Shown in pieces: positions 1-64,000 of a stretch of DNA of 64,000 nt (positions within the stretch are counted from its first letter, which is position 1; each line of letters starts with the position of its first letter). Source of the DNA: Prosthecomicrobium sp. N25 (GTDB lineage: Bacteria; Pseudomonadota; Alphaproteobacteria; Rhizobiales; Ancalomicrobiaceae); contig NZ_JBBCAT010000001.1 in NCBI RefSeq assembly GCF_037203705.1, positions 62,001 through 126,000 on the forward strand, read 5' to 3'. A program made the translations under genes and the position numbers. The notes beneath the pieces are model-generated. The model was given only the letters and a program-made list of their open reading frames with translations. It made no database searches and was not told the DNA's origin.

Positions 1-611
1 CGGGAGTAGTCGTACCAACGCTTGTAGGATTCGAGGTCCATGGGCGAGAGCTTCCAGATCTTGCGCGGATCGTTGATGCGCTCCTCCATGCGGCGCGTCT
101 GTTCCTCTTCGCCGACCTCCATCCAGAACTTGATCAGGATGACGCCGGACTCGACGATCGCCTTCTCGACGGCCGGAACGGCGTCCAGGAACTTGCGCGC
201 CTGCTCCTCCGTGCAAAAGCCCATCACGCGCTCCACGCCGGCGCGGTTGTACCAGGACCGGTCGAAGATCACGACCTCGCCGGCCGCCGGCAGGTGCGGC
301 AGGTAGCGCTGGAGGTACATCTGCGAGCGTTCGCGGTCGCTCGGCGCAGGCAGGGCCACCACGCGGAAGGTGCGGGGGCTGACCCGCTCCATGATCGCCT
401 TGATGGTGCCGCCCTTGCCGGCTCCGTCGCGGCCCTCGAACAGGATGCAGACCTTGAGGCCCTCCTGCTTGACCCATTCCTGCAGGGCGACCAGCTCGCC
501 GTGCAGGCGGGCGAGTTCCTTGTCGTAGTCCGCGCGCTTCAGCTTGCCGCTTGCCGGTTCGGGCGAAGGCTCGGTCGCCTCGGCGACGGCCCGGTCGTTC
601 TTCTTGGCCAT
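1..611 (-). CDS. ppk2: Polyphosphate kinase 2 (PPK2 family), 3' end outside window
   Basis: Cytoplasmic kinase that moves phosphate between polyphosphate and nucleotides. About 203 N-terminal residues are visible and the gene runs off the left edge. Seen: a Walker A-type loop (GRDGAGKGG, about residues 60-68), a Walker B-type strand ending in FDRSWYNRAG (about 116-125), and the ERVMGF segment after it, all typical of PPK2 P-loop kinases. The charged first 25 residues are usual for the family. The ATG at 611 is preceded by a purine-rich GAGAGAGG site. It diverges from the decarboxylase gene at 1183. Family assignment is firm; the PPK2 class cannot be set from this fragment. Confidence 0.93.
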   Translation of the reverse strand, partial: MAKKNDRAVAEATEPSPEPASGKLKRADYDKELARLHGELVALQEWVKQEGLKVCILFEGRDGAGKGGTIKAIMERVSPRTFRVVALPAPSDRERSQMYLQRYLPHLPAAGEVVIFDRSWYNRAGVERVMGFCTEEQARKFLDAVPAVEKAIVESGVILIKFWMEVGEEEQTRRMEERINDPRKIWKLSPMDLESYKRWYDYS

Positions 612-1182
612 GCTCGTCCTCTCTCCGGAGGACTTCTCCCCCGCCGAATGGGGCATGCTGACATGCTTTTCCGGCCCTGCTTGATCGCGTGGGCCTGCGG
701 GGGCTCCTGAGGGAGGGCGGGCACCGGGGATGGAACGGAACGGACCTCTGACGATCTCCCGCCTACCCGCACGAGGGTGCCCTCGGTCCGGTCCGGGCGC
801 GCTCGTGTCGACCGGGGGAGGTCCGAAGGTCCCGTGCGTGCCCTCGTGGGTCTTGCGGCGGCGCCCGATGCAGTATCCAGCCGATCTGCCGGCACTGGCA
901 AGCATCGTCCCGCAGGGATGAAAGGCCCCTTGTGAGACGATCTGCAACTCATCGTGGAGACGTTCCCCTGCGATGACGGAATATCTACAATAAACGCAAC
1001 AATAATTTCTTCCTAATCCGCCAGAGTTACCAATTCTGGGACGCCGCCGCCTAAGAGAACTTCCGGATGTCCCAAACAATCAAGCACGTTATGGCCACGG
1101 CGCCACATTCGGTTTTCCGTGAGAAGTGCCGATAGGCATTTCTACCGAGATCGTCGCACGAATACTTTGCCGGAGGGGCGCC
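612..1182. other. Intergenic region between divergent ppk2 and decarboxylase genes
   Basis: About 570 bases with no convincing gene. The part near 965-1025 is clearly AT-richer than the surroundings and is the best place for the decarboxylase promoter. The part near 640-930 is GC-rich with imperfect inverted repeats around 770-850 and only shadow reading frames. A purine-rich GGAGGGG at about 1172-1178 serves the gene starting at 1183. Confidence 0.5.
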
Positions 1183-3909
1183 ATGAACCACAAGCCAGCC
1201 GACGACCACCGCATCGACCACTTCTTCTCCATGCCCTCCGCGCGGGCCGACGGCTGGCGCGCGCTCGCCGACGTGGCGGGCGCCTGGGCCGACGGCAGGG
1301 CCGCTGTGGGCGCCGTCGCGGAGGCCTTCGCGACGGCGACCGGCATGGAGGACTTCCACGCCTTCCCGGGCGCCCGGCTCCTCGCGGCGCTGAAGGAGCG
1401 GCTCGCCGCCGGCGAGGCCAAGGGCTTCGCGGCCCTGGCGCGGCGCCTCTCCGCCGCCATCGTCACCCGCGACTACAAGTACGACCCGGCCGAATGGGAG
1501 ACCGGCGACGAGACCGGCGACACGCCGGCCGACATCCTGCCCCCGACCCTCGGCCGGGGCGAGGCGCGCCGGCCCTATTTCGAGATGCTGCTGGTCACGC
1601 CCGGCGCTGCGGTCAAGGGCGCCGAGCAGTCGGCCGAGCTGCGGCGGATGCGCCGGCCCGAGGACCAGTTCGTCTATGAGGCGGTCCCGGTCGGAAGCTT
1701 CGAGGACGCGGTCTGCGCCGCCATCGTGAACCCCGACATCGCGGCCGTCACCATCTACGAGGGCTTCGCCTACGCCTCGCGCCATGACGCGCCGGTGCTT
1801 CGCCGCGTCCTCGCCTCGGTCGGCCTCGACAAGCTGGCGGGGGACAGCCGTGACATGACGCTGGCGCTCGCCCGCGGCCTGAAGCGGGTCCGGCCCGACC
1901 TCGACATCTACGTCCTGTCGGACCGCCACGTGGAGGAGCTGGCCGGCGACCCGCGCGCCGCGTCCATCAGGCGCGTCCTCTACTCGATCGAGGAGATGCT
2001 CGAGCTGCACCTGTCGGTGCTCGAGGGCATCCAGGCGCGCTACGAGACGCCCTTCTTCGATAACCTGAAGAAGTACGCCCGGCGGCCGATCAGCACCTTC
2101 CACGCGCTCCCGATCGCGCGCGGCAAGTCGGTCTTCAAGTCCGGCTGGATCCGCGACATGGGCGAGTTCTACGGCCTCAACCTGTTCCTGGCGGAGAGCT
2201 CGGCCACCACCGGCGGCCTCGACAGCCTGCTGGAGCCGACCGGCAACATCAAGAAGGCGCAGGACATGGCGGCCCGGGCCTTCGGCGCCGAGCACGTCTT
2301 CTTCGTCACCAACGGCACCTCGACCTCCAACAAGATGGTCCACCAGGCGCTGGTGGCGCCCGGCGACATCGTCATCCTCGACCGCAACTGCCACAAGTCG
2401 CACCACTACGGGCTCGTGCTCGCGGGCGGCCAGCCGCTCTACGTCGAAGCCTTCCCGATGACCGAGTACTCCATGTACGGGGCGGTGCCGCTGGTCTCCA
2501 TCAAGAAGGCCCTGCTCGACCTGAAGGCCGAGGGCCGGCTCGACCGGGTGAAGATCGTCGACCTCACCAACTGCACCTTCGACGGCCACATCTACAACAC
2601 CCGTCGGGTGATGGAGGAGTGCCTGGCGATCAAGCCGGACCTCGTCTTCCTCTGGGACGAGGCCTGGTTCGGCTTCGCCCGCTGGTCGCCGTTCCTGCGT
2701 CCCCGCACGGCGATGGGCGCCGCGGAGGCGATCGAGGACTGGATGCACGATCCGGCCTCCGTGGAGGCCTACGAGCTCCAGCAGCAGGACCTGGGCCCGA
2801 ACCCGACGACGGAGGTGCTCCTCGCCACGCGGCTCGTCCCCGACCCGCGCAAGATCCGGCTGCGCGTCTACCAGACCAACTCCACCCACAAGTCCATGTC
2901 GGCGATCCGGCAGGGCTCCATGGTGCTGGTCAAGGACGTGGACTTCCACACGGTCGAATCCCAGTTCCACGAGGCGGTCTTCACGCATGCCTCGACGAGC
3001 CCCAACCAGCAGCTCATCGCAAGCCTGGACGTGGCGCGGCGGCAGATGGAGCTCGAGGGCTACGGGCTGGTGATGAACGCCATCGAGATCGCGCTGGCGA
3101 TCCGGCGGCAGGTGAACACCCACCCGCTGATCTCGAAATACTTCCGCATCGTCGGCGCCGACGGCATGGTCCCTGCGGCGTACCGGGAAAGCGGCTTCGT
3201 CGACTACCTGGCCCCCGGCACCACCTGGGCGGAGGCCCTGGAGACCATGCGGAACGACGAGTTCTGCCTGGATCCGACCCGCATGACGCTCGTCTGCGGA
3301 ACGGCGGGCTTCGACGGCACGCAGTTCAAGGCGCTGCTCGCCAACCAGTACGGCATCCAGCTGAACAAGACCTCGCGCAACTCGGTGCTGCTGCAGTCGA
3401 ACATCAACAACACGCGCAGCGACGTCGCCCAGCTGCTGCGCGTTCTCATCGAGATCTGCACCGACATCGACAGGCGCCTCGCCCACGGTGGGGCCGACGA
3501 GCAGGCCGCCTTCGACGCGCGCGTCAAGTCGCTCATGACCGACGTGCCGGACCTGCCGAACTTCAGCCGGTTCCACGACGTGTTCCGGGGCGATGCCGGG
3601 GACCGCACCCCCGAGGGGGACATGCGCACGGCCTTCTACGCGGCCTATGACGCGCCGGGCTGCGAATACGTGAAGCTGAACGGGGCCGAATGCGACCGGC
3701 GGCTGCGCGAGGGTCCCGAGATGGTCTCGGCCAACTTCGTGATCCCCTACCCGCCCGGCTTCCCGATCATGGTGCCCGGGCAGGTCATCACGCAGGAGAC
3801 CATCGACTTCATGCGCAAGCTCGACGTGAAGGAGATCCACGGCTACGAGGCCGCCAAGGGCCTCAAGCTGATCAGGCCGGACGCCGTCCTGGCCAAGACG
3901 AAGCGCTGA
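1183..3909 (+). CDS. Orn/Lys/Arg-type PLP decarboxylase with long N-terminal extension
   Basis: Fold-type I PLP amino-acid decarboxylase of the Orn/Lys/Arg group, 908 aa. Seen: the Schiff-base lysine K570 in STHKSMSA, the pyridine-binding Asp at about 492 in LWDEAW, and the C-terminal domain ending near GYEAAKGLKLIRP. In AdiA/CadA the PLP lysine lies near residue 370-390, so this protein has roughly 180 extra N-terminal residues before the usual wing and PLP domains. The ATG at 1183 follows GGAGGGG; an in-frame ATG at 1126 lacks such a site. It is 11 bp upstream of two AAE-family exchangers, which suggests a decarboxylate-and-exchange module for proton consumption or energy gain. The substrate (Arg, Lys, Orn or an acidic amino acid) cannot be read from sequence alone. 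Confidence 0.9.
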   Translation: MNHKPADDHRIDHFFSMPSARADGWRALADVAGAWADGRAAVGAVAEAFATATGMEDFHAFPGARLLAALKERLAAGEAKGFAALARRLSAAIVTRDYKYDPAEWETGDETGDTPADILPPTLGRGEARRPYFEMLLVTPGAAVKGAEQSAELRRMRRPEDQFVYEAVPVGSFEDAVCAAIVNPDIAAVTIYEGFAYASRHDAPVLRRVLASVGLDKLAGDSRDMTLALARGLKRVRPDLDIYVLSDRHVEELAGDPRAASIRRVLYSIEEMLELHLSVLEGIQARYETPFFDNLKKYARRPISTFHALPIARGKSVFKSGWIRDMGEFYGLNLFLAESSATTGGLDSLLEPTGNIKKAQDMAARAFGAEHVFFVTNGTSTSNKMVHQALVAPGDIVILDRNCHKSHHYGLVLAGGQPLYVEAFPMTEYSMYGAVPLVSIKKALLDLKAEGRLDRVKIVDLTNCTFDGHIYNTRRVMEECLAIKPDLVFLWDEAWFGFARWSPFLRPRTAMGAAEAIEDWMHDPASVEAYELQQQDLGPNPTTEVLLATRLVPDPRKIRLRVYQTNSTHKSMSAIRQGSMVLVKDVDFHTVESQFHEAVFTHASTSPNQQLIASLDVARRQMELEGYGLVMNAIEIALAIRRQVNTHPLISKYFRIVGADGMVPAAYRESGFVDYLAPGTTWAEALETMRNDEFCLDPTRMTLVCGTAGFDGTQFKALLANQYGIQLNKTSRNSVLLQSNINNTRSDVAQLLRVLIEICTDIDRRLAHGGADEQAAFDARVKSLMTDVPDLPNFSRFHDVFRGDAGDRTPEGDMRTAFYAAYDAPGCEYVKLNGAECDRRLREGPEMVSANFVIPYPPGFPIMVPGQVITQETIDFMRKLDVKEIHGYEAAKGLKLIRPDAVLAKTKR

Positions 3910-3920
3910 GGAGCCGCCCC

Positions 3921-5621
3921 ATGCAAGCCTTCTTCGCCTATCTGGGGGCCAACCCCTTCATCCTGCTCTTCCTCACCGTCGGCCTGTCCGTCTGGATCGG
4001 CCGGCAGACCATCGCCGGCTACGGCCTCGGCATGGTGGCGGCCGCCATCGTGGTGGGCTGCGGCCTCTCCGTGGCGGCCTCCGCCTACGGCGTGAAGCTC
4101 GAGCTCAACGCCTTCACCAAGAGCCTCTTCTACTACCTGTTCATGTACGGGGTCGGCCTTCGGGTCGGGCCGTCCTTCGTCAACAGCCTCGGCGGCGACG
4201 GCCTGAAGTTCACCTTCCTGGCGGTGGTCAGCAGTCTGATCGGCCTCGGCCTCGTGGTCGGCGGCACGATCCTGACCGGGCTGCCCACCGGTGCCGCCGG
4301 CGGCATCCTGGCCGGCTCGCAGACCATGTCGGCGGCGATCGGCTCGGCCGAGCAGGCGATCACGGCCGGTGTCGTGAAGCTGCCGGAGGGCATGACCCAG
4401 GAGCAGGCGACCGCCATGATCGCCCTCTCGTACGGCATCACCTACATCTGGGGCACGGTCGGCATCATCCTGATCACCAAGTACCTGCCGAAGTGGTGGG
4501 GCATCGACGCGAAGGCGGCGGCGCAGGCCTACGAGAAGGAGCACGGCGTGGCAAGCGGCGACACGCCCGCCCTGTCCGGCTGGACGGCCGGCGGGCTGCG
4601 CGCCTACCGGCTCGAGAACCCGCAGTGGGTCGGCAAGACCGTCGGCGACATCCTGAAGGCCAATCCTGAATACCGCGCCGTCAACGTGGTGCGCGGCGGC
4701 GAGTCCCTCGGCCTGCCCTACGACCTGCCCCTCAAGCTCGGCGACGTCGTCGCGCTGGGCGGCCGGCGCGAGGCGCTCACCGAGAAGATGGGCCTGATCG
4801 GTCCGGAGGTCGCCGAGCGCGCCGCCCTCGACATCCCGCTCGACCGTGCCGAAATCCTGGTCACGAACGGCGAGATCCTGAAGAAGACCCGCGAGGAGTG
4901 GCGCGCCCTGCCCGGGGCCGACCAGATCCAGGTCACCGGTCTGGAGCGCGGCGGCGTGCCGATCCCGATCGGCAACGACACCAAGCTGCAGCGCATGGAC
5001 ATCGTGACGGTGGTGGGCCTCCGGGACGCCGTCGGCAGGGTCGGCGCCGCCTTCGGCCGCGTCATCCGGCCGTCCGCCGCGACCGACCTCCTCACGCTCT
5101 CGGTCGGCATGATCCTGGGCTTCCTGATCGGCGCCATCGACTTCCCCGCCTTCGGGTCGCGCGTCGGCCTCGGCAACGCGGGCGGCCTCCTGGTCGCCGG
5201 CGTGATCGTGTCCTCGCTCTCCTCGCGGCTCCGCTTCTTCGGCAACACGCCGTCGGCGGCCCGCAACGTGCTCGAGGACCTCGGCCTCATCGTGTTCGTC
5301 GCGATCGTTGGCATCAACGCCGGCAACTCGCTGCTCACCCAGCTGACCGGCATGATCGCCCTCAAGATCTTCATCGTCGGCTTCATCGCCTGCTCGATCC
5401 CGCCGATCCTGGTCTGGGCCATCGGGTACCACGTCATGAAGATCAACCCGGCCATCCTGATGGGCGGCGTCGCCGGCGCGCGCAGCCATAGCGGCCCCTG
5501 CCGCGAGGCGGCGGTCGAGATCCAGTCGAACGTGCCGTGGATCGGCTTCCCCGTCGGCTACGCCGTGTCGGGCGTGCTGCTCACGGTGTTCGGCTACTTC
5601 GCGATGCTGCTGGCGCACTGA
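3921..5621 (+). CDS. Aspartate:alanine exchanger (AAE/AspT) family transporter, copy 1
   Basis: Inner-membrane exchanger of 566 aa. Seen: an N-terminal membrane half (about residues 1-190) and a C-terminal membrane half (about 390-566), separated by a soluble stretch resembling two TrkA-C (RCK_C) domains. This is the architecture of AspT of Tetragenococcus and the SucE succinate exporters. The last segment reads VGYAVSGVLLTVFGY, whereas classical members have a PYAVANVLLT-like sequence, so this copy is the more divergent of the pair. It begins 11 bp after the decarboxylase and is probably co-transcribed. A strong hairpin follows at 5640-5677. The transported pair is unknown; precursor/product exchange with the decarboxylase is the natural inference. 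Confidence 0.88.
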   Translation: MQAFFAYLGANPFILLFLTVGLSVWIGRQTIAGYGLGMVAAAIVVGCGLSVAASAYGVKLELNAFTKSLFYYLFMYGVGLRVGPSFVNSLGGDGLKFTFLAVVSSLIGLGLVVGGTILTGLPTGAAGGILAGSQTMSAAIGSAEQAITAGVVKLPEGMTQEQATAMIALSYGITYIWGTVGIILITKYLPKWWGIDAKAAAQAYEKEHGVASGDTPALSGWTAGGLRAYRLENPQWVGKTVGDILKANPEYRAVNVVRGGESLGLPYDLPLKLGDVVALGGRREALTEKMGLIGPEVAERAALDIPLDRAEILVTNGEILKKTREEWRALPGADQIQVTGLERGGVPIPIGNDTKLQRMDIVTVVGLRDAVGRVGAAFGRVIRPSAATDLLTLSVGMILGFLIGAIDFPAFGSRVGLGNAGGLLVAGVIVSSLSSRLRFFGNTPSAARNVLEDLGLIVFVAIVGINAGNSLLTQLTGMIALKIFIVGFIACSIPPILVWAIGYHVMKINPAILMGGVAGARSHSGPCREAAVEIQSNVPWIGFPVGYAVSGVLLTVFGYFAMLLAH

Positions 5622-5639
5622 CGGGCCTGCCCGTTCTCC

Positions 5640-5680
5640 GGAGGACGGCGGGGGTCGCGAGGCCCCCGCCGCCCTCCGTT
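5640..5680 (+). terminator. Strong hairpin between the two AAE transporter genes
   Basis: A 17-bp stem (5640-5656 with 5661-5677; arms GGAGGACGGCGGGGGTC and GGCCCCCGCCGCCCTCC, with one mismatch and one G-U pair) closes on a 4-base loop. It is followed only by GTT and not a long T run, so it may act as a partial terminator or attenuator, or as an mRNA-stabilising element. It would let the decarboxylase plus copy 1 be expressed more than copy 2. Confidence 0.6.
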
Positions 5681-5718
5681 CCCCAGAAAGCTCAGGCCCC
5701 GAGGTCCGGATCATCGCC

Positions 5719-7398
5719 ATGCTGCAGACGGTCATCGCCAAGGCACCGGAAGTCTTCCTCCTCCTCTCGATCGCGCTCGGCACCGTGCTGGGCAAGGTCC
5801 GCATCAAGGGCTTCGCGATCGGAGGCACCGCCTCGATCCTGCTGGTCTCGGTGATCCTCGGCCAGTTCGGCGAGTTCGTGATCCCGGGCATCCTGAAGTC
5901 GATCCTGTTCGGCATGTTCGTTTTCACGATCGGCTATAGGTCGGGCCCGGAATTCTTCGCCTCGCTCAACGTCCGCACCCTCGGACAGGTGGCGCTCGCC
6001 GTCGTGATCGGCGGCACCGGCCTCATCGCGGTGCTCGCCACCGCCTACCTCCTGAAGCTCGACGCCGGCACGGCCTCCGGCCTTGCGGCCGGAGCCCTGA
6101 CCCAGTCCTCGGTCATCGGCACCGCCTCGGGCGCGCTCCAGGAGCTCGGCCTCGACGCGGCGGCGCTGAAGACCGCGCAAGGCAACGTCGCGGCGGGCTA
6201 CGCGGTCACCTACATCACCGGCTACATCCTCGTGCTGGTCTTCGTGCCCTACCTGGCGCCCCGGCTGATGGGCGTCGACCTCAAGGCGGCCGCCGAGAAG
6301 CTCGAGGAGACGCTCGCCTCCGGCGGCGAGAAGCAGTCGGGCGCCAACCTCCTCTACCGCAAGTTCCAGGCCCGGTCCCACCAGGCCACGAAGGGCGCCG
6401 GGCAGACCGTCGCCGAGATCGAGGCCCGGATCGGGCGCCGGTCGGTGGTCGAGCGCATCCTGCGCAAGGGCGAGGACGTGGAACCGCTGCCGGACACCGT
6501 CCTGCAGCTTGACGACGAGGTCCTGGTCGCCGGCCCCACCGCCGCCATCCTGCACGCCGACACCATCGTGGGCCCCGAGACGGACGGCGAGGAGATCATG
6601 CGCAAGGTGCCGGGCGAGGCCAAAGAGGTCCTGGTCGAGAACCCGGACCTGCACGGCCTCACCCTGCAGCAGATCGTCGACCGCTTCGGCTCCGAGCTGC
6701 GCGGGATCTTCCTGAGGTCGCTGTCGCGCCGGGGTCTCGACGTGCCCATCACCCCCGAGACCCGGATCTACGTGGGCGACGTCATGACGGTCGTCGGCCA
6801 TGGCCGGGACATGAGCCGCATCGTGCCCATGGTCGGCGAGGCGCTCGCCTCCGGCGACCGGGCGGACATCGCCTATCTGGCCGGCGGGCTCGCCGTCGGT
6901 CTGGCGGTCGGCCTTCTCTCGATCGCGGTCGGCTCGGTGCCGCTGACGCTCGGCGGCGGCGGCGGCGCGCTGGTGGCCGGCCTCGTCTGCGGCTGGCTCC
7001 GCTCCCGCAAGCCGATCATCGGCAACATCCCGCCGGCGGCCCAGCAGACCCTGATCGACATCGGCCTCGGCGGCTTCATCGCGGCGATCGGTCTCGCCAA
7101 CGGCCCCGCGGCCGTGCAGGCCATCCAGGCGAACGGCGTCGCCCTGGTGTTCGCCGGCTTCTTCGTGACTCTCGTCCCCATGGTGATCGGCACGCTCTTC
7201 GCCCATCGCGTCCTCAAGATGAACCCGGTGGTGATCTGCGGGGCGCTGGCGGGCGCCATGACGGTCGACGCGGCCGTGACCGGGGCTTGCGAGGTGGCCG
7301 AGAGCCAGACGCCGGTGCTCGGCGTGGCGGTCCCCTACGCCGTCGCCAACGTGTTCCTCACCATGCTCGGCCCCATCATCGTCGCGACCCTCTCCTGA
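5719..7398 (+). CDS. Aspartate:alanine exchanger (AAE/AspT) family transporter, copy 2
   Basis: Second AAE-family membrane exchanger, 559 aa, 97 bp after the first and separated from it by a strong hairpin. Seen: the same layout of two membrane halves with two RCK_C-like soluble domains between (about residues 195-380). The C-terminal signature GALAGAMT...VPYAVANVFLT matches the classical AspT-type repeat better than copy 1. Tandem AAE genes are known for succinate exporters in corynebacteria, where both may contribute. Here they could be two independent exchangers or parts of a hetero-oligomer. The ATG at 5719 sits 21 bases after an in-frame GTG-free stretch and gives a standard membrane N-terminus. 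Confidence 0.88.
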   Translation: MLQTVIAKAPEVFLLLSIALGTVLGKVRIKGFAIGGTASILLVSVILGQFGEFVIPGILKSILFGMFVFTIGYRSGPEFFASLNVRTLGQVALAVVIGGTGLIAVLATAYLLKLDAGTASGLAAGALTQSSVIGTASGALQELGLDAAALKTAQGNVAAGYAVTYITGYILVLVFVPYLAPRLMGVDLKAAAEKLEETLASGGEKQSGANLLYRKFQARSHQATKGAGQTVAEIEARIGRRSVVERILRKGEDVEPLPDTVLQLDDEVLVAGPTAAILHADTIVGPETDGEEIMRKVPGEAKEVLVENPDLHGLTLQQIVDRFGSELRGIFLRSLSRRGLDVPITPETRIYVGDVMTVVGHGRDMSRIVPMVGEALASGDRADIAYLAGGLAVGLAVGLLSIAVGSVPLTLGGGGGALVAGLVCGWLRSRKPIIGNIPPAAQQTLIDIGLGGFIAAIGLANGPAAVQAIQANGVALVFAGFFVTLVPMVIGTLFAHRVLKMNPVVICGALAGAMTVDAAVTGACEVAESQTPVLGVAVPYAVANVFLTMLGPIIVATLS

Positions 7399-7419
7399 CG
7401 GCCGGGCAGCCTTCGCGCC

Positions 7420-7439
7420 GCGCGGCCCCCGGGCCGCGC
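7420..7439 (+). terminator. GC-rich hairpin after AAE copy 2
   Basis: A perfect 9-bp stem GCGCGGCCC/GGGCCGCGC (7420-7428 with 7431-7439) with a 2-base spacer lies 21 bp after the AAE copy 2 stop. There is no T run, so termination would be weak or factor-assisted; it may only be a stable GC-rich structure. Confidence 0.35.
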
Positions 7440-7465
7440 CGCCTCCCGATGCAAGGGACGTCCTC

Positions 7466-8146
7466 ATGTCCATCGCCACGCTCGAGCAGGTCGCGAGTGA
7501 CTTCCTGTTCGGCTTCGGAACCCTCTTCGGGATCATCAATCCCTACGGTCTCGCCTTCATTTTCCTGGCGCGCACGATCAATCTGAGCGACCGCGAGCGG
7601 GCCGGGGTCGCGCTGCGGGTCGCGCTCTATGCCTTCGCGATCCTGATCGTCTCGCTCTTCGCCGGCGCCGCCATCCTCGGCCTCTTCGGCATCTCCCTGC
7701 CGGCGCTCAGGATCGCCGGGGGGCTGGTGGTGGCCGCGTCCGGGTGGACGATGCTGCACGAGCCCGGCGAGGAACAGTCCGGCACCCGCTCCAGCCTCGA
7801 CGCCGCGGCGGTCTCCGGCATGGCCTTCTTCCCCCTGACCGTGCCGCTGACCACCGGCCCCGGCACGATCGCGGCCGCCATCGCGCTCGGCGCCACCGGG
7901 CGGGGGAGCCTGGTCGAAGGGATCCGGTCCTCGATCGTCTCGCTGGCCATCGCGGCGGCGGCGGCACTGGTCGTCTACCACGCCTACAGCCAGGCGGCCG
8001 TCATGGCCCGGCTCCTGGGCGTGGAGGGGACGCGGGTCGTCACGCGCCTGTCGGCGTTCCTGCTCCTGTGCGTCGGGGTCCAGATCATCGTGACGGGCGT
8101 CACCGATGCGCTGCAGCCGCTCGGGGCGCAGGTCCGGGGCCCCTGA
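7466..8146 (+). CDS. MarC family (UPF0056) integral membrane protein
   Basis: Small inner-membrane protein of 226 aa with about six hydrophobic segments. Seen: the family N-terminus FGTLFGIINPYGLAFIFL, corresponding to the conserved INP..N/A.P.F motif, then TINLSDRERAGVALRV and a Gly-rich membrane core. MarC was once linked to multidrug resistance but its function is not established; transport of small solutes is assumed. It lies 67 bp after the second AAE gene on the same strand, so it may be read through, although a GC-rich hairpin lies between. It is convergent with the AI-2E-family gene at 8180. Confidence 0.9.
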   Translation: MSIATLEQVASDFLFGFGTLFGIINPYGLAFIFLARTINLSDRERAGVALRVALYAFAILIVSLFAGAAILGLFGISLPALRIAGGLVVAASGWTMLHEPGEEQSGTRSSLDAAAVSGMAFFPLTVPLTTGPGTIAAAIALGATGRGSLVEGIRSSIVSLAIAAAAALVVYHAYSQAAVMARLLGVEGTRVVTRLSAFLLLCVGVQIIVTGVTDALQPLGAQVRGP

Positions 8147-8179
8147 CGCGGGGCGGGCGCCGTGACGGCCGCGGGGATC

Positions 8180-9262
8180 TCACCCGAGCGTGCCCGTGCG
8201 CCAGACCTGCAGGAGCGAGTAGGCGATGGCGATCAGCGTCGGACCGATGAAGAGGCCCAGGAAGCCGAACGACAGGAAGCCGCCGAACACGCCGATGACG
8301 ACCAGGATGATCGGCATGTGGATATGGGCCCCGATCAGCGCCGGCTTGATGATGCCGTCGGCGAAGCTGACGAAGATGCCGAGCAGGATCACGAACCAGA
8401 ACGCCAGCGAGGAGGCGCCCGCCCCGTGCAGCCACCAGGCGGAGCCGATCCAGACGAGGTTGATGAGCGGCGCGCCGATCTGCGACAGGGCCATCAGCAT
8501 GGTGATGAAGCCGAGCGCCACCGCCGCCGGCACGCCGGCGACGAGGAGCCCCAGGCCCATGAGCAGGCCCTGGATGGCGGCGGTGCCGACGACGCCGTAG
8601 AACACGCCCCGCACGGCGTGTCCCGCGATCTCCGTCATGGCCGCCAGCGGCTCGCCGCCGAGGCGGACGAGGATGTCGCGCAGCACCGCCAGGATGACGA
8701 AGCCGCGCCCCCAGATCGTGGCCGCCACCACCATCGCGACGATGAGCTGGAACAGGCTCGCCGCCAGGCCGACCGCGGCGTCGCGCAGGAAGTCCCTGAT
8801 CGGCTGCCAGTAGACGGCCATCAGCTTGTCGGATCCCTCGGCGCCGGCCATGAGGCTCCGCCAGCGTTCGGCCAGCCGCTCCCCGACGACGGGCACGTCC
8901 GAGATCCATTGCGGCAGATCCGGCGAGGTCCGGATCCACTCGTGCACGCGGTCCGACAGGGTGCGCATCTCGTCGGCGAGGCCGGGGGCGGCCAGGATCG
9001 CCGGGACCACGATGCCGACGATCAGGAGGACCAGCAGGAGCGAGGCCAGGTTGCTGCTCTTCAGCCCATGGCTGTCGAGCCAGGGGCGCGCCGGCCAGGC
9101 CGCGATCGCGATGATCGAGCCGAACAGGATGCCCACGATGAAGGGCTTCAGCACGTAATACACGCCGACCAGGAGGGCGACGAAGAGCAGGACGACGAAG
9201 AAGCGCTCGATCATCCGGACATTGCTCGGGTCGCCCGGTTCGAGGGATGGAGTCTTCAACAT
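8180..9262 (-). CDS. AI-2E family (PerM/YdiK-type) transporter
   Basis: Polytopic membrane protein of 360 aa. Seen: N-terminal hydrophobic segments (about residues 20-60 and 65-100), a central amphipathic region around 100-165, then five further hydrophobic stretches, with the characteristic LINLVWIGSAWWL and FLGLFIGPTLIAI segments near the C-terminus. Members have been tied to autoinducer-2 export, sodium/proton exchange or unknown substrates, so the name is a family label only. The ATG at 9262 is preceded by CAAGGAG at good spacing. It is transcribed away from the porin gene and converges on the MarC gene, suggesting a single-gene unit. Confidence 0.88.
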   Translation of the reverse strand: MLKTPSLEPGDPSNVRMIERFFVVLLFVALLVGVYYVLKPFIVGILFGSIIAIAAWPARPWLDSHGLKSSNLASLLLVLLIVGIVVPAILAAPGLADEMRTLSDRVHEWIRTSPDLPQWISDVPVVGERLAERWRSLMAGAEGSDKLMAVYWQPIRDFLRDAAVGLAASLFQLIVAMVVAATIWGRGFVILAVLRDILVRLGGEPLAAMTEIAGHAVRGVFYGVVGTAAIQGLLMGLGLLVAGVPAAVALGFITMLMALSQIGAPLINLVWIGSAWWLHGAGASSLAFWFVILLGIFVSFADGIIKPALIGAHIHMPIILVVIGVFGGFLSFGFLGLFIGPTLIAIAYSLLQVWRTGTLG

Positions 9263-9578
9263 GGCCCCTTGAAACTCCTTGCGGTCGACTGTCCCTGCGG
9301 CTTGCTTCCGTTAGGGCAGCTAAATGCCGGTCGTCTGCTCATCGAAGTGTATTCCGTAGGTCTTCCGAAGACAACATAGGGGAAAGCCGTGAGGAGTCGA
9401 CTTGATCGATTGGGACACCTGAAATGTTACCAAACGGCAACAGATCTCCGTTAGTTGTGCCAAGACCACCCCACGGTCTTCTGCCTTCGCGAGGAGGGGG
9501 CTAGTCTGCTGAACGATAAAGGGCGGCTCGTGGATTCGGCGTGGCCCGGCCGACGATTGGAATTCAGGGGGAAACGAG
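9263..9578. other. Intergenic region between divergent AI-2E transporter and porin genes
   Basis: About 316 bases without a credible gene. It must hold both divergent promoters. A moderately AT-rich part lies near 9320-9450. The porin start is preceded by the purine-rich AGGGGGAAACGAG (9566-9578). I saw no clear palindromic operator. Confidence 0.4.
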
Positions 9579-10997
9579 ATGGACGACGTGCGGGAGAGCT
9601 TTGTTGGTCCGGAAGGCCGCGCGGCCGGAGCCGTGCCGCGGGCGGTCGTCGCCCTGGCGGCCGTCGTCCTGGCGACCGGCATCGGGGCGACGGGCGCGCT
9701 GGCGGCCGATCTCGGCCGGCCTGCTCCGGCGGCGGTCGACTACGTGAAGGTCTGCGACGCCTACGGCACCGGCTTCTTCTACATTCCCGGCAGCGAAACC
9801 TGCCTCAGGATCGGCGGCTACGTCCGGGCCGAGTATCGCACCGGGGATTCGAACCCGACCTACCGTTTCCAGGGCTCGAAGACGAACTACTCGGGCCCCT
9901 ACAGCTGGAGCAACGACCGCAACCGCAACGCCGTCTACACCCGCGGCCGCGCCCTGCTCGACATCGATGCCCGGACCAACACCGAGTTCGGCCTGCTGCG
10001 CTCGATGATCGAGGTCTACTGGACGGTCAACACGGGGTCGTCGTCGTCCGCCGTCAACACCGCTGTGGACTACGCCTACGTCCAATGGGGCGGGTTGACC
10101 GCCGGCCGCACCCAGACGGTGTTCGACTTCTTCACCGGCTTCGCCTACGGCGCGGTGTTCGGCTACGACACCTCCGCCCGGCGGGTGAACCTGCTCAGCT
10201 ACACCTACAGCTTCGGCAACGGCATCGGCCTGACCGTGGCGCTGGAGGACAGCTCGACCAGCTCGAGCCGCCGCGAGAACGGCGCCTTCGAGGGCGCGGC
10301 GGCCGATTCGCCGCTCAACGGCGTCCAGTACGGCGGCAACCGGTACCCCGACGTGGTCGCGGCCCTCAAGATCCAGCAGGACTGGGGCTCGGCCCAGGTC
10401 ATGGGGCAGGCGCACCATGTCCGTGGCCAGGCCGTCCCCGGCGTGACGCGCGGCAAGGACGAATGGGGCTACGCGGTCGGCGCGGGCGTCATCGTGAACC
10501 TGCCCATGATCGCTCCGGGCGACCAGGTCGCCCTCCAGGCCGCCTGGGGCTCGGGCGCGCCCGGCACCGTCTTCTCCCCGAGCGTGCTCTTCCAGGGCGA
10601 GAACGTGTCGGGGACGCTCCGCAACGGGACCGCGGTCTCCGGCTCCCTCGCCAATCTCGGCGCCGATGCGGTCTACAGCAACCGCGGAACCATGCACCTG
10701 ACCGAGGCCTGGTCGGTCTACGGCGGCTACAAGCACAACTTCTCGCCCACCTGGCAGCACGACCTGAACATCGGCTACGCCGACGTCGACGGCTTCGGAG
10801 CCCGCGACTACCGCCAGTTCGAGGTGGTCGGCGACATCCGCTGGAAGATCGTGAGCGGGCTGACCCTCGGTGCCGAGCTCGAATACCGCACGGTCGACTT
10901 CTCGTCGAAGACGATCTCCTTCTATTCCGGCCAGGGCCGCAAGCTCCGCGATGATGATGCCTGGGTCGGCATGTTGCGCGTGCAGCGGGACTTCTGA
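9579..10997 (+). CDS. Alphaproteobacterial outer-membrane porin (Porin_2/Omp2b type)
   Basis: Outer-membrane diffusion pore of 472 aa. Seen: a long signal peptide with hydrophobic core AVVALAAVVLATGIG and a likely cleavage after ALA near residue 43, then the family opening CDAYGTGFFYIPGSETCLRIGGYVR with its paired cysteines, followed by alternating beta-strand sequence and a terminal phenylalanine (VQRDF) as needed for BAM insertion. This is the major porin family of Brucella, Bradyrhizobium and Methylobacterium relatives and is the best taxonomic marker here. A monocistronic unit is likely, with its own promoter upstream and a clear terminator at 11116. Confidence 0.95.
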   Translation: MDDVRESFVGPEGRAAGAVPRAVVALAAVVLATGIGATGALAADLGRPAPAAVDYVKVCDAYGTGFFYIPGSETCLRIGGYVRAEYRTGDSNPTYRFQGSKTNYSGPYSWSNDRNRNAVYTRGRALLDIDARTNTEFGLLRSMIEVYWTVNTGSSSSAVNTAVDYAYVQWGGLTAGRTQTVFDFFTGFAYGAVFGYDTSARRVNLLSYTYSFGNGIGLTVALEDSSTSSSRRENGAFEGAAADSPLNGVQYGGNRYPDVVAALKIQQDWGSAQVMGQAHHVRGQAVPGVTRGKDEWGYAVGAGVIVNLPMIAPGDQVALQAAWGSGAPGTVFSPSVLFQGENVSGTLRNGTAVSGSLANLGADAVYSNRGTMHLTEAWSVYGGYKHNFSPTWQHDLNIGYADVDGFGARDYRQFEVVGDIRWKIVSGLTLGAELEYRTVDFSSKTISFYSGQGRKLRDDDAWVGMLRVQRDF

Positions 10998-11115
10998 GCC
11001 CCGCGCCGGCCGCGGCAAAGAGAGCGAAGCGGAGGCGCCGGGGAGATCGGCGCCCTCCGCAGTCGCCCGTAGGCGCCGCACGGGCCCGTCCCTGGTCCGA
11101 CCACATGCGTGATCC

Positions 11116-11150
11116 GAAGGCTCGGCCCTGCAGCCGAGCCTTCGTCGTTC
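11116..11150 (+). terminator. Rho-independent-type terminator after porin gene
   Basis: A perfect 11-bp stem GAAGGCTCGGC/GCCGAGCCTTC (11116-11126 with 11133-11143) with a 6-base loop, followed by GTCGTTC. It lies about 120 bp after the porin stop. The T-tract is weak, but the isolated perfect stem is convincing. Confidence 0.7.
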
Positions 11151-11260
11151 ATCGCGCCACGAAGGACCCCGTCCGCGGCACCCCGCAATCCCACCCTTCG
11201 GACCCCGGCGCGGAGACGCACGGGAACGCGAATGTCGGGCTCCTGAGCCCCGGCGCGACC

Positions 11261-11358
11261 GGGCGCGCCTGCCTTTCTCCAGGCGACCGCGACCGGGCGT
11301 GCCAGCCTTCCTCTAGGCGACCGCGACCGGGCGTGCCCGCCTTCCTCTAGGCGACCGT
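11261..11358. repeat. 34-bp direct tandem repeat, about 2.9 copies
   Basis: Units at 11261-11294, 11295-11328 and 11329-11358 (last one short). Each begins GGGCGYGCC, passes through CCTTCCTCTAGGCGACC (copy 1 reads CCTTTCTCCAGGCGACC) and ends CGCGACC. Copies 2 and 3 differ at only a few positions. They sit just upstream of the AraC-type gene at 11437. They could be slipped-strand duplications or repeated regulator sites. Confidence 0.9.
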
Positions 11359-11436
11359 AGTCATCCATAGTTGCGGAAGCTAAAATTTCAACATATCACT
11401 TATCTTCCATATACATGGGTTACGCGGGGTTCGCCC

Positions 11437-12504
11437 ATGCATCCAGTATCGGAATCTGCCTTGAAGCAGGCCGGCGTCCGTGCGGTGCGCCCCGGCTACA
11501 TGCACCTGGGTGTCGTCCGCGGCCTGATGGCCGTCGTCGAGAGCCTCGGGGCGAACCCCGCCGAGATGCTCGTCGCGGCAGGGCTCGATCCCGCCTCCTT
11601 GGCCTCCCCGACCGGCACCATCTCCCTGAAGGCCCTCGGCGAACTCCTCGAGGTCTGCCGCAGTCGCCTGCACTGTCCCCACATCGGCCTCCTGATCGGC
11701 GCCCGTGCCGGCGTCGCCTCGATGGGCATCGTGGGCGAGTACATGCGGTGCTGCGACACGATCGGCGAGGCCCTGCAGGGCATTGAGGACCATCTCTGGG
11801 TTCAGAACCGCGGTGCCATCTGCACCATCCAGCGGTCGAAGGACATCGCCCTTTTGAGCTTCACACCCTACGACCCGACCATGTCCGGGGTCGAGATGGT
11901 GGCCGAGGGCGGCCTGGCGGTGGCGGTCGGCGCGATCCGTGAGCTGATCGACCCGAACTGGTCACCCCTCGAGGTCCTGCTGCCCCGCCGCCCGCCCCGG
12001 GATCCGGCCCCCTACCTCGACGTCTTCCGCGCTCCGGTGCGCTACAACCAGGAGATCGCCGCCATCGTGTTTCCGGCGAGCATGATGACCCTTCCCTTGC
12101 GCAGCGCCGACCCGGCCGCGAAGGAGGAGGTCCTGCACAGGCTCGCCTGCCTGGCGCTCCACGGGCGGGAGATCATGCTGGACGACGTCCGCCGGATCAT
12201 GCGCGCCCGGCTGCTCGACGGCGGCTGCGACGTCAACGCGGTCGCCCGGCGGTTCGGCATCAACCGCCGCACGCTCAACCGGCACCTCAACGGCACGGGC
12301 ACCTGCTTCCGCGAGGTCTACGACGCCATCCGCTTCCAGGCCGCCCGTCATCTGGTCGGCGACACCGACATGCCCCTCGCGCAGATCTCCGACATCCTGC
12401 ACTTCTCCGAGCCTCCGGCCTTCACGCGCGCCTTCCAGCGCTGGTCGGGCGGCATCTCGCCGCGCCACTGGCGCAGCACCATGCACTCGGACGCGGCCGA
12501 GTAG
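11437..12504 (+). CDS. AraC family transcriptional regulator (OruR/Arabinose_bd type)
   Basis: DNA-binding regulator of 355 aa. Seen: an N-terminal ligand-sensing domain of the PF12625 kind (about residues 20-210; note GLLIGARAGVASMGIVGEYM), and a C-terminal AraC double helix-turn-helix (about 260-345) with CDVNAVARRFGINRRTLNRHL as first HTH and the PPAFTRAFQRWSG segment as second. The start at 11437 (MHPVSES) is preferred over a TTG at 11371, since the sequence between is AT-rich promoter-like. It stands alone with tandem repeats upstream. Relatives regulate ornithine or other catabolism or virulence; the target is not evident. Confidence 0.9.
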   Translation: MHPVSESALKQAGVRAVRPGYMHLGVVRGLMAVVESLGANPAEMLVAAGLDPASLASPTGTISLKALGELLEVCRSRLHCPHIGLLIGARAGVASMGIVGEYMRCCDTIGEALQGIEDHLWVQNRGAICTIQRSKDIALLSFTPYDPTMSGVEMVAEGGLAVAVGAIRELIDPNWSPLEVLLPRRPPRDPAPYLDVFRAPVRYNQEIAAIVFPASMMTLPLRSADPAAKEEVLHRLACLALHGREIMLDDVRRIMRARLLDGGCDVNAVARRFGINRRTLNRHLNGTGTCFREVYDAIRFQAARHLVGDTDMPLAQISDILHFSEPPAFTRAFQRWSGGISPRHWRSTMHSDAAE

Positions 12505-12517
12505 CCGCGGACGCCAT

Positions 12518-12549
12518 CCGACGGCCCCGGCTGCCGGGGGCCCCGTCGG
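12518..12549 (+). terminator. Hairpin after AraC-type gene
   Basis: Inverted repeat with outer arms CCGAC/GTCGG and inner arms CCCCGG/CCGGGG around a CTG loop, starting 14 bp after the stop codon. It has a small bulge and no T-tract. A likely terminator, but not strong. Confidence 0.45.
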
Positions 12550-12655
12550 GCTTCCGCAAAGCGCCCGCCATGGCTCAGCCGATCAAGCGCAAGCGCGACC
12601 GGCCGCTATCCTGCATCCGCCGCGCTAGAGGCGACAGCAGCCCCGGGAGCCCGCC

Positions 12656-14350
12656 GTGACCCTGCAGACGACCGGACGGTCGCCCGTCGCACCGATCACC
12701 CAGTGGATGCGCGGCTACGATCGCAGCATGCTGGCCCGCGACGGCGTGGCGGGCCTGACCGCCGCCGCCGTCGTGATCCCCAAGGCCCTCGCCTATGCGA
12801 CCATCGCGGGCCTGCCGATCCAGGTCGGCCTCTACACGGCCTCGCTCCCGATGGCGATCTACGGGGTGCTCGGCAGCTCGGCCGTCCTCAGCGTCAGCAC
12901 CACCACCACCCTGGCGATCCTCGGCGCCGCCGCCCTCGACACCGCCCGGACCGCCGATCCCTCGGTCAGTCTCGCCGCGGCCTGCGCGACCCTGACCGTG
13001 CTGGTGGGCGCCATGCTCGTGCTGGCGCGCGTGCTGCGGCTGGGCTTCATCGCCAACTTCATCTCCGAGCCCGTGCTCACGGGCTTCAGGACCGGGGTGG
13101 GCATCGTCATCCTGGTCGACCAGGTGCCCAAGCTGCTCGGCATCCACATCGCCAAGCACGGCACGCTCCGGGACGCCTGGTCGATCGTCGGCGCGCTTCC
13201 CGAGACCTCGGTCGTCACCCTCCTCGTCGCGCTCGCCACCTTCGCGGTGATCCTCCTCATCGAAAGCCGCGCGGCGTGGCTCCCGGCCCCCCTCGTCGGC
13301 GTGGGCGGGGGCATTCTCGCCTCGGTCCTGCTCGGCCTGCCCTCCCACGGCGTCTCCGTGGTCGGCTCCGTGCCGGGCGGCTTCGCGCCCCTCACGCTGC
13401 CGGCCGTATCGCTCGTCGCGGTCCTGTGGCCGGCGGCCCTCGGCATCGCGGTGATGAGCTTCACCGAAACCATCGCGGCGGCCCGGTCCTTCACCAGGAA
13501 GACCGACCGCCGCCCGGACGCGGACCAGGAGCTCCTCGCCACCGGTGCCGCCAACTTGGTCGGCGGCCTGTTCGGCGCCATGCCGGGGGGCGGCGGCACG
13601 TCCCAGACCGCCGTGAACCGGGGCGCAGGAGCCGTCACCCAGCTCGCCGGCCTCGTGACGGCCGCGACTGCCCTCGCCGCCATGCTGTTCCTGGCGCCCC
13701 TCCTGGCGCCGATGCCTCAAGCCTCGCTCGCCGCCGTGGTGCTCTTCTATTCGGCCGGTCTCGTCAGCCCGGCCGACTTCGCCGCGATCCGGCGGGTGCG
13801 CTCGCGGGAGTTCCGGTGGGCGGTGGCCGCCGCCGCCGGAGTCGTGCTGCTCGGCACGCTGCAGGGCATCCTGGTGGCGGTCGTGCTCTCGATGGTGACG
13901 CTGCTCGTCCTCGCCAATCGCCCGCCGGTCTACGAACTCGGCCGCAAGCCCGGCACCGGCGTCTTCCGGCCGCGCACGGCCGAGCACCCGGAGGACGAGA
14001 CCCTTCCGGGCCTGCTGATCCTGCGCACGGAAGGCCGCGTCTACTTCGCCAACGCGGCCGCCATCGGCGAGAAGATCCGCGCCGCGGTGGCGGAGCGGGC
14101 GCCGAGCGTCCTGCTGATCGACTGCTCGGCCATCCCGGACATCGAGTACACGGCCGCGAAGATGCTGGCCGAGGCCGAAGCCGAGTTCGGCGCGGCCGGC
14201 GTCGAACTCTGGCTGGCGGCGCTCAACCCGGAAGCCCTCGAGCTCCTGCGCAGCATCGGTCTCGCCGACAAGCTCGGCCGGTCACGCATGTTCTTCAACG
14301 TCGAGATGGCCGTGGCCGCCTACGCCGAGCGGTTCCGGCCCGCCGCATGA
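12656..14350 (+). CDS. SulP family anion transporter with STAS domain
   Basis: Inner-membrane anion transporter of 564 aa, starting at GTG. Seen: the SulP N-terminal membrane domain with GLTAAAVVIPKALAYATIAGLP (about residues 24-45), GLYTASLPM, and around ten further hydrophobic segments to about residue 420, then a C-terminal STAS domain (about 440-550) with LLIDCSAIPDIEYTAAKML as the conserved strand-helix. SulP proteins carry sulfate, bicarbonate, dicarboxylates or other anions; the substrate is not resolved here. It is convergent with the PfpI-type gene. No sulfur-assimilation genes are near, so sulfate is not favoured by context. Confidence 0.93.
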   Translation: MTLQTTGRSPVAPITQWMRGYDRSMLARDGVAGLTAAAVVIPKALAYATIAGLPIQVGLYTASLPMAIYGVLGSSAVLSVSTTTTLAILGAAALDTARTADPSVSLAAACATLTVLVGAMLVLARVLRLGFIANFISEPVLTGFRTGVGIVILVDQVPKLLGIHIAKHGTLRDAWSIVGALPETSVVTLLVALATFAVILLIESRAAWLPAPLVGVGGGILASVLLGLPSHGVSVVGSVPGGFAPLTLPAVSLVAVLWPAALGIAVMSFTETIAAARSFTRKTDRRPDADQELLATGAANLVGGLFGAMPGGGGTSQTAVNRGAGAVTQLAGLVTAATALAAMLFLAPLLAPMPQASLAAVVLFYSAGLVSPADFAAIRRVRSREFRWAVAAAAGVVLLGTLQGILVAVVLSMVTLLVLANRPPVYELGRKPGTGVFRPRTAEHPEDETLPGLLILRTEGRVYFANAAAIGEKIRAAVAERAPSVLLIDCSAIPDIEYTAAKMLAEAEAEFGAAGVELWLAALNPEALELLRSIGLADKLGRSRMFFNVEMAVAAYAERFRPAA

Positions 14351-14377
14351 CGGAGTCCGCCGGAAGACGCCCGAAGA

Positions 14378-15061
14378 TCAAGGGGCGGCTCGGGCGGACG
14401 CGAGGGCGGCACGGAACGCGGCGCGCGCGTTGATGTTCCTCTGCGCGACCAGGGTCGCCACCGCCGGAGGGGCCCGATCCGGATGCCCCGTGTCGAAGGG
14501 CGGACTGGGGTCGTACTCCAGGCCGAGCTGAATCGCCTGTGCGACCGCCGCGCCGGCGATCTCGCTCACCATGTGCAGCCCGAAATCGATGCCCGACGTG
14601 ACGCCGCCGGCCGTGGTGACGTTCCCGTCCTTGACCACGCGCGCCTTCTCGTGGGTCGCGCCGACGAGCGGCAGGAGGTCGGTGAAGGCCCAGTGCGTGG
14701 TGGCGCGCCGTCCCTCGAGGAGGCCTGCGACCCCGAGAATGAACGCCCCGGTACAGACGGACGTCACGTATCGGGCACCGGCGGCCTGTCCGCGAACAAA
14801 CGCGACCAGGTCCGCGTCGTTCAGCGCCTGTACCACGCCGGAGCCGCCGCCCGGCACGCAGAGCAGATCGAGCTGCGGACAGGTCTGGAACGTGTGGGTC
14901 GGCACCAGGCCGAGGCCGCTGTCGCTGGGCACCGGCGAGGCCGACTTCGCCACGATGTGCATGGCCGAGTTCGGCAACCGGGCCAGCACCTGCTGGGGGC
15001 CGGTGAAATCGAGTTGCGTCAGATCGGGGAAGATGACGAAGCCGACGTTGATCTTGAGCAT
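14378..15061 (-). CDS. DJ-1/PfpI family protein, isonitrile hydratase-like
   Basis: Cytoplasmic protein of 227 aa in the class I glutamine-amidotransferase-like PfpI family. Seen: the opening VGFVIFPDLTQLDFTGP, characteristic of the isonitrile hydratase (InhA) group, PGGGSGV, and the nucleophile elbow VCTGAFILG containing the conserved Cys. Length is nearly the same as that of Pseudomonas isonitrile hydratase (228 aa). The start at 15061 is supported by AGGGAGAT just upstream; the longer in-frame reading to 15244 adds an atypical Arg/Pro-rich tail and is rejected. Related proteins act as isonitrile hydratases or regulators of unknown ligand. The enzymatic role is inferred by family only. Confidence 0.85.
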   Translation of the reverse strand: MLKINVGFVIFPDLTQLDFTGPQQVLARLPNSAMHIVAKSASPVPSDSGLGLVPTHTFQTCPQLDLLCVPGGGSGVVQALNDADLVAFVRGQAAGARYVTSVCTGAFILGVAGLLEGRRATTHWAFTDLLPLVGATHEKARVVKDGNVTTAGGVTSGIDFGLHMVSEIAGAAVAQAIQLGLEYDPSPPFDTGHPDRAPPAVATLVAQRNINARAAFRAALASARAAP

Positions 15062-15622
15062 CCGAGATCTCCCTGTCCCGAAAAACTCTAGGGGGTCGCG
15101 TCGTGCGGAAGCGTCGGGCCATGCTGGCGCGACGGACCTGTTCGACAATGCGCGGTTGAGGCCCTGTCCCGGGCGGATCTGCGGTCCGGCTTCTCCCTGT
15201 CGCCGGACCCGCCCATCGTCCCGGCGCAGGATCCCCGCCGGCATGGCCTTGGATCGAGACTAGCACGACCGGAAGCTCGGCGGCGGGTCGAGCGATCGTC
15301 GACCGTCTTCGTCCGCCCCGTGCCGCGATCCCGGGCCGCTTTGCCGCCACCCGGACGAGGCGGGCTGGACTTCGGGCGTCTGGGCCGGGACGTGCCCCTT
15401 TCGACCCCCGGGCAGCGAGTTCGGCATCACCGCCCTGTGATGGAAGCATCCCGCGCGACCTCCGTTCGGAGGCGGTGGCCGCCACGGGCGCTCCGACCAT
15501 CCCCCCGACGGATCGGCGAAGTCGCACCGGAAAGGCGTACGATGAAATGACGCTAGAAGCGGCCTCGACGGCATGAGACGCACAAAACCGGCCCAGAACG
15601 AACTCATTGGATAGTGCTGAGA
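15062..15622. other. Intergenic region between divergent PfpI-like and MFS genes
   Basis: About 560 bases with no convincing gene. Short reading frames (for example 15320-15550 on +) have Arg/Pro-rich translations typical of non-coding high-GC DNA. The stretch near 15540-15622 is AT-richer and probably contains the MFS promoter. Confidence 0.4.
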
Positions 15623-16819
15623 ATGTCTTATGGGCCGTCGCTGGACTGGTTGAACTTCCTTCTGGCCGATGTTCGCGGTGGGCTGGGACCGTATGTGAGC
15701 GTCTATCTGCTCACGGAGGCGAACTGGGACCAGGCCACGATCGGGGCCGTGCTGACCGCGAGCGGTCTCGTCGGCATCACCCTGCATACCCCGATGGGGA
15801 TGATCATCGATGCCACCCGCTCGAAACGGGCGCTGATCGTGGCCGGCGTCGCGGCCCTTTCGGTTTGCGCCCTGGCGATTGCCTGGAGGCCCAGCGTCCC
15901 GGTCGTGCTTGCGGCCGACATCGTCATGGCCGCGCTGGGCGGCCTGTTCGCGCCGACGGTGGCGGCGATCACCCTCGGCCTTTCCGGCCCGGGAGAGCTG
16001 GCCGCGAGGATCGGGCGCAACGTCGCCTTCGATCGGCTCGGAAACCTGGCGGTCGCCGCCCTCGCGGCCGCGGTCGGGACGGCGGTCTCGCTGACGGCCG
16101 TGTTCTACCTCGTGCCCTTCTTCGCTGTCCTGACGACCGTCGCCATCCTGTCCATCCCCGCCTCCGCGATCGATCACGAAAGGGCGCGCGGGCTCGACTC
16201 CAAGGCGGCGGCGGAGCGGCCCGGGCCGCCGGCGGGCTGGTTCAAGCTTCTGACCTACAGGCCCTTCCTGCTCCTGGCCGCCGTCACGATCCTCTTTCAC
16301 TTCGCGAACGCGCCCATGCTCGCCCTGGCCAGCCAGAAGCTCGCGCTGAGCCACCCCGGGCGGGAGGCGGCCCTGACCTCGAGTGCCATCATCGTGGCCC
16401 AGCTGGCGACCATTCCGATGGCCCTGCTGGTCGGGCAGGCGGATATCCTCGGGCGCAAGCCGCTCCTCGTCCTCGCCTTCCTGGCGCTGCCTGCGCGCGG
16501 GCTGCTGTTCAGCTATGCCGACGGCGCCGCCTGGATCATCGCCGGCCAGGTCCTGGACGGCATCGGAAGTGGGCTGTTCGACACGCTTCTTCCGCTCGTC
16601 CTCTCCGACATCATGCGCGGATCGGGCCGCTACAACGCGAGCCGCGGCATCATCGGCACCATCCAGGGCGTCGGGGGCTCCTCCAGCCATGTGTTCGCCG
16701 GGGCCATGGTGGTCGGGGTAGGATACGGCTGGGCCTTCATGGCCCTCGCCGGCATCGCTGCCTGCGCCCTCGTGCTGGTCGTTCTGGCCATGCCGGAGAC
16801 GAAGCCGAAGGACGCCTGA
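15623..16819 (+). CDS. Major facilitator superfamily transporter
   Basis: Inner-membrane secondary transporter of 398 aa with about 12 hydrophobic segments. Seen: an N-terminal SLDWLNFLLADVRGGLGPY, typical of a group of MFS proteins common in Bradyrhizobium relatives, the loop 2-3 segment GMIIDATRSKRALI, and the second-half equivalent GQADILGRKPLL. Start at ATG 15623 (MSYGPS); an upstream GTG at 15614 is also possible. It is monocistronic. Substrate unknown; efflux is as likely as uptake. Confidence 0.85.
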   Translation: MSYGPSLDWLNFLLADVRGGLGPYVSVYLLTEANWDQATIGAVLTASGLVGITLHTPMGMIIDATRSKRALIVAGVAALSVCALAIAWRPSVPVVLAADIVMAALGGLFAPTVAAITLGLSGPGELAARIGRNVAFDRLGNLAVAALAAAVGTAVSLTAVFYLVPFFAVLTTVAILSIPASAIDHERARGLDSKAAAERPGPPAGWFKLLTYRPFLLLAAVTILFHFANAPMLALASQKLALSHPGREAALTSSAIIVAQLATIPMALLVGQADILGRKPLLVLAFLALPARGLLFSYADGAAWIIAGQVLDGIGSGLFDTLLPLVLSDIMRGSGRYNASRGIIGTIQGVGGSSSHVFAGAMVVGVGYGWAFMALAGIAACALVLVVLAMPETKPKDA

Positions 16820-17006
16820 TCTCGGCGCGCCGGATGATCCGGGCCGCCGTCCGTCCGGCACCTCGGCCACTATCCCGGACGCCAGAGATCGGGAAAGCAT
16901 AAGCGCGCGGTAAGGACCGCGGCTCCGGACCCGGGCTAAGCCTCTGGGGCACGCTCGTTGGGCCTGCCGCCGGCGGGTTCCCGGGCATCCAGAGGAGAAA
17001 CGCGAC

Positions 17007-17306
17007 ATGCAACTCTACGTTATCCGGCGCCCGAGCGCCTGGGCGTCCATGCCCGAACTCGAGAAGGCCGGTGCCAAGTCCGCCCGCATCGGGAACGAGG
17101 AGATGCCGGACCGCGTCCGGTGGATCCGCAGCTACGTGGTGCGGGAACCGGACGGCCGCGTCGGCACCTTCTGCCTCTACGAAGCGGTGGACGGCGAGGC
17201 GATCCGCGAGCACGCGCGCCGCGTCGGCATGCCGGGCGAGGAGTTCTATCCGGTCGAGGCGACCGTCGTCGTCCGGCCCGACCCCGCGACCGCGAAAGCC
17301 GCCTGA
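17007..17306 (+). CDS. DUF4242 (SCO4226-type) small protein
   Basis: Small cytoplasmic protein of 99 aa matching the DUF4242 pattern: MQLYVIRRPSAW at the start, the central WIRSYVV...GTFCLYEA, and the end EFYPVEATVVV. A Streptomyces member (SCO4226) binds nickel; the role in proteobacteria is not established. The ATG follows GAGGAGAAACGCGAC, an excellent ribosome-binding site. It is convergent with the winged-helix/TPR regulator at 17391, a neighbourhood I have the impression recurs for this family, suggesting a possible functional link. Confidence 0.85.
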   Translation: MQLYVIRRPSAWASMPELEKAGAKSARIGNEEMPDRVRWIRSYVVREPDGRVGTFCLYEAVDGEAIREHARRVGMPGEEFYPVEATVVVRPDPATAKAA

Positions 17307-17313
17307 TCACGCC

Positions 17314-17344
17314 CGCCGGCGGGAGCGCGACGCTTCCGCCGGCG
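17314..17344. terminator. Bidirectional hairpin between convergent genes
   Basis: A 14-bp stem (CGCCGGCGGGAGCG at 17314-17327 with CGCTTCCGCCGGCG at 17331-17344, one G-U pair) with a 3-base loop lies between the stops of the DUF4242 gene (+) and the regulator gene (-). No T-tract is present. Confidence 0.55.
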
Positions 17345-17390
17345 ACCCAGACACCCCGGGCGCTCGACGGGAGGGTGCCGTTCGGGCGCG

Positions 17391-19274
17391 TCAACAGGCC
17401 GGAAGGGACTTGCGGGCGGCGTCCGGAGCCAGGCGGAGCGCGAGGAGCCTCGCGCGCTCGTGCAGCCGGAGCGCGCCGATCCGTTGCGCGCCGCGCGCGG
17501 CGAGATCCGCCTCCACGAGGGCGCCCGCCCCTTGGCCGGAGGCGGACAAGACCTCGGCCAGTTCGAGACGGACCCGGGCCACCTGATAGTCCGCGCCCAT
17601 GCTCGTCCAGAGCTGCCGGGCCAGGACCAGGAGGCGGGTCGGCGAACGGTCGTCCTCGCAGGCGATCCGCGCCTGCGCCTCCAGGGTCATCGCCCGGATG
17701 GCCTGGCTGGGCCACGAATCGTAGCTGTCGGAAAGCTCCCGCACGCAGTCCCGCGCGGTGTCCAACCGACCCGCCAGGGCGGCGATCCGAGCCTTGTTGG
17801 CGACGATCCAGCCGCGCCTCTGCAGGCTGAACCAACCCGCCCCGGCCAGGACGCCGTCCAGCGCGGAAAGCGCCCCCTCCGTGTCGCCGGCCTCGAACAG
17901 CAGGATGGCGTGTCCGGGCTCGGCGTCCCAGCCGCGCTCGTACGCCACCCTATAGTCGCTCATCGCCGCGGCCGCGTCGCCTCGCATGGCCTGGATGTCT
18001 CCGCGGACCCGATACGCGTCGCCCAGCGCCCAGGGCTCTGTTGCCGCGAGCGCCTCGATGGCCCGGTCGATGCCCGCGAGGGCGTCGCCGAGGACGCCCC
18101 GGGCGCCCAGGATCTCGGCCCGGTGCAATTGGCACGCGCCGCTCAGTCGCGCGAAGTTCGCGTGGCACCACGTCTCGAATCCGCCGCTCCACTGGCTGCC
18201 GCGCGACCAGTCGGCGAAGCTCCGGCAGGACCACAGAATGTTGCAGTAGATCAGGCTCCCCATGATCGGGTCCACCTGCCCCGACAAGGCCATCGCGGCC
18301 GCGTGGTCCTGCTGCTCGAGTCCTTCCGCGGCGCGCCCGAGCGAGATGTTGAAGAAGCCGAGATAGGCCAGCGTCAGGGCCCGCACGCCGACCGGCGCCG
18401 CCCGGCCGGCGATCGCCTGCGCCTCGGCGGCGAGGTCGCGCGCCTCTTCCGGGCGGCCCTCGAAGGCGGCGAAGCGAGCCCGCATCCAGACCAGCAGCGC
18501 GTGCGCGTCGGTCTCCGGACCGTGGTCCAGGAAGCTCTGGGCCCGGACGAGCCATCCACGCGCCACCGCCGTTTCGGCCCGCTCAAGATGGAGCCGCGCG
18601 AGGTTGATGGCCGACCGCGCCGCCTCCACGGGACGCCCCGCGGCGGCATGTCGGGTGACGGCGTCGACGAGCAGCGGCAGGCCGTCCGACGGCCGTGCGA
18701 GGCACTCGAGGGTGACGGCCCAGAGATCCAGGTCCTCCGGCCCGAGAGGGTCCGTCGCGGCCGCCTGCGCGAAGGCGTCCGCGGCGGCCGCCCATCTTCG
18801 AGTCCGGCAGGCCTCGCGCGCCGAAGCCGTGCGTTCGTCCGGCTCGGCACCCGACGGAAGCAGTCCCGCCAGGTCGGGACGGTCCACGGCGAAGCGATAG
18901 CCCAGCCGGACATGGCTGCGGATCGCATCCCCCAGGCCGCCCCGGGCCAGAGCCGAACGGGCCAGACTGACGGCGCGCTGAAGGGATGCCTCGGTGACGT
19001 GGAGGCTCGGCCAGATCGCGTCCATCAGTTCGCTCTTGGGAACCACCCGGCCCGCGTTGCGCACCAGATAGGCGAGGACGTCGAAGACCTTGGGCTGGAT
19101 GTCCAGGTGCAGGCCGTCGAAGGTCAGGACCCGTGCCTTTTCGTCAAGGATGAAGCGCCCGAAGCTGAACCTCCCATCCAACTCCAGTCCTCCCTCGGTC
19201 CCTCGGTTCGGCCGCAGGCCCCTGCGGGACGGCTGGTCCGTTCGGGTCCGGCGCCGCCCTGTCTCGCCGTCCAT
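17391..19274 (-). CDS. Winged-helix (OmpR/CadC-type) transcriptional regulator with TPR-like region
   Basis: Predicted cytoplasmic regulator of 627 aa. Seen: an N-terminal Trans_reg_C winged helix (about residues 30-120) with FGRFILDEKARVLTFDG, DVLAYLVRNAGRVVPKSELMDAIWP and the closing wing HVRLGYRFAV. The rest is an Ala-rich helical repeat region (about 130-615), consistent with TPR or MalT-like repeats (for example YRVRGDIQAMRGDAAAAMSDY). No transmembrane segment or nucleotide-binding motif is evident. Start chosen at ATG 19274 with CGGAG just upstream; a GTG at 19298 would add 8 residues. It is convergent with DUF4242 and divergent from the secreted protein at 19479. Ligand unknown. Confidence 0.83.
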   Translation of the reverse strand: MDGETGRRRTRTDQPSRRGLRPNRGTEGGLELDGRFSFGRFILDEKARVLTFDGLHLDIQPKVFDVLAYLVRNAGRVVPKSELMDAIWPSLHVTEASLQRAVSLARSALARGGLGDAIRSHVRLGYRFAVDRPDLAGLLPSGAEPDERTASAREACRTRRWAAAADAFAQAAATDPLGPEDLDLWAVTLECLARPSDGLPLLVDAVTRHAAAGRPVEAARSAINLARLHLERAETAVARGWLVRAQSFLDHGPETDAHALLVWMRARFAAFEGRPEEARDLAAEAQAIAGRAAPVGVRALTLAYLGFFNISLGRAAEGLEQQDHAAAMALSGQVDPIMGSLIYCNILWSCRSFADWSRGSQWSGGFETWCHANFARLSGACQLHRAEILGARGVLGDALAGIDRAIEALAATEPWALGDAYRVRGDIQAMRGDAAAAMSDYRVAYERGWDAEPGHAILLFEAGDTEGALSALDGVLAGAGWFSLQRRGWIVANKARIAALAGRLDTARDCVRELSDSYDSWPSQAIRAMTLEAQARIACEDDRSPTRLLVLARQLWTSMGADYQVARVRLELAEVLSASGQGAGALVEADLAARGAQRIGALRLHERARLLALRLAPDAARKSLPAC

Positions 19275-19478
19275 CTTCTCCGATTGCCGCCGCCTCACCT
19301 CTCAACAGTGAGTGAAGGCCCGTGAACGCCCATGAGGGCGGCGCCGCACGGCGCGACGGGGCTGGGGCGCGGGCGAGACTGGGCCAATGTCGACCGGAGG
19401 CTTCGCATTCTTGCCGACTCTCGGCCTTCCTCGGTTCGCGGTAGAACCCAACTGTCATTCCAGTCGGGAGGGTCGGTT

Positions 19479-20120
19479 TTGCGCAGCGTGCTTCTTGGTC
19501 TAGCCCTTTTCGTCGCCATGATCGGCGGGACCGCCGCGAAGGACCGATCCGAAACCATCGCGTTCAAGCCGGGCGCCACTTCGACCACCGTCAAGGGTCG
19601 GATCAAGGGCGACGCCGGCGTCGCCTACGCGCTCGCCACCGGGCAGGGCCAGACGCTCCAGACCCTGTTCGAACCCTCCAACCGGTCCTGCTACTACAAC
19701 GTGACCGCCCCTTCGGCCACCACGGCGGACCACATCGGATCGACATCGGGCAACGAGTTCGGGGTCTCGCGGACGGTCGCGGGGACCTACACGATCCAGG
19801 TCTATCTGATGCGGAGCGCCGCCCGGCGCGGCGAGAGCTGCCGCTACAGCCTCTCGATCGAACTGACGGGGGCCCCGGGCGGCGTCAGCCCCGGGGTGTC
19901 GGACGCCATGATGGCCGACGTCTGTCGGGGCAAGGCCGCGACCATGTACGGCGTCGAGCCGCGCAGGATCTCGCCCGCCGCCATCGCCCCGGACGGCAAG
20001 GGATTCAAGATCGAGGCGACCGCCGACAAGGGCCCCGAGGGCATCAAGAAGCTCCGCTGCATCTTCAAGCCGGACCGTACGCTCGACCGGATCATGGCGC
20101 TGACCCCCGACGGCGAGTGA
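19479..20120 (+). CDS. Secreted protein with g-type lysozyme inhibitor-like domain
   Basis: Predicted periplasmic protein of 213 aa with a TTG start. The start is set by GGGAGG at 19466-19471 and by the signal peptide (LLGLALFVAMIGG, cleavage near TAA-KD) that begins right after it. The first mature half (about 25-125) has a beta-sandwich pattern (ATSTTVKGRIKGD, ATGQGQTLQTLF, TYTIQVYLMRSAARRGES) resembling PliG-type inhibitors of g-type lysozyme. The second half (about 140-205) contains a small Cys-containing domain (ADVCRGKAATMYGV, KKLRCIF). Four cysteines suggest disulfides. The inhibitor role is inferred from pattern memory and needs a profile search. Confidence 0.6.
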   Translation: MRSVLLGLALFVAMIGGTAAKDRSETIAFKPGATSTTVKGRIKGDAGVAYALATGQGQTLQTLFEPSNRSCYYNVTAPSATTADHIGSTSGNEFGVSRTVAGTYTIQVYLMRSAARRGESCRYSLSIELTGAPGGVSPGVSDAMMADVCRGKAATMYGVEPRRISPAAIAPDGKGFKIEATADKGPEGIKKLRCIFKPDRTLDRIMALTPDGE

Positions 20121-20330
20121 CGGGCAGGGGCTCCCCGGAGGTCCGGACCGACCCCGGTCTGTGCCTGGGCTGATCAGCCCCGGGATGATGCGTAGGCCGT
20201 CGAGGGTCGCCGCCGCCCATGCGGCGGCTCGCCTGGGCGCCAATGGGCGGGCGCCAGGCCTCCGCCGCTCGCCAAGGCGGCCGGCAATTCTGCGCCCCCC
20301 CTGCATCGATCTCGTCGCCTCCTGCCCGCG

Positions 20331-20348
20331 GAAAATTTTTTATTTTCG
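20331..20348 (+). promoter_or_regulatory. AT-rich inverted repeat in GntR/TRAP locus 1 promoter
   Basis: GAAAAT-N5-ATTTTC (20331-20336 and 20342-20347) lies about 40 bp upstream of the GntR-type gene in otherwise GC-rich DNA. Its 11-bp core TTTTATTTTCG (20338-20348) recurs before the IclR gene at 33948-33958. It could be an operator or part of the core promoter. Confidence 0.4.
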
Positions 20349-20385
20349 ATCTTGAAGCGAGGGTCGGTCGGGGTAAGCTCGCCGC

Positions 20386-21069
20386 ATGATCCTCGTCAAC
20401 AAGGCCACCCTCGCCGACCAGGCCTACCGGGAGCTCCGGGCGCGGATCCTGTCGGGGCAGATCCCCGGCGGCAGCCGGCTGCTCCCGGAGGAACTCGCGG
20501 TCGCGCTGGCGATCAGCCCGACGCCCATCAAGGAGGCGCTGGTCCGGCTGGAAGCGGACGGGCTGGTGGACTCCCGGCTGCGCCGGGGCGCCTTCGTGCG
20601 ACGCTTCACGGAGCGGATCGTCGAGGAGCTCTGCGAGGCGCGCGTGATGGTCGAGGTGACCTCCCTGGCCAACGCCTTCGACCGCGGGCGCATCACGCCG
20701 GGCCTCGTCTCCGACCTCCGGCGCAACGTGGCGCTGCACGAAATCCACGCGCGCGGCGAGACGCTCGACGACCTGCAGATGGCGCTCTCCTTCGACCGCG
20801 AATTCCACCAGCAGCTGGTCCAGGCCGCCGGCAATGCGACGGTCGCCGAGTGGCACCTGCGGCTGCTCTGCCAGACCCACACTGTGCTCGCCTGCCGGGC
20901 CGACAGCTACCTGACCGCCGTCCACGACCACCAGGCCCTGCTGGCGGCCCTGGCGGACGGCTCCAAGGAGGCCGCGCTCGCCACGCTCCGGGAACACCTG
21001 CGGCACAGCCGCGACAACACGCTGAGGTCCGTGAAGATCTACGAGGGCCGCGTCGCCGAAGGCGCCTGA
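20386..21069 (+). CDS. GntR family regulator, FadR (FCD) subfamily
   Basis: Transcription factor of 227 aa. Seen: an N-terminal GntR winged helix (about residues 8-75; ADQAYRELRARILSGQIPGG, SPTPIKEALVRLEADGLV) and an all-helical FCD ligand domain (about 85-215) with the metal-site pattern DREFHQQLVQAAGN and the later HDHQALLAAL and HLRHS histidines. FCD regulators usually sense the organic acid whose uptake operon they repress. The gene is followed after 65 bp by dctPQM and sugar-acid enzymes, so it is the obvious regulator of locus 1. Confidence 0.93.
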   Translation: MILVNKATLADQAYRELRARILSGQIPGGSRLLPEELAVALAISPTPIKEALVRLEADGLVDSRLRRGAFVRRFTERIVEELCEARVMVEVTSLANAFDRGRITPGLVSDLRRNVALHEIHARGETLDDLQMALSFDREFHQQLVQAAGNATVAEWHLRLLCQTHTVLACRADSYLTAVHDHQALLAALADGSKEAALATLREHLRHSRDNTLRSVKIYEGRVAEGA

Positions 21070-21134
21070 GCGCCGCAACGACGACGGCCGCAACAAGAAC
21101 GCGGGCCGCAAGAGCCCGCCATCGGGAGGAAGAC

Positions 21135-22124
21135 ATGAGGAGATACGGGATTCCTGCCGCGGCCCTGCGGCTGGCGACGGCGGCCTTCGGACTGGTGCTG
21201 GCGGCCGGCGCCGCGACGGCGGTCGAATGGAAGCTCGGCCACATCCTGCCGCCGGACCATCCGAGCAACCGAGCGCTGGAGGCCGCCGCCAAGGAGATCG
21301 CGGAGCGGACCCAGGGCCGCATCGAGATCAAGGTCTTCCCGGCCGGCCAGATCGGGAACGCCAAGGAGAACCTGACCGCCATCACGCTCGGCTCCTCGCA
21401 GATGGCCTTCGACGGCTTCGGCATCCTGAGCCAGTGGAACAAGCGGCTCTCGGTCGTCGAGGCGCCCTATCTGGTCAAGGACTTCGAGCACCTGAAGCGC
21501 ATCGTCGCGAGTCCCGAGGGCCAGAAGCTGGTCGACGAGCTGCGCCAGAAGTCCAAGATCCGCATCCTCGACGTCTGGTATTACGGCTCGCGCCACGTGA
21601 CCAACAACAAGCGGGCCATCAACGCCGTCGAGGACATGGCCGGCATCAAGCTGCGCGTGCCGGAGATCCAACTGAGCCTGGAGTGGGCGAAGGCGATGGG
21701 CATGACGCCCGCCCCGATGGCCTTCCCGGAGCTCTACCTCGGCCTGCAGACCGGGGTCGTCGATGGCCAGGAGAACCCGCTGCCGACCATCAACGCGGCC
21801 AAGTTCTACGAGGTGCAGAAGCACCTCGCGCTGACCGCCCATCTGGTGCAGAGCGTCTCCCCGCTCGTTTCCGAGGACGTCTGGCAGGCCGCCTCCGAGG
21901 CCGACCGCGCCGTCGTGCTCGAGGTCATGCGCAAGGCCGGCGAGACCTCCAACGCCGAGATCGTCCGGCTCGAGCAGGACCTGGTGAAAACCCTGGAGGC
22001 CAAGGGCATGCAGGTCACCCGGCCGGATCCCGCGCCGATGCGCGCCCGCATGGTGCCGGTCGCCGCCAAGTTCGAGGAGACCTGGGGCAAGGGCGTCTAC
22101 GCGGCCCTCGCGGCGGTGCCGTGA
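21135..22124 (+). CDS. dctP: TRAP transporter solute-binding protein (DctP), locus 1
   Basis: Periplasmic binding protein of 329 aa for a carboxylated solute. Seen: a signal peptide (hydrophobic core TAAFGLVLAAGAATA, cleavage before VEWK), GHILPPDHPSN at the mature start, the family signature WYYGSRHVTNNKRAI with the Arg-containing carboxylate-binding region, and GLQTGVVDGQENP. The ATG at 21135 follows GGGAGGAAGAC. It overlaps dctQ by 4 bp, so the two are translationally coupled. The downstream dehydratases suggest an aldonate or aldarate ligand. Confidence 0.95.
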   Translation: MRRYGIPAAALRLATAAFGLVLAAGAATAVEWKLGHILPPDHPSNRALEAAAKEIAERTQGRIEIKVFPAGQIGNAKENLTAITLGSSQMAFDGFGILSQWNKRLSVVEAPYLVKDFEHLKRIVASPEGQKLVDELRQKSKIRILDVWYYGSRHVTNNKRAINAVEDMAGIKLRVPEIQLSLEWAKAMGMTPAPMAFPELYLGLQTGVVDGQENPLPTINAAKFYEVQKHLALTAHLVQSVSPLVSEDVWQAASEADRAVVLEVMRKAGETSNAEIVRLEQDLVKTLEAKGMQVTRPDPAPMRARMVPVAAKFEETWGKGVYAALAAVP

Positions 22125-22648
22125 CGGCCGTGTCGGAGCCGCGCCGGGCGGGGGCGGGGGCCCGCGCCCTCGCGCTCGCCGAGCGCTTCGAGGAGGCGCT
22201 GCTGGTCGGCACGTTGGCGGCGACCTTCGCGGCCCTGCTGCTGCAGGTCGGCAGCCGCTACCTCTTCGACCTGCCGCTCGCCTGGACCGAGGAGGCCGCC
22301 CGCTACCTCTTCATCTGGTCGGTCTTCATCGGCGCCTCGCAGGCGATGCGTCGCCGCGAGCACATCGCCATCGGCTTCTTCGTCGAGCGGCTGCCCCACC
22401 GCCTGCAACAGGCGATCGCGCTCGTCATGCATGCGCTCTCGGCCGCGTTCCTCCTGGTCGTGATCGTCAAGGGCGCCCAGATCGCCGACAAGGTCGCGGA
22501 CCTGCCCGCGACCGCCACCGAGGTCTCCATGGCGCTCGTCTACCTGCCGTTGCCGCTCGCCGGAACCGTCATGCTGCTGCGCACCCTCGCCGAGGCGGTC
22601 GCGGTGGCCCGCCGGGGTCCGGTGGCGGTCGAACACCGCTCGCTCTGA
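22121..22648 (+). CDS. dctQ: TRAP transporter small permease (DctQ), locus 1
   Basis: Four-helix inner-membrane subunit of 175 aa that bridges binding protein and large permease. Seen: the conserved LQVGSRYLFDLPLAWTEEAARYLF stretch in two parts (R-Y-x-F and W-T-E-E), IGASQAMRRREHIAIGFF, and two C-terminal hydrophobic segments. A GTG start at 22121 overlaps the dctP stop (GTGA). It is followed by a 70-bp spacer with a small GC-rich hairpin before dctM. Confidence 0.93.
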   Translation: MTAVSEPRRAGAGARALALAERFEEALLVGTLAATFAALLLQVGSRYLFDLPLAWTEEAARYLFIWSVFIGASQAMRRREHIAIGFFVERLPHRLQQAIALVMHALSAAFLLVVIVKGAQIADKVADLPATATEVSMALVYLPLPLAGTVMLLRTLAEAVAVARRGPVAVEHRSL

Positions 22649-22718
22649 ACCCCCGAAGGCGCGGCTCGCCGCCGCGCGTCCGTCCGGCGCCCCCCGCGCG
22701 CCCAAGAGGACCCGACCG

Positions 22719-23999
22719 ATGGCCTTCCTGTTCACCGCCTGGGCGGCGCTCGTCGTCCTGGCCATGCCGGTGGCGCTGACCCTCGGGGTCGCGACCCTCC
22801 TCTACATGGTCTGGTCCGGGCTGCCGCTGGTGGTCATTCCCCAGCGGATGATCGGCGGGCTCGACAGCTTCCCCCTGCTGGCCGTGCCCTTCTTCATCCT
22901 CGCCGGCAACCTGATGAACACGGCCGGGATCACCGACCGGATCTTCCACTTCTCCCATGCCCTGATCGGCCACGTCCGCGGCGGGCTCGCCCACGTCAAC
23001 GTCATCGCCAGCGTGATCTTCTCCGGCATGTCGGGATCGGCGGTCGCCGATGCCGGCGGGCTCGGCGCCATGGAGATCAAGGCCATGCACGAGGCCGGCT
23101 ACACCAAGGCCTTCGCGGGCGCGGTGACGGTCGCATCCTGCATCATCGGGCCCCTGATCCCGCCGTCGATCCCGATGGTCTTCTACGGCGTGCTCGCCGA
23201 CACCTCCATCGGCCGGCTCTTCCTCGGCGGCGTGGTCCCGGGGCTGATGACGGCCGCCGCCCTGATGATCATGATCCACGTGATGGCCGGTCGCCGGAAT
23301 TTTCCGGTAGGCCACCGGATGACCTGGGCCGAGACCGCGACGGTCACCAAGGCCGCGTTCCTGCCGCTGCTGACGCCCTTCATCATCATCGGCGGCATCA
23401 CGGGCGGCGTCTTCTCGCCGACCGAGGCGGCCGTCATCGCCTCCCTGTACGCGCTCGTCCTCGGCACGGTCGTCTATCGCGAGCTCGATGCCGCCCGGCT
23501 CTGGGACGTCTTCCTGCGCACGGGGCGCACGACGGCCAGCATCTGCTTCATCATCGCCTGCGCGAGCGCCTTCGCGTGGCTGCTCGCCACCCTGCAGATC
23601 CCCCAGAAGGCGGCCGCGGTCCTCGTCGGCATCACGCGCGACCCGCTCGGTCTGCTCCTCATCGTCAACGCGGCGGTCTTCGTGGCGGGCTTCTTCCTCG
23701 AGGGGCTGGTCATCATGATCCTGGTGGTGCCCGTCATGATGCCCACCATGGCGGCGGTCGGCATCGATCCGGTCCATTTCGGCGTCGTGCTGGTCTTCAA
23801 CCTGATGATCGGCCTGATGACGCCGCCGATGGGCGTCGGCCTGTTCGTGGTCTCTGGCGTCTCGGGCGTGAAGGTCGAGGCGCTGGTCAAGGAGGTCTTT
23901 CCCTTCCTGCTGCCGCTTCTCGTCGTGCTGGTGCTGCTCATCGTCTTCCCGGTCCTGGTGACCGGCCTGCCGGACCTCGTGCTGGGGGTGGAGCGATGA
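22719..23999 (+). CDS. dctM: TRAP transporter large permease (DctM), locus 1
   Basis: Multi-helix inner-membrane subunit of 426 aa that forms the sodium-coupled transport path. Seen: FPLLAVPFFILAGNLMNTAGIT, GMSGSAVADAGGLGAMEIKAM and IGPLIPPSIPMVFYGVLADTSIG in order, and in the second half FSPTEAAVIA and GLMTPPMGVGLFV, all diagnostic. It ends in an ATGA overlap with the next gene, so the catabolic enzymes are coupled to the transporter. Confidence 0.96.
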   Translation: MAFLFTAWAALVVLAMPVALTLGVATLLYMVWSGLPLVVIPQRMIGGLDSFPLLAVPFFILAGNLMNTAGITDRIFHFSHALIGHVRGGLAHVNVIASVIFSGMSGSAVADAGGLGAMEIKAMHEAGYTKAFAGAVTVASCIIGPLIPPSIPMVFYGVLADTSIGRLFLGGVVPGLMTAAALMIMIHVMAGRRNFPVGHRMTWAETATVTKAAFLPLLTPFIIIGGITGGVFSPTEAAVIASLYALVLGTVVYRELDAARLWDVFLRTGRTTASICFIIACASAFAWLLATLQIPQKAAAVLVGITRDPLGLLLIVNAAVFVAGFFLEGLVIMILVVPVMMPTMAAVGIDPVHFGVVLVFNLMIGLMTPPMGVGLFVVSGVSGVKVEALVKEVFPFLLPLLVVLVLLIVFPVLVTGLPDLVLGVER

Positions 24000-24319
24000 G
24001 CGCGACCGATCCCCGGCTGATCCTGCTCTCCCCCGACGACAACGTGCTGGTCCTGCGCGCGCGTCTGCGGGCCGGCGAGGCGGTGGCGATCGAGGGACGC
24101 CAGGTCGTCCTCGGCGCCGACCTCGGCCTCGGCCACAAGCTCGCCCGGCGGGCCATCGGGGCAGGCGAGAAGATTTTGAAATACGGCGCTCCGATCGGCC
24201 GGGCGACGACGGCCATCGCGCCGGGCGAGCACGTCCACGTCCACAACGTCGCGAGCGACTACACCCCGACCCACACGCTCGACGCGGCCCGACGCCGCCA
24301 CGGGGAGGATCCGTCATGA
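23996..24319 (+). CDS. UxaA-type dehydratase small subunit (SAF domain)
   Basis: Small protein of 107 aa equal to the N-terminal SAF domain of altronate/galactarate dehydratases. Seen: LILLSPDDNVLVLRARLRAG, the lysine-rich LGHKLARRAIGAGEKILKYG with GAPIGRATTAIAPGEHVHVHN, the family's characteristic end. It overlaps dctM (ATGA) and the large subunit gene (ATGA). In single-chain UxaA/GarD this domain is fused to the catalytic part; here it is a separate chain, as in several sugar-acid dehydratases. Confidence 0.9.
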   Translation: MSATDPRLILLSPDDNVLVLRARLRAGEAVAIEGRQVVLGADLGLGHKLARRAIGAGEKILKYGAPIGRATTAIAPGEHVHVHNVASDYTPTHTLDAARRRHGEDPS

Positions 24320-25524
24320 CCGAACCGGCGCCGATGCGCGGCTTTCCCCGTTCCGACGGGCGCAAGGGAATCCGCAACGTGGTCGCGGTCGCCTATCTGG
24401 TCGAGTGCGCCCACCACGTCGCCCGGGAGATCGCCCGCCCCTACGAGGACCGGGACGTCCACGTCATCGGCTTCCCCGGATGCTACCCCAACGACTACGC
24501 GGCCCGCATGATGGCGGCGCTCTGCACGCATCCGAACGTGGGCGCCGTGCTGCTCGTCTCGCTCGGCTGCGAGAGTTTCGACAAGTACTCTCTCGCCCAT
24601 GCGGTCCGGGAGACCGGCCGGCCGGTGGAGACCGTCGTCATCCAGGCGGCCGGCGGCACCCGGGCCTCGGTGGCGGCGGGGCGCGCCTTCGTGGACCGGG
24701 TCCTGCCGCAGCTCGAGGCCGCCCCGACGGTCCCGATGGCGGTCTCCGAGCTCGTCGTCGGCACGGTCTGCGGCGGCTCGGACGGCACCTCGGGCATCAC
24801 CGGCAATCCCGCCGCCGGCCGCGCCTTCGACCGCCTCATCCGCGAGGGCGCCGCCTGCATCTTCGAGGAGACCGGCGAACTCATCGGCTGCGAGCACATC
24901 ATGGCGGCGCGGGCCCTGACGCCCGCGCTCGGACGCGAGATCGAGGCGGCCGTCGCCAAGGCGGCGGCCTACTACGCCACGCTCGGCTACGGCTCCTTCG
25001 CGGCCGGCAACGCCGACGGCGGCCTGACCACCATCGAGGAGAAGTCGATGGGCGCCTACGCGAAGAGCGGGGCGGCGCCGATCGCGGGCCTCCTGAAGCC
25101 CGGCGACCGGCCCCCGCGGGGCGGGCTCTACCTCCTCGACGTGGTTCCGGACGGCGAGGTCCGCTTCGGCTTCCCCAACATCAACGACAATGCGGAGATC
25201 GCCGAGCTGATCGCCTGCGGCGCCCACGCGGTGCTGTTCGTCACCGGCCGCGGCTCGGTCGTCGGCTCGGCCGTGTCCCCGGTCGTGAAGATCTGCGCCA
25301 ACCCGGAGACATGGCGCCGGATGGCGGACGACATGGACGTCGACGCCGGGCGCATCCTGGAGGGCGCCGCCACGCTCGACGCGGTCGGGGACGAGATCCG
25401 CGACCTCGTCGTCTCGCTCGGCCGCGGCCGGCGCACCCGCTCGGAGGCGCTCGGCCACCGCGAGTTCATCCTCACCTACAAGTCCTTCGATCCCATCGGC
25501 CCGGCCTGCCTGCCGGCCGCCTGA
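24316..25524 (+). CDS. UxaA family dehydratase large subunit
   Basis: Catalytic chain of 402 aa related to the C-terminal part of altronate and galactarate dehydratases, which remove water from aldonates/aldarates with help of a metal. Seen: the start GFPRSDGRKGIRNVVAV, IGFPGCYPNDYA, LLVSLGCES, CGGSDGTSGITGNPA and the ETGELIGCEHIMAARA stretch, with Cys positions conserved in the family. It pairs with the SAF subunit immediately upstream. Substrate not readable; the same operon also has an enolase-superfamily dehydratase, so two dehydration steps or two substrates are possible. Confidence 0.9.
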   Translation: MTEPAPMRGFPRSDGRKGIRNVVAVAYLVECAHHVAREIARPYEDRDVHVIGFPGCYPNDYAARMMAALCTHPNVGAVLLVSLGCESFDKYSLAHAVRETGRPVETVVIQAAGGTRASVAAGRAFVDRVLPQLEAAPTVPMAVSELVVGTVCGGSDGTSGITGNPAAGRAFDRLIREGAACIFEETGELIGCEHIMAARALTPALGREIEAAVAKAAAYYATLGYGSFAAGNADGGLTTIEEKSMGAYAKSGAAPIAGLLKPGDRPPRGGLYLLDVVPDGEVRFGFPNINDNAEIAELIACGAHAVLFVTGRGSVVGSAVSPVVKICANPETWRRMADDMDVDAGRILEGAATLDAVGDEIRDLVVSLGRGRRTRSEALGHREFILTYKSFDPIGPACLPAA

Positions 25525-25545
25525 CCGCCCGCCCGCGAGGAACCC

Positions 25546-26196
25546 ATGTCCGATCCGATCACCCCCCGGCTGGAGAAGTGCTATTCCGGCGTCGTCCACG
25601 ACGTCATGCGGGCCATGGGCCTGCGCGACTTCACGCTCCCGCCCGAGATCCGCCCGATCTTCCCCGAGCGGACGCTCGCCGGCCCCGCCTTCACGATCGA
25701 CGGCAAGGTCGACCCGAAGGCCGATCCGCACGAGACGCTGCTCGCCTGGACGGGCCTCCTCTCCAAGGCGAAGCCCGGCCACATCTGGGTCAGCCAGCCG
25801 AACGATCGCGTCGTCGCCCATATGGGCGAGCTCTCGGCCGAGACGCTGAAGAACAAGGGCGTGCGCGGCTGCGTCGCCGACGGCTTCGTGCGCGACACCA
25901 ACTTCCTGATCGCCATGGAATTCCAGACCTGGTCGCGCGGCTTCACGCCCCGCGACATCGTCGGCTACTGGCTGCCCCGCGCCTTCGACGTGGACATCCG
26001 CATCGGCGACGTGGTGATCGCCCCGGGCGACTACATGATCGGCGACCGGGACGGCATGATCCGCGTCCCCGCCGCGATCGTCGAGGAGGTCGTCGGCAAG
26101 GCCGAGACCGCGATCGCCACAGAGAACAAGGTGCGCAGCGCCATCCTGCAGGGCGTCGACCCGCAGGAGGCCTACCTGCGCCACGGCAAGTTCTGA
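25546..26196 (+). CDS. RraA-like aldolase/decarboxylase
   Basis: Cytoplasmic protein of 216 aa in the RraA/HMG-aldolase family, whose enzymes cleave 4-hydroxy-2-oxo acids or decarboxylate oxaloacetate with a divalent metal. Seen: the hallmark segment GELSAETLKNKGVRG followed by VADGFVRD, with the Arg-Asp pair that binds substrate and metal, and GDRDGMIRVP. In this operon it is the best candidate for retro-aldol cleavage of the keto-acid made by the dehydratases. RNase E inhibition is not expected for this subgroup. It starts 21 bp after the large dehydratase gene with GAGGAA upstream. Confidence 0.88.
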   Translation: MSDPITPRLEKCYSGVVHDVMRAMGLRDFTLPPEIRPIFPERTLAGPAFTIDGKVDPKADPHETLLAWTGLLSKAKPGHIWVSQPNDRVVAHMGELSAETLKNKGVRGCVADGFVRDTNFLIAMEFQTWSRGFTPRDIVGYWLPRAFDVDIRIGDVVIAPGDYMIGDRDGMIRVPAAIVEEVVGKAETAIATENKVRSAILQGVDPQEAYLRHGKF

Positions 26197-26207
26197 GCGG
26201 GGCCGCC

Positions 26208-27317
26208 ATGAGGATCACCGACGTCGAGTTGCGCGCCTGCCGCCGCAAGCCCCGCGGCTTCGACGAGGCCGCCTTCCGGACCGGCGACTTCGGGACCTTC
26301 GAGTTCCTGGTCGTCACGCTGAAGACCGACGAGGGCCTGTCGGCCACCACCTTCGGCTTCGCCGGCCGCTCCGCCGAGGGCGCCGGCAAGCTGATCGCCG
26401 ACACCCTCCGGCCCTTCATGATCGGCCGCGACCCGCTTGAGCGCGAGAAGGCCTGGCACGACTTCCGCACCGCCGACCGCTGGTGGGGGCACCTGCCGAT
26501 CTACGCCTACGGCCCCTTCGACACGGCACTCTGGCTCCTTTCCGCCGAGGCCGCGGGCCAGCCGCTCTGGCAGTACCTGGGCGGCTACCGCGACGAGGTG
26601 CCGACCTATGCCTCGTCGATGATCCTCTCCGCCCCGGAGGCCTATGCCGAGGAGGCGCTGCGGGCGCGCCGGGAGGGGTTGAAGGGCTACAAGCTGCACA
26701 CCGCCGGCCGGGACTTCGCGGCCGACCTGGAGGCGCACCGGCTCGTGCGCGAGGCCGTGGGGCCGGACTTCACGCTGATGTCCGATCCGGTCTCGGTCTA
26801 CAACCTCGAACAGGCGATCCGCTTCGGCCGGGCCCTGGAGCGGCTCGACTACCATTGGTACGAGGAACCCATCTACGACGAGGACGTCCACGCCCTGCGG
26901 GAGCTGAGCCGCACCCTGGAGATCCCGGTCGTCGGCACCGAGGTCCTCGCCAAGCACCCTTATTCGGTCGCCGAATGCATCGCCACCCGGGTCGTCGACC
27001 GGGTCCGCGCCGACGTCTCCTGGACGGGAGGCGTCACCGGCGTGATGAAGACGGCGCGGCTCGCCGAGGCCTTCGGGGTCAACTGCGAGGTCCACACCTC
27101 GATCTTCCACCCCATGGAGGTCGTCAACCTGCACTGCTGCGCGGCGATCCGGAATTGCGAGTTCTTCGAGCTTCTCTATCCGATCGAGAACTTCGCCTTC
27201 GGCCTCAAGGACCCGCTCCCGCTCGCGGACGGAATTGCCCGGCCGCCGTCCCGTCCCGGCCTCGGCGTCGACCTCGACTGGGACGACATCGACGCATGCA
27301 CGGTCAGGATCTGCTGA
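26208..27317 (+). CDS. Enolase-superfamily (mandelate racemase/MLE) acid-sugar dehydratase
   Basis: Barrel enzyme of 369 aa. The active site aligns almost residue for residue with mandelate racemase: metal ligands D193 (SDP), E219 (YEEP) and E245 (GTE), spaced exactly 26 apart, the Asp/His dyad D269 and H296, and E321 near E317 of MR. The second-strand base motif is K162-x-H164, where MR and many dehydratases have K-x-K. This supports an acid-sugar dehydratase or epimerase of the MR subgroup with altered stereochemistry or substrate. It sits between RraA-like and SDR genes with 2-11 bp gaps. Confidence 0.88.
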   Translation: MRITDVELRACRRKPRGFDEAAFRTGDFGTFEFLVVTLKTDEGLSATTFGFAGRSAEGAGKLIADTLRPFMIGRDPLEREKAWHDFRTADRWWGHLPIYAYGPFDTALWLLSAEAAGQPLWQYLGGYRDEVPTYASSMILSAPEAYAEEALRARREGLKGYKLHTAGRDFAADLEAHRLVREAVGPDFTLMSDPVSVYNLEQAIRFGRALERLDYHWYEEPIYDEDVHALRELSRTLEIPVVGTEVLAKHPYSVAECIATRVVDRVRADVSWTGGVTGVMKTARLAEAFGVNCEVHTSIFHPMEVVNLHCCAAIRNCEFFELLYPIENFAFGLKDPLPLADGIARPPSRPGLGVDLDWDDIDACTVRIC

Positions 27318-27319
27318 GC

Positions 27320-28093
27320 ATGGCGACCGAAGACCTAGTCCGCGCCTTCTGGCTCGCCGGCCACCACGCGCTCGTCACGGGCGGCGGCAGCGGCCTCGGC
27401 CTCGCCATCGCGCGCTGCTTCGTGGCGGCGGGCGCGCGGGTGACCATCGCGGGCACGCGGCAGGCGAAGCTCGACGCGGCGCTGGACGGGCTCGGGCCCG
27501 GGGCCGGCGCCATGGCGTTCGACGTTACCCGGACGGACCGTGCCGAAGCCTTCGCGGCCGCGGTCGCCGAGCGGCGCGGGCCGGTCTCCGTCCTCGTCAA
27601 CAATGCCGGCAACACGGTCAAGAAGCCGCTCGCCGACATGGAGGTCGACGATTTCCGGGCCGTGATGGACGTGCACGTGACCGGCGCCTATGCGCTGACC
27701 CGGGCCTTCCTGCCGCAGATCCTGGCCGCGGAGGCCGGCTCGATCCTGTTTACCGCCTCCATGGCGTCCTACCTGGCCCTGCCGAACATAGCCGGCTACA
27801 CGACGGCTAAGACCGCCATCCTGGGGCTCGTCCGAGCCTTCTCGGCGGAGGTCGCCGGGCGCGGCGTGCGGGTCAACGGCGTGGCGCCGGGCTGGATCGA
27901 CACCGACCTCTTCCGGCAGGCGACCGCCACCGACCCGGCGCGCCGCGAGCGCATCCTGGCGCGGATCCCGGCCGGGCGGCTCGGCACCCCCGAGGAGGTC
28001 GGCTGGGCGATGGCGTACCTCGCCTCCCCGGCCGCCGCCTATGTGAACGCCCAGGTCCTGGCCGTGGACGGCGGGGCCCTCTCGGCCTTCTGA
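27320..28093 (+). CDS. Short-chain dehydrogenase/reductase (SDR)
   Basis: Classical SDR of 257 aa. Seen: cofactor loop TGGGSGLG (about residues 20-27), NNAG (94-97), catalytic S147, Y160 and K164 (YTTAK), and the C-terminal VNAQVLAVDGG typical of sugar/sugar-acid dehydrogenases. It starts 2 bp after the enolase-type gene and is last in the locus 1 operon. It probably oxidises or reduces a sugar-acid intermediate with NAD(P). Convergent with the MaoC gene at 28110. Confidence 0.92.
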   Translation: MATEDLVRAFWLAGHHALVTGGGSGLGLAIARCFVAAGARVTIAGTRQAKLDAALDGLGPGAGAMAFDVTRTDRAEAFAAAVAERRGPVSVLVNNAGNTVKKPLADMEVDDFRAVMDVHVTGAYALTRAFLPQILAAEAGSILFTASMASYLALPNIAGYTTAKTAILGLVRAFSAEVAGRGVRVNGVAPGWIDTDLFRQATATDPARRERILARIPAGRLGTPEEVGWAMAYLASPAAAYVNAQVLAVDGGALSAF

Positions 28094-28109
28094 CGCGACG
28101 AGCCGGCCG

Positions 28110-28625
28110 TCAGGCGCCCGCCCGGGCCGTCGCGGCGTCGCGGTATTTGACCGTCTGCAGGTGCTCGGCGTAGAGCACCAGCTCGCCCTCGTTCTTGAAG
28201 ATCTCGTAGGAGCAGACCACGAGCCCCATCTCCGGATACTTCGGCTCCTTCCGCAGCCAGGTCCGGATCCCGTAGATCGTGTCGCCGATGAAGACCGGCT
28301 TGACGAACCTGAGCTTGTCGTAGCCGTACGAGAAGCTCTGCGTGTTGTTGTGGGCGAAGAGGCCGAGGCCGTAGGAGAAGACCTGCGCGCCGGAGACGAG
28401 GCGGCGGCCGAAGACGCCCTCGGTCTTGGCGAAGATCTCGTCGCCCACATAGGGGTGCATGTCGAGGACCAGGCTGTTGAACAGCATGGCCTCGCCCTCC
28501 GAGATGGTCCGCCGGATCGAGCGCGCCCGGAGTCCGACCTCCAGGTCCTCCCACAGCCAGGTCTCCTGGTTCCAGACCGGGATGGCGCCGTGCTGGGCGG
28601 GATCGGGATTGGGATTGCGGCTCAT
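28110..28625 (-). CDS. MaoC-like (R)-hydratase, locus 2 copy A
   Basis: Hot-dog-fold protein of 171 aa, likely an enoyl-CoA-type hydratase. Seen: [16 protein letters not shown] at the start, the central HPYVGDEIF...[14 protein letters not shown], and [19 protein letters not shown], shared closely with the second MaoC protein at 34866. In the better-conserved family the catalytic pair is Asp/His; the Asp-containing part is modified here. The gene overlaps the CoA-transferase gene (ATGA) and is last in the minus-strand operon, so it probably acts on the CoA-ester made by that enzyme. Confidence 0.85.
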
Positions 28626-29800
28626 CGGGCGGTCTCCGTGGCGGGCGCGAGTGCGTAGGCTCGGTCGATCTCGGCCGTGTGCTCGCCGATCCGTGGCGCG
28701 CCCCGGCCGGACTTCAGGCGGTCGCCGTCGACCGTGATCGGGCAGCGCGTGGTCCTCAGCGAAACGCCGGTGCCGCGCCGGACCTCCTGCACGAAGTCGA
28801 GCCGCCGAAAGGCCTCGTGCTCGAGGAGCTCCGGCCAGTCCATCACGGGGGCGCACCAGTAGTCGGCCGGCTCCAGCCGGTCGAGCCAGTGCCGGGTCGT
28901 CCCACCACGCAGGTGGTCGGCCAGGATCGCCTTGATGCGGTCGCGCTCGGCGAACCAGGCCTTGGGATCCGGGAACCCGGCGAGCGCCGGGCAGTCGAGC
29001 AGGGCCGCGAGCCGGGTGACCGAGCCCATGGCGAGCGCCAGGTACCCGTCCGCGGTGGCGTAGATCCCGTAGGGCGCCGCCAGGTAGGCATGCGCGTTGT
29101 TGACGGCGCTGCGCCGCGGCGTCAGGCCGCCGTCGTTCAGGTGCGTGCTCAGCACCTCGAACTGGAAGTCGAGGATGGACTCCAGGAGGCTCACCTCCAC
29201 GTGGCCGCCCCGTCCCGTCACCCCCCGGCGCACCAGGCAGGCGAGCAGCCCCTGCACCAGGTGCGCCCCGCTCATCATGTCGGCGACCGCGAGGCCGCAG
29301 GGGACCGGGCCGTCCCCGGCGCTGCCGTTCAGCCAGACGAAGCCGGAGCGGCTCTGCGCCAGCAGGTCCTGCCCCGGCAGGTCGACCCAGGGTCCCTCCG
29401 TCCCGTAGCCCGTGACGCTGCCGTAGACGATGCGCGGATTGATCCGGGACACCGCCTCGTAGCCGAGCCCGATGCGCTCGATGATGCCCGGCCGGAAATT
29501 CTGGATCATCACGTCGGCCCGCTCGACCAGGCGCATCACCTTGGCGAGGTCGTCCGGGTTCTTGAGATCCGCCGCGTAGCTCAGCTTGTTGCGGTTGATC
29601 GTGTGGAAGAGCGTGGAATCGCCGTCGAGCTCCAGGTTCGAGATGTAGAGCTGCCGGCACAGGTCGCCCGTGCCGGGTCGCTCGATCTTGATGACCTCGG
29701 CACCGAGGTCGGCGAGCCGCAGCGCCGCGCTCGGACCGGACAGGAACTGGCTGAAGTCGAGGACGAGAAGGCCTTCCAGGGGTCGCATGCCGAGATCCAT
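28622..29800 (-). CDS. CoA-transferase family III (CaiB/BaiF/Frc type)
   Basis: Enzyme of 392 aa that moves CoA between carboxylic acids. Seen: the family start [17 protein letters not shown] with S/G-P-x-A pattern, [30 protein letters not shown], and the catalytic Asp at about 145 in [11 protein letters not shown]. The operon context (TRAP importer plus MaoC hydratase) suggests that an imported dicarboxylate is activated here, as in mesaconate, itaconate or citramalate metabolism; the acid is not known. The start at 29800 is 2 bp after the preceding gene's stop. Confidence 0.92.
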
Positions 29801-29802
29801 GG

Positions 29803-30978
29803 TCAGCCTCCGAGCCCGGCCGCGGCCCGGGCGGCGTCGAAGCCCCGGTTCAGCCTGTCGAGCAGGACCTCGTCGGCGGTCTCCCCGTCCAGGCAGGCGG
29901 TGATCTCCTCGCCGGCCTTCTCGAAGAAGGGAATCCAGCCGTCGAAGCGGGGCCTCACGTGGGCGCTGCGCAGGGTGGCCAGCGTCCCGGAGAAGAAGCC
30001 GCCGCACAGGCGGTCGTTCTCGGGCGATGTCCAGGCGGCGAGCGAGCCGGGCTGGCCGCCGAGCGCGACGTAGTCGGTCGACTGGTGCTCGCGGCCGGCG
30101 AGCCACTTGGCATACGCGATCGCGGCCTCGCGGTTGCGGGAGAGGGCGCTGACCGCGATCCCGGTGCCGCCGAGTTGCGTGCCGGCGCAGCCGTTCCCGC
30201 CGTGCGCGGGGGCGTCGTGGAAGGCGAGGCGCGGCCGCCCGCCCGCGCGGGCGTAGTTGGTGTAGCCGTACGCGTAGGCGCAATAGACCACGTCGTCGCC
30301 CGTCACCATCGTCTCGTAGGCCTGGATCGGGTTCATCCGGGTGGCGCGCGGATGCGAGACGTCGACCAGCGCGTGGAAGCGGCGCAGGATCTCCCGGCCG
30401 AGCGCGGCGGGGAGGAACACCTCGGTCTCGTCCACGATGGGGTGGCCGAGGTTGGCGGCGATCGAGATCACGGTGCTGATCGCGTCGGTCGGGAACGCCG
30501 TGGTGGTGATGAACCGGTCGTGCCGGCGCGCCCGGCGGCCCAGCGCCAGCACCTCGTCGAAGGTTCGCGGCGGTTCCGCCCCGAGCGCCGCCATGAGGTC
30601 GGGACGCGAGGAGGAGACCTGCGTGGCGGCATCGAGCGGCAAGGCCCAGATCCCGCCCCGATACGCGTAGGACGGCCAGGAGGCGCCGACGCTGTCGGCC
30701 GCGAAGGCCTCCTTCTCGGCGTCCGACAGGATCGGGTTCCAGTCCACCAGGTAGGGATGGGCGGCCGCGAAGCCGACGAAGGGGTGGTCGATCACGATCA
30801 GGTCGTAGGTCGCCGCGTAGTCCTCCAGCGGCGCCTCGCCGAATTCGCGCAGCGACCGCTTCGCCCATTCGATCCGGACCCCCGGCACGGCGCGCCCGTA
30901 GAGGGCGGCGCCCTCGGCGAGCGGCGCGTAGCCGCGCGGGTGGTCCCAGGTCATGCCCTTCAGCACGATGTCGGCCAT
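29803..30978 (-). CDS. Solute-binding-protein-fold protein lacking a signal peptide
   Basis: Protein of 391 aa with the layout of ABC extracellular solute-binding proteins (family 1 type): a first lobe with [31 protein letters not shown], a hinge and a second lobe with [26 protein letters not shown]. The N-terminus ([17 protein letters not shown]) is not a signal peptide, and the in-frame sequence upstream (ending LQLKGTAP) gives none either. A cytoplasmic location is therefore expected. It lies between dctM and the CoA-transferase gene with 14 and 2 bp gaps. It could be a cytosolic ligand sensor or chaperone for the imported acid; no function is assigned. Confidence 0.78.
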
Positions 30979-30992
30979 CGGTGCGGTGCCTT

Positions 30993-32291
30993 TCAGTTGT
31001 AGAGGACGTTCGGAAGCCAGACCGTGATCGACGGGAAGGCGCTCAGCAGCGCGAGCAGCCCGCACATCATCGCGAGATACGGAAAGACCTCGATCGAGTA
31101 GTCGCGCATGGAGACGCGCAAGACGCGGGAGGCCGTGTACATCATGCCGCCCACCGGCGGCGTGACCCCCGCGATGGTGAGGTTCGTCACCATCACGATG
31201 CCGAAGTGGACCGGGTCGATCCCCGCCTTCTGGACCACGGGCATCAGCATCGGGGTGAGCACGATCAGGGCCGAGGACCCCTCGATCGCGGTGCCGATGA
31301 TGATGAGCAGGACGTTGATGGTCAGGAGCAGGCCGAGCGGGCTCCAGTCGTAGCCGGCGAGGCCGGAGGCCATCTTCTGGGGGACCTGCTCCCAGGCGAG
31401 GTAGAAGCCGAAGGCCGACGCCGCGCAGATCATGATCATGACCGCGCTGGTGTCGAGCACCGCCTCCTGGATGATCGCCGGGAGCTCCCGGATGCCGAAG
31501 GCGCGGTACACCACCATGCCGATGAGGAGCACGTAGACGACCACCACGGCGCCGCTCTCGGTCGTCGTGAAGATGCCGTAGCGGGTGCCGAACAGGATCA
31601 CGAACGGGATCGACAGCGCCCACAGCCCGTCCAGCACCGCCTGCCCGACCTCCGCCCCGCTCGCCTTGCTGTCGCGCTGGGGCTGGTAGCCGCGCCGGCG
31701 GGCGACCACGTGGGTGGTGAGCATCAGCCCGGCGGCGAGCAGGAGGCCCGGGACGATGCCGCCGGCGAACAGCCGCCCGACCGAGGTCTCGGTCAGGTAG
31801 CCGTAGATGATCAGTCCGATGGACGGCGGGATCAGGGCCGTGATGATTGACGAACAGGACGTGATCACCGCCGCGAAGGCCGGCGAATAGTTCCGCTTCG
31901 TCATCTGCAGGCCGATGGTCTTCGACATGATGGCCGCGTCGGCGTTGGACGAGGCGGTCAGCCCGCCGAGCAGCGTGGCGAGCACGATGCACATCTGCGC
32001 CAGCGCCCCGGTCATGTGGCCGACCAGGATCTCGGCGACGTTGAGGAGCCGCCGCGTGATCCCGGCGGCGTTCATGATGGCGCCGGCGAGCACGAAGAAG
32101 GGGAGGGCCAGGAGCGAGATCGACTGGGTGCCCTCGGTCATCTCCTGGGCGAAGGTGGAGAGCGGGACGTCGTTGCGGTTGATCACGAAGAAGACGAGGG
32201 CCGGGATGGCCATGGCCCAGGTGATCGGCGTGCGCAGGGCGAACAGCACGAACATCAGCAGGGCCGGGAACCAGGGCGCGAAGGCGGTCAT
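30993..32291 (-). CDS. dctM: TRAP transporter large permease (DctM), locus 2
   Basis: Inner-membrane TRAP large subunit of 432 aa. Seen: [64 protein letters not shown], and in the second half [13 protein letters not shown] and [12 protein letters not shown]. It overlaps dctQ by 4 bp (start at 32291). It differs clearly from the locus 1 DctM, so the two transporters are not a recent duplication. Confidence 0.95.
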
Positions 32292-32812
32292 GTTATGTTC
32301 GCCTCGTGGGCGTTGGCGGGGAACCGCGCCGGGTCGAGGAAGACCTGCACGTGGCGGAGCAGCATGAACGCGGAGGCGAGCGCCAGCGGCGCGTAGAGCA
32401 CGGACCGGGGAAGGTTCAGCGCGATGGTCAGCGACTGGTGGGCATGCACGCTGTGGATCGCGAAGAAGACGGTGAGCGACAGGAACAGGACGAAGAGGAG
32501 GACGAAGTTGAAGATCGCGACCGCGCGCTGGAGCGCCGGCGGGAAGAGCAGGACCAGCACGTCGATGTCGGAGTGCAGCCGGTAGCGCACCCCGGCCGCC
32601 GCGCCGAAGAAGACGAGCCACGCGAAGCCGATCGTGGCGACCTCGTAGCTCCAGGCCGCCGGCTGCGGGAAGACGTAGCGGGTGAGCACGCCCCACAGCA
32701 CGGACCCGATGACGACCACCATCGCGAGGCCCGCCACGACCTCCTCGGTGCGCCAGAGGAGGAGGCGCGGCCAGTCGATCCGGCTCTCGCCGGTCAGGGA
32801 TGCATCCGACAT
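32288..32812 (-). CDS. dctQ: TRAP transporter small permease (DctQ), locus 2
   Basis: Four-helix membrane subunit of 174 aa. Seen: LWGVLTRYVFPQPAAWSYEV (conserved R-Y-x-F and W-S-x-E positions), FFGAAAGVRYRLHSDIDV, and two C-terminal hydrophobic segments. It lies 54 bp after dctP and overlaps dctM. Same role as the locus 1 DctQ but for a different binding protein. Confidence 0.92.
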   Translation of the reverse strand: MSDASLTGESRIDWPRLLLWRTEEVVAGLAMVVVIGSVLWGVLTRYVFPQPAAWSYEVATIGFAWLVFFGAAAGVRYRLHSDIDVLVLLFPPALQRAVAIFNFVLLFVLFLSLTVFFAIHSVHAHQSLTIALNLPRSVLYAPLALASAFMLLRHVQVFLDPARFPANAHEANIT

Positions 32813-32866
32813 GGGGGGCTCCGCTGGTGGAGGGCCCGGCCCTCGCGGGGAAGGCCGGGCCGGGTG

Positions 32867-33847
32867 TCAGTTCGCCATCGCGGCGCGGGCGCGGTCGACG
32901 AAGCCGGGCGTCAGGTTGGGGAGCGTCTGGTAGACGCCGGCGCTCGCCTTCTGGAAGGCCGGCACGTCGACGTCGGAGACGACCGTCACGCCCGCCTTCT
33001 GGAGCTGGGCCGCGAACTGCTCGTCCTGCTCCAGCGTCGCCTTGGTGAGGTTGGCGGCCGCGGCCTTGCCCTCCTCGATCAGGATCGCCTGGAGGTCGGC
33101 CGGCAGCCCGTCGTAGAAGTTCTTGGACGTGACCCAGGTGGTGAACATCAGCTGGTGGTTCGTCTTGGAAACGACCTTGCGGACCTCCTGGAGCTTGGAG
33201 CCCCAGATGGCGCCGAAGGGCGCCTCGGCGCCGTTGGCCACGTTGGTGGAGAGCGCGTTGTAGACCTCGCTCCACGGGATCTCGGTCGGCCGCGCCCCGA
33301 AGGCCTTGAAGGTCTCCACCATGATGGGCGACGGCGGCACGCGCATGGTCATTCCCTTCAGGTCGTCCGGCTTGCGGATCGGCTTGTCGGCCAGCATGTG
33401 CCGGGCGCCGAAAAGGCCGTTCGCCATGATGACCTTGATGCCCTTCTGCTCCAGCCGGTCGGTGACCTCCTTGAAGACCGGCGAACCGAAGAGCTTGTCC
33501 GCCTGCTTCATGTCGCCGAAGATGTAGGGACCGGCGAGCACGCCGGCATCGGGCACGAACTGGCCCATCTGACCGTAGTCGGTCATGTTCATCACGTTGG
33601 CCCCCGAGCTGATCATCTCGTTGACCTTCTTCTGCGCGCCGAGCTGCTCGGCCGGGAAGAGCTGCAGCTCGATGCGCCCCTTGGAGCGTTCCTTCACGCG
33701 GGCCGCGAAGGCCTCCATCTCCTTGTAGGACGCCTCCTGGGTATTGGCGACCGAGGTGGCGAAGCGCAGGCGATACTCCTGCGCGCCGGCGGCGTGGACC
33801 GCGGCGAACGTGGCCGCAGCGGCGGCGAACATGACGGCGAAGCGCAT
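32867..33847 (-). CDS. dctP: TRAP transporter solute-binding protein (DctP), locus 2
   Basis: Periplasmic binding protein of 326 aa. Seen: a signal peptide ([17 protein letters not shown], cleavage near AGA-QEY), the mature start [34 protein letters not shown], and the conserved region [26 protein letters not shown]. It is first in the minus-strand operon, with GGAGGAGG-type sequence ahead of the ATG at 33847. It is divergent from the IclR gene. The ligand is probably a dicarboxylate given the CoA-transferase downstream. Confidence 0.94.
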
Positions 33848-33944
33848 CCGGAACCTCCTCCTTGTTGGCGCAGACCCGAAAATCTGCGATGGCCCGCCAT
33901 GGGAGAGGCGAGCGGCGTTTCCTGCGACCAGACTTTTCGCTGGT

Positions 33945-33958
33945 GAATTTTATTTTCG
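33945..33958 (+). promoter_or_regulatory. AT-rich box before IclR gene, shared with locus 1 promoter
   Basis: GAATTTTATTTTCG, 20 bp upstream of the IclR ATG in the 131-bp divergent region. It contains the same 11 bases TTTTATTTTCG as 20338-20348. It may include the -10 region or an autoregulatory site. Confidence 0.35.
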
Positions 33959-33978
33959 CATGCCAAAACTAGGGGGCG

Positions 33979-34869
33979 ATGATGAAGTCTGTCAAGAGCG
34001 CCGGAGCCACCCGCCGGGCCGCCGTCGCCCCGGCGGATCCGGACACCGGCGAATCCACCACCTATGCGGTCCCGGCGCTCGAGAAGGGACTCGACGTGGT
34101 CGAGTTCCTGTCCGCGCAGGAGCGCCCCCTGACGCTGACCGGGATCGCCCAGGCGCTCGACCGGTCGCCGGGCGAGCTCTTCCGGATCGTCACGGTGCTC
34201 GCCCGGCGGGGCTGGATCGCGAGGCTCGCGGACGACAGCTACCAGCTGACCGCCAAGCTCTTCGAGCTCGCGCACGGCTATCCGCCCAACAAGCGCCTGG
34301 TCGATGTCGCCTTGCCGGTGATGCGCGCGATCTCCAACGATCTCGGCCAGTCCTGCCACCTGTCGGTCGCCGATTCGGGCGACCAGCTCGTCATCCTGGC
34401 GATCGAGTCGAACGGCGCGGCCGGCGTCTTCGTGCGAACCGGCACCCGCTATCCCCTCGGCACGACCGCATCGGGCCGCGTCATGCTCGCCTTCGGGTCG
34501 GAGGAGGTCCTGGCGGGGGCGCAGGAGCACAGCGCCGTCGAACGGATCACCGAGCGTCCGCTGCCGTCCGACCTCCCCGAGCGGCTCGCCCGCATCCGCG
34601 CGCGCGGCTTCGAGGAGGTCGTCGGCGAGTGGCTGGACGCGGTGGTCGACATCTGCTGGCCGATCTTCAACGCCCGCGCCGAGGTCACCGCGGTGCTCGC
34701 CATGCCGTTCCTGGCCATCGCCCGGCGCCGCGTGGACGTCGGCGCTGCCCGGCAACGGGCGCGCGAGGGCGCCGAGCAGATCTCGAGGGCGCTCGGCGCC
34801 GGGGATTACGAGGCATGCCTCGCGGCCGCCCGTGGCCGCAAGGCCGCCGCGAGCGGGGAGGACCCATGA
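33979..34869 (+). CDS. IclR family transcriptional regulator
   Basis: Regulator of 296 aa. Seen: an N-terminal winged helix (about residues 28-95; [38 protein letters not shown]) and a C-terminal IclR effector domain (about 105-285) with [19 protein letters not shown] and a late AVLAMPFL strand. It is divergent from the dctP-led operon and overlaps the downstream MaoC gene (ATGA), so it most likely controls both arms in response to the imported acid or its CoA ester. Confidence 0.92.
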
Positions 34870-35327
34870 CCACGCAGTATTTCGAGGACTATGTCGTCGG
34901 CGCCGAGCGGAAGACCCACGGCCGGACCATCACCGAGACCGACTTCGTGGTCCATGCCGGCCATTCGGGGGACTTCTTCCCCCATCACCTCGACGCCGAG
35001 TTCGCCAAGACCACGCCCTTCGGCCAGCGCATCGCCCACGGCACGATGGTGTTCACGATCGGGGTGGGCCTGACCGCCGGCGTGATCAATCCGGTCGCCT
35101 TCACGTACGGGTACGACCGGCTCCGCTTCATCAAGCCCGTCTTCATCGGCGACACCCTCCACACCGTGCTGACGATCGCCGACAAGGCCGAGGACCCCAA
35201 GCGGCCCGGCTTCGGCCGCGTCAACGAGCGTGGTGTGGTGATCAATCAGCGCGGCGAGACCGTCCTGGCCTTCGACCACCTGCTGCTGGTCGAACTGAGG
35301 CCGACCCACGGCACCGCGGGGTCGTGA
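34866..35327 (+). CDS. MaoC-like dehydratase, locus 2 copy B
   Basis: Hot-dog-fold protein of 153 aa. Seen: [20 protein letters not shown], the hydratase motif [24 protein letters not shown] in which Asp and His residues are retained, and [19 protein letters not shown]. The last stretch is nearly the same as in copy A at 28110, so the two are paralogues. Copy B keeps the classical catalytic arrangement better. It is coupled to the IclR gene. A heteromer of A and B is possible. Confidence 0.88.
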
Positions 35328-35390
35328 ACTCCCCCTTCGGGATCGGCGAGGACCGCCGGCCCTCCGCGGGGCGGCCCCGCTGTCGCTCCT

Positions 35391-36197
35391 TCACTCGGCG
35401 GCGGCCACTGCATCCCGCCCGCGCCGGCGGCCCATGAGCGCCAGCGTGGTGGCGAGCGCCGCCAGGCCGAGCCCCGCCTGCGCTGCCACGGCCTCCCAGG
35501 TCCCGTTGAAGCCGGCCTCGAGGAACCAGCCCGGAACCGGCGCGTCGTCGACCGGCAAGAGGGCCTGTTCCTGCAGTTCCTGGATCGCCGCACCGACGAA
35601 GCGCAGGCCCATGAGGAAGAGGAACGCGGAAGTCACGAGGAACACCGGACGGAGGGGAAGCCGCACGGCGAGCCATTGCATCGCGCCGAACAGGGCCGCG
35701 AGCAGGACGATCGCGCCCGCGAGGCCGGCCAGGATGCCGAGCGTCCAGCCGCCCGCCTCGCGCGCCATCGCGTGCAGGAACAGGATGGTCTCTCCCCCCT
35801 CGCGGAAGACCGCCAGGAAGGCGAGTGCCCCGAGGGTCGCGGTGGTGCCCGCCGCCAGCGCGCCGTCGGCCGCCCGGCGGAGTTCCTCGGTCCAGCGGCG
35901 CGGATCCTGCCGGAGAAACAGCCAGCCGCTCGTGTAGAGGAGCAGCCCGGCGGCCAGCACCAGCACCGCCGCTTCGAGCCGGTCGTCATGCGCCCCGTTG
36001 AGGAACACCTCGAAGACCGCCGCCGATCCAACGCTCGCGACGAGCGCCAGGGCGGCACCGGCGTAGAGCACCCCGACACGGTCCTGCGCACCGCTCCGCC
36101 GGAGCCAGGCCGAAAGCGATGCGATCACCAGGGTGGCTTCCAGGCCTTCCCTCAGTAGAATTGTTCCAGACTGAAGCGCGAAGGAAAGATCGTTCAT
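35391..36197 (-). CDS. FTR1 family iron permease
   Basis: Inner-membrane high-affinity iron permease of 268 aa with about seven hydrophobic segments. Seen: the two ion-path motifs R16-E-G-L-E20 and R132-E-G-G-E136, the defining REXXE pair of FTR1/EfeU. The start at 36197 (MNDLSFALQSG) places the first REXXE at the normal position; the longer in-frame start at 36257 is rejected. No EfeO/EfeB partner is present. A palindrome upstream (36282-36298) suggests iron-responsive control. It follows the nos operon on the same strand after 183 bp with its own probable promoter. Confidence 0.92.
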   Translation of the reverse strand: MNDLSFALQSGTILLREGLEATLVIASLSAWLRRSGAQDRVGVLYAGAALALVASVGSAAVFEVFLNGAHDDRLEAAVLVLAAGLLLYTSGWLFLRQDPRRWTEELRRAADGALAAGTTATLGALAFLAVFREGGETILFLHAMAREAGGWTLGILAGLAGAIVLLAALFGAMQWLAVRLPLRPVFLVTSAFLFLMGLRFVGAAIQELQEQALLPVDDAPVPGWFLEAGFNGTWEAVAAQAGLGLAALATTLALMGRRRGRDAVAAAE

Positions 36198-36281
36198 GGT
36201 TGTTGCCCGATCGTTTTCGTTGGGCGGACAATAGGTCTGCCGCTCGCTCAGCGTCAATCAGGAAATCGGTTCGGAGATTCG

Positions 36282-36298
36282 ATTGGAATACTTCCAAT
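36282..36298. promoter_or_regulatory. 17-bp palindrome upstream of FTR1 gene, candidate iron operator
   Basis: ATTGGAA-TAC-TTCCAAT is a perfect inverted repeat with 7-bp arms and a 3-bp spacer, about 85 bp upstream of the permease start. It has the size and spacing of rhizobial Irr (ICE-type) boxes, whose arms I recall as TTAGAA/TTCTAA, differing in two positions. The match is suggestive only. Confidence 0.5.
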
Positions 36299-36380
36299 TC
36301 CAGTGAAAGCCTGTCGTCATGCGATTAATTTTGCAGAGACTGCATATCCTGATCGGAGATCGGAGCCCGCGTCGCGGCGA

Positions 36381-37355
36381 TCAGGCCCGGGCCGCGATGA
36401 TCCGGACGTCCGCCCCGCCCGCCATCATCGCCGGAGGGGCGGCCGGGTCGGCGAGGCAGAGGCCGGTCGAGAGCGCGTCCGCCAGGGCGGCCGAGGCCGC
36501 GACCACGCTGACCCGCCGCCACGCCGGGCGGACGATGCCGAGCCGGGGATGCAGGATGTGGCCGACCGCGCCCGCCGGGTCGAGCACCGTACCCAGCGGC
36601 ATGGAGGTGGCGAGCGCCCGGTCGCGCAGCTCGACCACCTCGGCCACGGCACCGCCCTGCGGCCCCTCCGCGATGCCGGCCCGCCAGGCCCGGCCCTCGG
36701 GCGAGCGGCCGAGAGCCCGGGTCTCGCCGATGTCGACGAGCACGTCCCGGCAGCCGCGTGCCTCCAACAGGGCGGCGATCCGGTCGGTCGCGTAGCCCTG
36801 GGCGATGCCGTTCAGGGTCAGCGCCATGCCGGGGTCGGCGAACGCGACCCTCTCATCGTCGAAGGTGACGCGATCGAAGCCGACCAGCGCGCCGGCCCGC
36901 TCCAGCCGGCGCGCGAGCCCGGGATCGCCGGCCTCCCCGCCGGCCGCGAAATGCTCCGCGAGCGTCGCGAAGACCGGCTGCACAGTCGGGTCGAAGAGCC
37001 CCTCGGTCAGCCGGTGGACCACCGCCGCCTGGGCGAGGCAGGCGAGGAGATCGGCGTCCGGCCCCGGCAGGCGGCCGTCGCGATTGAGCCGAACGAGCGC
37101 GCTGTCGGTCCGGTACAGGCTGAAGATCGCCTCGAGCCGGGCCAATTCCGCCTCGACCGCCGCGAAGACCGGCGCGGCCTCCGCCGGGCCGAGCCCTGCC
37201 AGCGTGATCGACGCTCCGGCCCCGAGCGCGAAGCCGTGCCAGCGGGCGACGGGCGTGCCCGCCGCCGCCGGCCCGATGCACCCGGCGGCCGCGCCGAAGG
37301 CGGCGGACAGGGTGAGAAAACGGCGGCGCGTGAGCCCGCCGGCGCGGCTTGCCAT
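36381..37355 (-). CDS. nosX: NosX, ApbE-type FAD:protein FMN transferase
   Basis: Periplasmic flavin transferase of 324 aa that attaches FMN to the NosR flavodomain. Seen: a Tat signal (TRRRFLTLSAAFGAAAG), the ApbE core with IFSLYRTDSALVRLNRDG, LNGIAQGYATDRIAALLE, and DIGETRALGRSPEG, and a late HILHPRLG. It is last in nosRZDFYLX, 1 bp after nosL, the usual position in alphaproteobacteria. Its target site is visible in NosR (SGAT at 153-156). Confidence 0.93.
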   Translation of the reverse strand: MASRAGGLTRRRFLTLSAAFGAAAGCIGPAAAGTPVARWHGFALGAGASITLAGLGPAEAAPVFAAVEAELARLEAIFSLYRTDSALVRLNRDGRLPGPDADLLACLAQAAVVHRLTEGLFDPTVQPVFATLAEHFAAGGEAGDPGLARRLERAGALVGFDRVTFDDERVAFADPGMALTLNGIAQGYATDRIAALLEARGCRDVLVDIGETRALGRSPEGRAWRAGIAEGPQGGAVAEVVELRDRALATSMPLGTVLDPAGAVGHILHPRLGIVRPAWRRVSVVAASAALADALSTGLCLADPAAPPAMMAGGADVRIIAARA

Positions 37356-37356
37356 G

Positions 37357-37896
37357 TCAGTGCTCCGTCGGCTCGACGGCGTGCGTCCCGTCCGCCGAGG
37401 CCACCTTCGGGCCTGCGAATCCCTCGGGGATTTCGCCGATCGCCACGATGCGTCCGCCGTTCGCCGTCACGAAGGCCTCGGCGGCGGCACGATCGCCGAA
37501 CGGGATTGCTTCCGGATCCCCGGCGCCGCCGACCTGGCGGCTCTCGATCACGAACAGCGCCTTGTCGGCGTCGATCCAGTTGCGGGTGCCGGGCTCCTCC
37601 CAGCTCTCGGCCCGGCCCATGTCGCTGACGTAGAGGGCCACGATCTCGCCGTCACGCTCCTGCGAGCGCAGATACGAGAAGGCCTCGCGCACCTGCTCGA
37701 ACCACAAGGGGTGGGGGTTGCCGGCGAGATGCACCTGCGCCTTCGGGCCTTCGTGCTCCATCACGGCCATCTGGCAGTAGTAGCCGATCGCGTCGCGGGT
37801 CATCTCGACGGCCGCCGGCTTCACGCGGGCGACATTCTCCTGGCACCCCGCCAGCAGGGCGGCGGCCAGCACGAGGGGGGCGAACAGGCGTTTCAT
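37357..37896 (-). CDS. nosL: NosL copper chaperone lipoprotein
   Basis: Outer- or inner-membrane-anchored lipoprotein of 179 aa that delivers copper for NosZ. Seen: a lipobox LLAGC with Cys18, DAIGYYCQMAVMEHEGPKAQVHL holding the Cys-x-Met metal motif, and a C-terminal domain with FVTANGGRIV. It overlaps nosY by 4 bp. Assignment is clear from sequence and context. Confidence 0.95.
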   Translation of the reverse strand: MKRLFAPLVLAAALLAGCQENVARVKPAAVEMTRDAIGYYCQMAVMEHEGPKAQVHLAGNPHPLWFEQVREAFSYLRSQERDGEIVALYVSDMGRAESWEEPGTRNWIDADKALFVIESRQVGGAGDPEAIPFGDRAAAEAFVTANGGRIVAIGEIPEGFAGPKVASADGTHAVEPTEH

Positions 37897-38723
37897 GGCG
37901 TGGTCCTCCGGAAGGCGAGGTGGGCGCCCGCGATGCCGCCCGCGAGCCAGAGCCCGAGGACGGCGAGCGCGGTCGCCGGCGGGAAGGGAAGGGTGCGCGC
38001 CGCGCCGTCGAGGCCGCCCGTGGGCGCGCCGTCGCCGATGGCGGCGAGGTTGTAGAGCCGGAACGCATCCCCGGAATTGGCGACGAGCAGCCAGGGGAAG
38101 GCCGTCCTGGTGAAGCTGCCGCCGTCGTCCGCCAGCAGGGCGCCGAGGAGGCCGAGGTCGTAGAGCACGACCACGACCAGCCAGGCCCCGACCGCGATGG
38201 CCGCCGCCGTTCCGGTCTGCCGGACGAGCGCGCTGACCAGCATGCCGAGCGCCACGAAGGCCGCCCCGAGCAGGACCGCGGTGCCGATCAGCCGTGCGAA
38301 GTGGACCGCGCCGCCCGGGTCCCAGCCGTCCGCCCGGATCACCGCCAGGGCCGCGACGCCGTAGCCCGCCACGATGGCGAGCGTGATCACCGCCACGTGC
38401 CCGACGAACTTGGCGAGAAGCACCTCCGTGCGCGCCGCCGGCGTCGCCAGCACGAGCGCCAGCGTGCCGCGCTCGATCTCTCCGGCGAGCGTGTCGTAGG
38501 AGAGGAGCAGCGCGATCAGCGGGACGAGGTAGACCGACAGGGTGGCGAGGCTCGCCGTCGTCAGCGTCAGTCGGTCGACGCGCGTCGCCGTGCTGGCGCC
38601 GCCGCCGAGGAACGCCAGGGCGAGCGCGAAGAGGGCGAGGATCAGCACCGACAGGACGACCCAGCGGTTGCGGACGCCCAGTCTGAGTTCGGAGGCCGCC
38701 AGGGCGGCGATGCGCGCGAACAT
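37893..38723 (-). CDS. nosY: NosY ABC transporter permease
   Basis: Membrane subunit of 276 aa of the NosDFY complex needed for Cu-site assembly in NosZ. Seen: six hydrophobic stretches, an N-terminal cytoplasmic amphipathic segment ELRLGVRNRWVV, and LLSYDTLAGEIERGTLALVLATP, the coupling region typical of this ABC-2 family. It is 3 bp after nosF and overlaps nosL. Confidence 0.93.
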   Translation of the reverse strand: MFARIAALAASELRLGVRNRWVVLSVLILALFALALAFLGGGASTATRVDRLTLTTASLATLSVYLVPLIALLLSYDTLAGEIERGTLALVLATPAARTEVLLAKFVGHVAVITLAIVAGYGVAALAVIRADGWDPGGAVHFARLIGTAVLLGAAFVALGMLVSALVRQTGTAAAIAVGAWLVVVVLYDLGLLGALLADDGGSFTRTAFPWLLVANSGDAFRLYNLAAIGDGAPTGGLDGAARTLPFPPATALAVLGLWLAGGIAGAHLAFRRTTP

Positions 38724-38726
38724 GGG

Positions 38727-39644
38727 TCAGGCCCTCCCCCGGCCGTCGCTGCTCCAGTGGCGATAGACGTCGTCGAGGCTCGGCAGCGCGACCTCCACGT
38801 CCTCGACCAGCGCCCCGAGCTCCGCCACCTGACCGAGCAGGCCGAGCTTCTCGTCATGGGCGCAGACGAGCTCGACGCCCCGACCGTTGACCCGGCGCCC
38901 CTCCAGCCGCAGCGCCACCTCGTCGGCGGTCCCGGCCTGCGCCTCGATGCGGATGCGGATGGGCAGGCCGGCCGCGCGGCGCAGGTTCGCCAGCGTGTCG
39001 TCCGCCACCAGCCGGCCGCGCGACAGGATCGCCACCCGGTCGGTGCGCGCCTCCACCTCGGAGAGGGAGTGGGAGGAGAGCAGCACCGCGGTCCCGGCCT
39101 CCGCGACCGCCTCGATCAGCTCGTAGAACTCCCGGCGCGAGACGGGATCGAGCCCGGACGTCGGCTCGTCGAGCAGGAGGATCTTCGGCCGGCCGATCAG
39201 GGCCTGGGCCAGTCCCAGCCGCTGCCGCATCCCCTTCGAATAGGTGCCGACCGCCCGGTCGGCCGCGTGCAGGATGCCGACGCGCTCGAGCAGCGGCTCG
39301 GCCGCGGCGCGCGGCTCGCCCTTGAGCGTGGCGAACAGGCGCAGCACCTCGCGTCCCGTCAGGGCCTTCTGGAACACCACGTTCTCGGGCAGGTATGAGA
39401 CCGCCCGCCGCGCCGCCACCGAGCCCGGCGCGGCGCCGGCCACCCGGATCGTGCCGCCGTCGGGCCTGAGGAAGCCGAGCACGCATTTGAAGAGCGTGGA
39501 CTTGCCCGCCCCGTTGTGTCCCAGCAGGGCGACGCGCTCGCCCGGGCGCAGGGCGAGGGACACGGCGGCGAGCGCCTCAACGCCGGCGAAGCGCTTGGCG
39601 AGGCCGGAGACCTCGAGGACGGGTTCGGCCGTGGCGTCGGTCAT
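38727..39644 (-). CDS. nosF: NosF ABC transporter ATPase
   Basis: Cytoplasmic ATPase of 305 aa. Seen: Walker A GHNGAGKST (about residues 41-49), signature YSKGMRQRLGLAQAL (about 133-147), Walker B ILLLDEPTSGLD (about 154-165) and the switch His in SSHSLSE. It drives NosY with NosD on the periplasmic side. Spacing to neighbours is 1 and 3 bp. Confidence 0.96.
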   Translation of the reverse strand: MTDATAEPVLEVSGLAKRFAGVEALAAVSLALRPGERVALLGHNGAGKSTLFKCVLGFLRPDGGTIRVAGAAPGSVAARRAVSYLPENVVFQKALTGREVLRLFATLKGEPRAAAEPLLERVGILHAADRAVGTYSKGMRQRLGLAQALIGRPKILLLDEPTSGLDPVSRREFYELIEAVAEAGTAVLLSSHSLSEVEARTDRVAILSRGRLVADDTLANLRRAAGLPIRIRIEAQAGTADEVALRLEGRRVNGRGVELVCAHDEKLGLLGQVAELGALVEDVEVALPSLDDVYRHWSSDGRGRA

Positions 39645-39645
39645 G

Positions 39646-40926
39646 TCAGCTGCCCTCCTTCGGGCCCTTGGCCGGGTCCGGCGCGATCTCGACGGGCTTC
39701 ATCAGCGGATGGCTGTCGATCACGCCCCCGGGCAGCAGGCCGGGGAAGCGCGACTGGGACCAGCGGATGAGCTGCACCGCCGGCGAGCCGATCAGCAGTC
39801 GCGCGGAGGGCTGGGACCAGAGGATCTGGTCGACGACGTCGTTCGGCCGGTAGGGGCTGTCGGCGAGGCCGTCGCCGTCCAGGTCGAAGGCGGCGTTGTC
39901 GGACCAGTAGTTGCCGCGGCCCTTGTCGGACCATTCGTGCCACTTGGTGCCGACGTATTTCACCTGGGTCCGGTTGCCCACGAAGGCGTTGCCGGCGATG
40001 ACGTTGCGGTCCGAGCCGGCGGTGAAGTGGATGCCGATCGCGCAGCCCTCGAAGCGGTTGCCGAGCACCCGGTTCTTGTTGGCGTTGTACATGAACAGGC
40101 ACTTGTCGCGCCCGTCGAGCACCAGGTTGCCGGTGACCGTGGAGTCGTTGGCGTAGTTGAGCAGGATGCCGTGGCTGCGGTCGCGGATCGAGCGGTTGTC
40201 CTTGAGGACCAGCCGCTTGGAATACATCAGCGCATACCCGAGGTCGTTGCCGACCGAGACGTTGCCGCTGACCTCGATGTCGTCGGCGTTCATGGAGTGG
40301 ACCGCGAAGCGCAGCTCCTCGAAGCGGTTGTTGCGGTAGACGGCCTTCGAGGAGGTGTTGATGAAGAGCCCGTCTCGCCCGGAGCGGATCAAGTTTTCCT
40401 CCACGGTGAGGCCCGGTGCCTGCCAGACGTAGACGCCCGGGCCGCGCTCGCTCTGCCGGAGGTCCCGCCGGCCCACGATGGCGTTGCCGCTGATCGTCAC
40501 GTCGCGCCCGCCGTGCACGTCGACGCCCACCAGGTTGTTGACGATGCGGTTCCCCTCGACGCGCGTGCGGAGCGCGCCCTTCAGGACGGAGATGCCCGCG
40601 TCGATCGTCTTCAGGGACGGGCCGGACCCGGTCACGTAGAGCCCGCGCAGCACCACGTCCGGGCCGGTCACCCGGATCACCGAGCCGGTGCCGGTGCCCC
40701 TGACGGTGGCGGCGCCGCCGCCGTCCAGGGTCAGCGGCTTGTCGATCTCGACAGGTCCGCCGTGAAGGCCCGGCGCGAGCCGGAGGATGTCCCCCGGCTC
40801 GGCCGTCTCGATCGCGTGGACCAGCGCGCCCGGCTCGGCCGGCACCGTGCGCTCGCCCGCCGACGTCGAGGTCGGGAGGCACGCGGCGGCGAGGAGCCCG
40901 AGGAGCGGGACGGGACAGGCGCGCAT
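39646..40926 (-). CDS. nosD: NosD periplasmic copper-site maturation protein
   Basis: Periplasmic right-handed beta-helix protein of 426 aa. Seen: a signal peptide (PLLGLLAAACLPTS, cleavage near SAG-ERT), then repeated coils with N-x-I/V-x-G/N patterns (GNRIVNNLVGVDVHG, GNAIVGRR, GNVSVGNDLGYALMYS, GNLVLDGRDK), and the C-terminal YWSDNAAFDLDGDGLADSPY. It works with NosFY and NosL. The start at 40926 lies 5 bp after the nosZ stop; a longer in-frame reading would overlap nosZ. Confidence 0.95.
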   Translation of the reverse strand: MRACPVPLLGLLAAACLPTSTSAGERTVPAEPGALVHAIETAEPGDILRLAPGLHGGPVEIDKPLTLDGGGAATVRGTGTGSVIRVTGPDVVLRGLYVTGSGPSLKTIDAGISVLKGALRTRVEGNRIVNNLVGVDVHGGRDVTISGNAIVGRRDLRQSERGPGVYVWQAPGLTVEENLIRSGRDGLFINTSSKAVYRNNRFEELRFAVHSMNADDIEVSGNVSVGNDLGYALMYSKRLVLKDNRSIRDRSHGILLNYANDSTVTGNLVLDGRDKCLFMYNANKNRVLGNRFEGCAIGIHFTAGSDRNVIAGNAFVGNRTQVKYVGTKWHEWSDKGRGNYWSDNAAFDLDGDGLADSPYRPNDVVDQILWSQPSARLLIGSPAVQLIRWSQSRFPGLLPGGVIDSHPLMKPVEIAPDPAKGPKEGS

Positions 40927-40931
40927 GGCGG

Positions 40932-42851
40932 TCACGCGGTGCGACGCTTCACCAGCATCCGGCCCTGCATCTCCATGTGGAGCGCATGGCAGAACCACTG
41001 GCAGTAGTAGTGGTACACGCCCGGCTTGTCGGCCTTGAAGGTGACCGAGGCGGTCGCCTGCGGGGCGAGCTCCATGGCGACCCCGTAGTTGGCCAGGGTG
41101 AAGCCGTGCGCGAGGTCGTCGACGTCGTCGAGGTTGGTGATCGTGATGGTCACCTCGTCACCCTCGTTGACCTCGAACTTCTCGATGCTGAAGGCCGGCG
41201 CGGTGGTGGTCATGTAGACCCGCACCTTGGTGCCGTCCCGGATCACGTGCTCGGCCTTCTCGAGGTCGACGCCATCCTTCTTGGCGAGCTGGCGCGCGTC
41301 CTCCCAGAACGGGTCGTCGCGGTCCCAGACGGTCTTCGGATTGATCTTCGACCGGTGGACGATGACGCAGTCGTGCGGCTCGGCGTAGGTCGGGCTGTCG
41401 TGCACGATCTTCATCCGGTCGCCCGAGATGTCGATCAGCTGCTCGTTCTCCGGCTTGATCGGGCCGACGTTCAGGTAGCGGTCCTTGGAGAACTTGTTGA
41501 GGGCGACCACCCACTTGCCGTCGGCCTCGGCGGTCTCGCCCATGGTCGCCTGCACGTGGCCCGGCTGGTAGTGGACGTCCACCTTGTCGACGATCGGGTC
41601 GACCTTCTCGCCCCTGTAGGCGCGGCTCGCCTTGTCGAGGTTCCACTTCACCACCTGGCTGTCCAGGAACAGCGTGGTGAAGCAGTTGCCCTTGCCGTCG
41701 AAGGTGGTGTGCAGCGGGCCGAGGCCGAGCTTCGGCTCCGCCACCACGGCCGAGCGGGGGTCGGCGCCCTTCTCGAAGATCGCGTCGACCAGGGTCACGT
41801 CGAGCACGGTCGCGGTCGGGGACAGCTTCCCGTTGATGACCACGTGGCGCTTGTCGGGAGCCGTGTTGCAGCCGTGCGGGCTGTTGGCGACGGGGATGTA
41901 GGCCGTGTAGGGCGAGCCCTTGCGGCCGTCGAGAACCGGCACGCCGTTCATGACCTGCGCCTTGCCGGCCTTCACGGCCTCCTCGATGCGCTTGATGTTG
42001 AAGACCGTGACCCAGTCCATCTCGTTGGCGGTCATTTCGGCCGTGTCGACGCCCTCTTCCGAGTTGTAGCAGGTCGAGAAGGCGTATTTGCCCTGGTAGT
42101 CCGCGTCGCAGTTGTCCAGGTTGCCCGAGACGATCACCTGCCAGGCGACCTTCATGGTGTCGCCGTCGATCGCGGTGAAGATCGACACGTACTTCTTGGG
42201 CTCGTCGAGCACGGTGCCGTCGTTCGGCAGCGGCACCCGGTGCTCCCCGTTGGCGAAGACGTAGCCGGTGCGCGGATACTTCTGGTTCCTGAGGCCGTGC
42301 AGGTCGGAGGCGTTCGGCACCTCCACGATCTTGTCGACCTTCATGACGTCGCAGCGGATGCGGGCGACGCGGGTGTTCGCCTTGTCGTTCACGAAGATGT
42401 AGCGGCCGTCGTAGCTGCCGTCCGTGTAGGACATGCGCGGGTGATGGGCGTCGCCGTTGAGGAAGGTCTTCTGGCCCTGCTTGGCGAGGAACGCCTTGGT
42501 GACCGGCAGGAGATCCTGGGTGGCGACCTTGAGGCTCTCGTTCGTCTGCAGCCAGCCCGAGGCGGAGCAGCGGTTGAACACCGGGATGCGCATCAGCTCG
42601 CGCATGGACGGGACCCCGACGATGCGGATCTCGCCCGACTGCCCGGACGACCAGATGCCGTAGTATTCGTCGAGCTCGCCGGGCTCCAGCACGTGCTTCG
42701 CCCCGGCTCCGGCCGCCTGGGCGGCGTTGCCGGAGACGAGGGTGGCGCCGGTTCCCGCGGCGGCCGCGGCGACGCCCGCGACGAGCGCGGTCTTGGCTGT
42801 GCCGCCGAGCAGGGCTCTGCGGGAAAGTTCGGTATCGGCCTTGTCGGACAT
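40932..42851 (-). CDS. nosZ: Nitrous-oxide reductase NosZ (clade I, Tat-exported)
   Basis: Periplasmic enzyme of 639 aa that reduces N2O to N2. Seen: a Tat signal ([18 protein letters not shown]), a seven-bladed propeller with CuZ histidines including H136-H137 in DAHHPRMS and EPHD, and the C-terminal cupredoxin domain with the CuA cluster C617-x-W619-x-C621, H625 and M628. The Tat signal marks clade I. It follows nosR by 23 bp with GGAGACC upstream of the ATG at 42851. All key ligands appear intact. Confidence 0.98.
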
Positions 42852-42874
42852 GATGGTCTCCTTCGATCCGACGG

Positions 42875-45082
42875 TCATTCCGCGGGCGCCGGCGCCTTCG
42901 CCGGAACCTTGGAAGGGGTGGGGGAGGGGGGCTTGAGGCCCGTCTGCTCCTCGAAGCGCTGGCGCTTCTTCATGCGCTGCACGACGACCGGGCACTTGGC
43001 CGTGTGCTGGTAGAGGACTTGGCAGTTGAGGCAGGAGATGCACTCGTTGGGATTGATCTCGCCGGTCGGGTGGATCGCCTCGACGGGGCAGTCCTTGGCG
43101 CAGACCTGGCAGGGCGAGCCGCATTCCCGGTAGCGCTTCAGCCAGCGGAACATGTGCAGCCGGGCCGGGATCGCGAGCGCGGCGCCGAGCGGGCAGAGGT
43201 AGCGGCAGTAGAAGCGCTCGATGAACAGGCCGGCGACGAGGAGCAGCACCGCGAAGAGCACGAAGGGCCAGGCGCGGACGAACTTCAGGATGATCGCCGT
43301 CTTGAACGGCTCCACCTCGGCGTAGTGCTCGGCGACGTCGAGGCTGTACAGCGACAGGCCGAAGAGGCCGAGGAAGATCATGTACTTCAACGGCCACAGG
43401 CGCTCGTGCAGGCCCCACGGCAGCTTCACCTGCGGGACGCCCAGCCGGCGTGCGAGCTTGTTGGTCAGTTCCTGGAGGGCGCCGAACGGGCAGAGCCAGC
43501 CGCAATAGGCGCCGCGCCCCCAGAAGAGCAGCGCCGCGGCGACCGAGAACCACAGGGTGAAGACCAGCGGGTCCATCAGGAACGTGTCCCATCGGAAACC
43601 CGAGGTGGCGGCGTTGACGAAGGCGAGCACGTTGACGACCGAGAGCTGAGCGTTGGCCCAGAAGCCGATGAAGACCAGCGTGTAGAGCAGGAATCCGGTC
43701 CTCAGGGCGTTGAACAGCCGCTCGTTGCGGGTCGCCTGCGCCTGGAAGAAGAAGATGCCGGTGAGGAGCAGGATGCCGCCCGCCAGGATCGAGACCTCGG
43801 TCTTCTTGTCGGCCCAGATGCGGGCCCACAGGTGCTCGACCGTGTCGCCCTCGGGGCGGTTCGTCGCGGCGGCCGGCTGGCTCGCGGCCGGCGCGGCCGG
43901 CGGCAGGGCCAGCCACCGGGCCGGCAGTTGGTAGCCGAGGTCGTAGGTGAGGAAGATCTTGTCGACCGGGCCGACCGCGCGCTGGACGAGCAGTTGCAGC
44001 CGGAACGGAGCGCCCGGTTCGAAGCCCGCCTCCCGGGGGATGATGAAGAGGTCGGCCTCCGGGAAGGCCGGGGCGCCCGCCGCCGCGACCTCGCCGACGC
44101 GCCGTTGCTGCTTGTCGCGGAAGCGGACGGAGCGGTCGCCCTGGACGAGCGTGATGCGGTCGAAGATGCCGCCGCGGACGTAGCCGGAGCCCTTGTAGGA
44201 ATAGCGGCCGCGTCCGGCGACGAAGAGGGCGTGCTCTCCGTCCTTCAGCCGCGCCTTGAGGTTCGCCCACTCCGCCTCGCCGAGCAGGCTGCGGCCGATC
44301 GAGGGCACGTCGGCGAGCCCGACATAGAGGTCGACATAGGCGTCCTCGGCGGGGCCAGGCTCGACGTGGGCCTCGTTGCGTGGGTCGCCGATCCTGGCGA
44401 AGGCCTCGTTGATCTGGCCGACGTCGACCGTCAGCCGCTTGAGCGAGCCGTCGCCCACCAGGGCCTCGAAGTCGCGGATCTCCAGCCGGCCGGCGTCGAT
44501 GGCCGGCTTCGGCCCGGTGTCCGCCCGCCCGTCGCTCAGGCCGCCGAGCTTCAGCGCGCGGGCGACCTTGAGGCCGGCGCGCACGATCGAATCGTCGATG
44601 ACCATGATGGTGACGGTCGCGCCCGAGACGATGTCGAGTTCGTGCGCGAGGCCCGTGCCCCGCGCCTCCTTGCGCAGGTCGAGCCCGGCATACTTAGCCG
44701 TCACCTCGCGGATCCGCGCGTCCGGGATGCCGATCAGGACGATCGGCTCGGAATGCTTGACCAGCTTCACGCCGCGCACGACGGCGTCCTTGTCGACCGC
44801 CGCGACCACGTGGATCGGCTTGCCGGAATACCCGGTGGTGGGCACGAAGTCGGAGGTCAGGAAGGCCCACGCGACGGTCTCTCCCCCCTTGAGGACGGGG
44901 GTGACGCGCAGATCCTGGCGCTGCGTTCCGAAGCCCTCCGCCCCGGGCACGAGCTCGGACGCCTCCAGGGCGGCGAGGAAGTCCGCCAGCCGGGCCTCGG
45001 CGAGGGCAGGGCCTGCGCCCGCGACGCCGATCAGGAGCGCCAGCAGGGCGAGCAGGAGGACGATCGGACGGGGAAGCGGCAT
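42875..45082 (-). CDS. nosR: NosR membrane flavo-iron-sulfur protein
   Basis: Membrane protein of 735 aa that supplies electrons to, or regulates, NosZ. Seen: a signal segment (residues 5-28), a periplasmic FMN-binding domain with SGAT at 153-156 where ApbE/NosX attaches FMN, about six membrane helices between 420 and 650, two CxxxCP motifs ([21 protein letters not shown]), and two C-terminal 4Fe-4S clusters ([20 protein letters not shown]). First gene of nosRZDFYLX. The start at 45082 is 69 bp downstream of an FNR-type box. Confidence 0.97.
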
Positions 45083-45808
45083 GATGCTCTGGCCTCGGGC
45101 TCCCGGTCGGAGCCGGCGGCCTCTTCTAGTTCGAGAGCCGCCGGCCCGATCTTGACGACCGTCAAGCGGGCCACCTCGCACGAGTTGAGATCGGTGAAGA
45201 CACTGACCTCGACCTCCTCCGGCCCGGCCGCCGGCGTGCGGGGCACCTGGGCAAAGTCCTGTTCGAGGCCTATGGCATCCCGAAGCCGGCGCCGAACGCG
45301 TCCGCGCCGGGTGCTGCGCCGAGCTGAGGCCGGCCGCCCTCGAAGGGTGGTTAGAGCGGGGAGGACCCGCGTGATCGCCCCGCGATCCCCTGGGCCGGCG
45401 AGACGGATCGACCCATCCACCCGACGGCAAAACAATCGCATCGCCCGCCTTGAATTGAACTCGGCCTCGCCTCGTGCAGAATGACATTCTGTCGGCCGGA
45501 AGCGCTGGCTGTGTTCCGGCACGACCGGCGGGGTGAATGGTGCTGAAATCTTGGCGTATCTGACACCCGTTAGCCCGTGCCACGCATGAGCGTCGCACGT
45601 TGGGCGGAGCGAATGGTCGGGCCCTGCGGCCGATTCGGAAAACGGATCGGGGCTCGGCCCCTGCCGGGGGCCGGCCTCGTCCCGGGCGGCGGGGCTCGGG
45701 TCTGTACGAGCCTGGCCCGGCTCGCACGCCGGCATCGGCCCAAGGCCTATGGTGCCGGCCCGGAGCGCATGCGGGCCCCGGTCGGCGGGTGAGGACCGGA
45801 GCGTCACG
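45083..45808. other. Long intergenic region between nosR and the GT4 gene
   Basis: About 726 bases without a convincing gene. It holds the nosR regulatory box (45152-45165). Around 45420-45590 the sequence is AT-richer and could contain the GT4 promoter. Reading frames on both strands are short or Arg/Pro-rich. A short frame with a protein-like end (about 45241-45327, + strand) has no credible start or family. Confidence 0.45.
45152..45165. promoter_or_regulatory. FNR/NnrR-type binding site upstream of nosR
   Basis: TTGAC-GACC-GTCAA is a perfect inverted repeat with 5-bp arms and 4-bp spacer, centred about 76 bp upstream of the nosR start codon. This form fits CRP/FNR-family regulators such as FnrN, Dnr or NnrR that switch on denitrification genes under low oxygen or nitric oxide. 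Confidence 0.75.
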
Positions 45809-46912
45809 ATGGACCTCGTCTACGTCTACGGTCTCGAGCTTCCCAACACAGCCGCCAATTCCGGCGCCGTGCTCGGCCTGTGCGACGCGCTGGCGGATCT
45901 CGGGCATCGGGTCACGCTCGCCCATGCGGGGGAGGCGGCCGCGGAAGCCGATATCCGCCGGGACTACGACCTCGATCCGGCCGTGCGGCTCCGTACGGTC
46001 CGGATCCGGGCGGGCTTCCGCCACTATCCCGGGATGGCGCTCGAGGCGCTCCGCGAGGCTCCCGGGGCCGTCCTCATCACCCGCATGCCGATCGTCGCCG
46101 CGGTGGCCGCCATGGCGGGGCGGCCGGCGATCCTGGAGATGCATCAGCGCTTCGAGACGGCCCGCCGCTGGCCCTTCTGGCGCTGGGGGCTGGTGACGGT
46201 GCCCAGGCGCCGCCTGGCCGTCGCCGCGCTGACGCCCGCGCTCGTCGAGGACGCGAGGCGGGACCCCTTCGCGCGCCGGTTCCCCATGGAGGTCATCCCC
46301 AGCGGGGCGCCCGACTACGGGGGGCCGCAGGCGCGCCCGCAGCCGGATGTCGACGTGGGTTATCTCGGCAGCTTCAAGCCCGGCAAGGGCATCGAACTCG
46401 TCGCGGCCCTCGCCGCGGCGCGACCGTCGGTCCGCTTCGTCGTCTTCGGCGACCCCTCGGCCAATCCCGACGCCGCCGCCGAACTCGCCGCCCTCGGCAA
46501 CGTGGAACTCGCCGGCCACGTGCCACGCGCCGGGGTGGCGGCCGCGCTCGCCCGCTTCCGCATCGGACTGGCGCCCTACGGCCGGGCCGGCTTCGGCGGT
46601 GCGCCCGGCACGCCCTTCGTCAGCTCCGACAGCCTGTCGTCGCTGAAGCTCGTCGAATACATGTCCTCCGGCCGGGCGATCATCTCCTCGGCCATCCCGT
46701 CGGTCGCCGCGATGGTCGAGGACGGCGCCTCGGCCCTGCTCTGCGACCCGGAGCGTCTGCCGGACTGGCTGGCCGCGCTCGATCGCCTGCTCGCCGACCC
46801 CGGCCTGGTGGACCGCATGGCGGCCGCGGGTCGCGCGAGGTTCCTCGCCGACTACACGTTCCGCATCCGCGCGGAGCGCTTCGCAACCCTGGCCGCCTCG
46901 CTGCGGCCCTGA
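45809..46912 (+). CDS. Glycosyltransferase family 4 protein
   Basis: Predicted cytoplasmic glycosyltransferase of 367 aa with GT-B fold. Seen: an N-terminal acceptor domain with VYVYGLELPNTAANSGAVLGLCDALADLGH, and the C-terminal donor domain beginning VDVGYLGSFKPGKGIELV, then FGDPSANP and the E-x7-E-like end (SSLKLVEYMSSGRAIISS...). It likely adds a sugar to an exopolysaccharide or lipopolysaccharide. Start at ATG 45809 rather than an in-frame GTG-type start at 45749. It is separated from the pectate-lyase-like gene by 257 bp. Confidence 0.9.
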   Translation: MDLVYVYGLELPNTAANSGAVLGLCDALADLGHRVTLAHAGEAAAEADIRRDYDLDPAVRLRTVRIRAGFRHYPGMALEALREAPGAVLITRMPIVAAVAAMAGRPAILEMHQRFETARRWPFWRWGLVTVPRRRLAVAALTPALVEDARRDPFARRFPMEVIPSGAPDYGGPQARPQPDVDVGYLGSFKPGKGIELVAALAAARPSVRFVVFGDPSANPDAAAELAALGNVELAGHVPRAGVAAALARFRIGLAPYGRAGFGGAPGTPFVSSDSLSSLKLVEYMSSGRAIISSAIPSVAAMVEDGASALLCDPERLPDWLAALDRLLADPGLVDRMAAAGRARFLADYTFRIRAERFATLAASLRP

Positions 46913-47169
46913 GCCGCCGCCGCTCCTGTGAGGCTACGGGTATTTGCGGGGCTCTCCAGGCCTGATGACAAGTCGAACCCAAGTCCTTAATGAATTCTGA
47001 AGCGGAGCACCGGATCGCGACCTTGGATTGGAAAGCAAATCGTGAATTCGGACAAATCTTAGGAGTGAATCTAGGTTCAGATTAAAAGAGGGTGCCGTAG
47101 GATCACCGTTGACCAGTACAGGCTGACTGAAACCTGTCGGTAAACGGACCTTAAGAAGAGGCACCTGGT

Positions 47170-48888
47170 ATGTTTAACGTGAAACGTGGCGTTCTGGCCG
47201 GAGCGTTCGCACTTGCATCCACGGCGGCCATGGCGCAGAGCGCCTTCGTCGACCCGCAGAACGGAGCGGTTCCCCCTGGCCACCCGCGCGCCTTCCCGAG
47301 CGCGCAGGGCTTCGGCAAGATCGCGGCCGTCAGGTCTTCCGACCGGGTCGTCTACCGCGTCGACACGCTCGACGACGTCGTCAGCGCGACCGACGGCAAG
47401 ATCTCGCTGCGCGAGTGCCTGCTCGCCTCGCCGATCACCACTCCCTACGTCATCCCGGGCGGCAAGCCGCGCGTCTGCGTCTTCGACGTGGCCGGCCAGA
47501 TCGTCGTGAACTCCGCGTTCCGCATCACGGTCCCGGGCCTCTACATCGCCGGCCAGACTGCGCCGGCGCCGGGCATCGAGATCAAGCTCGGCCCGCTGAT
47601 GACCACGGTGGACACGCCGTTCCACGTGTTCCGTGGCTCCACGGACGTGATCGTCCGCCACATGCGCTTCCGCCTCGGCTCGCATAACGACGGCCGGCCG
47701 AAGAGCCAGAACGGCGATCCCTTCCGCCTCTCGATGGTCAAGCGGGTCATCTTCGATCACGTGACCAGCATGTACGGGACGGACGAGTCCTGGGACATGA
47801 ACTCGGTCGAGGACGTCACCGCGCAGTGGTCGATCATCGGCCCGAACATCTGCCGCGAGGCCGGCCACGTCTCGACCATCCACTGCAAGTCGCTGTTCAT
47901 CAAGCCGGGCCAGCGCGCGACCGTCTTCGCCAACCTGTCGCAGCACGGCGTCCACCGGGGCATGAACATCGCGCCGGGCGTCGCGGTCCGCAAGTCCGAC
48001 GGCACCTGGCTCGCCGAGACCCCCGGGCAGATCGACGTGGTCAACAACCTGATCTTCGACTACACGGTCGAGTCCGGCCTGATCTCCAACGAGTTCGGCC
48101 ACGCCTACGTCAACTACGTCGGCAACACCGTGTTCCGGTCAGGATATCTGGCCCCCAACAACTTCCCGATCGGCCTCTACAACGTCAATGCCGCGAGCCC
48201 GAACGGCTTCAAGATCTACGCGTCCGGGAACTCCACGTTCCGGACCCGCATCGCCGGCGAATTCGGCCAGACAACCAGCGACGACCAGCGCCTCGCCGCC
48301 GGCCTGATCCCCGGGACCCTCGCCGCGAACGTCTGTGGCATCGGCACGAACGGCAAGAAGGACTGCTCGAAGACCGGCACCCAGGTGGTCAGCACCACCG
48401 AACTCGCCCTCGTTCCCGGCGTGTCGGGCCTGTCTGTGGACCGCGACGCCATGGGTACCTCCGAGCAGGCCACCCGCGCCATCGCGGCCTTCGCCGGCGC
48501 CAACATGTGCCGGGGCGAGTGGTGCCGCGACAAGACGGACGACTACTTCATCGACGACTTCCGCACCTGCCACCAGCTCCCGCGCTTCCGTGAGGGCGGC
48601 GTGCTCCAGATCGGCGAGGTCGGCTATCCGGGCTACATGGGCGGGTCGGCGTACCTGCCGCTCAAGGACACCGACCACGACGGTATGCCGGACGATTGGG
48701 AGACGGCTCATGGCCTGAACCCGAGCGTCGCCGACGGCAACCTCGACGCGGACCGGGACGGCTACACCAACCTCGAGGAATATTTGTCCGAGATGGCCAA
48801 GGACGACGAGATGACCACCGGCGTGATGGCCAAGGCCACGGGTGCGCTGCCGGCCTACAACTGCGGCTTCGCCCCGGTCCTGCCCTGA
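47170..48888 (+). CDS. Secreted pectate-lyase-like beta-helix protein with TSP3-type calcium motif
   Basis: Exported protein of 572 aa. Seen: a signal peptide (GVLAGAFALASTAAMA-QS), a right-handed beta-helix of the PL1-like pectate lyase kind (FDVAGQIVVNS, VPGLYIAGQTAPAPG, VIVRHMRFRLGSHND, VIFDHVTSMYGTDESWD), and a C-terminal calcium-binding repeat DTDHDGMPDDWE...DADRDGYTNLEEY resembling thrombospondin type 3. The ATG at 47170 has AAGAAGAGG upstream. It may cleave pectin or another uronate polysaccharide, including the cell's own exopolysaccharide. A strong terminator follows. Confidence 0.85.
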   Translation: MFNVKRGVLAGAFALASTAAMAQSAFVDPQNGAVPPGHPRAFPSAQGFGKIAAVRSSDRVVYRVDTLDDVVSATDGKISLRECLLASPITTPYVIPGGKPRVCVFDVAGQIVVNSAFRITVPGLYIAGQTAPAPGIEIKLGPLMTTVDTPFHVFRGSTDVIVRHMRFRLGSHNDGRPKSQNGDPFRLSMVKRVIFDHVTSMYGTDESWDMNSVEDVTAQWSIIGPNICREAGHVSTIHCKSLFIKPGQRATVFANLSQHGVHRGMNIAPGVAVRKSDGTWLAETPGQIDVVNNLIFDYTVESGLISNEFGHAYVNYVGNTVFRSGYLAPNNFPIGLYNVNAASPNGFKIYASGNSTFRTRIAGEFGQTTSDDQRLAAGLIPGTLAANVCGIGTNGKKDCSKTGTQVVSTTELALVPGVSGLSVDRDAMGTSEQATRAIAAFAGANMCRGEWCRDKTDDYFIDDFRTCHQLPRFREGGVLQIGEVGYPGYMGGSAYLPLKDTDHDGMPDDWETAHGLNPSVADGNLDADRDGYTNLEEYLSEMAKDDEMTTGVMAKATGALPAYNCGFAPVLP

Positions 48889-48930
48889 GGGCCGCCGGCC
48901 CGGGCGGGCCGATCCAAAGACGCGTGAACG

Positions 48931-48964
48931 CGGGGACCGCCGATGGGCGGTCCCCGTTTTCGTT
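48931..48964 (+). terminator. Rho-independent terminator after pectate-lyase-like gene
   Basis: An 11-bp stem CGGGGACCGCC/GGCGGTCCCCG (48931-48941 with 48946-48956) with a GATG loop is followed by TTTTCGTT. It separates the polysaccharide gene from the apiose-type operon that starts at 49041. Confidence 0.85.
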
Positions 48965-49002
48965 CGGACCCGGAGGCGGTCCCGTCGACACTCGATCCTA
49001 AC

Positions 49003-49030
49003 TGGTGTAATGACATCACGTGTCATCACC
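49003..49030. promoter_or_regulatory. Operator-like site 1 ahead of the apiose-type operon
   Basis: TGGTGTAATGACATCACG (49003-49020) with the palindrome ATGACA-TCACG-TGTCAT (49010-49026) lies 20 bp before the first gene's ATG. A related 18-mer (13 of 18 identical) lies upstream of the apiosidase-like gene at the other end of the cluster. FadR/NanR-type GntR proteins bind GGTAT-like and palindromic sites; the GntR gene at 57587 is the likely partner. Confidence 0.6.
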
Positions 49031-49040
49031 CGGAGGTCGG

Positions 49041-50063
49041 ATGCGCGGCGCCCTGATCGGTTGCGGCTTCTTCGCCCGGAACCACCTCGCCGCCTGGCGC
49101 GGGCTGGGCGTCGACATGGTCCTGTGCGACCGGGTGCGCGAGCGAGCAGAGGCGCTCGGGGCCGAGTTCGGCGCCGCCGCCCTGTGGACCGACGCGGCCG
49201 CGATGCTGGCCGGCGAGAGGCTCGACTTCGTGGACATCGCCACCACGGTGGAGAGTCATCGGGCCCTGGTCGAGCAGGCCGCCGCCCGCGGCCTGCCGAC
49301 GATCTGCCAGAAACCCTTCGCGCTCGACCTCGACGAGGGCCGCGCCATGGTGGCCGCGGCGGCCCGCGCCGGCGTGCCGCTTCTCGTCCACGAGAACTTC
49401 CGCTGGCAGACCCCGATGCTGGCGGTCGCCGACGCGCTGACCGCCGGAGCGGTCGGCCGGCCCCACTTCGGGCGGATCTCGTTCCGCCACGGCTTCGACA
49501 TCTATGCCAACCAGCCCTACCTCGCGACCGAGCCTCGGCTCGCCCTGGTCGACGTCGGCGTCCACGTCCTCGACCTCGCCCGCTTCTTCCTCGGAGACGT
49601 GACGCGCCTCTATGCCCGCACGCAGCGGCTCAACCCGAAGGTCGCCGGCGAGGACGCCGCGACTCTCGTCCTCGACCATGCCGGCGGCGCGGTCTCGACC
49701 GTCGAGATCTCCTTCTTCTCCCGGCTCGACCCCGATCCCTTCCCGCAGACCCTGGTCCGCATCGAGGGGGACCGCGGCACCGTGGAGCTCGGCCAAGACT
49801 ACCGCCTCTCCGTCACCTCCGCGGGCCGCACCGCCGTCCGCAGCGTCGAGCCGGCGGTGCCGCCCTGGGGCGCCCGGCCCTGGCATGCGATCCAGGACAG
49901 CGTCGTCAACATCGAGCGTCACTTCCTCGATTGCCTGCGGACCGGGGCTGAGCCCCGTCCCTCCGGCGCCGACAACCTGAAGACCCTGGAACTCGTCTTT
50001 GCCGCCTACGACAGCGCCGCCCGCGGCGAGGCCGTGGCCTTCCCCCGGGAGGCGGGCCGGTGA
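49041..50063 (+). CDS. apsD: Gfo/Idh/MocA oxidoreductase, probable D-apiose dehydrogenase
   Basis: NAD(P)-dependent sugar dehydrogenase of 340 aa. Seen: nucleotide-binding GCGFFARNH at residues 7-15, the catalytic K91-P92 in QKPFALD, HENFRWQ and DVGVHVLDLARFF with the conserved Asp/His of the family. In published D-apiose pathways the first enzyme (ApsD), which makes apionolactone, belongs to this family, and all following enzymes of that route are encoded here. ATG 49041 follows CGGAGG. It overlaps the RuBisCO-like gene by 4 bp. The substrate assignment is by context. Confidence 0.78.
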   Translation: MRGALIGCGFFARNHLAAWRGLGVDMVLCDRVRERAEALGAEFGAAALWTDAAAMLAGERLDFVDIATTVESHRALVEQAAARGLPTICQKPFALDLDEGRAMVAAAARAGVPLLVHENFRWQTPMLAVADALTAGAVGRPHFGRISFRHGFDIYANQPYLATEPRLALVDVGVHVLDLARFFLGDVTRLYARTQRLNPKVAGEDAATLVLDHAGGAVSTVEISFFSRLDPDPFPQTLVRIEGDRGTVELGQDYRLSVTSAGRTAVRSVEPAVPPWGARPWHAIQDSVVNIERHFLDCLRTGAEPRPSGADNLKTLELVFAAYDSAARGEAVAFPREAGR

Positions 50064-51304
50064 GCGACAGGATCGCCGCGACCTACATCCTGGAGACCGC
50101 CGACGATCCCGCGCGCGCCGCCGCGGTCATCGCGGGCGAACAGTCGAGCGGCACCTTCGTGGCCCTCCGCCGCGAGACGGCGGGCCTCCTGGAGCGCTCC
50201 GGCGCCGAGGTCGAGGCGCTCGAGATCCTCGGCGAGGTCCCCGGCCCGTCTCTGCCGGGATCCAGGCCGGGTCCCGTCCACCGCCGCTGCCGGCTGCGCC
50301 TCTCCTGGCCGCTCGGCAACCTCGGCCCGTCCCTTCCCAACCTCGTCGCCACCGTCGCCGGCAATCTCTTCGAATTGAAATGCGTCGCCGGGCTCCGCCT
50401 CGTCGGCCTCGACCTGCCGGAGGCCTTCGCGGCCCGCTACCCGGGGCCCCGCCACGGCATCGCGGGCACCCGCACCCTCGCGGGCGTCCCGCAGGGTCCC
50501 CTGATCGGCACGATCGTCAAGCCGAGCGTCGGCCTCTCGCCGGAGGAGACCGCCGAGGAGGTCGCCGCGCTGGTCGCCGGCGGCATCGACTTCGTCAAGG
50601 ACGACGAGCTCCAGGCCGACGGCCCGAACTGCCCCTTCGAGGCCCGCGTCAAGGCGGTCATGCGCGTCGTGCGCGCGGGCGCCGAGCGGACCGGCCGCAA
50701 GGCCATGGTGGCCTTCAACCTGACGGGCGACCTCGACGAGATGCGGCGGCGCCACGATCTCGTGCTCGCCGAGGGCGGGACCTGTGTGATGGCGAGCCTG
50801 CACTCGGTCGGCTTCGTCGGCATCCTGGAACTCGCGCGCCACAGCGTCCTGCCGATCCACGGCCATCGCAACGGCTGGGGATACCTCTCCCGCCACCCGG
50901 CCCTCGGCTTCGACTACGCTCCCTGGCAGATGCTCTGGCGTCTGGCCGGCGTCGACCACCTGCACGTCAACGGCCTCGCCAACAAGTTCTGCGAGCCGGA
51001 CGACAGTGTCGTGGCCTCCGCGCGGGCCGTGCTCGCGCCCGTGTTCCCGTCGCGCCCGATGGCCGCCATGCCGGTCTTCAGCTCAGGGCAGACCGTCCGC
51101 CAGGCCGCTCCCACCTTCGCGGCCGTCGGCACCACGGACCTGATCTTCGCCGCCGGCGGCGGCATCTTCGGCCATCCCGCCGGCGTGAAGGCGGGCGTCG
51201 AGGCCCTCCGGGCGGCCTGGGACGCGGCGGTCGCGGGCGAGCCCCTGGAGGCGGTCGCCCGGCGGGACCCCGGCGTCGCCGCCGCGATGGAGATCGGGCG
51301 ATGA
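50060..51304 (+). CDS. RuBisCO-like protein, 3-oxo-isoapionate-4-phosphate-cleaving type (OiaX or OiaT)
   Basis: RuBisCO-like protein of 414 aa, GTG start. Seen: K154 in TIVKPSVGLS (equivalent of RuBisCO K175), the metal/carbamate motif K180-D-D182-E183, H267/H269-R270 in IHGHRNG, K309 in a loop-6-like LANKF, and the phosphate-binding GGGIFGHP. It is not a CO2-fixing RuBisCO: the large-subunit N-terminal signature and small-subunit gene are absent. Two RuBisCO-like enzymes act in apionate catabolism: OiaX (decarboxylase giving erythrulose phosphate) and OiaT (transcarboxylase/hydrolase giving 3-phosphoglycerate and glycolate). Absence of erythrulose-phosphate isomerase genes nearby leans slightly to OiaT. 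Confidence 0.85.
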   Translation: MSDRIAATYILETADDPARAAAVIAGEQSSGTFVALRRETAGLLERSGAEVEALEILGEVPGPSLPGSRPGPVHRRCRLRLSWPLGNLGPSLPNLVATVAGNLFELKCVAGLRLVGLDLPEAFAARYPGPRHGIAGTRTLAGVPQGPLIGTIVKPSVGLSPEETAEEVAALVAGGIDFVKDDELQADGPNCPFEARVKAVMRVVRAGAERTGRKAMVAFNLTGDLDEMRRRHDLVLAEGGTCVMASLHSVGFVGILELARHSVLPIHGHRNGWGYLSRHPALGFDYAPWQMLWRLAGVDHLHVNGLANKFCEPDDSVVASARAVLAPVFPSRPMAAMPVFSSGQTVRQAAPTFAAVGTTDLIFAAGGGIFGHPAGVKAGVEALRAAWDAAVAGEPLEAVARRDPGVAAAMEIGR

Positions 51305-52683
51305 GCGCCCCGCCCGCCCTGCCGGACGGCCTGCTCCTCGCCTACTACGGCGACGACTTCACCGGTTCCACCGACACCATGGAGGTGCTGACCTTCGCGG
51401 GCCTCGAGACGGTCCTGTTCCTGGAGGACCCCACGCCGGCGCGGCTCACCCGCTTCCCCGGCGCCCGTGCGGTCGGCATCGCCGGAGTCTCCCGCAGCCG
51501 CGACCCGGACTGGATGCGCGAGCACCTGCCCGGTCGCTTCGCCGCCCTCGCCCGGCTCGGCGCGCCGATCCTGCAGTACAAGGTCTGCTCCACCTTCGAT
51601 TCCGCACCCCATGTCGGCTCGATCGGGGCGGCGATCGATCTCGGCGTCGCCTTCGCGCCCGGGTCGCGCTTCACCCCGGTGGTGGTCGGCGCGCCGCGGC
51701 TCCGGCGCTACCAGGCCTTCGGCAACCTCTTCGCCGCGATCGACGGGGTCGGTTACCGCCTCGACCGGCACCCGACCATGGCGCACCACCCGGTCACCCC
51801 CATGGCCGAGGCCGACCTGCGCCTGCATCTCGCCCGACAGACCGGCCGGCGTCTCGGGCTCGTCGACCTCGTCGCCCTGAAGCAGGGCCGCGGCACCGCC
51901 GCGCTCGCCGGCCTTCAGGCAGACGATTGCCCAGCGGTCTTCATCGACCTGTTCGACGACGAGACAAGCGCCGAAGCCGGACGCCTCGTCTGGGACCACC
52001 GGGGCGATGGCCTCTTCACCGCCTCCTCGTCGGGATTGCAATACGCGCTCGTCGCCCACTGGCGCGCCGCCGGCCTCCTCGGGCCGGAGACGCCCCCGCG
52101 GCCGGCCGCGCCGGTCGACCGGATCGCGGTCGTGAGCGGCAGCGCCTCCCCGGCGACGGCTGGCCAGATCGCCTGGGCGGAGGCCAACGGCTTCGAGCCG
52201 ATCCGCCTCGACGCCGCGAGGGTCGCCGCGGAGTCTCGCGAGGTCGAGCGCGAGGGCGGCCGGCTGGCCGGCGCCGCCCTCGAGGCTCTCGGCCGCGGCC
52301 GCGACCCGCTCGTCTTCAGTGCCCAAGGGCCGGCCGATCCCGCGCTCGCCGCCACCCGGGACGCCGCCCGCCGCGCCGGCCTGCGCCCCGGCGAGGCGGG
52401 GCGCCGCATCGGCCGGACCCTCGCCGTCGCCCTGCGCCGCATCCTGGACGAGGCGCGGCTGCCCCGCGTCGCGGTCGCGGGCGGCGACACCTCCGGCGAG
52501 GTGGCCGGCGGGCTCGGCCTCTTCGCTCTGACCGCCCTCGCCCCGCTCGCGCCGGGCTCCCCGCTCTGCCGCGCCTGGTCCGACGATCCCGGCCGCTCCG
52601 GCCTGGAGGTCGCGCTCAAGGGCGGGCAGGTGGGTCCGCCGTCCTTCTTCGGCGCCGTGAAGGCCGGCGCGCCCCTGACCTGA
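51301..52683 (+). CDS. oiaK: Four-carbon acid sugar kinase family, probable 3-oxo-isoapionate kinase
   Basis: Kinase of 460 aa in the former DUF1537 family. Seen: the N-terminal substrate motif YYGDDFTGSTDTMEVL (D18, D19), QYKVCSTFDSAPHVGSIG, and the C-terminal nucleotide-binding part with VVSGSASPATAGQI and VAVAGGDTSGEVAGGL. In the apionate route this family phosphorylates 3-oxo-isoapionate to feed the RuBisCO-like enzyme, whose gene it overlaps by 4 bp. That coupling supports the role. Confidence 0.82.
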   Translation: MSAPPALPDGLLLAYYGDDFTGSTDTMEVLTFAGLETVLFLEDPTPARLTRFPGARAVGIAGVSRSRDPDWMREHLPGRFAALARLGAPILQYKVCSTFDSAPHVGSIGAAIDLGVAFAPGSRFTPVVVGAPRLRRYQAFGNLFAAIDGVGYRLDRHPTMAHHPVTPMAEADLRLHLARQTGRRLGLVDLVALKQGRGTAALAGLQADDCPAVFIDLFDDETSAEAGRLVWDHRGDGLFTASSSGLQYALVAHWRAAGLLGPETPPRPAAPVDRIAVVSGSASPATAGQIAWAEANGFEPIRLDAARVAAESREVEREGGRLAGAALEALGRGRDPLVFSAQGPADPALAATRDAARRAGLRPGEAGRRIGRTLAVALRRILDEARLPRVAVAGGDTSGEVAGGLGLFALTALAPLAPGSPLCRAWSDDPGRSGLEVALKGGQVGPPSFFGAVKAGAPLT

Positions 52684-52704
52684 CACGAGAGGAGAACCCC
52701 GTCC

Positions 52705-53541
52705 ATGCAGAAGATCGCACTGCTCGGCGCCGGCGGGAAGATGGGAAGACGGCTCGCCACCAACCTGCGCGGCGGCCCCTGGCAGGTCGACCACGTCGAG
52801 GTGAACCCGACCGCCCGCGCGGCGGTCGAACGCGACCTCGGGGTCGCCTGCGTGCCCGCCGACAACGCCCTGGCGGACGCCGACGCCATCCTGATGGCCG
52901 TCCCGGACGCCCTCATCGGCAAGATCGCCAAGAGCTTCATCGAGCGGGTGAAGCCGGGCGGCGCCATCGTGATGCTCGACGCCGCCGCCCCGCATGCCGG
53001 CGAGCTGCCGAGGCGGGACGACGTCACCTACTTCGTCACCCATCCCTGCCACCCCTCGATCTTCAAGCACGAGCCGACCGCCGAGCGCCACGCCGACTAT
53101 TTCGGCGGCATCGCCCCGCAGGCGATCGTCTGCGCCCTCATGCAGGGTCCGGAGGCGCACTACGCCGAGTGCGAGGCGATCGCCAGGGCGATCTATGCGC
53201 CGGTCACCGTTTCCCACCGCGTCACGGTCGAGCAGATGGCGATCCTGGAACCCGGCCTGTCGGAGACGATCGGCGCCACCCTGGTGACGGCCCTGCGCGA
53301 GGCGACCGACGCGGCGGTCAAGCGCGGCGTGCCGGCCGCGGCCGCCTTCGACTTCATGCTCGGCCACCTCGGCATCGAGCTCGCGCTCCTCTTCGACCAG
53401 TACCCCGGCCAGTTCTCGGACGGGGCGAAGCTCGCCATCGCCAAGGCCAAACCGCGGCTCCTGCGCGAGGACTGGCTGTCGGTGCTGGAACCGGCCGCCA
53501 TCACGGACAGCGTCAAGGACATCTGCAATCCGGCCGGATGA
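52705..53541 (+). CDS. apnO: Probable D-apionate oxidoisomerase
   Basis: NAD-dependent enzyme of 278 aa. Seen: Rossmann loop GAGGKMGRRL (residues 8-17), LMAVPDALIGKIAKSF, THPCHPSIFKHEP with its His pair, and a helical C-terminal domain with a PGDH_C-like DFMLGHLGIELALLFDQ. The arrangement fits ApnO, which oxidises D-apionate and shifts its hydroxymethyl group to give 3-oxo-isoapionate. It has GAGAGGAGAACC upstream and lies 21 bp after the kinase gene. Assigned by family resemblance plus the RLP/kinase neighbours. Confidence 0.8.
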   Translation: MQKIALLGAGGKMGRRLATNLRGGPWQVDHVEVNPTARAAVERDLGVACVPADNALADADAILMAVPDALIGKIAKSFIERVKPGGAIVMLDAAAPHAGELPRRDDVTYFVTHPCHPSIFKHEPTAERHADYFGGIAPQAIVCALMQGPEAHYAECEAIARAIYAPVTVSHRVTVEQMAILEPGLSETIGATLVTALREATDAAVKRGVPAAAAFDFMLGHLGIELALLFDQYPGQFSDGAKLAIAKAKPRLLREDWLSVLEPAAITDSVKDICNPAG

Positions 53542-53574
53542 GCCGGAAGCCTGAAGACAACCGGAGGAAACGCC

Positions 53575-54852
53575 ATGTCGACGTCCTGGAACCGCCGCAG
53601 CTTCACCCTCGCTCTCGCCGGCGCCCTCGCGGCCGGCGTGCCGGTCCTCCCCGCCTCCGCCCAGACCGTGCCGTCCGGCAAGGTCACGGTCGAGCTCTTC
53701 GGCCTCGTGACCAACGGCTTCGACCCGGTCATCGAGGCCTTCCAGAAGGACTATCCGAACATCACCGTGAAGTGGACGAAGTTCGGCACCGACGAGTTCA
53801 AGCAGGCGCTGCGCGTCGGCGCCGCCTCCGGCAAGATGCCCGACCTGTGGTTCAACTGGGGCGGCAGCCTCGCCTACCCGTACAGCCGCGCCGGCCTCAC
53901 CCTCGACCTCACCGGCCGCATCCAGGATCTGAAGCTCGACCAGACTCTGGTGCCGACCGCCATTGTGCTCGCCCAGGATCGCGGCAAGCTTTACGGCGTG
54001 CCGAACCGCATCGTGCCGATGACGATCGTCTACCGGAAGGAGATGTTCGAGAAGGCTGGCGTCAAGGTGCCGAACACCTTCGCGGAGCTCGAGGAGGCCT
54101 GCGCCAAGCTGAAGGCCGCCGGCATCACGCCCTTCTCGCTGGGCGGCAAGTTCAGCTGGATGACCATGCGCTTCACCGACTTCTTCATGGAGCACTACGC
54201 CGGTCCGAAGCTGCATGACCAGATCAAGGCCATGGAGGCGAGCTGGGACCAGGACGCGGTCGTGAAGTCCTTCGCCAAGCTCAAGGAATGGAACGACAAG
54301 GGCTGGTTCAACCAGGGCTTCCTGAACGTCGACCCGGCCACCAACATGCAGCTCGTCTACCAGGGCAAGGCCGCCATGGTGCTGGAGGTGCCCTCCATCG
54401 AGGTGACTCGCCTGAAGCGCGAGAACATCGACCCCTCGACCTACGGCACCTTCCTGATGCCGACCGACCAGACCCCGCGCCGCGTCTCCGGCTTCCAGCA
54501 GCAGCTGCAGGTCTCCGCCAAGGCGCCGAAGGACGTCCAGGACGCCGCCCTGCTCTTCGCCACCTACGTGGTGCGCCCGGACCTCGCGGCGAAGCACATG
54601 GCGAGCATCGGCGGGCCGAGCGCCGCCAGGGGCGTGGTGCCGGGCGCCGACTCCCCCCTCCAGGCCCAGTACGCCACCTGGCTGCAGGAGGGCCTGCAGC
54701 TCTTCCTGCCGGGCGACCAGGCGCTCCCGCAGGAGATGGTGGCCGCCTATTTCGAGGCCCAGGATTCGGTGATCCTCGGCGCCATGACGCCCGCCGAGGC
54801 CGCCAAGAGCGTCCAGCAGGCGATCACCGGCTTCAAGGCCCGCCAGCAGTGA
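53575..54852 (+). CDS. ABC sugar-binding protein (CUT1/family 1 type)
   Basis: Periplasmic binding protein of 425 aa. Seen: a twin-arginine-like signal (NRRSFTLALAGALAAG, cleavage near ASA-QT), then VTVELFGLVTNGFDPVIEAFQKDYPN, FNWGGSLAYPYSRAGLTLDLTG and KLYGVPNRIVPMTIVYRKEMF, typical of family 1 oligosaccharide binders. Known apiose importers that I recall use the pentose/ribose-type binding proteins; this one belongs to the oligosaccharide-type group. It overlaps the first permease gene by 4 bp. Confidence 0.93.
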   Translation: MSTSWNRRSFTLALAGALAAGVPVLPASAQTVPSGKVTVELFGLVTNGFDPVIEAFQKDYPNITVKWTKFGTDEFKQALRVGAASGKMPDLWFNWGGSLAYPYSRAGLTLDLTGRIQDLKLDQTLVPTAIVLAQDRGKLYGVPNRIVPMTIVYRKEMFEKAGVKVPNTFAELEEACAKLKAAGITPFSLGGKFSWMTMRFTDFFMEHYAGPKLHDQIKAMEASWDQDAVVKSFAKLKEWNDKGWFNQGFLNVDPATNMQLVYQGKAAMVLEVPSIEVTRLKRENIDPSTYGTFLMPTDQTPRRVSGFQQQLQVSAKAPKDVQDAALLFATYVVRPDLAAKHMASIGGPSAARGVVPGADSPLQAQYATWLQEGLQLFLPGDQALPQEMVAAYFEAQDSVILGAMTPAEAAKSVQQAITGFKARQQ

Positions 54853-55784
54853 GCCTCGGCGGGGCCGATACCGCGGCGGCGACGCCGGCGGCCGGGCGAG
54901 GGGGCTCCAACCCCCTCCGCACCGAGTGGCGGATCGGCGCGCTCTTCCTCGCGCCGGCCCTCCTCCTCTACGTGACCATCATCATCTACCCCCTGATCTA
55001 TTCCTCCTGGCTGAGCCTCTTCGAATGGGACGGCATCAGCCCCACCCGGCGCTTCGTCGGCCTCGACAACTACGCGACGCTCTGGAGCCAGAACCGGGTC
55101 TTCTGGATCGCCTTGAAGAACAGCGCGCTCTGGACCGCCGTCGCCCTGGTGGTGCCGACGAGCATCGGCCTCGGCCTGGCGCTCCTCCTCAACCGCTCCT
55201 TCGCGGGCCGCGGCTTCTACCGGGGCCTCTTCTACTTCCCCGCCATCCTGTCGCTGAGCCTCTGCGGCCTGATCTGGACCTGGATCTACCACCCGACGCT
55301 CGGCTTCCTGAACCAGTTCCTCGGCTGGGTCGGCCTGGAGTCCCTGCACCGCGCCTGGCTGTCGGAGCCCTCCATCGCGCTCTTCGCCGTCATGGTGGCG
55401 GCCGGCTGGCACAACACCGGCCTGCCGATGCTGCTCTACCTCGCCGGCCTGCAGACCATCCCCAGGGAGGTGCTCGAGGCCGCCGAGGTCGACGGCGCCA
55501 CGGCCTTCCAGCGCTTCCGGCACGTGACCTGGCCGATGCTGAAGGACACCACCTTCGTGGTTCTCGCCATCACCTTCATCAACTCCCTGAAGGTCTACGA
55601 CGTCGTCTACGTGATGACCTTCGGCGGCCCCGCCAACCAGACCCAGGTGCTCGGCACCTGGATGTACTTCCTGACCTACAACTTCAACCGGATCGGCCTC
55701 GGCACCGCCATCGCGGTCGTGCTCTTCGGTCTGACCCTGATCTTCGCCATCCCGTACACCCGCAAGCTGGGACAGGAGTCATGA
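54849..55784 (+). CDS. ABC sugar permease 1 (MalF/UgpA type)
   Basis: Membrane permease of 311 aa with six expected helices; GTG start in a GTGA overlap. Seen: LFLAPALLLYVTIIIYPLIYSSWLSLF at the start and the EAA loop LEAAEVDGATAFQRFRHVTWP. It has no long MalF-type periplasmic domain, as in UgpA/LacF. It pairs with the permease at 55781. No ATPase gene is in the cluster. Confidence 0.93.
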   Translation: MSLGGADTAAATPAAGRGGSNPLRTEWRIGALFLAPALLLYVTIIIYPLIYSSWLSLFEWDGISPTRRFVGLDNYATLWSQNRVFWIALKNSALWTAVALVVPTSIGLGLALLLNRSFAGRGFYRGLFYFPAILSLSLCGLIWTWIYHPTLGFLNQFLGWVGLESLHRAWLSEPSIALFAVMVAAGWHNTGLPMLLYLAGLQTIPREVLEAAEVDGATAFQRFRHVTWPMLKDTTFVVLAITFINSLKVYDVVYVMTFGGPANQTQVLGTWMYFLTYNFNRIGLGTAIAVVLFGLTLIFAIPYTRKLGQES

Positions 55785-56656
55785 GCCTCGTGGTCGCCGG
55801 ACGGGACTCGGGCTCCGCCGTCCTGCCCCATGCCGGCCGGGCCGCGATCCCGCGCATCGCCTTCTATGTCGGCCTCTCCCTCTTCGCCCTGGTCTGGATC
55901 GCGCCGGTCTTCATCCTGGTCTTCACGGCGCTGAAGTCCGCCTCCGACTTCGCCCACGGCGGCACCTTCGCGCTGCCGGAACGGATCGAATGGGCGAACT
56001 TCGCCAAGGCCTGGGACGTCGGCATCCGGACCTACTTCGCCAACTCGGCCCTGATGACCCTGGTCAAGGTCCCGGCCGGCGTGCTGATCGCCGCCATGGC
56101 GGCCTTCGCGCTGACCTTCCTGCGCCTGCCCGGCAGCCGCGCGCTCTTCACCTTCTTCATCGTCGGGCTGGTGGTGCCGATCCAGATGACGCTCGTGCCG
56201 CTGACGCTGCTGCTGCGCAACCTCGATCTCATCGACAGCCTCTTCGGCCTGTTCTGGCTCTACCTCGGCTTCGGCCTGCCCTTCGCCATCATGGTGATGC
56301 GCGGCTACATGCGGTCGATCCCGCGCGAACTGGTCGAAGCCGCGCTGATCGACGGCTGCTCCTGGTTCGGGGTCTTCCGGCGCATCGTGCTGCCCTTGTC
56401 CACGCCCGCCGTGGTGTCGCTCCTGATCTTCGACGGCATCGCCACCTGGAACGAGTTCATCCTCGCCCAGATCTTCCTGCGCCAGAACTCCAACCGCACC
56501 CTGCCGCTCGGCCTCGTCAACTTCCAGACCGAGTTCTCGACCGCCTACGAGCTCCTCGCGGCGGCCCAGTGCATCACCATCGTGCCGCTCGTCGTCGTCT
56601 ACCTCTTCTTCCAGAGGTACTTCGTCGACGGCCTGTCCGGCTCGATCAAGTCATGA
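55781..56656 (+). CDS. ABC sugar permease 2 (MalG/UgpE type)
   Basis: Membrane permease of 291 aa. Seen: WIAPVFILVFTALKS, VGLVVPIQMTLVPLTLLL, and the EAA loop ELVEAALIDGCSWFGVFRRIVLP, followed by a C-terminal YFVDGLSGSIKS, which is typical of the MalG-type subunit. It overlaps the preceding permease by 4 bp. The shared ATP-binding subunit must be encoded elsewhere. Confidence 0.94.
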   Translation: MSLVVAGRDSGSAVLPHAGRAAIPRIAFYVGLSLFALVWIAPVFILVFTALKSASDFAHGGTFALPERIEWANFAKAWDVGIRTYFANSALMTLVKVPAGVLIAAMAAFALTFLRLPGSRALFTFFIVGLVVPIQMTLVPLTLLLRNLDLIDSLFGLFWLYLGFGLPFAIMVMRGYMRSIPRELVEAALIDGCSWFGVFRRIVLPLSTPAVVSLLIFDGIATWNEFILAQIFLRQNSNRTLPLGLVNFQTEFSTAYELLAAAQCITIVPLVVVYLFFQRYFVDGLSGSIKS

Positions 56657-56676
56657 TCCTCGGAGGGGACCCCGTC

Positions 56677-57582
56677 ATGCCGCTGCCGCCCGAAAAGATG
56701 CACCGCGTCATCATCAACACCGACGCCAAGAACGAGGCCGACGACCAGTACGCCATCGTGCATGCCCTGCTGACCCCCTCCTTCGACCTGCACGGCATCG
56801 TGCCCGCCCACTTCGGCAGCGTGAAATCCAAGACCAGCCTGAAGGATTCCGCCGACGAGGTGGCCAGGATCCTCGACCTGATGGAGCTTTCCGGCCGCGT
56901 CCGCGTGGCCGACGGCGCCGCGGGGCCGATCCCCGACGAGGCGACCCCGGCGCCCTCGCCGGGCGCCGAGATGATCGTCCGCGAGGCCATGCGGGACGAC
57001 CCGCGACCCCTCCACGTCGCCTTCCTGGGCCCGCTCACCGACATGGCCTCGGCGATCCTGATGGAGCCGCGGATCGTCCGGCGCAACGTTCGCGTGGTCT
57101 GGATCGGCGGCGGCCACTGGCCGGTCGGCGGCCGCGAGTACAACCTCTCCAACGACATCGCCGCCGCCAACGTGGTCATGCGTTCGGGCATCGAGGTCTG
57201 GCAGATCCCGATGACCGTCTACCGCCTGATGGCCGTCTCGTATGCCGAGCTCTACGAGCGGGTCTACGACAAGGGGGCGATCGGCCGCTATCTGGTCGAG
57301 CAACTGATCGACTGGAACAGCCGTATGGTCGCCGGCCCGATCGAGCACCGTTCGCTCGGCGACAGCCCGGCCATCGGCGTCATCATGTACCCGGACTGCG
57401 GCAAGTGGGAGTACCGACCCGGACCCGAGTGGAACGCCGTGATGAACTATGTGCACACCGGCCAGAACCGGCCCGTGAAGGTCTATGAAAACGTCGACCA
57501 GCGCTTTATCCAGGAGGACTTCTTCGCCAAGCTGGCACGCTTCGCCAGGGGCTTGCGCGAATTCGCCAAATTCGACGGATGA
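56677..57582 (+). CDS. Nucleoside-hydrolase-fold protein with divergent metal loop
   Basis: Cytoplasmic protein of 301 aa in the inosine-uridine nucleoside hydrolase superfamily, which cleaves furanosyl bonds with a calcium ion. Seen: strand plus metal loop IINTDAKNEADDQYAIVHALL (D16, D22, D23), longer by two residues than the usual DTDxGxDDxxA, then HVAFLGPLTDMASAI, VWIGGGHWPVGGREYNLSNDIAAANVV with the conserved N/D pair, and PIEHRSLGDSP. ATG 56677 is chosen for GGAGGGG at 56662-56668. Placed in an apiose operon, it may hydrolyse an apiofuranosyl compound rather than a nucleoside. Function inferred from context only. Confidence 0.8.
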   Translation: MPLPPEKMHRVIINTDAKNEADDQYAIVHALLTPSFDLHGIVPAHFGSVKSKTSLKDSADEVARILDLMELSGRVRVADGAAGPIPDEATPAPSPGAEMIVREAMRDDPRPLHVAFLGPLTDMASAILMEPRIVRRNVRVVWIGGGHWPVGGREYNLSNDIAAANVVMRSGIEVWQIPMTVYRLMAVSYAELYERVYDKGAIGRYLVEQLIDWNSRMVAGPIEHRSLGDSPAIGVIMYPDCGKWEYRPGPEWNAVMNYVHTGQNRPVKVYENVDQRFIQEDFFAKLARFARGLREFAKFDG

Positions 57583-57586
57583 CGCC

Positions 57587-58345
57587 ATGCGGCCGGAGCC
57601 GATCCTTCGACGGAAGCTCTACCAGGAGGTTCTCGAGCGGCTTCTCGGCCGGATCGAGAGCGGCGAGATCGCGCCCGGCGATCCGCTGCCCTCCGAGCGC
57701 GAGCTGATGGAGGCCTACGGGGTCGGCCGGCCCGCGATCCGCGAGGCCCTGCAGTCGCTCGAGCGCTGGGGCATCGTCACCATCAGCCACGGCGAGCGGG
57801 CGCGCCTGGTCGTGCCCTCCGCCGACAACCTCATCGCGCAGATCCAGGAGGGCGCCCGCCACCTGCTGCGCTCGGAGCCGCATTCGCTCGGGCACCTGAA
57901 GGACGCCCGGCTGTTCCTGGAGACCGGCCTCGCCCGCCTGGCGGCCGAGCGCGCCGACGAGGCCGGCATCGCGGAGCTTCGCGCGCGCCTCGACGAGCAC
58001 AAGGCGGCGCTGGCGCGCCTCGACGAGTTCATCGACCGCGACATGGCCTTCCACCGGCAGGTGGCCCGGCTGACCGGCAATCCGATCTTCCCGGCCATCA
58101 TCGAGGCCATGTTCAGCTGGCTGGCCGCCTACTACCGCTCGCTCGTCCGCGCCCCCGGCGCCGAGATGCTGACCATCGCCGAGCACGAGCGCATCCTCGC
58201 GGCGATCGCGGCCCGCGATCCGGATGCCGCCGCGGCCGCCATGCACGATCACCTGAGCCGCGCCAACGCGCTCTACCGCCGCTTCGAGGCCGGCGGCGAG
58301 GACGCGGGCGAGGACGGCCGGGGCGGCGGCGGGCCGCCGTCGTGA
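57587..58345 (+). CDS. GntR/FadR-type regulator of the apiose-type cluster
   Basis: Regulator of 252 aa. Seen: an N-terminal winged helix (about residues 8-78) with RRKLYQEVLERLLGRIESGEIAPG, LPSERELMEAYGVGRPAIREAL, and an FCD domain (about 95-235) with its metal ligands in DRDMAFHRQVARLTGN, ANN-type replaced by IAEHERILAAI and MHDHL. It is close to the NanR/UxuR-like group. The gene lies inside the catabolic operon and overlaps the lactonase gene (GTGA). The paired operator-like sites at 49003 and 61562 are its likely targets. Confidence 0.92.
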   Translation: MRPEPILRRKLYQEVLERLLGRIESGEIAPGDPLPSERELMEAYGVGRPAIREALQSLERWGIVTISHGERARLVVPSADNLIAQIQEGARHLLRSEPHSLGHLKDARLFLETGLARLAAERADEAGIAELRARLDEHKAALARLDEFIDRDMAFHRQVARLTGNPIFPAIIEAMFSWLAAYYRSLVRAPGAEMLTIAEHERILAAIAARDPDAAAAAMHDHLSRANALYRRFEAGGEDAGEDGRGGGGPPS

Positions 58346-60243
58346 CGCCCGAGCGGCGCCTCGCGCTCTTCGGCACCGCCGAGCCCCCGCCGGCGACCCT
58401 GTCCCTGCAGGCCGGCGCGCTCACGCTCGATCTCGTCGACGGCGCCGTCGGGACCGTCACGCGGAACGGCGTCGAGATCCTGCGCGGCATCGCCTTCCTG
58501 ATCCGCGACGAGGCCTGGGGGACGCCCGCCGCGGAGTTGGAGCCGCTCGCCGTCGAGACCCGCCCGGACGGGTTCCGGGTCGCGTGGCGCGGGCGCATCG
58601 CGGTCGCCGGCGCCGCCTTCGCCTTCACGGCCCGCCTCGAGGGCGACCCCGACGGGCACCTGCTCTTCGCCGTCGAGGGCGCCGCGGACGCCGACCTGAA
58701 GACCAACCGGGCCGGCTTCGTCCTCCTTCACCCGGCGGGCTTCGCCGGCCTCCCCGTCACCCTGCACACTGTCGACGGCGGCCGCACCGACGCGGTCTTC
58801 CCGACCGTGATCAGCCCCGGCCAGCCCTTCTTCGACCTGCGCGCCCTGGAGGTCCGGCTCGACGGCGTCGGCCGGGTGACCTGCCGGATGGAGGCCTCCC
58901 TCCCCGGAGACCCGCTCGGCCGCTTCGAAACCGAGGACCAGCGCAACTGGGGCGACGCCTCCTACAAGACCTACGTCGGCTCCCTCCTCGACCCCTGGCC
59001 CTACGTCCTGCAGGCCGGCCGCCCCCTGGCGCAGCGCATCGGGATCACCGTCGAGCCGGAGGCGCCGCAAGCGCGCGTCCGCTCCCGCTCCGCGCCGGCG
59101 GCCGCGGCGGTCCCTGCCCCCGTCCGCCTTCCGGTCTTCGGGCTCGGCGTTCCCCACGGCCTGGACCGGGCCGACCCCGCCGACCGCGATCGCGTGGCGG
59201 CCCTCGGGCTCCGCCGGCTTGTGGTCGAGGCGGACCTGCGGCGGCCCGGCGTCGAGGGTCACCTGCGCGCCGCGGCGGCCCTCGCGGCCCGGACCCGGGC
59301 CGACGTGCAGGTCGAACTGGTCACCCCCGCCGCGTCGCCGGCCCGCACGGAGCTCGAGGCCGCGGCCCGCCTGCTCGCTGCCGCCGGGCTCGCGCCGGAG
59401 TCCGTCCTGGTCTGCCCGGCGCCGCTCCTGAAGAGCTACCAGCCGGTCGGCCCCTGGCCCGACATCGAGCCGCTGGAGGCCTGGTACGCCGCCGCCCGGG
59501 CCGCCTTCCCGGGCGCGCGCCTCGGCGGCGGCATGCTGACGAACTTCACCGAGCTGAACCGGAAGCGCCCCGACCCTTCCGGCCTGGACTTCATCTCCCA
59601 CACGACGACCGCCATCGTGCACGCCGCGGACGACCGCTCCGTGATGGAGACCCTCGAGACGCTGCCCCAGATCGCCGCCAGCGTCGCCGTGCTCTGGCCC
59701 GGCCTGCCCTACCGGCTCGGTCCCTCCTCGATCGCCATGCGGTCGAACCCCTACGGCGCTACCCTGCCTGAGAATCCGGGCTGGACGCGCATGCCGCTCG
59801 CCGACCGTGACCCGCGCCACCGCGCCCTCTTCGGCGCCGCCTGGACGGTCGGGTATGTGGCCGCGCTCGTTCCCTCGGCCCTGGAGGCGATCGCCCTCCA
59901 TGCGAGCCACGGCCCCCTCGGCCTCGGCGAGGGCGCCCGCCTCTTCCCGGTCTTTCATGTGATGGCCGCCCTCGCGGAGGCGTCGGGCCGGGAGGCGGTC
60001 GCGTTGGACCTGCCGAAGTCGCTCGCCGGCCTCGCCTGGCGCGGGCCCGCCGGCACCACGGCGCTGGTCGCCAACCCGACCGCCGAGCCGGCGGACTGGC
60101 CCTTTGCGGCCCGGCCCGCCCGGGTCCTCGACGCCGCGAGCCTGGCGCCTGCGGGCGCGGACCCTGCCTGGATCCGGGCCGCGCCCACCCCCGCGCCCGC
60201 CCGCCTCGACGCCTTCGCGGTCGCGCTCGTGGCGATCGGCTAG
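58342..60243 (+). CDS. apnL: Probable D-apionate lactonase (ApnL family)
   Basis: Protein of 633 aa, GTG start overlapping the GntR stop. Seen: an N-terminal beta-rich domain (about residues 10-240; TLDLVDGAVGTVTRNGVEILRG, EDQRNWGDASYKTY), a central TIM-barrel-like domain (about 260-570; VLVCPAPLLKSYQPVGPWP, GGGMLTNFTELNRKRPD, LDFISHTTTAIVHAADD) and a small C-terminal beta domain. Length and pattern agree with ApnL, which opens D-apionolactone to D-apionate. No signal peptide, so it acts in the cytoplasm on the product of the ApsD-like enzyme. Convergent with the hydrolase at 60257. Confidence 0.82.
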   Translation: MTPERRLALFGTAEPPPATLSLQAGALTLDLVDGAVGTVTRNGVEILRGIAFLIRDEAWGTPAAELEPLAVETRPDGFRVAWRGRIAVAGAAFAFTARLEGDPDGHLLFAVEGAADADLKTNRAGFVLLHPAGFAGLPVTLHTVDGGRTDAVFPTVISPGQPFFDLRALEVRLDGVGRVTCRMEASLPGDPLGRFETEDQRNWGDASYKTYVGSLLDPWPYVLQAGRPLAQRIGITVEPEAPQARVRSRSAPAAAAVPAPVRLPVFGLGVPHGLDRADPADRDRVAALGLRRLVVEADLRRPGVEGHLRAAAALAARTRADVQVELVTPAASPARTELEAAARLLAAAGLAPESVLVCPAPLLKSYQPVGPWPDIEPLEAWYAAARAAFPGARLGGGMLTNFTELNRKRPDPSGLDFISHTTTAIVHAADDRSVMETLETLPQIAASVAVLWPGLPYRLGPSSIAMRSNPYGATLPENPGWTRMPLADRDPRHRALFGAAWTVGYVAALVPSALEAIALHASHGPLGLGEGARLFPVFHVMAALAEASGREAVALDLPKSLAGLAWRGPAGTTALVANPTAEPADWPFAARPARVLDAASLAPAGADPAWIRAAPTPAPARLDAFAVALVAIG

Positions 60244-60256
60244 AGCCTTCGGTCGC

Positions 60257-61528
60257 TCAGTCCCGTTCGGCGAGGACGAGGTAGTCGGCATTGAGCGCCG
60301 GCTGCAGGATCGTCGACGCTGCGCCGGGCAGGACCTCCGGCCAGAAGGCGGCCCGCGCCTCCAGGTCGATCGCCGTCACACGCCAGCCGGCGAGGTCGGC
60401 CGCGAGGACGAGGTCGGTCGGCGCGGGGCAGTAGACCGCGATCCGGCGGCCGTCCGCCGACGCCATGGCACGCGCCTCGGGACCGCCCGTCGTCAGGAGC
60501 CCGGTGGGGTCGAGGGCGAAGAGGGCGTGGGTCTCGAAGAGGTGCCGGGCGAAGCCCATGTCGACGGCCCCGGGAAGCTGCAGGGCGTCCTCCCAGTCGA
60601 AGGGCTCCAGCGAGCGCGCCCGGGCCAGGAAGTCGAAGCCGCGCCGGTGGAAGCTCCACACGCCGTGCGCCCCGTAGGCCACGCCCATCTTGGCACCCGA
60701 CATCAGGCTCTGCCACGCGGCGCGCCGCACCTCGGCGCGCGACCAGCGGCTGCCGTCGGGCGCGATCCGCCCGTGGCCCTCGTAGCAGGGCTCGGAGTTC
60801 AGGACCGGGATCGGCTTCGGGTAGGCCCGGAACTTCTCGGCGAGCCGCCAGGCCCGGTCGGCGTGGGCCACGTGGTGCCCGGACTGGAAGGAGTAGAAGT
60901 CGACCGCCGTGTCGAAGGGCGGGGGAAGGTCGCCCTCCGGGTGCAGGTGCATGGAGATCGTCGCCTCCGGCCAGACGGCCCTTACGGCGTCGAGGGCGGC
61001 GCCGTAGTAGGGAGCCTCCATCTCGGACTCGAATCGGGTGTCGCCGCTGATCACCATCACGGGCTCGAAGCGCCGGAACCGCTCCGTCACGTGCCGCGCG
61101 TAGGGGGCGACGTTCGCCAGCGCCATCGCGGAGGCGATCGGGCTGCCGCGCGAGCAGCGGGTATCGGGCACGTAGCTGCACCACAGCACCGTGAGCACGG
61201 GGAGGAAGCCGGCCTCCACGGCCATGCCGACCATCCGCTCGGCGCGATCGAAATAGGCCGGGTTGGGCCTCGCGAAATCCCAGCGCCCGTCCGGGTGGAG
61301 TTCGAAGGGCGGGATCTCGCTCGGCGGCACGCTGCGGTCGTGGGTGATCGGCAGGATGCTGATCTGCAGCGCCGTGAAGCCCTGCCGCCTGCGCACCGCC
61401 AGGTAGCGCGCCCATTCGTCGTAGTCGACATTCGAGAAGGTCGCCCAGACGGTATCGGCCAGGTAGAAGAAGGCCTTGCCGTCCTTCAGGAAATGATCGC
61501 CGGTGGGCGCGCGCGTCAGACGAGCCAT
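60257..61528 (-). CDS. Cytoplasmic apiosidase-like glycoside hydrolase (GH140/DUF4038 type)
   Basis: Barrel hydrolase of 423 aa, related to the catalytic domain formerly called DUF4038 and found in the apiosidase BT1012 (GH140). Seen: an N-terminal FYLADTVWATFSNVDYDEW, ISGDTRFESEM with the acid/base candidate D163, and PVLNSEPCYEG with the nucleophile candidate E246, then a C-terminal beta domain. No signal peptide is present; ATG 61528 has GGAGG just upstream, and a longer start at 61696 is not better. It would free D-apiose from imported apiosides in the cytosol. It is transcribed towards the main operon from its own operator-bearing promoter. Confidence 0.78.
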   Translation of the reverse strand: MARLTRAPTGDHFLKDGKAFFYLADTVWATFSNVDYDEWARYLAVRRRQGFTALQISILPITHDRSVPPSEIPPFELHPDGRWDFARPNPAYFDRAERMVGMAVEAGFLPVLTVLWCSYVPDTRCSRGSPIASAMALANVAPYARHVTERFRRFEPVMVISGDTRFESEMEAPYYGAALDAVRAVWPEATISMHLHPEGDLPPPFDTAVDFYSFQSGHHVAHADRAWRLAEKFRAYPKPIPVLNSEPCYEGHGRIAPDGSRWSRAEVRRAAWQSLMSGAKMGVAYGAHGVWSFHRRGFDFLARARSLEPFDWEDALQLPGAVDMGFARHLFETHALFALDPTGLLTTGGPEARAMASADGRRIAVYCPAPTDLVLAADLAGWRVTAIDLEARAAFWPEVLPGAASTILQPALNADYLVLAERD

Positions 61529-61834
61529 GGGGGCCTCCGGGCCGGACCGGTTGCGCCGACCTATCATGTCATCATACCAGCGCATGGGTCTATGTCCATG
61601 GCTGCCCGGAGCTCGGCGCAGCCCGGCGAGATCTCCAAAGGGAACGGGGGCGCTCCGAGCGAAATCGGACGAAGGGTCCCAATCGCTTTGAATCATCCCG
61701 AAGTTTTTACCTTAATTTCCGACCCGGTGCAGTCAGACGTGCTACGCCAAGTTGCTGGGGGTGGAACCTCTAGAACGACACCTAAATTCTGATATACTGG
61801 CGCAAAATGGCTCAGCTGCAGAATTCCGGTGAAC
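61529..61834. other. Divergent promoter region between apiosidase-like and GT2 genes
   Basis: About 306 bases without a gene. It carries operator-like site 2 (61562-61579) and, near 61690-61830, an AT-rich stretch that probably contains the promoter of the GT2 operon. Confidence 0.5.
61562..61579. promoter_or_regulatory. Operator-like site 2 ahead of the apiosidase-like gene
   Basis: On the minus strand it reads TGGTATGATGACATGATA, 34 bp upstream of the ATG at 61528. It matches site 1 (49003-49020) at 13 of 18 positions, most differences being transitions, and contains a degenerate palindrome TATSATGWCATSATA. Confidence 0.6.
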
Positions 61835-62937
61835 ATGGTACCCCGCCCCGTATCCGTGATCGTCCCTGCCTACAATGCATCCCAGTTTTTAGAGAGAACC
61901 CTGGACTCTGCGCTCAAGCAGACGATTTCTCCGGTCGAAATCCTTGTGGTCGACGATGGGTCGAAGGACCGGACACCGGAAATTGTTCGGCAATACGAGA
62001 AACGCGAGGCCCGTGTACGCCTGATCCAACAAACCAACGCGGGTGTCGCTGCGGCACGCAATACGGGTATACGGCTCAGCCAGGGGGAATACATCGCGCC
62101 CCTGGATGCGGACGACCTCTGGGCTCCCCACAAGCTGGAGCGGCAAGTGGCCCGGCTCGAGGCGGGCGGCGCGGACGTCGGGTACGTCTACACCCTGTAT
62201 CGCCTTATCGAGGCCGACGACACGGTCGTGTTCGACCGCAAGCCCTACCGCCCGGAGGGCTGGGTCTTCCTCCAGCAGGCGATCCAGAACTTCATCGGCT
62301 GCGGCAGTTCGGTGCTGATGCGGCGCTCCGCCGTGTTCGAGATGGGCGGCTATTCGAGCCGCCTCCGCGAGGAGGGCCTGGAGGGCTGCGAGGACTTGTT
62401 TCTGCAACTCTCGATCGCGGCCAGCTACCGGGTACTCGCGGTGCCGGAGCATCTGCTGGGGTACCGGCGCACGCCCAACAACATGTCGAGCGATTGGTAC
62501 CGCATGGCCCAGTCGCGCCGGGCCGTTCTGGAGAGCTTCCTCGCCCGGTCGTCCGGCGAGGTCGCCGAGGTTCTGCAGGACGCCCTGTTCCGGACCGACC
62601 TCAACGTGCTGCGCGTCGGGCTGAAGCGGATGAAGCTCGCCGCCGTCGCCCGGGTCGTGTCCGACCGCGCCCGGATCCACGACGTCCGCCTCGCCGAGTT
62701 CGCGGGTGAGTTGAAGAAGATGACCATGCGCCGGCTCGGCCGCGCCGTCCCGTCCGGGGATGCGGGCCGACCTCAGGGCCGCCGCTTCGAGGACTACGAG
62801 CCGGACGAACTGGTCGACGGCGGCCCCGATCCCGACCTCGCCGTCCTGATGGCGCGTGCCCGCGCGGTCGACGCCGTCCGTGGCGGCCGCTACCTGGACA
62901 GCCCGCCCGAGCTCGGGCACCTCGCGGCGGATCCGTC

Positions 62938-62941
<4 letters not shown>
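61835..62941 (+). CDS. Glycosyltransferase family 2 protein
   Basis: GT-A-fold glycosyltransferase of 368 aa. Seen: VSVIVPAYNASQFLERTLDSAL, ILVVDDGSKD (D40, D41), LDADD (D91, D93, D94) for metal and nucleotide-sugar, GCGSSVLMRRSAVFEMGGYSS and GCEDLFLQL with the catalytic ED pair. It probably acts in exopolysaccharide assembly. The first 250 bases are clearly less GC-rich than the rest of the window. Start at ATG 61835; GTG 61829 is an alternative. It overlaps the next gene by 4 bp. Confidence 0.93.
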
Positions 62942-63929
<988 letters not shown>

Positions 63930-63933
<4 letters not shown>

Positions 63934-64000
63934 GCGCAGCGGCCAACAGCGCGGCTGTGCCCCCCTGCACGGTGACGGTCGTCGTCGCGACCTACAACCA
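63930..64000 (+). CDS. Glycosyltransferase family 2, 5' end only
   Basis: Begins at ATG 63930 in an ATGA overlap with the preceding gene and runs off the right edge. The translated start (through CTVTVVVATYN) matches the first strand of GT2 enzymes. Only about 23 residues are visible. Continues the exopolysaccharide operon. Confidence 0.65.

Follow-up and report, generated by a model that had tools for sequence, protein, structure and literature searches.

Apiose occurs in pectin, where it lies at the boron cross-link, and in numerous flavonoid glycosides, and an oxidative pathway for D-apiose that involves a RuBisCO-like protein and runs through ApsD, ApnL, ApnO, OiaK and OiaX or OiaT was reportedly described by Carter et al. 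in 2018. Genes for the five oxidative steps, along with growth on D-apiose, are documented for the Rhodobacteraceae strain LCG007 in the sections of a report that concern this strain (PMC11747546), and a transketolase pathway for the same substrate, comprising AptA, AptB and AplK, is presented in the sections of another report on an operon of Escherichia coli SE15 (PMC13001218). Like the oxidative pathway, the locus analyzed here holds relatives of all five oxidative enzymes in one operon; unlike it, the locus adds a CUT1 importer, two hydrolases predicted to be cytosolic (one of the GH140 type, one with the nucleoside-hydrolase fold, hereafter NH) and a shared sequence site, and its RuBisCO-like protein (RLP), ApnL and OiaK fall under the equivalog cut-offs. 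The transketolase pathway employs other catabolic enzymes than this cassette, and its NH-bearing versions share NH and sometimes the CUT1 importer. From the gene content, import, cytosolic removal of apiose and catabolism of apiose compounds seem to be kept in one regulon, and NH may be an apiose-releasing enzyme of a new type. Literature searches that paired apiose with nucleoside hydrolase, or apiosidase with cytoplasm, found no open-licence PubMed Central paper.

The window, a stretch of 64,000 nucleotides from Prosthecomicrobium sp. N25, carries ten genes on the plus strand within positions 49041-61528 and one convergent PF13204/GH140 gene. The coordinates, strands and dense packing given in the original prediction agree with the gene calls, and every frame is open; that prediction counted nine plus-strand genes and left unnamed the tenth, the nucleoside-hydrolase-like gene at 56677-57582, and its mostly 4-bp overlaps are present at five of the nine plus-strand junctions (apsD/RLP, RLP/oiaK, SBP/permease 1, permease 1/permease 2 and gntR/apnL) and absent from the rest. 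The same gene order, including the convergent GH140 gene, recurs in two other genomes (loci L074 and L075) at protein identities of 56-88%, and the arrangement is therefore not a product of chance.

Profile matches in NCBIfam and Pfam bear out the enzyme families that had been proposed, and the best NCBIfam matches of the RLP, the kinase and the lactonase are to models of the D-apiose pathway rather than of threonate or lyxonate use. The ApsD-like dehydrogenase (49041-50063, plus strand, with GTG at 49020 as a possible alternative start), which would convert D-apiose to apionolactone, belongs to the Gfo/Idh/MocA family; because the NCBIfam search of this protein gave no match to an ApsD model, the protein is named from its family and position, an ApsD homologue adjoining ApnL in L037, L038, L040 and L052-L056. 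The RLP (50060-51304, plus strand) falls in the 3-oxo-isoapionate-4-phosphate group, matching PDB 3nwr at 399.8 bits and the OiaX equivalog NF042437 at 412.6 bits, below the cut-off of 700, and is not filed as OiaX, while the RLPs of L051, L052 and L054 exceed that cut-off (758-780 bits). The protein may act as a decarboxylase or, perhaps, be of the transcarboxylase/hydrolase type, which we take to be the one named OiaT, and the step assigned to it in the cassette is a prediction from this grouping. The OiaK-like 3-oxo-isoapionate kinase of the DUF1537 family (51301-52683, plus strand) scores 672.5 bits against NF042436 (E 2.5e-202), just under the cut-off of 700, which none of the 297 genomes of the order passes when the best few candidates per genome are scored, the window's genome having the best score. 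It is followed by a conserved neighbour, the ApnO-like D-apionate oxidoisomerase of the PGDH_C family (52705-53541, plus strand; PF16896, 200 bits). The ApnL-like D-apionolactonase (58342-60243, plus strand) matches NF049900 over nearly the full model at 492.6 bits (E 1.6e-147), under the cut-off of 750 that 8 of the 297 genomes pass.

Between these enzymes lie the importer genes: a CUT1-type solute-binding protein (SBP) with a signal-like N-terminus (53575-54852, plus strand; SBP_bac_1/8, about 102 bits; hydropathy peak 2.16), permease 1 (54849-55784, plus strand; BPD_transp_1), whose GTG start overlaps the SBP stop, and permease 2 (55781-56656, plus strand). Homologues of both permeases are present in 27 of 80 NH loci, these being the best 80 of at least 433 confirmed NH relatives. 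The ABC importer of the original prediction is thus borne out for its binding protein and permeases and not for an ATPase, given that none of the genome's 138 ATPase matches lies within the window. Thirteen ATPases elsewhere in the genome pass the UgpC cut-off. Since the importer ATPase gene is missing from the cassette, the description of the island as self-contained was inexact.

A GntR/FCD regulator gene (57587-58345, plus strand) precedes apnL, and its product scores 310 bits against NF003011, above the NanR-subfamily cut-off of 260. In the 5.95-Mb genome, CTGGTRTRATGA occurs at exactly two sites, CTGGTGTAATGACATCA ahead of the apsD operon (49002-49018, plus strand) and CTGGTATGATGACATGA ahead of the GH140 gene (61564-61580, minus strand), and the reversed-pattern control gives zero sites; the single regulon proposed earlier thereby gains sequence support. 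Both copies are putative operators or extended -10 elements, the core resembling an extended -10 box (TGnTATAAT). With L082 and L084 left out as the same records as L038 and L037, CTGGTRTRATGA is found in 18 of 23 loci with at least three oxidative-route genes, in none of 40 transketolase-route loci, in none of 27 control loci and in 5 of 55 other loci. The five oxidative loci without the exact motif are L036, L042, L071, L079 and L104, the last of which, from another phylum, also lacks a near form. Genomes G298 and G299, in which NH is separated from the oiaK region, each contain two TGGTATRATGA sites, one before the SBP-permease-permease-NH operon and the other about 1.5 kb before oiaK. In L053 the motif precedes ApnO and not the importer-PF13204 operon, and the pattern is not exclusive everywhere, with six sites in G297 and five in G099. 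The NanR-type regulator probably controls two transcription units through these near-identical sites, binding and direction of control being read from site placement, which makes for a testable regulon of two sites in a whole genome.

The convergent gene (60257-61528, minus strand) is the only PF13204 (Apiosidase) match in the genome, at 242 bits against a gathering score of 26.5, and its product matches the apiosidase of PDB 8t9w (E 2.1e-23). In alignments with 8t9w, 4qfu and 3kzs, D163 falls at the GD position and E246 at the EP position, so that both acids, presumably the catalytic Asp and Glu of GH140, are kept. A crude hydropathy window detects no strongly hydrophobic N-terminus, in line with the GH140/DUF4038-type hydrolase without signal peptide that had been predicted. 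The protein thus shares family and aligned catalytic residues with GH140 apiosidases such as 8t9w and 5msy and differs from them in having no signal-like N-terminus and in its tie, through the shared site, to intracellular catabolism. It would release apiose, both the apiose specificity and the linkage cut being predicted. The combination of importer, hydrolase and full route, thought to be possibly new, is not unique to this genome: in L037/L038 and L053, too, the oxidative route is accompanied by a CUT1 importer and a PF13204 protein without a signal-like N-terminus (judged by eye in L053).

The hydrolase named in the original prediction is the GH140-type protein; that protein is present, and NH (56677-57582, plus strand), a second candidate, goes unnamed there. 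NH matches PF01156 at 77.6 bits (gathering score 34.2) and, over part of the domain only, PF07632 at 35.2 bits (profile E 1e-4), the latter a short-region likeness to Sde182-type proteins such as the cellulose-binding protein of PDB 2yhg. Its AlphaFold model (pLDDT 94.4) matches 6zk5 in Foldseek with probability 1.00 and E 6.9e-16, and every one of the 50 solved relatives listed is a nucleoside or riboside hydrolase, superposed loosely (rmsd 4.7-7.2 A, TM 0.62-0.77). NH shares the fold of the PF01156 nucleoside hydrolases (RihA, YeiK, 1mas), and eight aligned residues, including those for calcium and the furanose, are kept in 37 of 37 NH sequences. In contrast to those enzymes, NH has a two-residue insertion in DxDxxxDD, lacks the RihA 78-86 loop in 37 of 37 sequences and has Gly at the RihA H240 position in 37 of 37, compared with His in 22 of 29 controls. 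We take the loop to line the nucleobase side and H240 to be the leaving-group His; both marks of a functional nucleoside hydrolase are absent from NH. NH likewise shows no signal-like N-terminus in the crude hydropathy window. This agrees, as do the equivalent GH140 result and the presence of a CUT1-type binding protein, with the cytosolic hydrolysis that had been predicted. From context and residues, we infer that NH is a cytosolic apiofuranosidase.

Within the best 80 of at least 433 NH loci, at least two transketolase-route genes accompany NH in 40 and at least two oxidative-route genes in 8, no locus has both routes at that level, and 28 have neither within the stretch read; profile searches find neither route in the 27 control loci of ordinary PF01156 nucleoside hydrolases. 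The AptA, AptB, AplK and ApsI profiles were built from members of the NH loci, the E. coli sequences serving as search queries only, and the names of the transketolase-route genes derive from matches of 33-52% identity to the operon of E. coli. When the E. coli proteins themselves serve as BLASTP queries, the loci with a match number 38 for AptA, 37 for AptB, 40 for AplK and 17 for SorC out of these best 80; of 40 ApnL-centred loci (chosen from 51 positive genomes), none has AptA or AptB and one, L056, has AplK and SorC. The genome of L056 (G286), a locus without NH, has an AptB gene, with AplK- and SorC-like genes beside the oxidative route. A follow-up of 18 genomes (17 of the 28 no-route loci plus L080) located a strong route gene elsewhere in nine (8 of the 17 plus L080), two being intermediate and seven having none at the strong level; the other 11 no-route loci are stretches shorter than 15 kb. 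Mapping the route label onto the NH tree takes four changes, at least two of them forced by supported branches; L120, on a very long branch, may be a second copy in its locus.

At strict E limits (1e-60, 1e-120 and 1e-90) and with the best few candidates per genome scored, NH is present in 7 of the 297 genomes of the order, all 7 with OiaK or AptB, compared with 74 of 297 overall (hypergeometric P 4.8e-5, ignoring kinship, four of the seven belonging to one genus and two to another); the search at E 1e-90 found no AptB in the window's genome. In a metagenome-assembled genome of another phylum (L104), NH lies inside ApnL-NH-ApsD-RLP-OiaK-ApnO with a 4-bp overlap with ApsD, and on two Microvirga plasmids an NH at 72% identity has an RLP at 60% roughly 6 kb away. 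Because only 2 of the 40 ApnL-centred loci carry NH (2 of the 17 with at least three core genes), NH is an optional part of the oxidative loci. By gene context, NH is linked to two unrelated apiose routes and, as far as these searches reach, is more widely shared than the other hydrolase candidate, GH140. A widespread orphan protein family is thereby nominated as an apiose-releasing enzyme.

We consider it fairly probable that the cassette is an apioside-use regulon with an importer powered in trans, two cytosolic hydrolases and the oxidative route. Under the NanR-type regulator, the CUT1 importer, with its ATPase supplied from elsewhere, would take up small apiose glycosides or oligosaccharides; the GH140 protein and NH would release D-apiose in the cytosol, each perhaps acting on its own type of linkage, such as apiosyl-galacturonate for one and apiobiose or aglycone-bound apiose for the other; and ApsD, ApnL, ApnO, OiaK and the RLP would then oxidize, open, rearrange, phosphorylate and cleave it. 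An unlikely alternative is that free D-apiose is imported and used, with GH140 and NH acting on something else or being relics. Catabolism in every step begins from free D-apiose, the annotated apiose operon of E. coli SE15 includes neither NH nor another hydrolase, and the oxidative loci L052-L056, without NH, encode a binding protein 46-49% identical to that of E. coli; strains bearing the SE15-type cluster grow on D-apiose, according to the sections of PMC13001218 that describe them. The window, however, has a CUT1-type binding protein, a kind also seen in 27 of the best 80 of at least 433 NH loci and, among the 40 ApnL-centred loci, in L053, where a PF13204 protein accompanies it, and just beyond the stretches of the NH-bearing L037/L038 (same records as L084/L082); moreover, the GH140 gene, both aligned acids intact, owns the genome's only other motif site. 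An RbsB-type protein is present too in 6 of these best 80 NH loci, so the split between importer kinds is not clean.

It is rather unlikely that NH hydrolyzes another furanoside, or a nucleoside accompanying apiose in plant matter, rather than apiosides. The identity of its 50 best solved relatives listed and the 28 of the best 80 loci (of at least 433) with no apiose route nearby speak for this reading, but the missing loop and the Gly at the leaving-group position speak against it, and in several phyla NH recurs beside apiose catabolism of one or the other of two unrelated routes, a partner seen with none of the 27 ordinary family members. We regard it as very unlikely that the substrate of the operon is a compound closely similar to apiose, such as another branched sugar or its acid: the OiaX, ApnL and OiaK scores all lie below their cut-offs, yet the full set of route families is present in one operon, the OiaK cut-off is passed by no genome of the 297, of which the window's scores highest, the PF13204 apiosidase gene shares the motif, and growth on D-apiose is reported for a Rhodobacteraceae strain that carries genes for all five of these steps (PMC11747546). 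Returning to the apioside reading, NH would cut the furanoside bond of apiose, and we place somewhat better than even chances on NH founding a new glycoside hydrolase family on the nucleoside-hydrolase fold, one of calcium-dependent cytosolic beta-D-apiofuranosidases found in many phyla, with both types of D-apiose catabolism and interchangeable importers. If so, this fold gains a glycosidase activity, and NH may mark users of apiosides as opposed to users of the free sugar.

Two flanking genes were considered. The assignment of 62938-63933 as a UDP-apiose synthase is unsupported, its four nearest structures being UDP-glucuronate decarboxylases, and the pectate-lyase-like gene at 47170-48888 was rejected as a cassette member for this lineage, with no relative in L074 or L075. 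Relatives of the latter lie near NH in 7 of the best 80 of at least 433 NH loci (L125, L133-L137 and L145).

The cassette at 49041-61528, whose coordinates and strands were upheld when the genes of the region were re-read, consists of ten closely packed genes on the + strand and one convergent gene. By profile search, the + strand genes encode, in order, an ApsD-like dehydrogenase, a RuBisCO-like protein (RLP), an OiaK-like kinase, an ApnO-like dehydrogenase, a CUT1 binding protein, two permeases, a nucleoside-hydrolase-fold protein (NH, 56677-57582), a NanR-type GntR regulator and an ApnL-like lactonase, after which the PF13204 (GH140) apiosidase gene (60257-61528, -) lies convergent to them. 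The original prediction counted nine + strand genes and left one, NH, unnamed; the dense packing it described holds, and its "mostly 4-bp overlaps" amount to five of nine junctions. The same order, GH140 included, recurs in a Hyphomicrobiales MAG (locus L074) and an Alsobacter MAG (L075), with protein identities from 56% (ApnL) up to 88%, and the cassette is patchy, because neither ApnL nor NH found a match in G070 and G106, both from the genus to which the window belongs.

Action of the oxidative enzyme set (ApsD, ApnL, ApnO, OiaK and RLP) on D-apiose is supported because a cluster for the same five steps accompanies D-apiose growth in strain LCG007 (PMC11747546); with the families assigned by profile search, the predicted D-apiose pathway stands as the best reading. 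The OiaK-like kinase (672.5 bits; curated cut-off, 700) and the ApnL-like lactonase (492.6 bits; cut-off, 750) match nearly the whole of their models without reaching these cut-offs. The RLP scores 412.6 bits on the OiaX model, under the curated cut-off of 700, and is therefore not assigned as OiaX; we take it to be possibly of the transcarboxylase/hydrolase type. RLPs of L042, L057 and L104 (455-529 bits) likewise fall under this cut-off, which those of L051, L052 and L054 pass (758-780 bits). The GH140 protein is the sole PF13204 match in its genome, aligns with the solved apiosidase 8t9w (E 2.1e-23) and retains the aligned Asp163 and Glu246. A crude hydropathy window detected no signal-like segment at its N-terminus (peak 0.99 vs 2.16 in the binding protein), and cytosolic hydrolysis, as originally predicted, remains the best reading.

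The AlphaFold model of NH is a confident one, with a pLDDT of 94.4 and a pTM of 0.93, and all 50 PDB matches listed for it are hydrolases of nucleosides or ribosides; they share 13-22% identity with it and superpose loosely (rmsd 4.7-7.2 A). In an alignment of 37 NH proteins with RihA, RihC and 27 control members, NH residues D16, D22, D23, T121, E154, N156, D160 and D229 are kept in 37/37 and correspond to RihA D10, D14, D15, T128, E164, N166, D170 and D241, respectively, among which are the calcium and furanose residues. In contrast, the RihA 78-86 loop is missing in all 37; the position of RihA H240 is occupied by Gly in 37/37 NH proteins and by His in 22/29 controls; RihA N39, present in 29/29 controls, is not conserved; RihA D8 is replaced by Asn in 32/37; and RihA N158, a 5'-OH contact, falls in a gap in 32/37. 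As judged from the alignment, NH appears to keep the furanose site but to lack the nucleobase side.

Scanning with three NH proteins as queries yielded at least 433 confirmed relatives, the best 80 of which were taken as NH loci, with labels including Alphaproteobacteria, Actinomycetota, Bacillota, Chloroflexota, Verrucomicrobiota and others. Many of these 80 contain a split transketolase, an FGGY kinase and a TIM-barrel isomerase. The apiose operon of E. coli SE15 (L154) encodes AptA, AptB, AplK and a SorC-type regulator, and carriers of the cluster it represents grow on D-apiose (PMC13001218). BLASTP with the E. coli proteins found relatives of AptA in 38 (43-52% identity), AptB in 37 (36-43%), AplK in 40 (33-48%) and SorC in 17 (36-44%) of the best 80 loci; in 40 ApnL-centred loci, it found no AptA or AptB, and AplK and SorC in one (L056). 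By profiles, at least two genes of the transketolase route (AptA/AptB/AplK) are present in 40 of the best 80 NH loci, at least two of the oxidative route in 8, and at least two of each in none; a single transketolase- or oxidative-route gene is present in 3 and 1, respectively, and neither route within the stretch in 28. Genome-wide, 17 of these 28 plus L080 were checked, the other 11 being stretches under 15 kb: OiaK (>450 bits) or AptB (>60% identity) was encoded elsewhere in 9 of 18 genomes (8/17 plus L080), two were intermediate, and seven had neither at these thresholds.

No route genes were found in 27 ordinary PF01156 loci of the same order. Among 297 genomes of the order, NH occurs in 7, each of which also has OiaK (5) or AptB (2); one or the other is present in 74 of the 297 overall (P 4.8e-5, uncorrected for kinship). 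In the NH tree, the two route contexts interchange, with 4 changes, at least 2 of them forced by supported branches. A Sphaerobacteraceae MAG (L104) has the order ApnL-NH-ApsD-RLP-OiaK-ApnO, with a 4-bp overlap of NH with ApsD. A search of a plasmid collection gave 34 records with a match to NH. The two at >=60% are plasmids of Microvirga ossetica and M. lotononidis, which each encode NH at 72% and, ~6 kb away, RLP at 60%. PF13204 relatives were detected in 12 of the best 80 loci, plus a few weaker ones, and none among the listed genes of Microvirga L076 and Devosia L086.

Because NH combines a furanose site that lacks its nucleobase side with recurrent partners from two unrelated apiose routes, of which D-apiose is the last common compound, its role is best explained as release of D-apiose. 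Apiofuranose has no hydroxymethyl at C4, which would fit the loss of the N158 contact. The NH family is put forward as a candidate apiofuranosidase and is a stronger lead than the pathway ideas on the cassette; no link of nucleoside hydrolases to apiose was found in open-licence PubMed Central literature.

Several individual loci deserve mention. Oxidative apiose genes adjoin AplK- and SorC-like genes in L056 (genome G286), and an AptB gene lies just before that stretch (G286:C1:123889-124818), so that this genome, which is without NH, has the two routes next to each other. Weak DUF5060/PF13204-like genes lie near NH in L119 and L126, and a second NH-like gene in L120. The NH proteins of L121 and L122 are identical and their neighbours match; the two MAGs bear the labels Deltaproteobacteria and Spirochaetaceae, one of which is probably a binning error.

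The cassette is not the self-contained island once proposed: it has no ATPase gene, and 13 UgpC-like ATPases over the cut-off are encoded elsewhere in the genome, which is rich in ABC transporters, the UgpC ATPase model matching it 138 times in all. A CUT1 binding protein accompanies NH in 27 of the best 80 loci; among ApnL-centred loci, it was found in L053 and, just beyond the stretches, in the L037/L038 records (seen in L084/L082). In L053, genes for a binding protein, two permeases, a PF13204 protein and an ATPase (the last by eye) adjoin ApnL-ApsD, and in L037/L038 NH is paired with a DUF5060-PF13204 protein without a signal-like N-terminus. In the oxidative loci L052-L056, a binding protein shares 46-49% identity with its counterpart from the E. 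coli operon; this type is also present in 6 of the best 80 NH loci (40-49%), and L053 has both types. Given L053, L037/L038 and the varied binding proteins, importer, cytosolic hydrolase and route seem to form a recurring plan whose parts can be exchanged, of which the window is one fine example and not a unique one. In L086 (Devosia marina), a transketolase-route apiose cluster with NH adjoins a family-5 (SBP_bac_5) binding protein and permease, which may be a third kind of importer within this plan.

When the sequences preceding apsD and GH140 in the window, L074 and L075 were compared, a common word emerged. Pattern search for CTGGTNTNATGACATNA with up to 2 mismatches gave two matches in the window, both exact (0.07 expected), at 49002-49018 before apsD and 61564-61580 before GH140. 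In the 5.95-Mb genome, CTGGTRTRATGA occurs exactly twice, at these putative sites, and the reversed pattern 0 times, lending the predicted single regulon support at the level of sequence. The motif is present in 18 of 23 loci with at least three oxidative-route genes (26 matches in 432 kb; 0.04 in mononucleotide shuffles), 0/40 transketolase-route loci, 0/27 control loci and 5/55 remaining loci. It is missing from five oxidative loci (L036, L042, L071, L079 and L104); in L079, a one-base variant precedes the SBP-NH operon. In two Inquilinus genomes (G298 and G299; L080 and L081), in which the NH operon lies away from the oiaK region, there are two TGGTATRATGA sites each, one before the SBP-perm-perm-NH operon and the other ~1.5 kb before oiaK; G130 and G225 have a single site each, ~6 kb before NH. 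Exclusiveness is weakened by six sites in G297 and five in G099, and the L053 site, which precedes ApnO and not the importer-PF13204 operon, also counts against it. In its core, the motif is similar both to an extended -10 box and to the direct GGTAT repeats found in NanR operators. The site has the opposite orientation to the operon after it in L077, L079, L080 and L081, which is more in keeping with an operator than with a -10 box.

Before the cassette, a secreted-looking protein (47170-48888, +) has weak pectate lyase likeness (PelZ, 53 bits, cut-off 840; PDB 9buj, E 7e-4), and 7 of the best 80 loci (L125, L133-L137 and L145) have a relative of it close to NH. Farther upstream, a long ORF (42875-46519, -) contains what we take to be a NosR-like nitrous-oxide-reduction regulator sequence. 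After the cassette, 61829-63933 (+) encodes what by eye is a likely family-2 glycosyltransferase, together with an SDR resembling UDP-glucuronate decarboxylase, and looks like a surface-polysaccharide locus.
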